The notes below the pieces were generated by a model. It was not told the origin of the DNA. It searched no databases and saw only the letters and a list, made by a program, of their open reading frames with translations. From a virus, in the IMG/VR virus record IMGVR_UViG_3300021961_000163, positions 1 through 45,976 of that record: DNA of 45,976 nt. One strand, written 5' to 3'. How positions within the stretch are numbered: position 1 is the stretch's first letter; the number at the start of each line of letters is the position of its first letter. The translations under genes and the position numbers were made by a program. This document shows positions 1 to 45,976 of this stretch, piece after piece.

Positions 1-5
1 ACCCC

Positions 6-34
6 TTGACAAGTATCCCCAAATAGTGTATAAT
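6..34 (+). promoter_or_regulatory. Consensus sigma70-type promoter
   Basis: TTGACA at 6-11 and TATAAT at 29-34 are separated by exactly 17 bases, a perfect match to the bacterial vegetative promoter consensus. Transcription would start near base 41 and read the genes at 204 and 593. In T4-like cyanophages such promoters are used by the unmodified host polymerase early in infection, so this small unit is probably expressed early even though it adjoins structural genes. Confidence 0.85.
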
Positions 35-68
35 AACCATGTGAGGTTGAGAGATGACATAGAGAGTA

Positions 69-153
69 CTTTAGAGGAAAACTAAAGAGAAGTCCAGAGG
101 GGTTGTGCCAGTCCTAGAAGTGTCACAGAGGGGGTTGTGAGAGGGTCTCTGTG
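69..153 (+). promoter_or_regulatory. Structured 5' leader with two hairpins and a direct repeat
   Basis: Between the promoter and the first ATG is a leader of about 160 bases. CTTTAG at 69-74 pairs perfectly with CTAAAG at 82-87 around a 7-base loop. CACAGAG at 124-130 pairs perfectly with CTCTGTG at 147-153. A near-identical direct repeat, CAGAGGGGTTGTG at 95-107 and again with one extra G at 126-139, overlaps the second stem. Whether the leader is regulatory is unknown. No known riboswitch was recognised. Confidence 0.4.
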
Positions 154-203
154 CCCTATACTAAGGACATCAGGGGGAAGGACCTCCACACACTCTCCAG
201 ACC

Positions 204-527
204 ATGCGTAAGATCGAAGCACAGATGAATGCAGCAATCCAAGGTTGCACCAACTGGAAGAATGCAAACACTCGTGTAGAGTATATTGCAGAGAATGACA
301 CCAGCAAAGTGTATCTGCATGGCAACCACATTGCCACTGTGGGTGACAACTTCCTAGAGGTGTTTGATGGTGGTTGGCAGTCTGTTACCACTAAGTCTCG
401 CCTGAATGCTATCATCAACGCACATGCAGATGCACTCAAAGATGGTATCTTTCAGAAGGACCATCAGTGGTATATTCGTGACAACAATGTGACCAGAGAA
501 TTCACCAACGGTTACATCTTCGCCTGA
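204..527 (+). CDS. Conserved cyanophage-type hypothetical protein, 107 aa
   Basis: The protein starts MRKIEAQMNAAI and contains NTRVEYIAEN, VYLHGNHIATV and GGWQSVTTKSRLNAI. This pattern resembles a small family common in cyanophages and other phages: an N-terminal 'KIE-QM-AAI' helix, a 'V-LHGN-IA' strand and a 'GW-T-TTKSRLNA' motif. Its function is unknown. No signal peptide or membrane segment is visible. It is the first gene of the unit driven by the promoter at 6-34. The ATG has no good Shine-Dalgarno sequence just upstream, and the nearest purine run (GGGGGAAGGA) is about 20 bases away, so another start or leader-controlled translation is possible. It is followed after 65 bases by another small gene. 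Confidence 0.8.
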   Translation: MRKIEAQMNAAIQGCTNWKNANTRVEYIAENDTSKVYLHGNHIATVGDNFLEVFDGGWQSVTTKSRLNAIINAHADALKDGIFQKDHQWYIRDNNVTREFTNGYIFA

Positions 528-592
528 TAGATTACACAGTCCTGAGTATGACTCTAAACTGCTCAATCCTCCATCCTAACTAACACTAACTC

Positions 593-760
593 ATGTCCGA
601 GTCTCTGATCCTTTCCCTGCTCAATCGTGCTGGTAATGGTACTCAACTCATGGAGATTCTTGATACTATCGTTGAAGATATTACTCAAGAAAACATCAAC
701 GAAGTCGCTGCACATTACGCAGCAATCTCTACTCCTACCTTGACAGAGATCGCTTTCTAG
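593..760 (+). CDS. Small hypothetical protein, 55 aa
   Basis: This is an open frame from ATG 593 to TAG 758-760. The protein begins MSESLILSLLNRAGNGTQ and continues with LMEILDTIVEDI. The 'LLNRA-NG-Q-MEILD' pattern resembles tiny proteins found repeatedly in marine cyanophages, of unknown function. It is predicted to be mostly helical and acidic, with no membrane segment. It sits between the 107-residue gene and a strong terminator at 770-798, so it is probably the last gene of the early-type unit. No clear ribosome binding site precedes the ATG. The call rests on the intact frame, its placement in the unit and the family-like motif. Confidence 0.65.
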   Translation: MSESLILSLLNRAGNGTQLMEILDTIVEDITQENINEVAAHYAAISTPTLTEIAF

Positions 761-769
761 GTTATACTT

Positions 770-798
770 GGGGAGAGTTAATCTTCTCCCCTTTCTTT
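770..798 (+). terminator. Rho-independent terminator
   Basis: GGGGAGA at 770-776 pairs perfectly with TCTCCCC at 785-791 (7 bp, mostly G-C), with an 8-base loop, and is followed by a T-rich run (TTTCTTTAT). It lies 10 bases after the stop of the 55-residue gene and would end the transcript from the promoter at 6-34. Confidence 0.85.
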
Positions 799-979
799 AT
801 ACTTAGCGACAGTTTAAAAGTATACTCAGGGCAGTTAAATTAGCCCCCTTAAATATAAAAAACGGCCACTACCCTAACCTACAAAGGTACCCGAGAGGCA
901 GATATATAACGAGCGGGTCCCCTTGCAGCCTATATAAAAAAATTCCCCAGGAAAAAAAATCATCTCAGAGGTTTTTACT
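799..979. other. Intergenic stretch without a recognisable gene
   Basis: This AT-rich spacer separates the terminated early-type unit from the next gene. It contains a weak 4-bp hairpin (GGGC 829-832 with GCCC 843-846) and an AT-rich box TATATAAA at 931-938, which could be a poor -10 element but has no matching -35. No tRNA or other RNA gene was seen. AGAGG at 967-971 is a plausible ribosome binding site for the gene at 980. Confidence 0.4.
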
Positions 980-1198
980 ATGGATTGGAAAATTCGCCAA
1001 GACCGCCAAGACGACCGTGTTTGGTGCCTTGAAGTAATTCTGAGACACGAAGGTTTTCTAGATCCTCGGAGTTATGCCTGTGCGGACTATTGTACCAGTG
1101 CTGGACTGACAAAGGATGCTAACGATGTCATAGCATCATGGGAGGAATGGAAGCTAGATAATCCGTCAGATAATCCACAAGTTATTAATAGGTTGTAA
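980..1198 (+). CDS. Hypothetical protein, 72 aa
   Basis: The protein begins MDWKIRQDRQDDRVW and ends NPQVINRL. It is hydrophilic, with several Trp residues and two nearby Cys (CADYC), and shows no signal peptide or membrane segment. I do not recognise the family. AGAGG at 967-971 lies 8 bases before the ATG and supports this start. The next gene begins three bases after the stop, so the two are probably co-transcribed. The composition (charged residues plus Trp) is normal for small phage proteins of the accessory class. Confidence 0.65.
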   Translation: MDWKIRQDRQDDRVWCLEVILRHEGFLDPRSYACADYCTSAGLTKDANDVIASWEEWKLDNPSDNPQVINRL

Positions 1199-1201
1199 AG
1201 T

Positions 1202-1375
1202 ATGTCCAAGAGATTCACAGTCACTATCGAAGAAGATGAGTTTGGGGAATTGATTCTTCCAATCCCTGATGATGTGTGTGAAGATCTTGGATGGTCTGTG
1301 GGAGATATGTTAGAATTTGAAGTAGATGATGTCACTGGCACGTTTACTTTGAGGAAGGTTGAGGACGACTCATAA
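1202..1375 (+). CDS. Small AbrB/MazE-like protein, 57 aa
   Basis: The frame runs from ATG 1202 to TAA 1373-1375. The protein starts MSKRFTVTIEEDEFGELI and contains LPIPDDVCEDLGWSVGD followed by MLEFEVDDVTGTFTLRKV. This 'strand, LPIP--V---LGW--GD-LE-E' pattern fits the swapped-hairpin fold of AbrB/MazE-type DNA-binding domains, in which a Leu-Pro turn precedes a short helix and 'GD' loop. Small proteins of this type occur in T4-like phages, where their role is unknown. If the fold is right, it would act as a dimer and could bind DNA. The protein is very acidic, which is unusual for a DNA binder. It follows the 72-residue gene by three bases. Confidence 0.6.
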   Translation: MSKRFTVTIEEDEFGELILPIPDDVCEDLGWSVGDMLEFEVDDVTGTFTLRKVEDDS

Positions 1376-1414
1376 CCGCGACCACGAAAAATACCCCTAC
1401 CACCGCGTTTCCAC

Positions 1415-1422
1415 TCTAAATA
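1415..1422 (+). promoter_or_regulatory. Possible late promoter box
   Basis: TCTAAATA differs from the T4 late box TATAAATA at one position and resembles the late boxes of cyanophages. It ends two bases before the ATG at 1425, so transcripts would start inside or at that gene. It may serve the large gene at 1715, or be a chance match. Confidence 0.35.
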
Positions 1423-1424
1423 CT

Positions 1425-1715
1425 ATGGAAGAATTTGAAAAGATCATTAAGGAGATTGATGAAAACTTCATTGGCATTAAAGAAGCATTTGATGACAATG
1501 CAAAGGCACATGAAACACTTAATGATTTCCTGACCAAGGTAGACGAAGCAATCATGGCACTACACGAGCGTATAAGCGCCATAGAGAAGCATCTAAGTGA
1601 GTTTCCTACCCCTGATAAGGTATACTACAAACCAAACGGTCAGGAGGACTATTTGAATATGAAAGCAAACTATGATCTCATCTACGAGCGTTTGGACAAG
1701 TTGGAGGGTAAGTAA
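1425..1715 (+). CDS. Hypothetical coiled-coil protein, 96 aa
   Basis: Starting at ATG 1425, the protein begins MEEFEKIIKEIDENF and has heptad-like spacing of Ile, Leu, Phe and Ala through about residue 60, then YYKPNGQEDYLN and a second helical stretch ending YERLDKLEGK. It is likely an elongated helical or coiled-coil protein. The same frame is open further upstream to a TTG at 1359, but that would overlap the AbrB-like gene and add an unhelical basic stretch, so I prefer the ATG even though no Shine-Dalgarno precedes it. The stop TAA overlaps the next ATG (TAATG), which suggests translational coupling to the large gene at 1715. The function is unknown; a chaperone or adaptor of the neighbouring virion protein is possible. 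Confidence 0.6.
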   Translation: MEEFEKIIKEIDENFIGIKEAFDDNAKAHETLNDFLTKVDEAIMALHERISAIEKHLSEFPTPDKVYYKPNGQEDYLNMKANYDLIYERLDKLEGK

Positions 1716-4282
1716 TGTCTGGGTGTCATACTGATGGATCTCCTTGCGGTACATACGGATTCGGTATTATTGCAGGTAGGAATAACGTTAGTCATTGTGA
1801 TGCACGGCGTCCTAATGATGCTAATGCTGCTACGGTAGAGTTTGGGCACTATCCTCCCATCAATTTTGTTGGTGATGAGGTTACTCAAGCTGCAGTCATG
1901 TATGACTCTTCATTGTATACGCAGTATCCTCCTACCACTAGTCGATACAACTATACTTCACCACAATCAGCTACTGAATATGAAGGTGCAAATTGTGGAA
2001 AACTAATTGAAACTATTAGTTGTGGCACCGCAATTTATGAAAATCATCCTTCAGATCTCTCTTTTAGACCGATGGAGAGTGATACTTGGTTTTATTATTT
2101 GTATGATATGGGTGCCAATGGCAGTGCTGTAGGATCACCTTGCTTTCGTATTCAGACAGAGCAGAGGACTGGTAGCACAACCACGTCTACTACTTCGGGT
2201 GGCACTACTACTCCAGGGGGCACTACAGACGATCAGGCAGGCAGTACACAGAGATGTATCCCTTGCACCTCGTTTTACTGCACTCCAGTTTCATCTTATT
2301 GCACTTATAGTTATGCTGGTCCCGATGAAACTGGTGATCCAGACTGTCCATATCCTTTGATTTTTGGTATTGGCACTCAAAGTAATAAGATTGTTGTGTC
2401 ATATGACGCATTTTCTACAGATGTGCCTAATGGATGCACGGATTTCAACTTTGTTTATGCTGCAGATAGCATTGATGAGGATGTTTGGAATGAATCTACC
2501 TTCTCTTCTGGTGATCCTGTAGTCACTTCACAGAATACTTGGGAGACTAGTGAGCGATCTTTCAATACATTTATCATCAGAGAGCTTGAATCTGGGTCTG
2601 CTTTAGGTCTAGAAGTCAAAATTGGCATTAAACCTGCACTACAAGATGCGGTTGATCCTGATGATCCCCCCGTTATTATTGGTACAGAGTGGGAATTGAT
2701 AGAGGTTATTAGTCAAGGACAGAATTATAATGTCAATGATACCTTCACAATTGAGTATGAGCACACTCATCCTAGCAGTGCTACCACAACTTTTACCATT
2801 CAACTCAAGGTTACTGCTACTGGTACGGTAACTGCGGTCAGTGGTGTGGCAGATTTCTCTCTTTTAAACGCTGGTGATACGCTAAATGGGCACATTGTAA
2901 CCAATACAGCGCACTCTGATGTCGATCATATACCATATCATGTCATCTATATTGATGGAAATGGCAATGATTTCACTAAAGATGGGTCATATACCTCTAG
3001 TCGTAACCACCAAGTTACGGTTGTTGCAGGTTATGGCATCAAAGACCGCGCTTATTTTGGTGGATTATACGAATTTTTCAACAAATCTATCCAATATACC
3101 GTGCATTCCGTAGAGCCTGGCACAATTTATACCTATCCTGGGTATTCTAACAGTGTTATTCAACCAGAAATTGAGGTAGATGTGCATAATGGGCGTGTTG
3201 TTAGCGCAACTGTGATCGATGGTGGGCAAAATTGGAATACAATTGGCGAAACTCCCGTGCTTCAGGTCACTGGACCACCCACTGAGACGGGTACTTTTGC
3301 TCAAGTCACGGGTAGTTTCAACAATGGAGTGCTTCAAAGCGTAACTATTGTCAATGGTGGCAGTGGATATAACGATTTAGACCCTCCTTCTATCATTGTA
3401 GGCAATTATTACTCCACTGAAACCAATGAAATCACGGGAACTGGCACTGATCCTGAGGGTATGGGGTATGGTGATAGGTCAGATCTCATCGATAGTGAGT
3501 ATTTTTCCCTAGATCAAGAGGTTTTTGACCAAATTGAAGCGGATGCAGCGGCAAGAAACGTCACAACTACCACTACTGGGCGCACAGCACAGGTTGATAC
3601 CTCTCGTCAACGTAGAGAGGAGACCAGTCAGGTGCTTTATACCAGCAGTTCGATCGATCAGATCCGCCCTTTGCAGAGTGTACCTGATCTAACGGGCAGT
3701 GGAGTCCTTCCACAGGAGTTTGATTCCGCACTACAATCATCACAAGATACTCAAACTGAAGCTATTAATACATTATTGGATAATATTTCGGATGATCCTG
3801 AGGCAAGGACTTATACTGCACCCGAAATTTACGTTGAAACCACGCAAAGACGCTTTCTTGACATGCCTAATGCGTCAACATACACAAAATACATCGTAAA
3901 GCAGTATAGACCCGACTCTAACGCTAGAACTACCTTCAATATCACCATAGGTCACAATGTATTGGAAGATGGTTGTGGGCACCTTCTAGAGGATCCCAAC
4001 CCCCTTAACGGTGGTGCTGCTCTCTGTGCTTCACCTTTTGGGTATCCTTTTGCTAATGTTACCGAATCAGACTCGGAAACTAGCGATCCAGACCCAGTTA
4101 CAGGCGATACGACCACTACCGATACCACCGTTTCATATACATATACATTGAGTCCATTAATGGGACCAGGATGCAGAAGTTGGTCAGCAAGCGGAAGTAT
4201 GATTGTAGAACACAACTTTTCTAGGTCAAGAGATACGTTTGCCGCGGCCGTTAATGCATATGGCAATCCATTTGACGTTTAA
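1715..4282 (+). CDS. Large virion-type protein of unknown role, 855 aa
   Basis: The start is supported by GGAGG at 1703-1707 and by TAATG coupling to the preceding gene. The N-terminus is Cys-rich (MSGCHTDGSPCGTYGF). A Thr/Gly-rich low-complexity linker lies at about residues 151-172, followed by a CIPCTSFYC cluster near 180. From about residue 490 there is a beta-repeat stretch with NGGSGYNDLDPPSI, the same GSGY module found in the neighbouring baseplate proteins. A helical segment (TEAINTLLDNI) and a C-terminal region with two short Cys-containing loops follow. It precedes the PAAR-like gene by 18 bases, so it may be a baseplate hub, spike or fibre component. I see no lysozyme motif and cannot equate it with T4 gp5. 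No signal peptide or membrane segment is present. Confidence 0.75.
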   Translation: MSGCHTDGSPCGTYGFGIIAGRNNVSHCDARRPNDANAATVEFGHYPPINFVGDEVTQAAVMYDSSLYTQYPPTTSRYNYTSPQSATEYEGANCGKLIETISCGTAIYENHPSDLSFRPMESDTWFYYLYDMGANGSAVGSPCFRIQTEQRTGSTTTSTTSGGTTTPGGTTDDQAGSTQRCIPCTSFYCTPVSSYCTYSYAGPDETGDPDCPYPLIFGIGTQSNKIVVSYDAFSTDVPNGCTDFNFVYAADSIDEDVWNESTFSSGDPVVTSQNTWETSERSFNTFIIRELESGSALGLEVKIGIKPALQDAVDPDDPPVIIGTEWELIEVISQGQNYNVNDTFTIEYEHTHPSSATTTFTIQLKVTATGTVTAVSGVADFSLLNAGDTLNGHIVTNTAHSDVDHIPYHVIYIDGNGNDFTKDGSYTSSRNHQVTVVAGYGIKDRAYFGGLYEFFNKSIQYTVHSVEPGTIYTYPGYSNSVIQPEIEVDVHNGRVVSATVIDGGQNWNTIGETPVLQVTGPPTETGTFAQVTGSFNNGVLQSVTIVNGGSGYNDLDPPSIIVGNYYSTETNEITGTGTDPEGMGYGDRSDLIDSEYFSLDQEVFDQIEADAAARNVTTTTTGRTAQVDTSRQRREETSQVLYTSSSIDQIRPLQSVPDLTGSGVLPQEFDSALQSSQDTQTEAINTLLDNISDDPEARTYTAPEIYVETTQRRFLDMPNASTYTKYIVKQYRPDSNARTTFNITIGHNVLEDGCGHLLEDPNPLNGGAALCASPFGYPFANVTESDSETSDPDPVTGDTTTTDTTVSYTYTLSPLMGPGCRSWSASGSMIVEHNFSRSRDTFAAAVNAYGNPFDV

Positions 4283-4300
4283 TCGGAGGTAGTGTAAAAT

Positions 4301-4804
4301 ATGGCAGGTCTTCCCGCTGCGATTTACATGGGAGTTGATAGTGGACACGGTAAATGTGTACCTCCCAACGTCCATGCCTATGTTGGATGTGAAGGCACTT
4401 GCCAAACGGCACCTAAAAAATCAATTGCTGCAATGGATCCATTTAATATGTGGCCACCATTTGCACAAGCTCCTCTGAGTATTATGCAAGCAATTGTAAA
4501 TGTCGTTATTAATGGCAATATTCCTATCGTCGATCAAGACTTATTGACGAATCATCCGCCTACTTGCACTAACTTAATTGTTAGAGGAGGATGTAAAGAT
4601 CCCCCAGCACCGCTTCCTTGTCCTACACAGACACTTTGCACGGAAGATATCGCTGGAGGTGGTGCTCACATTAGGAAAGCAATCGCAACCACAGCAACAG
4701 TCTTTGTCAATGGTAGAAGACTGTGTAGAGTTAAAGATCCCCTTGGACCTCCCTGCTTATCACTGATCAGCACAGGTGCTACAAATGTATTAGTTGGAGC
4801 GTAA
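4301..4804 (+). CDS. PAAR-like tail spike tip protein (gp5.4-like)
   Basis: The protein has 167 residues. The C-terminal part carries ATTATVFVNGRRLCRVKDP followed by a 'I-TGATNVLVG' ending, which fits the PAAR repeat pattern 'I--GS-TVFVNG-PAAR-GD ... I-TGS-NV-V'. The N-terminal part (GLPAAIYMGVDSGHGK) resembles the opening PAAR strand. PAAR proteins form a small cone that caps the central spike of contractile tails and binds a metal ion; T4 gp5.4 is the phage example. His and Cys residues (GHGKC, CEGTC, CPTQTLC) are candidates for metal ligands. The middle (about 45-95) is an insertion relative to minimal PAAR proteins of about 95 residues. GGAGG at 4285-4289 supports the start. Its position just before gp25 and gp6 agrees with a baseplate role. 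Confidence 0.75.
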   Translation: MAGLPAAIYMGVDSGHGKCVPPNVHAYVGCEGTCQTAPKKSIAAMDPFNMWPPFAQAPLSIMQAIVNVVINGNIPIVDQDLLTNHPPTCTNLIVRGGCKDPPAPLPCPTQTLCTEDIAGGGAHIRKAIATTATVFVNGRRLCRVKDPLGPPCLSLISTGATNVLVGA

Positions 4805-4807
4805 ATT

Positions 4808-4945
4808 ATGGCAAAATCTAAAGTTGGTGTCGTGAAGTCTGGTTATACCCCAGGCAAGCCAAAACGTACTCGTCAAGGTCAAGGCACGAATTCAAAGGCT
4901 TCTCATGGACGTAAAAAGTTGAGAGGGCAAGGTAAAGGATGTTGA
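4808..4945 (+). CDS. Small very basic protein, 45 aa
   Basis: The frame runs from ATG 4808 to TGA 4943-4945, three bases after the PAAR-like gene. The protein contains KVGVVKSGYTPGKPKRTRQG and HGRKKLRGQGKG and is extremely rich in Lys, Arg, Gly and Gln, with no hydrophobic core. A 'GYTPGK-KRTRQG' pattern is, as I recall it, shared by tiny proteins encoded next to cyanophage structural genes. It probably binds nucleic acid or an acidic protein surface and is likely disordered alone. It is the last gene before an 88-base gap with a late promoter. The function is unknown. Confidence 0.65.
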   Translation: MAKSKVGVVKSGYTPGKPKRTRQGQGTNSKASHGRKKLRGQGKGC

Positions 4946-4969
4946 ATCCTACATTCTACATAGAATAGC

Positions 4970-4977
4970 GATAAATA
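4970..4977 (+). promoter_or_regulatory. Late promoter box GATAAATA
   Basis: GATAAATA matches the T4 late box TATAAATA at seven of eight positions and lies in a non-coding gap, 56 bases before the ATG at 5034. It would drive the baseplate wedge genes (61-residue gene, gp25, gp6 and onward) by sigma factor gp55-programmed polymerase. Confidence 0.7.
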
Positions 4978-5033
4978 ATACTCAGGGATAGCAACCCCGT
5001 TAAAAGTTCTGTTACCCACAGGACTTAATAACT

Positions 5034-5219
5034 ATGGCAAATCACCCAATCCCAGATCAGAGTGATGACTTTATCAAGTCAGGTATGAGATTAATAACTG
5101 ATCCTAGGTCAGATGTCCTTCTTCAGAGAACTAACAAAAATTCTCCTCCAAAAGATAGGAATTCCAGATGGTGTGGTGGCAAAGGTGGGTTTGACGACTA
5201 TGTAGAAAGATGGCATTAA
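5034..5219 (+). CDS. Hypothetical protein upstream of gp25, 61 aa
   Basis: The protein begins MANHPIPDQSDDFIKSGM and contains ITDPRSDVLLQRTNKNS; it is hydrophilic and ends GGFDDYVERWH. I do not recognise the family. ACAGGA about 14 bases before the ATG is a weak ribosome binding site. It is the first gene after the late promoter at 4970, and its last ten bases overlap the start of gp25 in another frame, so it is probably translated together with gp25. A virion or assembly role is inferred from the position only. Confidence 0.65.
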   Translation: MANHPIPDQSDDFIKSGMRLITDPRSDVLLQRTNKNSPPKDRNSRWCGGKGGFDDYVERWH

Positions 5220-5632
5220 AATCAGTTACTGGTGCAGATTTCGGACGCAAACATTCAAGAGCGTTTAAAGACGTGCAGCTTGAATTTGGGCGCAATCCAT
5301 TTACTAATGACATCAATGTACTGAAAAACTCCGAAGCAATCAAGCAAGCGGTTAAGAATCTTGTTTTGACTGCTCCTGGAGAAAAATTTTTTAACCCAAA
5401 TTACGGATCTAAGGTTTCTCAACTCTTGTTTGAGCCCTTAGATCCTTTTTTGATAGATACTATTCAAAATGAGATTCTAAATACCATTAGAAATTATGAG
5501 CAACGTGTCCAAGTGACTACCGTTAGATGTAAAGCAAATTATGATGACAATTCTATTAATGTTTACCTTGAATACAAGATTGTTGGTTTGCCCCTAATTG
5601 AAAATATCAATTTCGTATTACAGAGACCCTAA
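5210..5632 (+). CDS. 25: Baseplate wedge protein gp25
   Basis: The protein has 140 residues, close to the T4 gp25 length. The diagnostic gp25/GPW motif is visible as TAPGEKFFNPNYGSK followed by VSQLLFEPLDPF (about residues 58-85); the 'L---PGE-----FG' core with the downstream 'LFEP' is shared with T4 gp25 and type VI secretion TssE. In T4, gp25 joins gp6 and gp53 in the wedge core next to the tail tube and sheath and helps trigger sheath polymerisation. The gene overlaps the preceding small gene by ten bases and is followed after three bases by gp6, a usual pairing in cyanophages. The start has only a weak purine run before it. Confidence 0.93.
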   Translation: MALKSVTGADFGRKHSRAFKDVQLEFGRNPFTNDINVLKNSEAIKQAVKNLVLTAPGEKFFNPNYGSKVSQLLFEPLDPFLIDTIQNEILNTIRNYEQRVQVTTVRCKANYDDNSINVYLEYKIVGLPLIENINFVLQRP

Positions 5633-5635
5633 CCA

Positions 5636-7672
5636 ATGCAACCCAAGAATTTAACAGCACTGGATTTTGGCGATATTAAATCGTCGATCAAAGCATATCT
5701 GAGAACTCGTGATGAGTTTACGGATTATGACTTTGAGGGCTCGTCGCTATCGTATCTGATCGATATTTTAGCGTATAATACTTACTATACGGCATTCACC
5801 GCTAACATGGCGATGAATGAGGCATTTTTGGACAGTGCTACGGTTAGAGACAACGTTGTCAACCAAGCAAAACTCCTAAATTACGTACCTACTTCCATCA
5901 AAGCATCGTATGGTTTCTTGCATGTAACCGTACAGACATCCTTGTTTAACGATGCATACCCAAACAGCATTACTTTGCAACCTGGGGTCGTTGCAACAGG
6001 CGGAAACTATGCTTGGAATATCTTAGAATCTCAAACTGCAACTGTAGATCAAGTTACTGGTAGAGCATCTTTTAGATGCCTTAAAATCTACGAAGGAAGT
6101 ATTGTAACTTACTCATATACAGTAAACGAATTTGTTAAACAGACATATTCAATTCCAACTTCTAGTGCAGATATCAGCACTCTATCCGTAAGAGTTAGAG
6201 CAAACGAATCTAGCACTACTTCTGATGTTTACAACTACGTTGATAACGTAACCACAGTTTCCGCTACAGATCGTGTCTATTTCCTCAGTGAAGGGGAAGA
6301 CATGAGGTATGAGGTATTCTTTGGTGATGGCGTAATTGGTAGAAAGTTAGGCGATGGTGAAATCATCGATCTAAACTACCTTGTCACTAAAGGCGCTGAG
6401 GCAAATGGTGTTAGCAAGTTTACATTTGTAGGTAGATTTGTTGATAGTAACGGTAATTCCTACGGTGCTTCTCAGACTGCGTTTGAAGTAGCAGAAAAGT
6501 CTAATTTTGGTGATGCTGCAGAAAGTCTAGAGTCTATTAAGTATCTTGCACCTAGATTTTACTCTGCACAATACAGAGCAGTGACTTCTCAAGACTATGA
6601 AGTCATTACCAAGAAACTTTACTCAAATGCCAAAACTGTAGTTGCCTATGGTGGTGATGAATTGAATCCTCCCATTTACGGTAAGGTATTTGTTGCAATT
6701 AAAACTAAGACTGGATCCCAACTTAATGATGCAACGAAAAAGTCTTTATCTACTCAACTAAGATCCTTTGCAATGGCATCGATTGAAAGCGTAATCGTCG
6801 ATGCAGACACAATGTATGTGTATCCCAAGGTCTATCTAAATTACGATCCTGCTTGCTCTGGTAGAGCAGTTAGTGCAATTGGTACTAATGCTACAAATGC
6901 AGTTGCTGATTGGGCAGCAACTTCTGGAATCAATAACTTTGGATCTAGTTTCAGTCTAGGTAATTTTGAGAGAGCAGTTGTTGACTCTGATGCATGTATT
7001 ACAGATTCAAGCACACAGATTTCTCTACTCAAGTATATTACACCTCAAGCACCAAACACCAACACATATTGTATTACTGTAGGACAACCACTGTATGACA
7101 GTGGTGATGGTCAGAATGATGCATCTTGTCCCAAAGCACCTATTCTAAAATCGGGTAATTTTAGACTTCTTGAGTTACCTGGAGTTGATCAATACTTTGA
7201 AGATGATGGATATGGTAACTTACGTACTTACTACAATAGTGGTAACAGGAAAGTATACACCAATGATAAGGCAGGCACAGTAGACTATACTACTGGAGAG
7301 GTCTGCTTTGGTCCTGCTGCAGTTATCGGTGCAGGAGGAAACAACCTAGGTGGTGCTGGTGGCACTGTATTGGGACCAGATGCTACTGCCAATGATGTAA
7401 GTATCACCGAAGAGTCACTTGAGAATCTTGGAGATCTTAGGATTCCCGTACTTCTCATTCCTAGAAATAATTCTGTGATTTCTACATCTGAGCCAAATAC
7501 CGTAATTGAAATCATTACACCTACTATTTCAATTACTCCAATTGGCACAGCATTGCCTTCCAATATCCCAATAAATAGTCTTACGCCTACTGACTTTAAC
7601 GTTGTCCCAACAACGATTGATATCCCCGATATTACTGTCCCAGGCGACATAGCAAATACCCAGTGTTTCTGA
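5636..7672 (+). CDS. 6: Baseplate wedge protein gp6
   Basis: The protein has 678 residues; T4 gp6 has 660. The N-terminus (MQPKNLTALDFGDIKSSI) and the segments SYLIDILAYNTYYTAF and VVNQAKLLNYVPTSIKASYG are characteristic of the gp6/J-like wedge family: short helices containing 'LAYN--Y-----N---NE-FLD-A--R--V---A--LGY-P-S--AS'. In T4, gp6 dimers form the inner ring that holds the baseplate together and changes conformation on contraction. The last 80 or so residues are rich in Thr, Pro, Ile and Asn (ITPTISITPIGTALPSNIP) and look like a linker-type tail added to the core. The gene follows gp25 by three bases and precedes the giant gene by three. Confidence 0.93.
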   Translation: MQPKNLTALDFGDIKSSIKAYLRTRDEFTDYDFEGSSLSYLIDILAYNTYYTAFTANMAMNEAFLDSATVRDNVVNQAKLLNYVPTSIKASYGFLHVTVQTSLFNDAYPNSITLQPGVVATGGNYAWNILESQTATVDQVTGRASFRCLKIYEGSIVTYSYTVNEFVKQTYSIPTSSADISTLSVRVRANESSTTSDVYNYVDNVTTVSATDRVYFLSEGEDMRYEVFFGDGVIGRKLGDGEIIDLNYLVTKGAEANGVSKFTFVGRFVDSNGNSYGASQTAFEVAEKSNFGDAAESLESIKYLAPRFYSAQYRAVTSQDYEVITKKLYSNAKTVVAYGGDELNPPIYGKVFVAIKTKTGSQLNDATKKSLSTQLRSFAMASIESVIVDADTMYVYPKVYLNYDPACSGRAVSAIGTNATNAVADWAATSGINNFGSSFSLGNFERAVVDSDACITDSSTQISLLKYITPQAPNTNTYCITVGQPLYDSGDGQNDASCPKAPILKSGNFRLLELPGVDQYFEDDGYGNLRTYYNSGNRKVYTNDKAGTVDYTTGEVCFGPAAVIGAGGNNLGGAGGTVLGPDATANDVSITEESLENLGDLRIPVLLIPRNNSVISTSEPNTVIEIITPTISITPIGTALPSNIPINSLTPTDFNVVPTTIDIPDITVPGDIANTQCF

Positions 7673-7675
7673 TAG

Positions 7676-10600
7676 ATGTCTATAAATAAGGTCTCCCAAT
7701 CTGTTGCTAACCAGACACCTCAGTTTGTTGATGATTATAGTCCTTTATTCAATAAATTTATTGAATATTACTATAAGTCTCAAGAGAAAACTGGGTATGG
7801 ACAAAATATACTCAACGAGTTTTTAAACTACTTAAACATCGATAAACTCGATGTTGGTATTCTTGGCGGTGCTACAACTACTGTAGATGATATCTCTACC
7901 ACAGATGCCACAATCTTCGTAGAAAACGTTGACACGTTTTTGGCTAACGACGGTAGTGTATTGATTGACGATGAAGTCATTTACTACGAGAAAGCTGTAC
8001 AATCTCCTAGTATTGGTCTGAATCCTGGTATTTCTTATGAGCAGGTAAAATTAAAGTGGAGCGCACTTGCAAATCTGGTTGAGTTGTTTGATGGTGTTAC
8101 GACTGAGTTTCGTTTAACATCACAAGACACTCCTATTTCTCCCCCCTCGGCAGCACATTTGATCGTGAAAATCTACGATCAATATTTGATCGCTGGTGTA
8201 GATTATACTGTTTCTGCTGATCGAATCGTATTTACAGAAGCTCCTAGAGCAAGATTGACCTCGGACTCCACAGAATTGAGTCAGATCACTTATTTGAGTG
8301 GTTTTGTTGAGAATCCAATCTATACTTTGGATAATATCTCAGGATCTTTTGGTGAAGGAAAGCGTACCTTCAGAGTATTCAGAGATAATGTACAATATCA
8401 ACCAATTGTAGATGAGTATGTAATTGCAATCTACGATGGTCAAATTTTAACTCCTAAAACTGATTATGCTTTTGATGGATCTTTAGTCACTTTCTCCTTT
8501 ACCCCTATCACTGGTAGGAGACTAGATCTATTTTCCATTGAAGCACCAATTCCTTCGTTTGGTAATGGTGCAGTTGGTTACTCTAGAGTCAATGATCAGG
8601 GTCAACTAACTTCAGTTGAAGTTTCTGATGGTGGATCTCAATACAGATTTGAGTATCCTCCCAAAGTCTCTATCAAACCTAATGGTAATGGAAGTGGTGG
8701 ATCTGCCACTCCTCTTATCAATGGTATTAAGAATGTAACTCTGCTAAAAGGTGGTAGAGGATATAGTGATAGCAATCCCCCTACAGTTAGCATTGAAGAT
8801 CCAACTAAACCAGGATCTACTGTAGCGATTATTAAGGCAAACGTTGTAAATGGCAGTGTTACTGGTCTAGAAACCCTTTCTTCTGGTAGTGGATACACCT
8901 TTACCCCTAGAGTCACTTTCGTCCAACCTGGCGGCGCTGTGCTTGCCGAAGCGCAAATGGTATATGGTGAGAATGGTGGTAGTCTTAACGGCGCTCCTGC
9001 TATCATCAATGGTGGTCAGGGGTATACTACTCCTCCCGAAATTTATGTGGATGAGCCTACTGGACTCAATCCCATCAAAGCATCTCTTAGAGCAAACTTA
9101 ACTAACGGTGTTATCACATCTATCACCGTGTTAAATGCTGGTCAGGGTTATAACTCTCCTCCTAGAATTGCTGTAATTAATCCAACTGGAGCACAGGTTT
9201 TACAAACGACCGTTGATGGCAATGGTCGAGTTATCGACATCGAACTGCTTAGCGGTGGTAGTGGATATGAAGATATTCCTTCGGTTTACATTGTAGACGA
9301 TAGAATCGATACCTCTGGTGTCTATATTGGAGGTACTGGTGCAAAAGCAACTGCATCCATCTTCAACGGACAAATTACTGATATCAACATTACCGACTTT
9401 GGTAGTGGTTATAGTGCTGTCAATCCACCTCAAATTGTTATTCAGGCACCTCCTCAAGCAGAAGCTTCTGTAGAAATTGGTCTTAATGAAATCACTGGTT
9501 TCAAAGTAATTAATAATGGACAAGACTATGAAAGATGCCGTTTTGAAGGTTGTGCTAGAGCAGCAAGTGCTATTACTTCATATACCCAAAGAGGTGAAGC
9601 AGTCTTCTCTAATGAAACTACAGCAGCAGAGCATACCAGTGGATCTGTAGTTAAGTGTCTAGATGCACTCTTTGTTAAGAGATTACTAGACAAATATATC
9701 AAGCAGTTTTTACCTGACATCCCTGAGTTGGATTATGACTCTATTGATGTTAGAAACGCTATCAAAAATATTAAAGATTTTTATTCTACAAAGGGCACTT
9801 CTTATAGTGTTTCTTATCTGTTTAAACTACTTTATGGTGAGAATGTAAGTATTACATATCCCAAAGACCAGATCATCAAACCATCTGCTGCTACTTGGGA
9901 AATTAATACTGTACTTAGAGCAACTCTGGTATCTGGTGATCCTGCAAACATCAAAGATGCTTTGATTGAGCAAGTTGAAGATATTGCTGACCCTAATATC
10001 AAGAATGCTAGTGCTCTAGTTGAAAACTTCATTTCTATTGCTACTTCCACAGACATCATCTATGAATTGGTATTGTCTGAGGAAACAATTGTTGGCACAT
10101 TCTTGGTGCCTTACAAAACAAAACTTGCAGAGCCTCTTGGCGAAACAAATAACATCATTACTGTTGACTCTACAATTGGATGGCCCGAGAGAAATGGTGA
10201 GTTTGTAATCGATGAGACTGAAGTCGTACAATATAAGGAGAAGTCCCTAAACCAGTTTATTGAATGCACCAGAGGCGTTGGTAGTGTAGCTAGGATCTGG
10301 GATTCTGCTACAGTCGTTACTTCAAACTTCCAAGTATATCTGAATCGTGGCACTGCTCAAGAAGTAGTGATGAATGTTGTTGGTATTGTTGATGCTCAGC
10401 AGACCACTCTAACTGATACTGGATCTTACTATCTACCTGGCGATAAACTGACTGTATCTAAACTGGGTGGTAGCTCTAACGAACCTCAACTTACCACTTG
10501 GTTGTATAACGTTAAGAAACTTCTTGAAGTTGAATCTGTAACGTTTGGTGGTATCAATAATCAATCTGCTACTGTTACTACAAGTAGTCCCCATGGTCTG

Positions 10601-13600
10601 CTGGTAGGCGATCAGGTGACAGTTTATGGTGCTAATCCAATCATCTATAATGGCACCTTCCTAGTAACATCTAGAGATTCTTCTACTGTATTCCAATACA
10701 CTCTTGCACAACCTGCAGCAGTTGTGCCTCAAGGTAATATTCTAATCTCGGTTGACCTTAACAAGGGTAAGTCTGGAAGTGATGCTATCAATAAGGCAAT
10801 CAGTCCTTACACTACCAACGTACAAAACTCTTTCTTTAACAGAGAGTATGTTTACGTTGCTTCTACTGGTATTCCAAACTATGAGATTGGTCCTTTCTTA
10901 GGATCTGCATTCCTACCTGGCAACCAGAGAAAGTTAAATCGTTTCCCATTCGAGATTACAACGATTTCGACGAAGGATGAAACAAAACCTGGATCAATCG
11001 GTACTTGGGTAAATGGTGTTTCTATTCTTTCATATAAGTCAACTCAAAAGAAAACTTTCGGTGCGGTAACATCTATCTCCATCGACAATGCAGGCACTAA
11101 CTACGATGCTGCAAATCCTCCTACCATGACAATTTCTAGTGGTGGTGGATCTGGTGCTGCTGCAACAGTAGTTGTTGATGGATCTTTAACTGATATTGAA
11201 GTCATCAATGGTGGTAGTGGTTATACCTCTTCGCCTCTGGTTTCAATCGTCGGTGGCGGTGGATCTGGTGCTTCGGCAACCGCTATCATCACTAAGGGAG
11301 TTGTTTCTAGAATCCTTATTAACAATGGTGGTAGTGGATATACTTCCCAACCCCTAGTCACAATTGTTGGTGGTGGTGGCAGTGGTGCAACTGGTGTTGC
11401 ATCTGTAAGAGGTGGTATCAAGGAAGTTAACATCACTGCTGGTGGTGCATCATACACATCAGTACCTATAGTATCTCTGAGCTCTGGTCAGGGTGCTGTT
11501 GCTCAAGCAATTGTAAACAATGGTAGAATCATTTCTATCGCAATTATTGCTGCTGGTAGTGGATATACTACTGCACCTGAAGTAACTATTCAGGGCGATG
11601 GTTTTGGTGCAATTGCTAAAGCAACGATTGATACAGATGGCGAGAATGCTGGTAGAGTAACTGGTATTCAAATCCTCAATAGAGGTATTGGATACACTCA
11701 AGGTTTGACTTCTATCGGTCTCAATTCGATTGGTCAAGACGCTAAATTTACCGCTAATGTCTTTGAGTGGACATACAACCTACAAGAGACTGCTAACTTC
11801 GATAGTGCTCAAGGTACTCTGTTTGAAGGTCTGAATATCCAATATGGTGGCGAATATTCGCATATTTCAAATCCCCAGAGATTGAGATATCTACTGGGTG
11901 ACAATCTATTTGTAAATGGTATTGGTCTAATCAAAGAGCAAGAGACCTCTCTTGAGCACTCTCCTATCATTGGATGGGCATATGATGGTAATCCCATTTA
12001 TGGTCCTTATGGATATTTGGATCCTACTGATCAGAGCTCTGAGATTTCGAGAATTAGATCTTCATATGCTTTGAAACCCAATCTGATCTATGACGAAGAA
12101 ACTAATATTGTACCTGCTAGAATTGATGGTCCTGCTTTAACTACGGATCCTTCTGGCACATATATTGATGACTATCAATATAATTTTGGTAGTGGTGATC
12201 TGGATCAATATAACGGCAGATTCTGTAAGACACCTGAATTTCCAAGTGGTAGATATTGCTATTTTGTTACCATTGACGCTACAGAAGATGGTAATCCTGT
12301 ATTCCCTTATGTTTTAGGTCCTTCTTACAACTCTGTTGTTGATATTTGGAATCTTCAGGATTCTGCAATTCAGCAAAATATTCCTACGGGTGTTGTACGT
12401 TACAGAGATCCTTATGAAAACGTAGATATTGACGTTGAAAGGACTCCCAACGCATCTACAAACGCTCTGACAACTGAAGCTGGAGACATTCTTCTATTTG
12501 AAGTAGAAGATGAGAATAGAGACGGTATTATCGATCAAGCAGAGATTGATGATCCTGAAGAAATGTTTGAGGAGTCTCCTCTCCAACTATTTGATTACTT
12601 CCCTTCAGTCAAATTTGACTCCAAAGTTGATATCGAAGTTGAAACAATCACTAGATTTGAAGATGCATCGGTAACTGGATTTACAATTGAAAATGCTGGT
12701 GAAAACTATCAGGTCAATGACAGACTGGTCTTTGATAACACCGATACTGGTGGATCTGGTGCTTCTGCTCGTATTTCTAAGATTAAGGGTGAAACTGTTT
12801 CTGCATATACATTTGAAACGGTAGATAATATCAATTATGGTATTCTTACTACCGAAGATCCTCACAACCTAGTTATTGGGGACAAGGTTTTCGTTGATTA
12901 CACCCCTGTAACTGAAAATACTAATAAAGAGTATACTGTCAGACAGTACAAAGGTATTGAAGAAGTTGTTGTTAATGTAAATGGTGCAGGATATAACACA
13001 GATATTCCTCCTACTGTTGTAATTGACGGTGATGGAGAAGGTGGTGAAATTGAAGCAATTGTTAACCAAGTTGGTGCAATTACAGAATTCAATATCTTGA
13101 ATTTTGGATCTGGATACACTAAAAATCCTCGTGTTATTCTTTCCCACCCACAAGTCTTCAAAAAAGCAGATTACTACGTTTCCACCATCGGTCATGGCAT
13201 CAATGATGAGAGACAAACTGTAGTCAATGATGTATTTGTTGATGAAACCAAAGAAGTTTATCTCTGTGGATATACAATCGACTCTGCAGGTGATCGTATT
13301 GGTGTTATTTCCAAACTCAATGCAACTGGTGTCAAAGTTTGGGAAGTTACTGTTGTACCTAACCAACCTGATAATCTAGAAGCAAAATATCTCAGCTTCA
13401 ATAAACTTCTTATTGATGGAAATGATATCTGGGTAGTTGGTGATGTTAGACCCAACAGACTTATCCTGGATGGTTACAATCCAGACATTTCTCTGATCAA
13501 ACTCACTCAAGATTCCAATGGATTAACAGCAAACCTGACATTCCAAAAAGCATATGCTGGTATTTCTGGATCAACTAGAGCCGACCATGTAACTTCCTTA

Positions 13601-16600
13601 GAAAAAATCTCTAACACCAGATTTATCATTGGTGGTTATACAAATACAAACTCTGCCTATCCATATGACGCTTTCTTAGCAGTACTTGACACTACTGGTT
13701 CATTTACTGTCAAGAGAAAACTTGCATCTACTACCAAATCTGAAAAAGTTACCGATATTGTTGTTGGTGAAGACGGTTATATCTATTTCACCATGGAGAC
13801 TGCTGCTAACTCCACTACAACTGATTTGAATGTAGCATTTGGTAAGGTATCTGTTACTACAAATACGATTGATGTTGCTTGGATCAAAGAGACCAGCAAT
13901 TCCTTATATTCTTTCACAAATTCAAGTCTTGCCGTAGACGAATTTAATGAATACTACATCACTGCTGGATTGAGACTGAAAGCAACCCCGACTACAAAAG
14001 ATAGTTTCTGGGTTGGTAAATTTGACACTGATGGTGCAAAAATCTGGGCTTATCGTTATGTTGCTCCCGTTGATGGTCCTGTCGATGTTGTAGACACTAC
14101 AGAGATTGATATTTTTGGTGATCTCAATCTTGCTTACACTCAAACTGATTCAACCACTTCTAAGACAACAGTTTGCACTGTTAAGGTTAAATATGATGGT
14201 AGCATTCAGAAGCACACCAAAAATGAGCTTGCTTCCAAACTAGCATCTACTACTAAGAATAAAATCGAAGGTTTTGCTGCGAAATCTCTTGCAGTTGACG
14301 AATCTGGTGACGTACATGTATTCGGTCAGAGCAAGTGGAATAGAAATGAGTTTATTCTCAAATTCGATAGCGATGAATCTGATCTCACCGAGCATTACAA
14401 TCCCATTGGATTTGGAACTGGTGGATCTTTCTTAATTGATGAAAATGTTGCAAAGATCTATGGATACCAACCTCTAGTTAGCACAACCGTTTGGGAAAAT
14501 GCATACCTGAAAGTACCTGGCACTGAATTAACTACAGTTTTAAATGATGACTGGACATTAGAATTCTTTGTCTACAAGGACTCCACAGAGTCGCAAACTC
14601 TATCTCAGGGGTATCAGACCTTAGTTGGTATTGGTGGCGCTAGAGACGCTACTGGAGGTCTCTGGTTGGGTTATGATCAGAGCACTGGTAATTTAAAACT
14701 TGTCATTTCCGATAATACCACTCCCATCATTAGTGCGGGTGCTGGTCTGTCATCTACACAGACAACATTATTTGCTAATGACACCTGGGCGAAATACTCT
14801 CTGCAAAGAAATGGCAATACATTTGTCGTATGGGTAAATGGCGTCCAAATTCTAACTGGCACGGGTAGCAACTTGTCATTTGGCAATAAGGATCTGTATT
14901 TTGGTAACCAGATTGGTTGGGGTCCCACTGCTACTGACTTTGCATCTGATCGCCAGGGACAATTCCGTTTAGATCACGTTAAACTCAGAAATAGAGCGGT
15001 TACTCCTACCGTACCTAGCGATATTGTAACAATTCCTTCTGCTGGTGCATTCCCCTTCGCTTATGACTGGACTGATGATGCTTGGTTTACTAATTATCTA
15101 AATCGCTATGATTATGTAAACTATCAAGGTCTTGGTATTAAGATTGATAAGAATACTGATAGCGTAAGACTTGGCACTTTTGATATCTTCACAAATTCTG
15201 AAGTCAAACTAGTAAGATCTGCAATCACTCCTGTAGTTGGAGTTGATGTAACAATTACCACTGTCGGTTATCCCCTTTCCGATCTTGGATTCCAGTCTCT
15301 CAACTATGATGACGCTAATACTGTGTATACAGTCAGCGGAAGTGGTGTACAGGGTGGATCTACACAACTGACATATGAGCAGGATGTATGGTCTGGACGT
15401 ACTGCAACTATCCCTGCACCTGGATCGCAGAAAGTTAAAGCAACAGCAATTGTCAAAGATAGATATTTCTTCAAGGTTACAGAGACCTCGAAGATTGATA
15501 ACATCATTGGTCTTCAAATCAATCAACCTTTCAAATTCACTGTTGGTGCAAAATTACTCTTAAATACCGAAGCTGGTGCTTTTGTTAATAGTGGTTACAT
15601 CACTTCCTTGGATTATGAAAATAACATCGCCTATGTTGCTATTAACAATAATACCTGGACAGATGATCTGAATACTGGTGTGCTTTCTACTGAAAGATTT
15701 GATGAGCAAAGCACTTACGGAATTCGTGGTCCAATTCCTGATGATGTTAATGAAATGCCAGCATATCAGTTTGTTGAGGTTGGATTTACTCCTTCTATTG
15801 GTGAGTTTTCTATCAATCTTGCAAACTTTGATGTCCCTGAATACCTTGGAATTGGTGGCACTAATAATCTGGATCAATATGCAAGATTCAAACCATTCCT
15901 AGTTGATCAATATCAAGTAAAGATTGAGGAAGTTTCTGGTGTAACCAACTATGTTGTTGGATCTGTTGTCAATCTTTCTTCTAATCAAGTTTCTTATAAT
16001 CCTGATTACACTCAAATTGATATCACAGGTCTTACTGGTGTAACAAAGATCACTCTGATCACCAACTTGAATAAAGTCCTTCAAGTAACTGGCGTAGTAC
16101 GTAGTGATCTAGTTTATGTCATCACTTCGTCTGCTCACTACCTATCGTCTAAAGAAAATATCTTTGTTGATGGTAACCCACAGGCATCTGATGAGTATAA
16201 TGGCGCATTCTCTGTCAAAGATGTAATCGGCGTTAAGGAGTTTACTTATCAACTTTCTGCTACCGCAACTACAGATCCATCTGTAAATGCAGGTAGTGTA
16301 AGTATCTTTGCTAAGTCTCCTACTCTCAAGATGTATTATGGTCATCAGTATGTCTTTGATTTGAGCCACTCCTCGATGAGGGATGCAAACCTTTCGTTTG
16401 CAAAGGATAGTCTCTACAAACTAGAATATTCTTTCAACTTGATTACCAGAGAAGGAATTCCTGGTGTAACTGGTGGTGGAGTAGGAGCTTCAACAGTATC
16501 CTTCACGGTTGCTCGTGATCAGGTTACTAATATTTCTTACTACTTCGATCCCTCCAGACCTGGCGATGATTCTCCTGTAATTCCTGGTAGTTATCTGGAC

Positions 16601-19600
16601 GTTGTTACATCTCCTTATAAGGGTGAATTTGATATTACCAGCACCTCTGGTGGTACTATTACCACTGGCGATGATACTATGAGATTCCCTCTTCTCAATG
16701 AGCCAGAAGGTCCTGCAACGGTATCCTCGGCATCTTATTCAACTAGCTCTGAGAAAGCAGTTGGATCTATTGCTGACATTCGCATTGTCAACAAAGGTGG
16801 ATTCTACACAAGACTTCCAATTATTTCTGATATTCTTTCCAATAGAAAGATTGAAAGAGTGCAGATTAATGAGCCTGGCACCGAATATGCTGTCGGTAGA
16901 TATGACAGTGTGCCTATTAGTGGCGATGGCGAGGGTGGTTTCGTATCACTAATTGTAGATGATACTACCGATGATTTTGGTAGCACAATTCCTGGTCAAA
17001 TTATTAGTGCAACAGTTACCTCTGCAGGTAAGGGATATACCACTGCATTCATTGATGTTGAGTCTATCCCCAATATCCTTGGTCCTGGTTTAACTGGATC
17101 TGGTGCAGATCTTGAAGTTGTTATTCCTCCCTTTGGTACTGGTGCTGCAATCTTCACCAAGGGCGAAAACGTTGGTAAGATTAAGAAACTGAAGAATAAT
17201 AACTTTGGTTATGATTATCCCCACGACTACACTCTCCGCCCAGAGATTACATTCCCAATTAATGCTCAGTTAACTTCTACTAGCATTCTCTCTAGCATTA
17301 CCGTAACCGATCCTGGATCTGGTTATTCTCAGGCACCTGCTGTTGTCATCACTGGTGGTGGCGGATCTGGCGCTATTGCTGAGGCATCCATTAAGAATGG
17401 TCGTTTAGATAGCATTATTGTTAAAGATCCTGGATCTGGATACTCGTCTACTCCTGATGTAAGTCTCAGATCTTCTTTCAACTATGTCATCAACCTTGAC
17501 CTGGGTCTTCTGCAGTTTGCATTCCCACATGGCATTCAAAATGGTGCTCCAGTATCATTAAATGTTGTTGACACTGGTGACGGAGCAGAATTCCCTCTAG
17601 CAGCTGGCGCATTGGGTAGACTGAATGGATCTACCACATATTATGCAATTTCTGGTACTGCACAATCTCTTGATGATGATCAACTGAAACTTGCAATCAC
17701 CGAGACAAACGCAGAGCTAGGTGATGCAATTTCCTTTGCTAACGTTGGGACAGGTAGACAGCAAGTCTTGACTGAATCCTTTGGTGCGACTGCGGTTGCA
17801 AACGTTACCACTTCAATCTTCCTAGAAGGTGAATTGGTTTATCAGGGCGATAGCATTGAAACTGCTACTGCAACGGGTTATGTTTCAACTAACGAAGGTT
17901 GGCAGATCGGTCCTAGAGTCCTGAAGATTATTGACTATGAAGGAAACTTCATTGCTGGTGAAAGACTTACAGGTGTAATCTCTAAGTCCTCTGGTATCAT
18001 TAGCGATATTAAGATCGCTACTGGTGTCCTTGAAATTGGATCTATTACTCAGACTACTGGTCAGTTTATCGATGACGTTGGTAAACCCTCCGAAATTATC
18101 CAGAGAGTACAAGATTCCTTCTACTACCAAGACTTCTCTTATGCTGTTAAGTCTTCGGTTTCTATCAGCGACTGGAAAAATATTCTAATCAAGAATGTCC
18201 ACCCAGCATCTTTCAAAGTGTTTGGTGAGTTGAATCTGGATGAATATGCATTTATTCCTAACAAAGAGACTGCATTCCAGTTAACTAAGTCGGTTGAATT
18301 GGCACAACAAGCAACCGTACCTAACATTCAAAACTTTACTCTGGTTGAGCCTGTTTATCAGGAATTCAATAATACTGAAGTACTATTCAGACAGAAGAGA
18401 TTGACCTCTTCGGAGAATATTCTGACCTCTGTTGTCCAAAGAATTGATGATGTTTCTAATCTCTTTGATGGTATTAGGACTGCCTTCCCCCTAACAGTAC
18501 AAGGGGATACCGTTGTTGCTAATGCCAATCAGATGATGATCATCTTGAATGGTGTTACTCAAACTCCTGGCACATCATTTACAATTCAGGGAGACTCTAT
18601 TGTCTTCTCCGAGCCTCCTCAACCAGATGCTAGTGTAAGATACGTTGTCGTTGAAATTGAGCAGATTAATACTCAAGAAATGACATTCAGTAACGTATCT
18701 GGTATCTTCCCCAACCCAGGTATGACAGTTGTTGGTGGATCTTCTACTGCAAGATTCACGGTAACTTCTGTTGTTGGTAATTCCATCTTTGGTTTCAAAA
18801 CAACAAACACAAACTTTATTCCTGGTGAATTGGTAACTGTCGGTGCAACTGGATTTGCTGCCAACATCACAACACTTACTAATATTGTTAATAATGGATT
18901 GTTTATCTTCGGTGAAACTGTAACTAACTTTGAAGGAGATACCGCTAAAGTTGAAGAGATCAACCTAGAGAAGGGTCAAGAAATTCCCCGTGCTCTTCTG
19001 AGATACACAATTGGTCTTTCTACAACTCAGTTTGAAGTTATTCAAATTGATGGTACAGAAGCACCACTTCCTGATGGCACATTTACTATCGGTCAGAAAT
19101 ATCAGTTTGGATCTGAGCTCTTTGAAGTTACTGGTATTACGAATGGCGATCAATCTACAACTCTTACTGTCCTTAGAGGTAGGGATGGCACAACTTCAAC
19201 TCAACAGTTGGAAGATTCTCCAATTTACGGCACTGAAATCACTATCACCAATAGATTGATTCTCAGTAAGACAACTGGTACTTATCAGTCCACTCCTGGT
19301 CTATATGATATTCAACTCAACGATATCGTCGTTGCTGCTGGATCTGGAGTTGTTGCGAGAATTGTTTCTACTCAGGTATACACGGATCCCGTAACAAATG
19401 AGCCCATTCCTTCGGTTACCATCTCTGACGGATCTTCTTTCTTCGGTCTACTGTTTAACAGACTGATTTCTACAACATATCCTAACGCAATTATCGATGA
19501 TATTGGATCTTCTCAGATTTCTATTGTTGATTTTAATGATAATGAGAGTCCATTTGATCTCAGATTCCCCACTAATGAGTTAGTCAACAATTACATCATT

Positions 19601-22600
19601 AAGTCTTCTAATGAATCTGGTGATTTTACAGAAAATGAGTTTATCAGAAACTTCACTATTGATTATGGTAATGCTGTTGGTCAACCTGTTGCTGGTGATG
19701 AGGGAATTGTCAGAAAACTCTCTTATAAGATTCAATCTACAAATGGAAGTGGTTTCTTCAATCCTGGTCAAATTATCAGATCCAGAAATAGTAAGGCAGA
19801 AGTAATCGGTTACAGCCAAGCAAGAAGAGTCGTCTTCCTCGGTAAGATGGGTCGTTGTAAGGGCACTGGTGAAGACTATCACACTGCTACATTTAATAAC
19901 TCTGCTCAGTTAGATACTGCTCAGAAGAAATTTGGCAATACTTCTTTACTACTTGATAGTGCTACTACTGATTACTTGTCTATTCCAACTTCCACAGAGT
20001 TTGGATTTGGTACAGGCGCATTTACAATTGAATGTTGGATTCGTCCAAATGATGTCTCTGCTGGTGACAGACATATCTTTGACATGAGAGATAATGGATC
20101 TGATGCCAATGCTGGTAGACTTTATATTGCCACAAATCAATTACGTTTCAATATTGGTGGTAGTGATATCCTTACATCTGGTGCAACAACACTTGCTGCA
20201 GATACTTGGTATCATGTTGCAGTTTCTAGAAATGGCACATCAATCAAGATCTTCATTGATGGTAATGAAGTTGGCAGCAATACAAATAGCACTGATTTGG
20301 GATCTACAAAACGTATCTTTATTGGATCTAATTTTTCTGCATCTAATGTTTTCTCTGGACATATTGATGAAGTACGAGTTTCCAATACTGCTCGTTATAC
20401 TGAAGCATTTACACCACGCAACGGAATCTTCCAAGGTGACAATAATACAAAACTACTATTACACTTTGAAGGTGCTGATGGGCAAACATATACAGATGAT
20501 TGGTCTGGACAAGCATCTTGGGCAGAGGGGGATCAGTTTGCAAATGATGCAATTCTAGAAACCTCCAAACTGACTGGATCTCCTGCTGGATTCGTTGGAA
20601 AAACTCATAGATACTTAGATTCTGCAAACCTACTGAAAGCAAACGCAAAATTCCTTGCAGAAGAAGTTGTTGCTCAACTTCTAGTACAATATCCCAGTCT
20701 GGTCATTCCTGGTGGAAATATTAATTGTGTAGATGACCTTGAGGATGTTGTTGAGCAGATGGTTGAGGATCTTAGAAATGGATCTAACAACCATATGTGG
20801 GATGCTGCTGCAATTTATGTTGATCGCTCTGCTAATCCTGTAACTCTCAATCATATTGAGACTGAAATTGACGAAACTATCTGGGCATACACCAGACTTA
20901 AGGATCTTGCTAAGGAAGTAATCAATAATCTCTTGGTTACTGTTACTGGATCTCACGGTTATACTCAGGTTACTGATGCAAGTCTCACCGACTCGTCTTC
21001 CTCTGTCCTGTCTACATTTACTCCTACAACAGGCACAACTTACGATCCTGCAACTGGCGTTTTGGTGCTGGAGATTGGTAGCCATTCTCTTACTACTAGC
21101 AACAGAATCACTCTTGCAGAAGAAGGTTTAGTCTTTACTTGCACTGATGATGGAAACCTCCTACAACTGGCACATCCTCGCTCAACCGATCCCGCTTTCG
21201 AGAAAGTACTTCCCATCACCGCAGTAACTGCTACCACAATTACAGTCAATGTTGGTAATGCTGGTAGTGCATCTGGCAGCGCCCACACATTTGTCAGTGC
21301 TACCTCTGGTGCTGTAATCGTATTAGATTACACTAGTGCTGACTGTGCCGATGTTAAGAATACCATTGATTCCTTGATGGATATCTTAATCGATACCTTA
21401 ACCGAAGCAGATACTCCTACCGTTGCCACAAATAATACTGGCGATTGGTTGGGTACTATCACTAAGGTATCTCCCGTATACGAGTATATCGGTGCAGTTG
21501 CAGATGGATTTATTGATGTGCCCTTTGATATTTCTTATCATGATGCTGCAAACGATATTGTTTACACCAATCAAATTGATCTTTCATCTAGAAATAGATT
21601 CTACGATGCTGCTAATCTGATTCGCCTCAATAAGGCACCAATTGTAGATAAGACTGCATATGATTTGATTCAACGTTATCCCGATCTGGCGCTGGATATG
21701 CCCAGAAATGGAGATGGTAGTGGGTCTGGTACTGCTAGATGCAAGACTGACCTTGGTCTAATCCTTGATAATATCGCTAAGGATATTGAATCTGGTGGAA
21801 ATGAAAATACAATTCGTGCAATTGAAAGCTACTTAGGCGTCAATGACGAAATTCAGCACATCAGACTCCAATTGCTCCAGTCGTTGTATGCACATACAAG
21901 ACTTGGTTACTACATGAAGCAAGCGATTAATGGTGATCTGACTGAAGATAACACCGATAATGTTATCGTCGGTGACTGGGGCATCACTAATGATCCTGGT
22001 GGTTGTGCAAATGTCCAGACAGCAATTGATACTCTTATCGATCTTGCCAATGACATGCTTGCTCCTACTGGTGATCGTTATAGAGATGCTGGCGATCTCC
22101 TCTACTTCAATAGAGACTTTATTGCCGATGAAACTGTTGGACACATTGACTCTACCCTGTCTTATGTCCTTGGTAATACACTTTATCAGTCCTTCCAATA
22201 TCCTGATGGAGTTAATGGTAGAGATAGGTGCAAGGTTGATATTACTCTAGTAATCGAAAGTCTAATCACTGATCTTTTGACTGGTGGCAATAGCAATACT
22301 ATCAAGGCAATTGAGTTTTATGTAACTTCTAGACTCGGTATCAATTTTGTTGAGGATCAAATCCTTGCAACGCTTGAAGCATACAATCATGTCAAATTCC
22401 TTGGCACCAAGGCAATTAACAATCTCCTGTATCCAAGAAGCAGCGCCACAACTGGCGATCAATATGCAGCACAATACACTTCGCTTGCTCCATATCGTGA
22501 TGCAACAATTACTGATTCTAATGGTGGGGTATACTCCGATTCGGATTGCGCTGATGTTAAGCAAGCCTGGAATACCTTAATGGATACCCTTATCGATACT

Positions 22601-25600
22601 CTTTCGCCTTCTGGTGATGTCGGTAAGGCAGTTAGTAAACTGGTCCTATTCAACAAAAACTTCTATAAGGAAGAACTTACTCAAGAAGTTGATAGGCAGT
22701 GGGGTCCTGGTACTTGGGTTTATAACGACTTTATTGATGGAATTGTAGACGATGTGATTCATGACGTTGTAATTACCGATGTTAGTGATGATAACATTCG
22801 TTATCAAGAAACTTACACTATTGATGTCAGAATCTTTGGCACTCGAATCAGCGAAGGTGCCATCGTCGAGCAAAGGACAGCGCCTGTAGGTGGCACCGTT
22901 CTTCGCACAGCAGTTGTTTTAGAAGTATTCCAAGATACATGGTATGGCATTTCTAATAACCCAGGTATTGACTCGCTATTCTTGAGCAGCATGGTGATTG
23001 CTGAGGTTGAAGATCCATTCAATACTGGTAATGCACCTGATGATGGTCCTTGGCAAAATAGTGGTTATCATTGGTATGTTGGATATCCCACCGATCCCTT
23101 TTACACGCAAGCGCAGATTGCCACATATGGTCCCAACCGCTTCTGGGGTGACCTTAAGGTACCTTATATCGACAAACCTGCAAATATTCAAACCATAGCA
23201 AAAGCGCAGACTATTACTTCGCTAATTGATAATTTTAGTGTTGGCACTAACTTATGGCAATTCCCCGAATTCTTTACTTACAACTGGAATAGAGTTGGAA
23301 CGACAGTATATGAAAATTCTGATCTCAGTCCTGATGGCACTTATACCGCAGATAGAGTCTTCTCCTCTGGTGGATATTATGGTTACCACTTCCTGTATAG
23401 AGATTATAATCTAACCTCATATGAAACTTTTGATAACGGATTCCTAAGATTCGATAACGTAAGTAACACTGGATTTGATGATGGTAGCACAGACACTACA
23501 CAAACCTATACGGTTTCCTACTTCGTAAAAGGTCAACTTCCATATCCTACAAGTTACTGGCCCAATGATGGTGCGAAGTACATTCGTTTCCAATTGCAAT
23601 TGATCTCGGCTGGTGCTCAATCTCAATATGTTTGGTTTGATGCCGACCTACTAAATGGCACTGTTGGTAACGCATTTAATCTTCTTGGTGGTGTTAATAT
23701 CGATGATTATGGAATCATCGGTCATGGTAATGGTTGGTATAGAGTTTATATGACCATCACCTTCGGTTTTGGTTTTGATATTCTTAGATCTGAAACGATT
23801 ATCAGAAGTTTGCAGGGTGCTCTAGTACATGCAGACAACCGATCTGATCGTTACATTCTTTATTGGGGTGCTAAACTTAATAGAGGATCTATTGATGCAT
23901 ACAGATCTACTGGATTCTATACTTACTATCCAAGCACCGAATATAACGTCAAAAAATATGCTCTTGAGAAATTGAGAGTTTATATGACTCAAGCAATGCG
24001 TCTTGAAATGGGTTATAGCGGTCGCTATTCTGGATTCTTAACTTGGGCAGAAGCAAATCCAACTGCATCCAGCTTCTATTTGAATAATGTTGGTTCAACC
24101 GAAGATGGTAAGTATCAGCGTATCGTACGCTATCTCATGGATATCATCTCCAACCAACTGGAGAATACTAATGCTGTTAACAGCATTATTTCTGAGAGTG
24201 GCATTTCTATTCCCAGCAGCACTTATGGTGCTATTCAATATTATCCTGGAATTTGGAGAGATTACCCAACTCCTCTTGGTGGTGGTATCGATCAGGCAGA
24301 TTCTTTCTATGGAAGACTTTCTGATGCCTATGCTGAAGTTTCGCGCCTCGCTGGCAACGAAGCAAAACTAGTTAAGCAATTTAAGAGATTCCGTCTCACA
24401 GGTGACATTATTGATGGTCCCTTTATCATGAATGAAACCTGTCAGAAACAGGGAGATCCTGGCATTACTGGTGTTATCTATGGATTTACTTCTGATGAAA
24501 ACTTCAATTACGTTGATGTTGAAGTAACTGCTGGTACATTCCAAATTGGCGACTTCCTGGTTGGTGCAACAAATAGCACCACGGCACAAATTGCAGCAAT
24601 TGAGAATAGAATTCAAATTACAAAACTTATTGGTGACTTTGACCAAAACGTTGAATTTAAGGGTTATACATCCGATACAACAGCAACTGTTGTTGAGTTT
24701 ATCAAGGCAGAAGCAGCAGTACTTCAAAATACTGGTGGTAAGTTGACTGTTGATACGGAGACTCTAGTTGGTAATTTTGAGACTACTTCGGTCGTTTATG
24801 CAGAAAACTCCGAGCAGTATTTGGATGTTTCCAAATTCAGTGGTCTTGATGTTTCTGTTGGTCAAAGAATTGTTTCTGATGGTTATATCAGATTCGGTGT
24901 CAATGTCCTTCAGGGTCTAGACGACTTCAGAGTTGGTAATAGAATCTACAAGATTGTCAATGGCATTCAAGATGTTAATACATACGCGATTATTACTGAA
25001 GTAGATCTGGATAGTAATTACATTTACGCAACTGCGGTCTTTGGTAATATTAGCAACGGCGATATTATTGGAGACTATGGCGTTGGTGAATCCTTCCCAG
25101 TCGGTTATGCATCTGTCACCTCTAAAGTTTCTGTTGCTGGTCAAGGTGCTGCTCTAGTCCAAGACATCAAAGACGTTGCTCTGAATAAGAGACTTTATCT
25201 GACTGATATCATTGGCAACTTTGACACTAGGGATGCTATTAGAGCAGCATTCCCAGAATCGGGTGCTATCAGCAATGATTACAGAGCAGTCATCACAGAT
25301 AAAGTTGAGTTGAGTGCAAGAGTTAGAAGATTCTTCAAAGGATTTGATGGTAACACAACCACCTTCAAACTCACCACAAATAACGGCGATCCATACTTCC
25401 CCGACCCTGCAGGTCACATGTTGATCTTCATCAACGGTATTCTGCAACCTCCTGGTGCAAATGCTGCTTATACAGCATTCTCTGATACGATTGAATTTAG
25501 CGAAGCACCTGAGTTAGGATCTGCATTTACTGGATTCTACGTTGGTAAACTGAGACAGTTGGATGATATTTCTTTCGACTTCGACTCCTTGAGACAGTCC

Positions 25601-26329
25601 TTCAACCTCAGAAGAGATGGTACATTCTACTCGCTGACTCTGACCGAAGGTGTCCAGTCCACAGTCATCCGCCCAGAAAATAACATCATCGTCTCGCTCA
25701 ATGGTGTTATCCAAGAACCTGGAGTTGGTTTTGAGATTGTTGGTTCTAGAATTATCTTCTCTGAAATTCCTCGCGTGGGATCGACCTTTGTCGCATTCTC
25801 CTACGTTGGATCTGAGGCAGACGTTGACGCTGCAGATATTGTCCCACCAATCGAGCCTGGTGACCTAATCAGCATCGAAGGCGAAGTTGAAGATCGTGAG
25901 GTTGCGGTTATTGAGTCCTCCAACTCCCTAATCACCTTCGATTATCTTGGATCTGTCTTTGGTAAGGATGCTGCTGCGTCGGCCATTCTGACATCGGGCA
26001 CTATCGAGAAGGTATCTGTGACCGCACCTGGATCTGGTTACACAAGCAGACCTAACGTTAGAGTTGACTCCATTTCTGGTTTCGATGCCCAAATTAAGGC
26101 ACTGATTGGTGTTGCTGGTGTTACCATGTCCACTCCTGGATCTGGTTATCAGAATCCTGACGTTGCTGTTGAAAGCACCGTGCCCGATGATTGGACTGCT
26201 CCCAATTTGGCTGCTTATGGTGAAGAGGTGATTGACCCTGAGATTGTTGGAATCCAATCTGCTTCTGCTACGGATACGCTGACAACTGACCCCCCATTAA
26301 TCAATGGCGGCGTCCTTATAAATAACTAA
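7676..26329 (+). CDS. Giant gp7-like baseplate wedge protein, 6217 aa
   Basis: A single frame of 18.65 kb occupies the T4 gene 7 position. Three segments resemble the C-terminal half of T4 gp7: FVDDYSPLFNKFIEYYYK near 17-34; DFYSTKGTSYSVSYLFKLLY near 701-720 (T4: DFYSTKG--ASYKFLFKVLY); and SISDWKNILIKNVHPASFK near 3495-3513. Between and after them lie modules: GSGY beta-repeats (about 300-620, 1130-1350, 3025-3270 and near the end); a YHYH-like domain (1425-1553); an EF-hand loop (1612-1623); a propeller-like stretch (1830-2240); LamG-like domains (2250-2440 and 4070-4275); Cys-marked helical repeats (4310-5030); a carbohydrate-binding-like jelly roll (5180-5420); and 'LNGV-Q-PG' fibre units (130-290, 3590-3660, 5885-6045). 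gp7 lies at the wedge periphery, so extra modules would face outward and could contact cells. It is about six times the T4 gp7 length. No frameshift or stop was seen. Confidence 0.72.
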   Translation: MSINKVSQSVANQTPQFVDDYSPLFNKFIEYYYKSQEKTGYGQNILNEFLNYLNIDKLDVGILGGATTTVDDISTTDATIFVENVDTFLANDGSVLIDDEVIYYEKAVQSPSIGLNPGISYEQVKLKWSALANLVELFDGVTTEFRLTSQDTPISPPSAAHLIVKIYDQYLIAGVDYTVSADRIVFTEAPRARLTSDSTELSQITYLSGFVENPIYTLDNISGSFGEGKRTFRVFRDNVQYQPIVDEYVIAIYDGQILTPKTDYAFDGSLVTFSFTPITGRRLDLFSIEAPIPSFGNGAVGYSRVNDQGQLTSVEVSDGGSQYRFEYPPKVSIKPNGNGSGGSATPLINGIKNVTLLKGGRGYSDSNPPTVSIEDPTKPGSTVAIIKANVVNGSVTGLETLSSGSGYTFTPRVTFVQPGGAVLAEAQMVYGENGGSLNGAPAIINGGQGYTTPPEIYVDEPTGLNPIKASLRANLTNGVITSITVLNAGQGYNSPPRIAVINPTGAQVLQTTVDGNGRVIDIELLSGGSGYEDIPSVYIVDDRIDTSGVYIGGTGAKATASIFNGQITDINITDFGSGYSAVNPPQIVIQAPPQAEASVEIGLNEITGFKVINNGQDYERCRFEGCARAASAITSYTQRGEAVFSNETTAAEHTSGSVVKCLDALFVKRLLDKYIKQFLPDIPELDYDSIDVRNAIKNIKDFYSTKGTSYSVSYLFKLLYGENVSITYPKDQIIKPSAATWEINTVLRATLVSGDPANIKDALIEQVEDIADPNIKNASALVENFISIATSTDIIYELVLSEETIVGTFLVPYKTKLAEPLGETNNIITVDSTIGWPERNGEFVIDETEVVQYKEKSLNQFIECTRGVGSVARIWDSATVVTSNFQVYLNRGTAQEVVMNVVGIVDAQQTTLTDTGSYYLPGDKLTVSKLGGSSNEPQLTTWLYNVKKLLEVESVTFGGINNQSATVTTSSPHGLLVGDQVTVYGANPIIYNGTFLVTSRDSSTVFQYTLAQPAAVVPQGNILISVDLNKGKSGSDAINKAISPYTTNVQNSFFNREYVYVASTGIPNYEIGPFLGSAFLPGNQRKLNRFPFEITTISTKDETKPGSIGTWVNGVSILSYKSTQKKTFGAVTSISIDNAGTNYDAANPPTMTISSGGGSGAAATVVVDGSLTDIEVINGGSGYTSSPLVSIVGGGGSGASATAIITKGVVSRILINNGGSGYTSQPLVTIVGGGGSGATGVASVRGGIKEVNITAGGASYTSVPIVSLSSGQGAVAQAIVNNGRIISIAIIAAGSGYTTAPEVTIQGDGFGAIAKATIDTDGENAGRVTGIQILNRGIGYTQGLTSIGLNSIGQDAKFTANVFEWTYNLQETANFDSAQGTLFEGLNIQYGGEYSHISNPQRLRYLLGDNLFVNGIGLIKEQETSLEHSPIIGWAYDGNPIYGPYGYLDPTDQSSEISRIRSSYALKPNLIYDEETNIVPARIDGPALTTDPSGTYIDDYQYNFGSGDLDQYNGRFCKTPEFPSGRYCYFVTIDATEDGNPVFPYVLGPSYNSVVDIWNLQDSAIQQNIPTGVVRYRDPYENVDIDVERTPNASTNALTTEAGDILLFEVEDENRDGIIDQAEIDDPEEMFEESPLQLFDYFPSVKFDSKVDIEVETITRFEDASVTGFTIENAGENYQVNDRLVFDNTDTGGSGASARISKIKGETVSAYTFETVDNINYGILTTEDPHNLVIGDKVFVDYTPVTENTNKEYTVRQYKGIEEVVVNVNGAGYNTDIPPTVVIDGDGEGGEIEAIVNQVGAITEFNILNFGSGYTKNPRVILSHPQVFKKADYYVSTIGHGINDERQTVVNDVFVDETKEVYLCGYTIDSAGDRIGVISKLNATGVKVWEVTVVPNQPDNLEAKYLSFNKLLIDGNDIWVVGDVRPNRLILDGYNPDISLIKLTQDSNGLTANLTFQKAYAGISGSTRADHVTSLEKISNTRFIIGGYTNTNSAYPYDAFLAVLDTTGSFTVKRKLASTTKSEKVTDIVVGEDGYIYFTMETAANSTTTDLNVAFGKVSVTTNTIDVAWIKETSNSLYSFTNSSLAVDEFNEYYITAGLRLKATPTTKDSFWVGKFDTDGAKIWAYRYVAPVDGPVDVVDTTEIDIFGDLNLAYTQTDSTTSKTTVCTVKVKYDGSIQKHTKNELASKLASTTKNKIEGFAAKSLAVDESGDVHVFGQSKWNRNEFILKFDSDESDLTEHYNPIGFGTGGSFLIDENVAKIYGYQPLVSTTVWENAYLKVPGTELTTVLNDDWTLEFFVYKDSTESQTLSQGYQTLVGIGGARDATGGLWLGYDQSTGNLKLVISDNTTPIISAGAGLSSTQTTLFANDTWAKYSLQRNGNTFVVWVNGVQILTGTGSNLSFGNKDLYFGNQIGWGPTATDFASDRQGQFRLDHVKLRNRAVTPTVPSDIVTIPSAGAFPFAYDWTDDAWFTNYLNRYDYVNYQGLGIKIDKNTDSVRLGTFDIFTNSEVKLVRSAITPVVGVDVTITTVGYPLSDLGFQSLNYDDANTVYTVSGSGVQGGSTQLTYEQDVWSGRTATIPAPGSQKVKATAIVKDRYFFKVTETSKIDNIIGLQINQPFKFTVGAKLLLNTEAGAFVNSGYITSLDYENNIAYVAINNNTWTDDLNTGVLSTERFDEQSTYGIRGPIPDDVNEMPAYQFVEVGFTPSIGEFSINLANFDVPEYLGIGGTNNLDQYARFKPFLVDQYQVKIEEVSGVTNYVVGSVVNLSSNQVSYNPDYTQIDITGLTGVTKITLITNLNKVLQVTGVVRSDLVYVITSSAHYLSSKENIFVDGNPQASDEYNGAFSVKDVIGVKEFTYQLSATATTDPSVNAGSVSIFAKSPTLKMYYGHQYVFDLSHSSMRDANLSFAKDSLYKLEYSFNLITREGIPGVTGGGVGASTVSFTVARDQVTNISYYFDPSRPGDDSPVIPGSYLDVVTSPYKGEFDITSTSGGTITTGDDTMRFPLLNEPEGPATVSSASYSTSSEKAVGSIADIRIVNKGGFYTRLPIISDILSNRKIERVQINEPGTEYAVGRYDSVPISGDGEGGFVSLIVDDTTDDFGSTIPGQIISATVTSAGKGYTTAFIDVESIPNILGPGLTGSGADLEVVIPPFGTGAAIFTKGENVGKIKKLKNNNFGYDYPHDYTLRPEITFPINAQLTSTSILSSITVTDPGSGYSQAPAVVITGGGGSGAIAEASIKNGRLDSIIVKDPGSGYSSTPDVSLRSSFNYVINLDLGLLQFAFPHGIQNGAPVSLNVVDTGDGAEFPLAAGALGRLNGSTTYYAISGTAQSLDDDQLKLAITETNAELGDAISFANVGTGRQQVLTESFGATAVANVTTSIFLEGELVYQGDSIETATATGYVSTNEGWQIGPRVLKIIDYEGNFIAGERLTGVISKSSGIISDIKIATGVLEIGSITQTTGQFIDDVGKPSEIIQRVQDSFYYQDFSYAVKSSVSISDWKNILIKNVHPASFKVFGELNLDEYAFIPNKETAFQLTKSVELAQQATVPNIQNFTLVEPVYQEFNNTEVLFRQKRLTSSENILTSVVQRIDDVSNLFDGIRTAFPLTVQGDTVVANANQMMIILNGVTQTPGTSFTIQGDSIVFSEPPQPDASVRYVVVEIEQINTQEMTFSNVSGIFPNPGMTVVGGSSTARFTVTSVVGNSIFGFKTTNTNFIPGELVTVGATGFAANITTLTNIVNNGLFIFGETVTNFEGDTAKVEEINLEKGQEIPRALLRYTIGLSTTQFEVIQIDGTEAPLPDGTFTIGQKYQFGSELFEVTGITNGDQSTTLTVLRGRDGTTSTQQLEDSPIYGTEITITNRLILSKTTGTYQSTPGLYDIQLNDIVVAAGSGVVARIVSTQVYTDPVTNEPIPSVTISDGSSFFGLLFNRLISTTYPNAIIDDIGSSQISIVDFNDNESPFDLRFPTNELVNNYIIKSSNESGDFTENEFIRNFTIDYGNAVGQPVAGDEGIVRKLSYKIQSTNGSGFFNPGQIIRSRNSKAEVIGYSQARRVVFLGKMGRCKGTGEDYHTATFNNSAQLDTAQKKFGNTSLLLDSATTDYLSIPTSTEFGFGTGAFTIECWIRPNDVSAGDRHIFDMRDNGSDANAGRLYIATNQLRFNIGGSDILTSGATTLAADTWYHVAVSRNGTSIKIFIDGNEVGSNTNSTDLGSTKRIFIGSNFSASNVFSGHIDEVRVSNTARYTEAFTPRNGIFQGDNNTKLLLHFEGADGQTYTDDWSGQASWAEGDQFANDAILETSKLTGSPAGFVGKTHRYLDSANLLKANAKFLAEEVVAQLLVQYPSLVIPGGNINCVDDLEDVVEQMVEDLRNGSNNHMWDAAAIYVDRSANPVTLNHIETEIDETIWAYTRLKDLAKEVINNLLVTVTGSHGYTQVTDASLTDSSSSVLSTFTPTTGTTYDPATGVLVLEIGSHSLTTSNRITLAEEGLVFTCTDDGNLLQLAHPRSTDPAFEKVLPITAVTATTITVNVGNAGSASGSAHTFVSATSGAVIVLDYTSADCADVKNTIDSLMDILIDTLTEADTPTVATNNTGDWLGTITKVSPVYEYIGAVADGFIDVPFDISYHDAANDIVYTNQIDLSSRNRFYDAANLIRLNKAPIVDKTAYDLIQRYPDLALDMPRNGDGSGSGTARCKTDLGLILDNIAKDIESGGNENTIRAIESYLGVNDEIQHIRLQLLQSLYAHTRLGYYMKQAINGDLTEDNTDNVIVGDWGITNDPGGCANVQTAIDTLIDLANDMLAPTGDRYRDAGDLLYFNRDFIADETVGHIDSTLSYVLGNTLYQSFQYPDGVNGRDRCKVDITLVIESLITDLLTGGNSNTIKAIEFYVTSRLGINFVEDQILATLEAYNHVKFLGTKAINNLLYPRSSATTGDQYAAQYTSLAPYRDATITDSNGGVYSDSDCADVKQAWNTLMDTLIDTLSPSGDVGKAVSKLVLFNKNFYKEELTQEVDRQWGPGTWVYNDFIDGIVDDVIHDVVITDVSDDNIRYQETYTIDVRIFGTRISEGAIVEQRTAPVGGTVLRTAVVLEVFQDTWYGISNNPGIDSLFLSSMVIAEVEDPFNTGNAPDDGPWQNSGYHWYVGYPTDPFYTQAQIATYGPNRFWGDLKVPYIDKPANIQTIAKAQTITSLIDNFSVGTNLWQFPEFFTYNWNRVGTTVYENSDLSPDGTYTADRVFSSGGYYGYHFLYRDYNLTSYETFDNGFLRFDNVSNTGFDDGSTDTTQTYTVSYFVKGQLPYPTSYWPNDGAKYIRFQLQLISAGAQSQYVWFDADLLNGTVGNAFNLLGGVNIDDYGIIGHGNGWYRVYMTITFGFGFDILRSETIIRSLQGALVHADNRSDRYILYWGAKLNRGSIDAYRSTGFYTYYPSTEYNVKKYALEKLRVYMTQAMRLEMGYSGRYSGFLTWAEANPTASSFYLNNVGSTEDGKYQRIVRYLMDIISNQLENTNAVNSIISESGISIPSSTYGAIQYYPGIWRDYPTPLGGGIDQADSFYGRLSDAYAEVSRLAGNEAKLVKQFKRFRLTGDIIDGPFIMNETCQKQGDPGITGVIYGFTSDENFNYVDVEVTAGTFQIGDFLVGATNSTTAQIAAIENRIQITKLIGDFDQNVEFKGYTSDTTATVVEFIKAEAAVLQNTGGKLTVDTETLVGNFETTSVVYAENSEQYLDVSKFSGLDVSVGQRIVSDGYIRFGVNVLQGLDDFRVGNRIYKIVNGIQDVNTYAIITEVDLDSNYIYATAVFGNISNGDIIGDYGVGESFPVGYASVTSKVSVAGQGAALVQDIKDVALNKRLYLTDIIGNFDTRDAIRAAFPESGAISNDYRAVITDKVELSARVRRFFKGFDGNTTTFKLTTNNGDPYFPDPAGHMLIFINGILQPPGANAAYTAFSDTIEFSEAPELGSAFTGFYVGKLRQLDDISFDFDSLRQSFNLRRDGTFYSLTLTEGVQSTVIRPENNIIVSLNGVIQEPGVGFEIVGSRIIFSEIPRVGSTFVAFSYVGSEADVDAADIVPPIEPGDLISIEGEVEDREVAVIESSNSLITFDYLGSVFGKDAAASAILTSGTIEKVSVTAPGSGYTSRPNVRVDSISGFDAQIKALIGVAGVTMSTPGSGYQNPDVAVESTVPDDWTAPNLAAYGEEVIDPEIVGIQSASATDTLTTDPPLINGGVLINN
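7681..7688 (+). promoter_or_regulatory. Perfect TATAAATA box inside a start codon region
   Basis: TATAAATA starts three bases after the ATG of the giant gene (codons for Ile-Asn-Lys). It matches the T4 late box exactly, but transcripts from it would miss the start codon, so it may be a coincidence of the coding sequence. Confidence 0.3.
8570..9560 (+). repeat. GSGY beta-repeat block 1 (coding)
   Basis: Roughly 30-45-residue units are built on 'GSGY--PP-V-I' followed by a Gly-rich turn and 'A-I-NG-I--I-I'. Copies include GGRGYSDSNPPTV, GSGYTFTPRVTF, GQGYTTPPEIYV, GQGYNSPPRIAV and GSGYEDIPSVYI. They probably form a beta-solenoid or a chain of small beta-domains inside the giant protein. Confidence 0.8.
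11060..11720 (+). repeat. GSGY beta-repeat block 2 (coding, 117-bp period)
   Basis: Tandem copies include GGSGYTSSPLVSIVGGGGSG and GGSGYTSQPLVTIVGGGGSG, 117 bases (39 residues) apart, first near 11207 and then near 11324. The two are also close at the base level, which suggests fairly recent tandem duplication or gene conversion. More diverged copies follow (GSGYTTAPEVTI, GIGYTQGLTSI). Confidence 0.85.
16750..17480 (+). repeat. GSGY beta-repeat block 3 (coding)
   Basis: Units such as GKGYTTAFIDVE, GSGYSQAPAVVITGGGGSG and GSGYSSTPDVSL repeat the same pattern as blocks 1 and 2. They lie just upstream of the third gp7-like segment of the giant protein. Confidence 0.8.
20600..22760 (+). repeat. 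Cys-marked helical repeats in the giant protein
   Basis: Successive units of about 180-220 residues begin with a '-Y-DA--L---N--FI--E' helix (HRYLDSANLLKANAKFL, NRFYDAANLIRLNKAPIV, DRYRDAGDLLYFNRDFI). They contain 'C--D---I---I--D---GG-N-TI-AIE-Y' and end with a Cys helix (DCADVKNTIDSLMDILIDTL, GCANVQTAIDTLIDLANDML, DCADVKQAWNTLMDTLIDTL). The first unit carries a beta insertion near 20940-21330. The fourth is partial. Confidence 0.8.
26317..26324 (+). promoter_or_regulatory. Late promoter box TATAAATA
   Basis: This is an exact match to the T4 late box, placed at the extreme 3' end of the giant gene and ending 19 bases before the ATG at 26344. It would give a separate late transcript for the 407-residue fibre-like gene and those after it. 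Confidence 0.7.
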
Positions 26330-26343
26330 AAATTAGTAGACTG

Positions 26344-27567
26344 ATGGCAAAACAGACTATTGGATTGGGCGTTTCCGCCAACGATAACACAGGGGATTCT
26401 CTGCGTGTCGGTGGCGAAAAGGTAAATGATAACTTTAACGAGTTATACTCGTCATTGGGAAATGGTAGTACCTTGCAAATGAGTGTTACTGGTGCTGGTG
26501 TTGGTCAGGTTTTAAGATACAATGGGTCTAGTTTTGCTCCTGCAAATTTTAGTCAATTAACATCTTCCCTAGACGTTAATGGCAATTCTATTATTTCCAC
26601 ATCCAACGGAAATATTAATATTGCTCCCAGCGGTACAGGTGACATTACACTTGCTGCTGGTAGTGTTATTAGCACCTTTGATGGTGCTACTGGCACAGTA
26701 ACTATTCCTACTAGACTGACATATACCAACGAATATACATCTTTAGGAGTTGCACCTTCTGCTACAACTTATCCTGGGTATTTCTTCACTATTAATGGTA
26801 ACGATAGCCCATATGTAAACATTAACATTTCTGCTGGTGGTGTTGGCGATACACCAGCAAGATTAGTTACTGAATACTCTACAGCAGATCTCATCAAAGA
26901 TATCAACTACGCTACTAGTCCTACAAACGGTCAAGTGCTCAAATGGAATAGCACAAACCAAGCTTGGCAACCAGGAGATGATGCTGCTGGTCTTGGTGCA
27001 GTTAACGTTTTTGCCACTGTCGTTGCTGATACTGGCACTACAACAGCAGATAGTCAGACTGACACTTTAGTTATTGCTGGCGGAGATAATATTATTACTA
27101 GTGTTGCTGGTGATACGGTAACGATCGATTTTGACGGTAATATCACTACAACTTTTGCTGCCTTAACAGACACTGATGTAACTAGTCTTACACAGGGCGA
27201 CATGACCTATTGGAATGGCACCGATTGGGTTCCTACAAGGTCTCCTGTAATTTGGTGGGAGTTGAATGCTAATGGTGAAGCTGACTATACTTTTGCTGGT
27301 CCTGGTTTTGCAGGTACTGTATTTGATCCAACTCTATATGTTTATAGAGGTTTCACATATGTGTTTGATAACTCTGTGCAAGGTGGCGGTCACCCCTTCA
27401 GAATTCAAACTACTCCTGGATTAACTGGCACTCCATACACTGCAGGTCAATCTGGTAGTGGATCGGGTGTATTGTATTGGACTGTCCCCCTCGACGCTCC
27501 TAACACACTATATTATCAATGCACTTTACATGCATTAATGCAAGGCACAATCAACGTCGTAAGTTAA
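26344..27567 (+). CDS. Fibre-like protein with gp9/gp10-type N-terminus and cupredoxin-like C-terminus, 407 aa
   Basis: Residues 2-38 (TIGLGVSANDNTGDSLRVGG and EKVNDNFNELYSSLG) match the N-terminal pattern of T4 gp10 (GNVVDDGTGDYLRKGG with KINENFDELY) and of gp9. In T4 these N-termini attach to the baseplate. The middle is a beta-rich, Thr/Gly-rich shaft. The last 110 residues look like a cupredoxin domain: YRGFTYVFDNS, then GGHPF (His350), then YYQCTLHALM (Cys393, His396, Met399). That is the ligand order of type-1 copper sites. It is likely a small baseplate-attached fibre or tip. The gene lies between the gp7-like and gp8 genes, has its own late promoter, and is followed after three bases by the 1393-residue gene. 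Confidence 0.78.
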   Translation: MAKQTIGLGVSANDNTGDSLRVGGEKVNDNFNELYSSLGNGSTLQMSVTGAGVGQVLRYNGSSFAPANFSQLTSSLDVNGNSIISTSNGNINIAPSGTGDITLAAGSVISTFDGATGTVTIPTRLTYTNEYTSLGVAPSATTYPGYFFTINGNDSPYVNINISAGGVGDTPARLVTEYSTADLIKDINYATSPTNGQVLKWNSTNQAWQPGDDAAGLGAVNVFATVVADTGTTTADSQTDTLVIAGGDNIITSVAGDTVTIDFDGNITTTFAALTDTDVTSLTQGDMTYWNGTDWVPTRSPVIWWELNANGEADYTFAGPGFAGTVFDPTLYVYRGFTYVFDNSVQGGGHPFRIQTTPGLTGTPYTAGQSGSGSGVLYWTVPLDAPNTLYYQCTLHALMQGTINVVS

Positions 27568-27570
27568 TAA

Positions 27571-30500
27571 ATGGCAAGAATCGTACCTGGATCTGGGGCT
27601 GTAATTAAACCAATTTTTAACGAGACATTTGGTGTAAGAGCAGTCGAAGTTTTGGATGGTGGGTCTGGATATGACTCTACCGATCCTCCTAGATTAACTG
27701 TGACTGGGTGCGGCACACCTGTTACTGAAGCATTACTATATCCAATCATTGATGATGACTCGGGTAGGATCGTTCACGTTAGAGTGCTTGCTTCTGGAGA
27801 AGGATATGATCCATTAAGACTGTCTCTCCTACCATTACAAGACACCCCAACCATTGTAACTTCTTTTGATATCAGAAGGGTCTGGCAGAGTAGTGCAAAC
27901 TCGATTACATCCAGTGCATATCAAAGATTAGGTCAACAAATTACAGATAGACTTGTAATTAGAAGTGACAATCACCCAAAACCAGCAGACATTGCTGGAG
28001 AAAGAGTTCCTGGTGGCGGATCTTTAATCGATAGACAATTCAATCAGACATTCATCTATCGTGGTGGTAAAGATGTACCATTCTTTGGTGCAAGATCGGA
28101 TCAATTCAACAAAACAACTGGCATTCTTGCCAATGGCGTATTATTACACACTCCAGAATGGGGACCAGCGGGCAATCCTCCTGCAGGATTTGCTATTGAC
28201 GTTGTAAAATATCCCTTCATTAAAGGTTTAGATCAATATGGTGGTGCAGTAGACAACGATGTTTACTATTACCATTCCAGTAAGGTAATCAATCACTTCT
28301 CTCTTCCAAACGGTGTATTTGAGAATGGTAATCTCCAAACATTTGTTTGGGGCATCAAAGTAGAGTTTGACAACGTATTACTACCCATTTCAAATCTCGA
28401 TGAATCTCTTGGGGATATTGAGGTTGGTAGAATTGTTGAGAAAATTGGCGGCGGTGGCGCAGGCACCATTGCTAAAATTGTAAGAGATGGGCAAAATAAT
28501 GTTACTAGAGTATACCTAAGATTAGTTTCTGGAAGTTTTGAAGAAAATGATCTACTCTTAGGTACTAATGGTTTTGTATTGACTGTTGGTGATGATCCAA
28601 TTCTATTCCCCAACGGCATTTTTTATATCAACTTTGGTGCAGATGCTCAGGAGTTTGGAGACTTTATTCCAAACGAATGGTATTTCTCTCCAGAGAATAT
28701 TAGAGTACAGAGAAACTATCAAATTATTTGGGATTCTTCACACCCATCAAACCTACCATCCGAAATGCATACTGGGGGTCACCCAATGCAATTCAGTACG
28801 ACTGCAGATGGTCTACTGAATAACGGAGATTTATATTACAATAGCACTGGGACATCTAATGCGATGTCCGTTGACTATCAAGACGAATTTGCTCCCACAT
28901 TCATTATGAATGCGGACGAGTCTAATAGAATCTATTACTATTGTAAGTATCACCGATATATGTCGGGATATGTTGGCGATGAAGGTTATATGATTCTGGA
29001 CCCAGAGTTGCCATCTGAGGAACCAAGAAATACCTATTACATTAGAGATTACTGGTTTAGCAACGGGATTATTGATTACTCTCGACATGCCAATGGACAC
29101 TCCAAGATTCTTGGTATGTCCTTCGATGGATATCCCATCTATGGTCCATGGGGATATAATACAAGCGGTAGTGCTGTCAGAATGACATCTTCTTTCCGTT
29201 TAAAAACGGTTGATGAAAGAGAAGGCAACAGACCTACAGTTACTACACCAGGCACTGTTACATATACGGTTACATATACAAATAGTAAACTTACAATTGA
29301 TGGTAATGTACCCGCATTCCTATCCCTAGAGAGAGGTAAGACGTATGTCTTCAATCAAGATGATGCCTCTAACAATAGTCAATATCTTCTTTTCTCCGAA
29401 GTAAATGGTGGTTGGCATGTTGGCAATCCACCTTCTATTGGCGATACAAATTATCTTTATACCAATGGCATCACATATACACTAGATGGTGTTAATGTAA
29501 CCTATCAAAATTATATTAGTGGATTCAACACTGCTACCGAGAGAAGACTTACAATAACTCCCAGGGTCGATTCACCCAGTTTGCTGTACGTTATTGCATA
29601 TACTCAAGCATCTGCTGGTTTTAGGACTGTCCAAACAGGATATCTTTTGGGAGATCTTGTTAGTGACTACATTTATGATTCTGCTGTTGGTGATCTTGAT
29701 GAATTTAACGGTAAGTTTGCAGTAACGCCAGAGTATCCAAATGGCACATATGCATACTTCATGACGGAAGATGGCAATGGCGATCCCGTTTATCCATATG
29801 TGATTGGTCCAAAATATTATGGAGCACCCGTTTTTGAAGGACAAGAATTGCAAGCACCTTCTATACAATATCCATCTGGTGCTGAAGGTGAAGTTATTCT
29901 TAATGATCAAGGAGAAGTATCTTACATTAAGATGACTAAAAATGGTGATGGATACTTTGGACCCACACAAGCAAAAATTCTCGGCGGACAAGGTAGCGAT
30001 GCTACTGGATCGGCAACCGTTCAGAGTATTACTGGTCTGGCACTCTTAAATCCTGGTAGATCTTTTGCCACCCCACCAACTCTAATTTTTGAAGGTGGTG
30101 GCGGTCAAGGTGCAACAGGATCTGCATCTATTGACACCGCAGGTAAACTGACTAGTATTACAATTGTCAATCCTGGTGAATTCTATCAAACCCCACCATA
30201 TATTTACATCACTGGCGGTGGTGGTTTGGGAGCAAAAGCAGTTGCTAGAATTGACCAGGGATCAATTGTTGGTATTGATATTACCGATCCTGGTACTGGT
30301 TATATTAATCCACCTCAAATTATCTTCACTAAACTAGTAAACCTCAAGAGAAGGGCTTCAAATCGACAGTCTTACAACTCTACTCAAGGTGTGATGACTG
30401 GTTTGCTTAAGAATGCAACTGCTTCTGAAGGCACAATTTACGTTTCTTCTACAGATGCTTTCCCTGGATCTGGTAGATTTATTCTCAATGGCGAAACCAT

Positions 30501-31752
30501 TTCCTATGCCTCCAAGTCTAGAGAAAGATTTACTGGTCTTACTAGAGGTCTTAATTTCAACTACGATCAACGTATTGTCTTAGATAATACACAACTTGAC
30601 GCTAATGGAAACTCAACATATGAGTTTAGTGTTGGCGATAGAGTTATTCGTAGAATTGAGAATGCAAATAATAAAGTTGCAAAAGTTTATGACTGGAATC
30701 CCGCTAATAGGGAGTTGCTAGTCACATTTGAAGTTGATGAATTGGCATTTATTGATGCTGGCGTTCCTGGCACAGAAGATGCAACAATTCAATTTGATGC
30801 TGGAATTTTCGATAGTGCAGCACAAGGTGAGAATCCTCACGTCGTTTTGACTTCTGTTGGATCAACAATTGTTACTTTAACTACACCAATTGGTGTATTG
30901 CAAGATAGAGCATTTGAAGATGATGATGAGAATGAAGACCCCAACAACCCTGGCACATTCTTGGGTGATGGGATTCCCGATTTGGTAAACGCTGGTACAG
31001 ACTATGAAAATCAAATTAGTCTTGATGGTGGTATCTACAATTCTCTATATGGTATTGAAGAAACTGTTGGCGGGCAAAATACAACCCTATTCCAAGCAGG
31101 CGATCAAATCAAAGACGCAAGTCTCCCATTCAAATTTGCTACTATTATTGAGGCAGGACAACTCAATGAAGGTAAACCCCAACTTGCAGAGATTGAGATC
31201 ACTCTAGATGGAAACTTTGGAAATGGGCAAAATTACAGCGTCAACGAAATCGTTACAGGTGCGATTTCTGGTGTGAGAGCAACAGTAACGAGTTGGTCTC
31301 CTATAACTGGCAAATTGAGAGTCAAAGATGTTACTCCATATGACACTGGCAATATCAATATTGGTCTCGCTGGTTTGCTATATTCATTCTCGGTAAACAG
31401 TACAATCGTTGATTTTATTGTCAAGAATCCTGGAGCAGATTACTCTATTGTCCCAACATTGGATATTGAAAATGTTGGAGATATTGCAGCAACGACCACT
31501 GTGGTTATGACATCTTCAGGTGATCAGATTGATTCAATAAGTATTAGTAACGGTGGATACGGTTATGAAAAATATGTTGATAATACATATGCAACTAGAC
31601 CCACTGTTACTGTTGTAACAGATCCTTCAGATCTAACTGGTAGTGGTGGAGTTGTAGAACCTATTATAGGTGGAGAATATCTCAACGGTAACGGTGGTGC
31701 TTCTTATAGAATCAAGGGTATCGAATACTTAACAGTTATTAGGTCTGAATAA
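27571..31752 (+). CDS. Modular virion protein with cupredoxin-like and YHYH-like domains, 1393 aa
   Basis: Modules in order: a GSGY-type start (about 20-95, GGSGYDSTDPPRL); a conserved-looking region near 155-245; a cupredoxin-like domain (about 356-475) with GGHPM (His404) and YYYCKYHRYM (Cys458, His461, Met464); and the first half of a YHYH-like domain (497-530, FDGYPIYGPWGY). A second cupredoxin-like stretch lacking ligands is nested at about 557-690. The second YHYH half follows (707-752, GDLDEFNGKF, TPEYPNGTYAYF, YPYVIGPKYYG). Then come GSGY repeats (about 790-915), a fibre unit with ERFTGLTRGL (near 985-995) and 'GE-I-G' modules toward the C-terminus. It has no signal peptide or membrane segment and no Shine-Dalgarno. 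It is probably a baseplate-associated structural or receptor-contact protein. The enzymatic or metal role is unproven. Confidence 0.75.
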   Translation: MARIVPGSGAVIKPIFNETFGVRAVEVLDGGSGYDSTDPPRLTVTGCGTPVTEALLYPIIDDDSGRIVHVRVLASGEGYDPLRLSLLPLQDTPTIVTSFDIRRVWQSSANSITSSAYQRLGQQITDRLVIRSDNHPKPADIAGERVPGGGSLIDRQFNQTFIYRGGKDVPFFGARSDQFNKTTGILANGVLLHTPEWGPAGNPPAGFAIDVVKYPFIKGLDQYGGAVDNDVYYYHSSKVINHFSLPNGVFENGNLQTFVWGIKVEFDNVLLPISNLDESLGDIEVGRIVEKIGGGGAGTIAKIVRDGQNNVTRVYLRLVSGSFEENDLLLGTNGFVLTVGDDPILFPNGIFYINFGADAQEFGDFIPNEWYFSPENIRVQRNYQIIWDSSHPSNLPSEMHTGGHPMQFSTTADGLLNNGDLYYNSTGTSNAMSVDYQDEFAPTFIMNADESNRIYYYCKYHRYMSGYVGDEGYMILDPELPSEEPRNTYYIRDYWFSNGIIDYSRHANGHSKILGMSFDGYPIYGPWGYNTSGSAVRMTSSFRLKTVDEREGNRPTVTTPGTVTYTVTYTNSKLTIDGNVPAFLSLERGKTYVFNQDDASNNSQYLLFSEVNGGWHVGNPPSIGDTNYLYTNGITYTLDGVNVTYQNYISGFNTATERRLTITPRVDSPSLLYVIAYTQASAGFRTVQTGYLLGDLVSDYIYDSAVGDLDEFNGKFAVTPEYPNGTYAYFMTEDGNGDPVYPYVIGPKYYGAPVFEGQELQAPSIQYPSGAEGEVILNDQGEVSYIKMTKNGDGYFGPTQAKILGGQGSDATGSATVQSITGLALLNPGRSFATPPTLIFEGGGGQGATGSASIDTAGKLTSITIVNPGEFYQTPPYIYITGGGGLGAKAVARIDQGSIVGIDITDPGTGYINPPQIIFTKLVNLKRRASNRQSYNSTQGVMTGLLKNATASEGTIYVSSTDAFPGSGRFILNGETISYASKSRERFTGLTRGLNFNYDQRIVLDNTQLDANGNSTYEFSVGDRVIRRIENANNKVAKVYDWNPANRELLVTFEVDELAFIDAGVPGTEDATIQFDAGIFDSAAQGENPHVVLTSVGSTIVTLTTPIGVLQDRAFEDDDENEDPNNPGTFLGDGIPDLVNAGTDYENQISLDGGIYNSLYGIEETVGGQNTTLFQAGDQIKDASLPFKFATIIEAGQLNEGKPQLAEIEITLDGNFGNGQNYSVNEIVTGAISGVRATVTSWSPITGKLRVKDVTPYDTGNINIGLAGLLYSFSVNSTIVDFIVKNPGADYSIVPTLDIENVGDIAATTTVVMTSSGDQIDSISISNGGYGYEKYVDNTYATRPTVTVVTDPSDLTGSGGVVEPIIGGEYLNGNGGASYRIKGIEYLTVIRSE

Positions 31753-31756
31753 CTTG

Positions 31757-31764
31757 GATAAATA
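31757..31764 (+). promoter_or_regulatory. Late promoter box GATAAATA
   Basis: GATAAATA lies in the 38-base gap between the 1393-residue gene and gp8 and would give a separate late transcript for gp8. A strong AGGAGG at 31768-31773 follows at once, but it is 17 bases from the ATG at 31791, longer than usual for ribosome binding. Confidence 0.65.
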
Positions 31765-31790
31765 AACAGGAGGACACTAGTACCTAGCAA

Positions 31791-33323
31791 ATGGCAGCTC
31801 TACTTACTGATCAGTTTAGAATTTTCTCTGCGAGAAAATTTATTAAGGCACTGGAGGGTCCTATTGCGACTCAGAGTGATGACGCAGCAGGAGACACGAG
31901 AGATCGTGTCTATCTCTTCATTGGAAGACCACAACCTTGGGATGATGAAAACTCGCCCCCTCAGGCAGTTGACTCATTTTTTGAGTTTTCAGGATCTTTC
32001 GATGACATGGTTTCGTTGAAGCGTATTTTGGCATCGGATACCATTCAGGTTATTCGTAGAATTGACTGGGTTTCTCCTGAGCAAACTACGGGTGGTCTTG
32101 GTTTCACTTATGACATGTATCGTCATGACTACTCCCCTAGTAAGACTGCTTCTTCGGGTGCTACCAAACTGTATGATTCCGACTTCTATGTCGTGAATTC
32201 TCAGTATCAGGTGTATAAGTGCATTTATAACGGCACTTCTCCTTCTGACCCTAACGGCAAACCCTCTACAGTTGAGCCCACAGGCACATCCACATCAATC
32301 ATCACTACCTCTGATGGTTATCGTTGGAAGTATCTCTATACTATTCCTGTTGCACAGGTTTTGAAATTCTTCTCCAACGATTACATGCCCGTCTTTACTA
32401 ACGATGCTGTAAAGACAAATGCTGTTGCTGGTGAGATTGATACTGTTGTTATTAACTCTGCTGGATCGGGTTATAACAACGGCACATATGATAACGTTGC
32501 TATTAACGGTGACGGTGCTGGTGGTCGTGTTTCCATCGTTGTTGACGGTGGTAAGATCATCTCCGCTACTGTAACCTCTGGTGGTACTGGTTATACCTTC
32601 GGAAAGATCAATATCGACAACATTACTGGTATTGGTACAGGCACCAGTGGACAGGTTGACGTTATCATTCCTCCCCCTAGCGGTCACGGTTTCGACCCCG
32701 TTGTCGAATTGGGTGCTTTCCGTGTAATGATTAACGCTAAGTTATCCTACGCTGAAGGTGCAGGAGACTTCCCAGTTGATAACGACTATAGAAGAATTGG
32801 TCTAATCACCAACCCCAAAAAGTTTGGTACTGAAGAATTACTTGCTGACCTTACAGTCTCCTCTGCAAAGGCAGTCATCTTCCCCCCAACTTTCCAAGGT
32901 AACTATGCTCCCGACGAAATTATTACTCAAACCCGAGTAATCGGAGGCACAAACGTTACCGCTAGAGGACGTGTAATTTCTTGGAATTCCACAACAAAAG
33001 TTTTGAAGTATTATCAAAACAACGTTGATGGTATTTTCCCTGAAGTAACTGGTACTCTGAATGAGTTTGATGGATCTAACGCAATTAGTGGAGCTACATC
33101 TGGCGCTGCTGGTCAACCAGATATTAACTTCCCTGCTGTCCCTAATTCATCCTCTAGGACCATCAACAACACTGAGTATGACTTGGGTATGAAGTTTAAT
33201 AACGGGTATGCAAAACCCGAGATTAAGTCAAATGACGGTCAGATTATTTACATAGATAATAGAAGATCCATCAGTCGTGCAAACGACCAAATCGAAGATA
33301 TTAAAATCGTAATCGAGTTCTAA
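31791..33323 (+). CDS. 8: Baseplate wedge protein gp8
   Basis: The protein has 510 residues against 334 in T4. The N-terminus (LLTDQFRIFSARKF), the segment YLFIGRPQPWDDEN (T4: ITFGRSEPWSSNEN), the strand YRWKYLYTIP (T4: YVWEYLFEIP), the region YRRIGLITNPK (T4: FRQISIITNP) and the end GQIIYIDNRRSISRANDQ identify gp8. In T4, gp8 dimers link gp7, gp6 and gp10 at the wedge edge. The extra length comes mainly from two insertions: GSGY beta-repeats at about 216-300, and a 'DEIITQTRVIGG' type module at about 360-425 that also occurs in neighbouring proteins. The stop overlaps the next start (TAATG), so translation of the next gene is probably coupled. Confidence 0.93.
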   Translation: MAALLTDQFRIFSARKFIKALEGPIATQSDDAAGDTRDRVYLFIGRPQPWDDENSPPQAVDSFFEFSGSFDDMVSLKRILASDTIQVIRRIDWVSPEQTTGGLGFTYDMYRHDYSPSKTASSGATKLYDSDFYVVNSQYQVYKCIYNGTSPSDPNGKPSTVEPTGTSTSIITTSDGYRWKYLYTIPVAQVLKFFSNDYMPVFTNDAVKTNAVAGEIDTVVINSAGSGYNNGTYDNVAINGDGAGGRVSIVVDGGKIISATVTSGGTGYTFGKINIDNITGIGTGTSGQVDVIIPPPSGHGFDPVVELGAFRVMINAKLSYAEGAGDFPVDNDYRRIGLITNPKKFGTEELLADLTVSSAKAVIFPPTFQGNYAPDEIITQTRVIGGTNVTARGRVISWNSTTKVLKYYQNNVDGIFPEVTGTLNEFDGSNAISGATSGAAGQPDINFPAVPNSSSRTINNTEYDLGMKFNNGYAKPEIKSNDGQIIYIDNRRSISRANDQIEDIKIVIEF

Positions 33324-36300
33324 TGGCACAGAATACCAACCTTAACGTCACACCTTACTACGACGACTTCGATAAGGCGAAAAACTTTTATCGAGTGTTG
33401 TATCGCCCTGGATACCCTATTCAGGCGAGAGAACTTACGACGATGCAATCGATTCTGCAAAATCAGGTCGAGAATGTTGGATCGCATCTATTCAAAGATG
33501 GTGCCATGGTCATCCCAGGTCAAGTGGGTTATGACCTGAATGTGGATGCTATCATGCTCCAAGAAAATTTCTTGGGCACAAACATTGAGCAATATAGAAA
33601 TCAGTTAACAGGTAAGATTATTGAAGGTCTTACTACAGGCGTTAAGGCAAAGGTGCTTTATAGCATCGGTGCTACAGAATCGGAAAAAGGATATATCACT
33701 TTATACGTTAAGTATATTGAATCTGGCGGTGTTGATCAAACTCAACAGACTTTCCAAAACAATGAGCAGTTAATTACCGATGCTGAGATTACATTTGGTA
33801 CAACCCTGATTGAAATTGGATCGCCATTTGCACAGTTGCTTCCCACTGCTTCTATTCAAAAGGGATCTTCTGCATACATTCAGTCTGGCGTATACTTCAT
33901 CCGTGGTTTCTTTGTAGACGTTGCTGAGCAGTATCTTCTTCTAGATCAATATGGTAGCACCCCCTCTTATAGAGTTGGACTTGAGATTAGGGAATCCATT
34001 GTTACCCCAGAGGATGACCTTAGTCTTAACGACAACGCAGCTGGAACATCTAACTATGCTGCTCCTGGTGCTCATAGATTTAGAATCACCACTGCACTTG
34101 TAAAGAAAGTACTTTCCGACGATGCGGACAAGGATTTCCTTGAGTTGCTTCGTATCAACGGTGCTAAGGTAGAGAAACTTGTAGATAGAAGTGCATATCA
34201 AGAATTAGAAAAGTCCCTTGCTACTAGGACTTATGAGGAGTCTGGTGACTATACAGTTAAGGACTTCACCATCAAACTGAGAGAAAATCTGGATGATGGT
34301 TTCAACAATGGTGTTTACAGATCTGGTGACACCACATCTAGTGGATTAACAGCATCTGAGAATCTGTATTCTGTTGAATTTGCTCCTGGTGTAGCATACG
34401 TACGTGGTTACAGAATTAAGACCTTAGGTCCTACTTACGTTGACCTTGAAAAACCCAGAGATACAAAAGCATTATCGAATAACATTATCCCATTTGAGAT
34501 GGGTAACTATTCTAATGTTGAGAATGTCTTTGGTTTCCCCAACATCTCTGGATCCACAGTTGCCAACTCTTATCAAGTTGTAGATTTGTATGATACCAAA
34601 ACTGTAACTCCTGGCGTGACCTCTGGCAATCTGATTGGTTATGCTCGTTGTGCAAACTTTGAGTATTACGATGATCCCGATAATACTCAAGGAAATTCGG
34701 ATGATCGTTATAAGATGAATCTGTTTGACTTGCAGATGGTCACGGTCGTTCAGTTAGCATCAGCAGAAACTCTGTATCAAGGATCGATCGTTGTTGGTGC
34801 TAGCAGCGGTGCTAGAGGTTATGTAATCGATACCATTACTGCATCTGATGATCTTCCTCTTTATCAAGTAGAAGGATCTTTTACCGAAGGCGAAACTATC
34901 CTTGTAGATGGACAAGCAGTCCAAACCATTTCTAAAGTCCATACCTATAAGTATTCTGACGTACGTCAATTTGTTTGTAGAGACGAATCTAGCAGCGTAG
35001 TAGAGTTTACTGCCGACTTGATTCTGGAGAATGCTATTAGATTGAGTGGTGATAGTTTTACTTATGATGCAACTGGTGGTAGTGAGAATATTGTTGGTCT
35101 CAACTCCAACTTTGCTATCGATCTGAGACCTGGAGATCTTATCTATTTCTCTCCAACAGAGTTTGTTATTGTCGATCTGGTTAATCCAACTAATTTGGCT
35201 GCTTCTAACATAGCCACCATCTTCAACTACAGCACACAGACAGTACAAGTTACTCCTGGTAGTGTATTTCCTTCTGCGGGCACATATACGACTCTTGTCC
35301 GTTATAGAGGCACTCTGCTCGATATTCGCAATGCAAATCTCCTCAGCGAGATGCCTAAGAAATATATTAAGAGTATCTCTGACGAATCGATGATCGTCAG
35401 AAGGACTTTTGACGGTCAAACAGTATCTGCTGCTGCTATTTCGATCACTCTACCTGAGAATGAGCAGTTTATTTCACTATCCGATACTGCATATAATATT
35501 ACAGTATTAGCAAGCACCAATGGGTCGTATCCTGTTGGGACAAATATCCCTCTAGATACTGCTAATGCTGGAAATATTGGTTATGGAACACTCAACGTAG
35601 ATAGAACTACACTTACCATTGAGAATCTAACCAATATTACATCATGTAAGATTACTGCTTCGGTTTCCAAAAACGTTACGACTAGAAAGACAAAGGCATC
35701 TAATGAGATGTTTGTTTTGAAAGTTGATAAGACGATTACCAATAGCGATAAGCAAAATTATGGTCTGCAGTACTCTAACCTGTACGGCACTAGAATCGAA
35801 GATAGAGAGCTCTCCCTTGGTTTGACCGATGCATATAGATTGCACGCTGTATATGAGTCCACAGACGACAGTGACGCTATTATCCCAAGCATTACCATCG
35901 TAGAGCCCGTATTCTTTGCCGTTGGTAGTTATATCACTGGTAATTCCAGTGCTGCTAGAGCAAAGGTTGTTGAATTCCAGTCTGCAAACTTAAAGATTTC
36001 TATTGTATATACAGACGGTACATTTATTTCGGGTGAGACTATTAGTGGTATTGATGCTAATGGTGAGCCTATTACTGCCATCATTAATGATAGTGACGGA
36101 TCTGTTGTTATTGGATCTAGAGTTGTAACTGATAACTATTTTCTGGAAGTTGCTCAAACTCCTTTTGCATATGATACTTCTAGAATCGTTCGCAAGAAAG
36201 GCGTTACTGCTCCAATTCGCAAACTGAAAGTTGTCCTCGACTACTATAGCCACTCCACAACTGGCGATTACTTCGGCGGACAATCTTACTTGAATACTAC

Positions 36301-39300
36301 TTACGATGAAATTCCTTTCTTTGAAGTTAAATTCCTAGCAGATTATTTAGACTTCCGTCCTGGTGTTAAGAATCTGTATAGTGGTAGTGGCACCGTTGCT
36401 TCTCCTGCATTTGTCAACTGCTCTACATTTGACTTTAAGTCAAGAGTATTCTCTACTGGTGGTAGCACTTCTGCAACCATTTTTGATATTCCTAAGATTG
36501 GCGAAGATTTTAGATGCGACTTTGATTGGTATCTACCCAGAGTAGATAAGGCATTCCTCCTTCCCAACGGAGAATTCCAATTAGTTAAGGGTAAGTCTGC
36601 TGAAGCACCTCAAGAACCAGACAACCTGAAAGATGGTATGCTTCTTGGTACTTTGTATCACAAACCATATGGTTTTGATCCCGAGGCAGATGTTGTCATT
36701 AATAAGTCTGACAACAGACGCTACACTATGAGAGACATTGGATCGATTGAGCGTCGTTTGGATCAGGTTGAGTATTACACTTCGCTCAACATGCTTGAGT
36801 CGGATACTTTCAACACTCGTATTCTCGATTCTAGTGGTAAGGATCGTCTCAAGAATGGTTTTATTGTTGATGACTTTACTGATCACAGTAAGTCTGAAAC
36901 TTCTCATGAAGACTATAACGCTGCTCTTGACTTTAGAGAAGGTCATATGAGAGCATCTCACTATACAACTAACGTTGCTCTTCAACTGAATACTGGATCT
37001 TCCTCAAACTTCCAGCAAACTGGTCCTGTCATCACCCTTCCTTATACGGAAACTTTAATCATTCAGCAACCTTATGCTTCTAGAGTTGAAAACGTCAACC
37101 CATTTAACGTATTTACATACATCGGTCGTATTGACCTAACTCCTGCTTCTGATGACTGGGTAGATACTAATAGACTTCCAGCAAATGTTAGACAGATTGA
37201 AGGCAACTTCCAGCAAGTATCTTCTGAATTGAATGTTGACCAGAATGGTTTTGCTCCTATTGAGTGGGGATCCTGGACAACTAACTGGACTGGACAAGCT
37301 GTTATCGGATCGACTACACAATATAACTCTCACTGGTTGGCAGAAGACATTGGCAGATCTCCCAACCCTGGCGTCTGGAGTGGTCGTGGTATGCGTCGTA
37401 TTAACAGAGTTAATACTATTACAGTTAACGAAAGTCAAACTAGATCTGGTATTAGAACCCAGGTAGTACCTAGAATCGATAGAGAATCTCTGGGTGATAG
37501 CATCCTGTCTCAGACTGCTGTTCCTTGGATGAGATCGAGAAATATCTCCATTCGCGTTTCTAGAATGAAACCAAGGACAAGATTCTTCTCCTTCTTTGAC
37601 AGCACTCCTATTAATGATTACATTATTCCAAAACTGATTGAAGTAATCAAAGATTCTTCTCTCGACAGTAGAACTAATGCAACGCCTTTTGTTGTTGGCG
37701 AGACTATCGAAATTCGCACACCTGCTGCAACAGGTAGAGCAGAATTACCAAAAGCAAGATTCCAAGTTTCATCGCCTAATGATTTTTACGAATTCAATCC
37801 TTATACAAATGAGGAAATGCCAATTGATTCGTATTCATCTACATCCAATTTCATCAACATTAATACTGAGTCCTTAGCGGAAGAGGCAGTTGGTGAATAT
37901 TATGGCAACTTTGCTGTTGGTGATATCGTTGTTGGATTGACTTCTGGTGCAAGAGCAGTTGTTGAAAATAGAAGAGTAATTAGCGATAGACTAGGACAGT
38001 TTGGTGGATCCTTCTTTATTCCACCTCCTGCTAGAGATAGCAACCCCCGTTGGGCAACTGGATCTAGAACTCTAAGATTCTCAACTTCGGAAAATGATTC
38101 TCGTCTTGCGGGTGCAGTTGCATCTTCTGCAGAAACTGTATACGAGGCAAGAGGTACTTTAAATACTGTCCAAGAAAATATTCTTGCAGTTAGAAATGCC
38201 GACATTGTTAGAGACACTGTAACCGATGCTAGAGTTACCGTTTCGGTAAGGACTGAAACTCGTCAGATTGGTTGGTATGACCCTCTGGCACAATCCTTCA
38301 TTGTTGATGAAGAAGGCGGTGTATTCCTAACGTCTGTTGACGTATACTTCAATACTAAGGATGATAACATTCCTATCTCGATGCAGATCAGGACAATGGA
38401 AAATGGTTATCCAACTACAACCATTCTTCCTTTCTCTGATGTTACTCTGACTCCAAATGAAGTGCAGTTGTCTGAAACTGCTGCAGTACCTACCAAGTTT
38501 ACATTTAGAGCACCAGTTTACATCCCCCAATCGATCGAGCATTGCTTTGTCATCCTCTCTGACTCCAACTCGTATCAGGTTTGGATTTCCAGAATGGGCG
38601 ATCTTGACATCACTGGAGACCGCACCATTTCGGATCAACCATATGCAGGTGTCTTGTTTAAGTCACAAAACGCATCTACATGGACAGCAGACCAGTATGA
38701 AGACTTGAAGTTTGGCATTTATAAGGCAACCTTCAATAACATTTCTCCTGCACAACTCGTTTTGAATAACTCTGGTCTTGGAGTTGGTAACGGTGGTATT
38801 CTCAACCTCAGAAGAGATCCTATCCAAACATTCACTCCTGGTCTGCAGTTAATTACGGATGCTACTGTATATCCCTACACAGTTGGCGCTAGAATTATTC
38901 AAAAGACTTCTAATGCACAAGGTACAATTAGGACGGTAGAAACGGGTGTAAGTGGAGTTATCCTAACAGTCGAAGATATTACTGGTGTATTCCAGCAAGG
39001 ATCTAACACTGGTGGCACAATTACATTCCCAATCATATCTTCCAAGACTACAGCAACTATCACCGTTTCTGGTGCTACTGGCGACTTTATCGTCGGTGAA
39101 ACTATCACTGGTGGTAGCAGCACTTCTACTGCAGTGATTACAGATTGGAATAGTGGTACAAACACACTACTAGTTAACTACGTTTCTGATGATTTTACTC
39201 TGTCGGAAACTATAACTGCCACGGGTGGCGTAACCGCTACAATCAGCACTGCAACTTATGCGGGTGATGCTGTAGTCGCTAGCGCAGTACAAACACCTTA

Positions 39301-40540
39301 TGTAACTACAACTCCCACCTTCACTTCATCTGAGAAGAAGATTAAGGTTTACCACTCAAACCACTGTATGCATGACGTTTCTAACAATGTTACGGTCAGT
39401 GGCATCACTTCCGAAATTTCGGATACCTTCTTGACTTCTGCAATTTCTGCCACAGATACTAGCATTCAAGTCAACAATGCTTCTGCTTTCCATAAGATTA
39501 TTAATGGTCTATCCATTAGTAATGGTAACCCTGGTTATATCAAGATTGGAAATGAGATTATTGCATACTCTGCAATTAGTGGTGATGGTAAGACCATTAC
39601 TGCAATTACTAGAGGTGCCAATAACACCGCAGCCGCAGCACACGTCGATGAGTCTATCGTTGAGTGCTACAACCTTGACGGCATTCCTCTGATTGAAATC
39701 AATAAAACTCATAACTCTATCCTAAATCCAACTCTGGATAGTTATGAATTGGCAACTACATCTATTGCAAGAATTGGTATTTCTGGCGGTGGTACATTTG
39801 GTTATGCTACACAAAACATTCAGTATGAGACAATCATTCCTCAAGTTGAAAGAATGGTCCTTCCTGGTACTGAAGTTACTGCAAGACTCAATGCCATCAG
39901 CGGCACGTCGATCAGTGCTCCTACATTATCTGGATCCTTTGCTAATGATGGCATCTTTGATGATGTCCTTCTCAATGGAGATAACTATCTGACTTCGCCC
40001 AAACTAGTCTGCTCTTCTATCAACGAGTCTGAAGAGTTGGATAATGCTAAGTCCTTGAGAATGGATGTCACTCTAAGAAGCAACAATCCCAATATCTCTC
40101 CTGTGATTGATACTGATAGATTGTCTGCAATTCTTGTTATGAATCGCATTAACAAACCCGCTAGTGATGATTCTTCACTGCTAGCAGTTGGTGATGAAAA
40201 TGATGCGGTTTACATTACTAGAGTTGCAAATCTTACCAACGCTTCTGGTGCTATCAAACTGATCTTCAGCGCATGGCGTCCACCTAACACTGAGATCAAA
40301 GTGCTATATAGAGTGCGTCCACAAGGAAGCACGAGCTCGATTGAGACCTTCGGATTTGAATATTTCCCTCAACCTGCTAGCATCCCATCTACTTCGGAGC
40401 TCAGGGTATTTAGAGAATATCAGTACGAAGTATCTGGTTTGAGTTTCGATCAATATCAGATTAAGGTTGTGTTGCAGTCTACTAATCAGGCATACTCACC
40501 CATCGTCCAAGATATTAGAGCTATCGCACTTGCAGTATAA
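33323..40540 (+). CDS. DUF4815-type virion structural protein, 2405 aa
   Basis: The N-terminus (TPYYDDFDKAKNFYRVLYRP, then GYPIQARELTTMQSILQNQV) fits the DUF4815 family of phage structural proteins common in cyanophages. Beyond it are beta-rich modules: 'GE-I-G--S-A-A-V' units (for example TFISGETISG and FIVGETITGGSSTSTAVI), a conserved-looking block near 1650-1700 (WYDPLAQSFIVDEEGG, TMENGYPTT), and a fibre-type unit near 2072-2105 (IKIGNEIIAYSAISGD, ITRGANNT). The C-terminus resembles other cyanophage tail proteins, as I recall them. A baseplate or long-fibre-attachment role is inferred from its place just after gp8, where T4 has genes 9-12. No enzymatic motif, signal peptide or membrane segment was seen. 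Start: coupled to gp8 through TAATG. Confidence 0.78.
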   Translation: MAQNTNLNVTPYYDDFDKAKNFYRVLYRPGYPIQARELTTMQSILQNQVENVGSHLFKDGAMVIPGQVGYDLNVDAIMLQENFLGTNIEQYRNQLTGKIIEGLTTGVKAKVLYSIGATESEKGYITLYVKYIESGGVDQTQQTFQNNEQLITDAEITFGTTLIEIGSPFAQLLPTASIQKGSSAYIQSGVYFIRGFFVDVAEQYLLLDQYGSTPSYRVGLEIRESIVTPEDDLSLNDNAAGTSNYAAPGAHRFRITTALVKKVLSDDADKDFLELLRINGAKVEKLVDRSAYQELEKSLATRTYEESGDYTVKDFTIKLRENLDDGFNNGVYRSGDTTSSGLTASENLYSVEFAPGVAYVRGYRIKTLGPTYVDLEKPRDTKALSNNIIPFEMGNYSNVENVFGFPNISGSTVANSYQVVDLYDTKTVTPGVTSGNLIGYARCANFEYYDDPDNTQGNSDDRYKMNLFDLQMVTVVQLASAETLYQGSIVVGASSGARGYVIDTITASDDLPLYQVEGSFTEGETILVDGQAVQTISKVHTYKYSDVRQFVCRDESSSVVEFTADLILENAIRLSGDSFTYDATGGSENIVGLNSNFAIDLRPGDLIYFSPTEFVIVDLVNPTNLAASNIATIFNYSTQTVQVTPGSVFPSAGTYTTLVRYRGTLLDIRNANLLSEMPKKYIKSISDESMIVRRTFDGQTVSAAAISITLPENEQFISLSDTAYNITVLASTNGSYPVGTNIPLDTANAGNIGYGTLNVDRTTLTIENLTNITSCKITASVSKNVTTRKTKASNEMFVLKVDKTITNSDKQNYGLQYSNLYGTRIEDRELSLGLTDAYRLHAVYESTDDSDAIIPSITIVEPVFFAVGSYITGNSSAARAKVVEFQSANLKISIVYTDGTFISGETISGIDANGEPITAIINDSDGSVVIGSRVVTDNYFLEVAQTPFAYDTSRIVRKKGVTAPIRKLKVVLDYYSHSTTGDYFGGQSYLNTTYDEIPFFEVKFLADYLDFRPGVKNLYSGSGTVASPAFVNCSTFDFKSRVFSTGGSTSATIFDIPKIGEDFRCDFDWYLPRVDKAFLLPNGEFQLVKGKSAEAPQEPDNLKDGMLLGTLYHKPYGFDPEADVVINKSDNRRYTMRDIGSIERRLDQVEYYTSLNMLESDTFNTRILDSSGKDRLKNGFIVDDFTDHSKSETSHEDYNAALDFREGHMRASHYTTNVALQLNTGSSSNFQQTGPVITLPYTETLIIQQPYASRVENVNPFNVFTYIGRIDLTPASDDWVDTNRLPANVRQIEGNFQQVSSELNVDQNGFAPIEWGSWTTNWTGQAVIGSTTQYNSHWLAEDIGRSPNPGVWSGRGMRRINRVNTITVNESQTRSGIRTQVVPRIDRESLGDSILSQTAVPWMRSRNISIRVSRMKPRTRFFSFFDSTPINDYIIPKLIEVIKDSSLDSRTNATPFVVGETIEIRTPAATGRAELPKARFQVSSPNDFYEFNPYTNEEMPIDSYSSTSNFININTESLAEEAVGEYYGNFAVGDIVVGLTSGARAVVENRRVISDRLGQFGGSFFIPPPARDSNPRWATGSRTLRFSTSENDSRLAGAVASSAETVYEARGTLNTVQENILAVRNADIVRDTVTDARVTVSVRTETRQIGWYDPLAQSFIVDEEGGVFLTSVDVYFNTKDDNIPISMQIRTMENGYPTTTILPFSDVTLTPNEVQLSETAAVPTKFTFRAPVYIPQSIEHCFVILSDSNSYQVWISRMGDLDITGDRTISDQPYAGVLFKSQNASTWTADQYEDLKFGIYKATFNNISPAQLVLNNSGLGVGNGGILNLRRDPIQTFTPGLQLITDATVYPYTVGARIIQKTSNAQGTIRTVETGVSGVILTVEDITGVFQQGSNTGGTITFPIISSKTTATITVSGATGDFIVGETITGGSSTSTAVITDWNSGTNTLLVNYVSDDFTLSETITATGGVTATISTATYAGDAVVASAVQTPYVTTTPTFTSSEKKIKVYHSNHCMHDVSNNVTVSGITSEISDTFLTSAISATDTSIQVNNASAFHKIINGLSISNGNPGYIKIGNEIIAYSAISGDGKTITAITRGANNTAAAAHVDESIVECYNLDGIPLIEINKTHNSILNPTLDSYELATTSIARIGISGGGTFGYATQNIQYETIIPQVERMVLPGTEVTARLNAISGTSISAPTLSGSFANDGIFDDVLLNGDNYLTSPKLVCSSINESEELDNAKSLRMDVTLRSNNPNISPVIDTDRLSAILVMNRINKPASDDSSLLAVGDENDAVYITRVANLTNASGAIKLIFSAWRPPNTEIKVLYRVRPQGSTSSIETFGFEYFPQPASIPSTSELRVFREYQYEVSGLSFDQYQIKVVLQSTNQAYSPIVQDIRAIALAV

Positions 40541-40542
40541 TT

Positions 40543-40779
40543 ATGTCCCGTCTTCCAATTAAAGGAAAACAAGATTGGTTTAAAGATACATTTAGCGGAG
40601 CTATTGATTGTGCCAATAGCTCTGAGTATGAAACCTATATGATTAGTGTGGAGGCACAGAGAAAAAAGGAGTTAGAAATCCAAGCTTTACAAAGCGACGT
40701 TTCTGCTCTAAAATCTGATATGAGTGACATCAAATCACTCTTACTAACGTTAGTCCAAAAACAAAATCATGACGATTGA
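40543..40779 (+). CDS. Small coiled-coil hypothetical protein, 78 aa
   Basis: The protein begins MSRLPIKGKQDWFKDTFSG, with an internal SSEYETYMISVEAQRKKE, and then has a heptad pattern (LQSDVSALKSDMSDIKSLLL) typical of a parallel coiled coil. The pattern resembles small proteins that follow large structural genes in other cyanophages; the function is unknown. It begins three bases after the 2405-residue gene and overlaps the next gene by 11 bases, so the three are one transcription unit. A chaperone or fibre-connector role is possible from the coiled coil and context, without direct evidence. Confidence 0.75.
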   Translation: MSRLPIKGKQDWFKDTFSGAIDCANSSEYETYMISVEAQRKKELEIQALQSDVSALKSDMSDIKSLLLTLVQKQNHDD

Positions 40780-40978
40780 AAAAGTAACTCAAGAAGAAAT
40801 GCTCCGCCAGTTTACAGAAAAATTTGGTGCTTTGCGGGATGAAAATAATAAACTTGCCGCAAAAATTAAGGAGAATGAAGTGACGATGCTAAAACTCCAA
40901 GGTGCAATTGAAACGCTGGAGTATTACAAAGAGGAGGAGACTGCTTCACATCCTCCCGACGAAGTAGACGCAGAATGA
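40769..40978 (+). CDS. Small helical hypothetical protein, 69 aa
   Basis: The protein begins MTIEKVTQEEMLRQFTEKFG and is almost wholly helical, with heptad-like LRDENNKLAAKIKENEVTM and an acidic tail ending PPDEVDAE. It is probably a coiled-coil partner of the preceding protein, with which it overlaps by 11 bases. Function and family are unknown to me, although similar pairs occur near tail genes in cyanophages. A strong terminator begins four bases after its stop, so it is the last gene of the unit. Confidence 0.72.
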   Translation: MTIEKVTQEEMLRQFTEKFGALRDENNKLAAKIKENEVTMLKLQGAIETLEYYKEEETASHPPDEVDAE

Positions 40979-40981
40979 AAC

Positions 40982-41004
40982 GGGGGGCATTTGCCCCCTT
41001 TTTA
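40982..41004 (+). terminator. Strong rho-independent terminator
   Basis: GGGGGC at 40983-40988 pairs perfectly with GCCCCC at 40993-40998 around a 4-base loop and is followed by five Ts. It directly follows the 69-residue gene and would end the transcript that carries gp8 and the 2405-residue gene. Confidence 0.92.
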
Positions 41005-41009
41005 TTTGA

Positions 41010-41017
41010 CATAAATA
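41010..41017 (+). promoter_or_regulatory. Late promoter box CATAAATA
   Basis: CATAAATA matches the T4 late box at seven of eight positions. It lies immediately downstream of the terminator and 36 bases upstream of the tail fibre ATG, so the fibre has its own late transcript. Confidence 0.75.
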
Positions 41018-41053
41018 ACTCAGAAGCATTAACTAATCGGGTTGTCGTAAAAA

Positions 41054-44000
41054 ATGGCAAATAGAATTCAACTAAGAAGAGGTGGCGCTCAGGAATGGGC
41101 AAACGCAAACCCCACGCTTGCTCAAGGCGAATTAGGAATCGAGCTAGACACAGGTCGCTTCAAGATCGGTGATGGCGTTACTGCATGGAACTCTCTTAGA
41201 TATGAGAGACCTATTGAGTCAACATCCAACACTGCAAACACTCTTGTGCAGCGTGATGCTGACGGTAACTTCTCCGCAGGTACTATTACCTCCACTCTGA
41301 TCGGTAATGCTTCTACCGCTTCTAGACTTGCTTCAACACGTCAGATTCAGTTATCGAATGACGTGCAGGGATCTGGTCTATTTGATGGATCTGCTAACCT
41401 GAATATTAATGCTGAGTTAACACTCGTCTCCACTCTTCCTCACTACGACGGCACCAATAATCCCACTGGCACATACACCAAACTTGAGGTTGATGCAAAG
41501 GGAAGAATTAAATCCGCATCTAATCCCACAACCATTCAAGCATATGGATTAGATACTGGTGTTGAAGGTACTGGTGCTCAACCATATGACAATGACCTTG
41601 CTTCACTTGCTGGTCTAACAACTACTGGTTACCTTTCTAGGGTTGCTGGTGGTGATATTAGGACAAGAGATATTGTTGGTACTGCTGGAAGAATTTCTTC
41701 TGCAAACTCAAACGGTGTTTCTGGTAATACCCAATTAGACCTGATCAACACAACCGTTGTCCCTGGTAACTATAATACTGAGTCCTTAGCATCAGTATCC
41801 TCTAATGGTGGAAACAACGAACCATTTGGATCTGAAACTGTAAACGCTACGAAATTTACAGTTGATCAATGGGGTCGTTTTACCAGTGCAACCAATGTCC
41901 CCATTGCTACTGCAAGAGAAGGTAGCAAGTATGCGGCATATGGTGCTGGTACATCTTATAATAGATACGATATTATCGAGACTGGCAACAATGTCTATCA
42001 ATCCATTACGAATATTTCTGCGGGTGGTGGTGCCCCAACTCATACTGATGCTAGCGATACTGGAGGATGGAGGTTCCTCGCGGCTGCGGCAACAGAGCAG
42101 AAGGGATTGGCTTCCTTTGCACAGGAGGATTTCGACGTTGACAACAACGGGCACGTTACCATCGCCGCCCTCGGTGTAGATAATACTCAACTCCAAAACA
42201 ACAGAATCTCCTTTGCAGATGGCAACACTAAGGAAGATTTTGAATTAGATCAAGAATTAACTGCAACCACAGGTTATCGTGGTTTCAATTACCTCAACTA
42301 TGTAAAGGTAAATAACGTTTCGGGTAGTCTTCTATTTGGTGCAAATAACACTGGTGATGGTGGCAATGGAGAAGTTGATATTAATGTAAGGACATATTTC
42401 AGCGATCCAGATATTACATTTGATGGTGCTTTAGATCAGACAATTGATAAGACTGCTGATGGTAATTTCACCATTCAAACAACCCAAAATAGTGCATCTG
42501 CACGAGCATTTAATCTTGCAATTACTAATGCAGGTGCTGGTACCAGCACATTAAATGTCACTGCTGAAGATGTTGTTAATATACAGGCAAGTGATGCAAA
42601 TGGTAAAGTCCATGTTGAAGACGCTCGTTTCCAAAGCAACTATATTGCTACAACTAATGCGACCCTCAACCTTGATCCTGGCGATGACCGCGCCACTACT
42701 GGCACCGTTAGAATCTGGGGCGATTTACAGGTTGACGGCACCACGACGACAGTCAATTCGACGACCCTTCAGGTGGATGACCCCATTATTACTCTTGGTG
42801 GTGATACTGCTCCTGTTGCTGATGATAACCTTGATAGAGGAATCGAATTTAGGTATTATGACACTGCTGCAAAGCTTGGTTTCTATGGATATGATGATTC
42901 GTACACTGATCTTGCGGGTCATGTCGGTGGATTCAGATTCCTATACGATGCTACTAACACTTTTGAGGTATTCAGTGGCACCGACGCTGGTCTGATCGGA
43001 GGTAACCTTAAACTAACTACCAACACCAACTCCACTTCCAATACTACTGGTGACCTTGTAGTTGCTGGTGGTGTTGGCATTACTCAAGATGTCAACATTG
43101 GTGGTCTGGTTGATATTGATAGCACTCTGCGCGTCCACAGCACCTCTCGCTTTGATGACAATATGGTCATTCAAGGTGCTTCTAAGACACTGCAACTGAA
43201 TAATGGTACTGGCACAACTCGTATTGAGTTGCAATCTACAACTGGTAATGCTTCTTTCTACGGTATTGTAGACATTACAAATGACCTTAACGTCAACACT
43301 AATAAATTTAATGTTGCTTCTGCAACTGGTAACACCCTCATTGCAGGCACACTTGGAGTAACAGGTCAAACAACTCTGACAGGTGCTCTAGATCTCAACA
43401 ACACTCTGAATGTTGCTGGTCTTGTTTATCTTGAGAATGTTGATGAACCAACCATTACTCTTAATGGTACATCTGGTCTATATGAGATTCAATCTAGTGA
43501 TTATGGTGCATTCCGACTTGATGGTGGTGGATACATTGAAGGTGATGTGCTCTTCAATAGTGACCTATATGTCAATGGTACAATCATTCAGAAAGAAGAC
43601 GTTACAGCAAACTACTCCAGACAAAACTACTTAGAAGTCAGATATAAACTCCGCACTGGCACCAGAGCAGCATATACACCTTCCTATGCTACCGATGATA
43701 CTTCCAACCTGAGAGTCTATGGTGGTGCTGGTATTGCTAGCGATCTTTATGTTGGCGATGACTTCTATATTGGTAAGGTCAATAGCGGTGATACTATTGA
43801 ATTCCAAGTCCTTGGTGAGAGTGGTAATACCACAATCGGTCGCTCTGGTGCAGGCACGGCATCTGTCGGCACACTAACTGTCCATGGTAATGTCACCTTC
43901 AATAGAGATCTATTCGCTAACGGTAATATTACTCTCGGCAATGCTACTAGTGATACTCTGACTGTCCAAGCAAACTCTGAGTTTAATGGCACTGTTGATG

Positions 44001-45976
44001 TTGATGCAGACTTTGCTGTTAGAAGTGGCACGACAGATAAATTCTTCGTCGATAACGTCACAGGCAATACTGATATTCAAGGCACTCTAGACGTTAATGG
44101 CGCAACAACAATCACAAACACCCTCAACGTCACTAACGGCGTTGACTTTGATCAAACTCTCAATGTTGATGGTGCCGTTGATTTCAATAGCACTTTGGTT
44201 GTTGACGGTCAAACAACTATCTACGATTCTCTGATTCTTAGATCCGATAATGAAGTCTTCTCTATTGGCACTGGAGCAAATGTCGAGAAATTTAGCGTTG
44301 ACTTCGATAACGGCAACACAAACATTATCGGCACGCTAACCGTTGGCGATGCAACTCAGATTAATGACACCTTCGGTGCATCGGGTATCGTCACTTTCAC
44401 AAACAACACTGATCAGACACTTACAGGACTCTATGGTGCCGATGGTGCTGTAAGACTGACTGGTGGTGCTGCAATCCAAAGAAACCTCGCTGTTGGCGGC
44501 AACATGCGTGTCTATGGTGACTTTGAGATTTCTGGTAGCACAACTCAGTCTGGTAACACTGGATTCAGTGGTCGTGTTTCGATTACTAATACTTCTGATG
44601 CTACATCATTCACAGATAATACTGTTGCTCTTACCGTTGACGGTGGATTCAGAGCAAGCAAGAATGCATGGGTCGGTGGCGACTTCCATGTATGGGATGC
44701 TGTCAATTCTAGAGATGCATTCGTTGTTGATGTAAGTACTGGTGATGCTACACTGCACAATACTCTGACTGTTGGGGGAGACCTAGTTGTAAATGGAACA
44801 ACAACTACTGTTAATTCTACGGTCACAACTCTCGATGACCCTATCGTTACTCTGGGTGGTGACACAGCACCAACGAGCAACGACGCTAAAGATCGTGGTG
44901 TTGAATTCCGTTATTACGACGGCACTGCGAAAATTGGTTTCTTCGGCTTTGATAGATCCGCGCAACAATTTGCATTCTTAACTAGTGCAACTAATGCTGC
45001 TGAGGTGCTCACTGGCACAGATGGTGCTCTTCGTGCTGGTAGTCTGAATCTGACTGGTACAGGCACTACCTTAGACGTTGATGCCAATGCCAACATTGAT
45101 GGCACCCTGACTGTTGATGGACAAATCATCTCCCAGGTTGCTTCTGGTCCTGCTCTGGTTATTCCCAATACAACCAAGATTAATAACCTTAATGCTGACC
45201 TTCTGGATGGTTTCACAACTGCATCTACAAATACAGCATCTACTGTTGTTGTTAGAGATGCTTCTGGAAACTTTGCTGCGAATATCCTCACAGTTGCCTC
45301 TGGCACTGGCGCAGGCGCAGGTATCCAAGGTAACGCACTAACTGCTGATACACTGAAGACTGCTCGCACAATTACTGTTGATGGTGTTGTTGATGGTAGC
45401 GTATCCTTCAATGGTGGAGCAAACGTCACAATCAGCACAACATTTAATGATAGTGACATCACTGCACTTGCTGCTCAGACTGGCACAGGTCTCGTAACAC
45501 GCACTGCTACTGGCACTTACGCTCAACGCACTCTGCAAGTTACAGCATCCTCTGGTATTACACTTACCAATGCTGATGGTGTTGCTGGCAACCCAACTAT
45601 TAACGTTGCTTCTGCTAGCACAAACGCTTCAAACAACCTAGTCAAGCGTGATGCATCTGGTAACTTTGCTGCTAACGTCATCACTGCTGATCTGGTAGGC
45701 GATGTAACTGGTCAGGTTTCCAGCATCGCAAATCACAGCACAACCAATCTGACTGAGGGGACTAACCTCTACTTCACAAATGAGCGTGTTGATGATCGTG
45801 TTGCTGCTCTGATTGCTGGTGGCACTGGCATCACTGCTACCTACAACGATGCAGGTAACCTACTCACCCTGAGCGCAGAGTTTACTGAGTTTGATACCGA
45901 TGACATCACTGAAGGTACAGTTAACCTCTACTATACCAATGCCCGTGCTGATGCTCGTATTGCACTTCAAGTTGGT
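41054..45976 (+). CDS. Tail fibre protein with Mtd-type N-terminus (3' end outside window)
   Basis: The frame is open from ATG 41054 to the last base (1641 codons seen, no stop), so the gene is incomplete here. The N-terminus (IQLRRGGAQEWANANPTLAQ, then GELGIELDTGRFKIGDG) is the short domain found at the start of many phage fibres and of the Bordetella phage Mtd protein. The rest is Thr/Gly/Asn-rich beta shaft: VQRDADGNFSAG and VKRDASGNFAAN type units, an 'LYFTNERVDDRV' unit repeated as LYYTNARADARI at the edge, and two copies of a DDPI-TLGGDTAP block. It has its own late promoter and no clear ribosome binding site. It is likely a trimeric fibre used in host recognition. The tip that decides specificity is not in the window. 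Confidence 0.85.
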   Translation, partial: MANRIQLRRGGAQEWANANPTLAQGELGIELDTGRFKIGDGVTAWNSLRYERPIESTSNTANTLVQRDADGNFSAGTITSTLIGNASTASRLASTRQIQLSNDVQGSGLFDGSANLNINAELTLVSTLPHYDGTNNPTGTYTKLEVDAKGRIKSASNPTTIQAYGLDTGVEGTGAQPYDNDLASLAGLTTTGYLSRVAGGDIRTRDIVGTAGRISSANSNGVSGNTQLDLINTTVVPGNYNTESLASVSSNGGNNEPFGSETVNATKFTVDQWGRFTSATNVPIATAREGSKYAAYGAGTSYNRYDIIETGNNVYQSITNISAGGGAPTHTDASDTGGWRFLAAAATEQKGLASFAQEDFDVDNNGHVTIAALGVDNTQLQNNRISFADGNTKEDFELDQELTATTGYRGFNYLNYVKVNNVSGSLLFGANNTGDGGNGEVDINVRTYFSDPDITFDGALDQTIDKTADGNFTIQTTQNSASARAFNLAITNAGAGTSTLNVTAEDVVNIQASDANGKVHVEDARFQSNYIATTNATLNLDPGDDRATTGTVRIWGDLQVDGTTTTVNSTTLQVDDPIITLGGDTAPVADDNLDRGIEFRYYDTAAKLGFYGYDDSYTDLAGHVGGFRFLYDATNTFEVFSGTDAGLIGGNLKLTTNTNSTSNTTGDLVVAGGVGITQDVNIGGLVDIDSTLRVHSTSRFDDNMVIQGASKTLQLNNGTGTTRIELQSTTGNASFYGIVDITNDLNVNTNKFNVASATGNTLIAGTLGVTGQTTLTGALDLNNTLNVAGLVYLENVDEPTITLNGTSGLYEIQSSDYGAFRLDGGGYIEGDVLFNSDLYVNGTIIQKEDVTANYSRQNYLEVRYKLRTGTRAAYTPSYATDDTSNLRVYGGAGIASDLYVGDDFYIGKVNSGDTIEFQVLGESGNTTIGRSGAGTASVGTLTVHGNVTFNRDLFANGNITLGNATSDTLTVQANSEFNGTVDVDADFAVRSGTTDKFFVDNVTGNTDIQGTLDVNGATTITNTLNVTNGVDFDQTLNVDGAVDFNSTLVVDGQTTIYDSLILRSDNEVFSIGTGANVEKFSVDFDNGNTNIIGTLTVGDATQINDTFGASGIVTFTNNTDQTLTGLYGADGAVRLTGGAAIQRNLAVGGNMRVYGDFEISGSTTQSGNTGFSGRVSITNTSDATSFTDNTVALTVDGGFRASKNAWVGGDFHVWDAVNSRDAFVVDVSTGDATLHNTLTVGGDLVVNGTTTTVNSTVTTLDDPIVTLGGDTAPTSNDAKDRGVEFRYYDGTAKIGFFGFDRSAQQFAFLTSATNAAEVLTGTDGALRAGSLNLTGTGTTLDVDANANIDGTLTVDGQIISQVASGPALVIPNTTKINNLNADLLDGFTTASTNTASTVVVRDASGNFAANILTVASGTGAGAGIQGNALTADTLKTARTITVDGVVDGSVSFNGGANVTISTTFNDSDITALAAQTGTGLVTRTATGTYAQRTLQVTASSGITLTNADGVAGNPTINVASASTNASNNLVKRDASGNFAANVITADLVGDVTGQVSSIANHSTTNLTEGTNLYFTNERVDDRVAALIAGGTGITATYNDAGNLLTLSAEFTEFDTDDITEGTVNLYYTNARADARIALQVG
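42731..42898 (+). repeat. Fibre internal repeat, copy 1
   Basis: This copy encodes VDGTTTTVNSTTLQVDDPI followed by TLGGDTAP, a DRGIEFRYYD segment and GFYGYDD. It is closely matched by the copy at 44789-44953, 2058 bases (686 residues) downstream. Confidence 0.85.
44789..44953 (+). repeat. Fibre internal repeat, copy 2
   Basis: This copy encodes VNGTTTTVNSTVTTLDDPI, TLGGDTAP, DRGVEFRYYD and GFFGFD. It is the second copy of the block at 42731-42898, in the same frame and orientation. Confidence 0.85.

Follow-up and report, generated by a model that had tools for sequence, protein, structure and literature searches.

In bacteriophage T4, gp7 is a monomer, present once per baseplate wedge, and its assembly with gp10, gp8, and gp6 follows a fixed order (PMC3004832). 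Its orthologue in XM1 bundles its N-terminal helices with two gp6-type chains, and holds the tail spikes through a loop and its C-terminus (PMC10457771). T4 gp7 has been said to be absent from pelagi- and cyanomyophages, seemingly replaced by VrlC (PMC7029224); Sullivan et al. 2010 placed gp7 in the non-cyanophage core, yet split into many clusters, and PMC5349666 gives identities of 4-7% to cyanophage gp7. An earlier note on the DNA analyzed here held that gp7 is not usually assigned in cyanophages; in fact it is sometimes named in their records (S-SSM7, S-SM2, ACG-2014f, S-SZBM1), and the giant proteins of S-SZBM1 and S-MS29 are called 'baseplate wedge initiator' or 'subunit' in their records. 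The names gp7 or wedge initiator are in use in some GenBank records and in the S-SZBM1 paper, so the assignment is partly known; in the open-access literature searched we found no split-core analysis of the S-SZBM1 and S-MS29 giants, and what is new is the demonstration and the anatomy. We conclude that the giant open reading frame (ORF) described below is very probably gene 7 of a T4-like (Kyanoviridae) cyanophage, with a split gp7 core and looped-out inserts.

A giant ORF directly follows gp6

The window is an entire virus record of 45,976 bases, itself part of a larger phage genome. An ORF with an ATG start occupies positions 7676-26329 of the plus strand and comprises 6217 codons, with a calculated mass of 673 kDa; the mass of T4 gp7 is 119 kDa. 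Upstream lie PAAR, gp25, and gp6, and downstream, in this order, a gp9/gp10-N-like gene, a 1393-aa YHYH protein, gp8, a 2405-aa DUF4815 (VrlC-type) protein, and an open-ended Mtd_N protein. The main genes of the locus are as follows.

5210..5632, + strand: gp25 (PF04965, E 3e-15)
5636..7672, + strand: gp6, the expected binding partner by analogy (PF21379 gp6-like helical domain, E 2.7e-18)
7676..26329, + strand: giant gene, very probably gp7, 6217 aa (ORF; phrog_701 along its full length; S-SZBM1 orthologue in virions)
26344..27567, + strand: gp9/gp10-N-like connector (PF07880, E 1.2e-8; T4 gp10 in the PDB, E 5.1e-6)
31791..33323, + strand: gp8 (PF09215, E 5.9e-19; T4 gp8 in the PDB, E 1.2e-8)
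33323..40540, + strand: VrlC-type protein (DUF4815), 2405 aa, its own gene (PF16075, E 5.9e-65; positioned as the 'VrlC protein' of S-SM2 and HTVC008M)

The giant ORF lies after gp6 and before gp8. The earlier note had placed it between the two, as gene 7 is in T4; gp6 is indeed directly upstream, but gp8 (PF09215, 31791-33323) is not adjacent, lying three genes downstream. Immediately 3' of the giant gene is the gp9/gp10-N-like gene (26344-27567), and gp10 is a partner of gp7 in T4. Elsewhere in the window, an 855-aa protein at 1715-4282 belongs to phrog_719, 'baseplate wedge subunit', and has no significant Pfam match, while the open-ended 1641-aa protein at 41054-45976 carries at its start a major tropism determinant N-terminal domain (PF18454, E 1.5e-13). 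In PHROG, the family of the giant ORF, phrog_701, is classed as 'head and packaging', likely a database mislabel.

Orthologous giant genes occur in the isolates S-MS29 (6114 aa) and S-SZBM1 (6619 aa). The S-SZBM1 product was detected in virions with 71 peptides (PMC9146016), and the 1937-aa orthologue of S-CREM2 was also detected in virions.

Three collinear segments match the C-terminal core of T4 gp7

The similarity to T4 gp7 is carried by three segments of the giant protein.

7685..7843, + strand: core segment 1, N-terminal helices, residues 4-56; matches the T4 gp7 helical domain (T4 residues about 643-689)
9557..9967, + strand: core segment 2, residues 628-764, DFYSTKGT / LFKLLYGE; PDB hmmsearch, hhalign 97%
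18101..18238, + strand: core segment 3, residues 3476-3521, W-K-x4-IKNVHPASF; hhalign 88-93% to T4 gp7, gp7 among the top three PDB sequences

Within residues 4-56 the N-terminal helix reads LFNKFIEYYYKSQE, and the corresponding part of T4 gp7 is Pfam Gp7_helical (643-689). The stretch KDFYSTKGT...YLFKLLYGE at residues 701-723 is part of the conserved block 628-764, and the motif of segment 3 (within 3476-3521) is SDWKNILIKNVHPASFKVFGEL. The order of the segments is identical in all 124 open frames that hold all three.

The segment profiles started from relatives only, with no T4-like sequence among them, and were then widened with compact homologues, much of the alignment set being closely related metagenomic contigs; the T4-like gp7 profile, A2, comprises 12 sequences. 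In hhalign comparisons with T4-like gp7, where each E-value refers to one comparison, segment 2 scored 76.5 (97.2%, E 3.3e-11; shuffle maximum 20.8) and segment 3 scored 41.2 (91.8%, E 7.3e-7; shuffle maximum 17.6). Segment 1 alone was weak, at 23.3 (11%, E 0.0027; shuffle maximum 20.3), and all three, segment 1 included, align at matching places of T4 gp7. When spliced, the core reached a score of 99.8 (98.1%, E 7.7e-14; shuffle maximum 20.4) in a single collinear alignment across all three segments (query 3-234, T4 C-terminal region 5-252), although the homology spans only about 190 aligned columns. None of 100 T4 column shuffles attained the observed score, for each segment and for the spliced core, and the reversed T4 profile gave no match to the segment or spliced profiles. 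The claim of the earlier note that three segments match T4 gp7 in order, with the second and third far apart, therefore holds at the places it named, with the segments searched separately and spliced.

Against 177,635 PDB sequences the segment-2 profile had only two significant matches, both gp7 (4.8e-6 and 8.6e-6; next 0.08), and the segment-3 profile had three matches, with gp7 first and third at non-significant E-values (0.22 and 0.33). Searched against the six frames of the window, A2 matched this ORF only (E 6.5e-7; next 1.9), at residues 698-727 and 3489-3515, i.e. in segments 2 and 3. A tblastn search with segment 2 (E <= 10) returned 45 rows beyond Kyanoviridae, 37 of which are named baseplate wedge or gp7, and T4 gp7 matches the bridging PHROGs 26741, 2885, and 17744 (1.7e-5 to 3.6e-4). 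The Pfam family PF23786, 'Baseplate_wedge', spans the entire bare core of the Vibrio phage YC protein, all three segments included (E 2.1e-50), and is found in the window below the cut-off, at segment 2 (4.3e-4) and segment 3 (0.017). A phmmer search of the PDB with the bare YC core gave no gp7 match, with a profile made from just the compact family gp7 was reached no better than at E 0.28, and NCBIfam had no match on the giant's N-terminal part. None of the T4 domains I-IV, V, and VI was recovered in the giant, the Pfam Gp7 domain models matching T4 gp7 only; we do not hold these domains to define gp7, as the compact homologues are also without them. The sequences show homology of the three segments to the C-terminal core of T4 gp7, in unchanged order.

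AlphaFold predictions had a pLDDT of 54 for a compact 896-aa homologue and 68 for residues 1-1080 of the window protein, with the core below 50 in both. Foldseek ranked gp7 first for the low-confidence model of the compact homologue, but at a TM of 0.08 and not by superposition, and found no gp7 match for the low-confidence model of residues 1-1080.

Complete relatives carry one gp7 core gene each, and VrlC is separate

As the window is a genome fragment, gp7 copy number was checked in relatives. The segment-2 core profile found one gene in each of 14 complete relatives, the sole extra match being 111 bases in S-PM2 (E 0.015, sub-threshold) in a short frame with an internal stop. In the T4 genome this profile found gp7 itself (E 2.2e-8), and A2 had no other match in the 14 complete genomes. 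With A2 limited to this ORF in the window and one core gene per genome in the relatives, there is no clear second gp7; the spliced core matches gp7 and no other gp7 was found, which supports the suggestion that the 'missing' wedge protein is hidden in these giants.

In S-SM2, HTVC008M, Mosig, and the window, VrlC (DUF4815) has its own gene downstream of gp8; in the window, DUF4815 was found only in the gene at 33323-40540 and not in the giant ORF. The gp7-core gene is intact, with all three segments, in HTVC008M (1016 aa) and Mosig (874 aa). The presence of both gp7 and VrlC in HTVC008M, Mosig, S-SM2, and the window contradicts the replacement proposed in PMC7029224.

The core is interrupted and extended to very different lengths

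The protein encoded after gp6 forms a ladder of sizes. At its short end are Vibrio phage YC (236 aa), Mendera (503), pf16 (523), Cr30 (767), Mosig (874), and Melnitz-3 (896); phiM12 (1007), HTVC008M (1016), DLP6 (1288), S-CREM2 (1937), and S-H34 (1942) occupy the middle; S-SSM7 (3007), S-PM2 (3048), Sf-CH1b (3640), S-SM2 (4156), and ACG-2014f (4225) are long; and S-MS29 (6114), the window (6217), and S-SZBM1 (6619) are longest. Every member has the three segments, in order. The 236-aa YC protein is a bare core that stops two residues after segment 3. From segment 1 to segment 2 the gap is 572 residues in the window and about 60-85 in other Kyanoviridae; segments 2 and 3 are separated by 15 residues in YC, about 107 in T4, and 2712 in the window. 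The orthologues of S-H34 and S-CREM2 end 16-49 residues past segment 3, so the 2696 C-terminal residues of the window protein are an addition. A range of 236-6619 aa at the same locus, with a bare core in YC, agrees with the description of the protein in the earlier note as a gp7 interrupted and extended by inserted modules.

The bare gp7 core of the Ackermannviridae (236-280 aa; L299:4596-5306 and related records) is often annotated as 'head closure Hc2', and the gp6-type gene upstream of the YC core carries the name 'RNA polymerase binding protein'; both are apparent mislabels.

The inserts comprise a conserved frame and two fast-evolving arms

Around the core, the giant protein is built from the following parts.

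7844..9556, + strand: insert 1, residues 57-627, beta-rich with GxGY repeats; present in the window and relatives, e.g. S-MS29 and S-SZBM1
9968..18100, + strand: insert 2, residues 765-3475, frame plus arm A, at the T4 domain V site
11768..12280, + strand: YHYH domain in the frame, residues 1365-1535 (PF14240, E 4.5e-31)
12923..16225, + strand: variable arm A, about residues 1750-2850; identity 44-70% to S-MS29 and 21-35% to S-SZBM1, with indels
18239..26326, + strand: C-terminal extension, residues 3522-6217; S-H34 and S-CREM2 orthologues end near segment 3
19673..25225, + strand: variable arm B, about residues 4000-5850; identity mostly 35-69% (up to 71%) to S-MS29 and mostly 20-45% to S-SZBM1, with many indels
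19964..20395, + strand: Laminin-G-like lectin domain in arm B, residues 4097-4240 (PF13385, E 1e-25)

When aligned with S-MS29 and S-SZBM1, the protein has conserved blocks at about residues 1-1700, 2900-3650, and 5900-6100. The inserts are made up of a conserved frame together with two fast-evolving arms, which bear lectin-like and phycobiliprotein-like modules; the arms also hold a weak second laminin-G-like domain. A blastp search of the giant against itself (1e-4) revealed no strong internal repeats. Residues 132-283 (8069-8524) and about 5884-6038 (25325-25789) are alike at 32%, and given that PHROGs 10330 and 18673 match near residue 3590, one domain seems to be present at three frame sites.

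In S-PM2 the gp7 is S-PM2d081 (3048 aa), in which a non-synonymous mutation was selected during coexistence with the host; it is among three exceptionally large proteins that were mutated non-synonymously in a chemostat with Synechococcus (PMC9910659).

Arm B contains phycobiliprotein-like repeats

Three copies of a helical repeat lie in arm B.

20609..20857, + strand: phycobiliprotein-like repeat 1, residues 4312-4394, Cys4351 (profile searches, hhalign)
21596..21862, + strand: phycobiliprotein-like repeat 2, residues 4641-4729, Cys4689 (profile searches, hhalign)
22076..22345, + strand: phycobiliprotein-like repeat 3, residues 4801-4890, Cys4852 (profile searches)

Taken as one query against the PDB, the repeats matched phycobiliproteins or derived proteins in 41 of 41 cases (best E 0.008), and for a 35-repeat profile 44 of 45 matches were phycobiliproteins (best 1.9e-4). 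The top row for the latter profile, the designed repeat protein 7rdr, was set aside as eight summed matches of about 3-4 bits each. In a comparison with 17 non-redundant phycobiliproteins from cyanobacterial genomes, the repeat profile aligned over 71 ungapped columns (hhalign 96.5%, E 7.7e-10) with a score of 55.7, against a shuffle maximum of 16.5 (0 of 200 shuffles as high). The Pfam model PF00502 exceeded its cut-off in a single long stretch (24.7 vs 22.2 bits), fell short of it in another search, and matched 9 of the 35 repeats when they were taken singly. The Cys to which bilin attaches aligns in 162 of 219 repeats, every one of which has Asp at +3, as in phycocyanin, and the Cys-Asp link persists after the removal of similar copies (17/17 vs 5/9, p 0.008); Arg is found at C+2 in 28 of the 162 Cys-bearing repeats. 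Judged by these profiles, the arm B repeats are homologous to phycobiliproteins. Our literature search, chiefly open-access, found no paper on phycobiliprotein-like repeats of cyanophages.

A tblastn search located the repeat in 356 phage records, comprising 283 named Synechococcus phage, 58 'Cyanophage', 14 Prochlorococcus phage, and one 'Marine'; in the phage collection searched it was therefore found only in cyanophages, bar this last record. The repeat profile had no match in the whole genomes of HTVC008M, Mosig, Melnitz-3, phiM12, and T4, nor in those of S-SM2, S-SSM7, S-H34, and S-CREM2. S-PM2 (LN828717) has 13 matches, several of them partial, at 46016-48286 and 156666-160601, in two other large open frames of 3340 and 3792 codons. 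Their lengths suggest S-PM2d088 and S-PM2d218, two proteins that acquired mutations while phage and host coexisted (PMC9910659).

In darkness, adsorption is reduced in some cyanophages (PMC7112961). An explanation of S-PM2 light-dependent adsorption by repeats in its own gp7 was dropped, as the repeats lie in two other proteins, and a link between the repeats and light-dependent adsorption is offered purely as a hypothesis. The phycobiliprotein-derived repeats of cyanophage baseplate and tail proteins might bind bilin from the dying host, though we think this improbable; if true, virions would carry pigment where they face the host, a possible explanation for the light-dependent adsorption of some cyanophages.

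Discussion

By analogy with T4 and XM1, the folded protein would bring the three segments together against a gp6 dimer, giving a (gp6)2-gp7 wedge scaffold with one giant gp7 in each wedge and six in the baseplate. From this core the inserts would loop out at sites where other phages also have extra domains. The arms may form the outer baseplate, where they could touch the host or hold fibres, and may take over some of the roles of T4 gp7 domains I-IV and gp10-gp12.

If gp7 were truly absent from cyano- and pelagimyophages and VrlC used instead, as stated in PMC7029224 and in keeping with gp7 in the non-cyanophage core (Sullivan et al. 2010), the giant would be an unrelated structural protein. 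We give this almost no credence: a separate VrlC gene adjoins an intact gp7-core gene in S-SM2, HTVC008M, Mosig, and the window. It is also very unlikely that the giant is a tail fibre or adhesin that acquired a gp7-like motif by chance or domain shuffling. Most of the protein is adhesin-like (LamG, YHYH, repeats) and phrog_701 is filed under 'head and packaging' in PHROG, but three collinear segments, a fixed place after gp6, one core gene per genome, and a ladder that descends to a 236-aa core speak against this reading.

A gene 7 product with a split core could still carry inserts that are mere filler or spacers without host contact. The high conservation of the frame regions and the GxGY beta repeats that make up insert 1 lend this some weight, and we regard it as unlikely rather than remote. 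Against it, arms A and B diverge fastest, gain and lose blocks, and hold a lectin-type domain, and the S-PM2d081 mutation was selected during host coexistence (PMC9910659). We therefore favor a giant gp7 whose arms face outward from a conserved core.

On this reading of the giant as gene 7, the missing wedge scaffold of marine T4-like phages is located, the claim of its replacement by VrlC is corrected, and a function is given to S-PM2d081, a large 'hypothetical' protein that changes during cyanophage-host coexistence. Two likely database mislabels, 'head and packaging' and 'head closure Hc2', are flagged. One machine part can evidently grow about 26-fold, by modules at a few fixed sites, with its core kept. 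The repeats are unexpected, in that a host antenna-protein domain is reused in the virion of a phage group in which adsorption can depend on light. They resemble phycocyanin alpha in 71 ungapped profile columns, where the Cys that attaches bilin and the Asp after it are aligned, but they match just part of the domain (profile columns 35-105 of 143) and sit inside a baseplate protein.

Among known systems, the giants of S-SZBM1 (S-SZBM1_208, 6619 aa, in virions) and S-MS29 (6114 aa) are orthologues at the same locus. The core of Vibrio phage YC (Ackermannviridae, PF23786) shares all three core segments, but is 26 times shorter than the giant and without arms. XM1 gp17 (242 aa), the T4 gp7 orthologue, has a (gp6)2-gp7-type scaffold, as compared by its published description (PMC10457771). 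T4 gp7 itself (PDB 5HX2, 5IV5) is alike in its three collinear segments, its place directly after gp6, and the gp8 and gp10-like genes downstream. Unlike the giant, whose core starts at residue 4, it has about 640 residues ahead of a compact core; in the giant, stretches of 572 and 2712 residues divide the core and another 2696 come behind it. T4 gp7 thus grew in front of the core, and the cyanophage proteins grew inside and after it.
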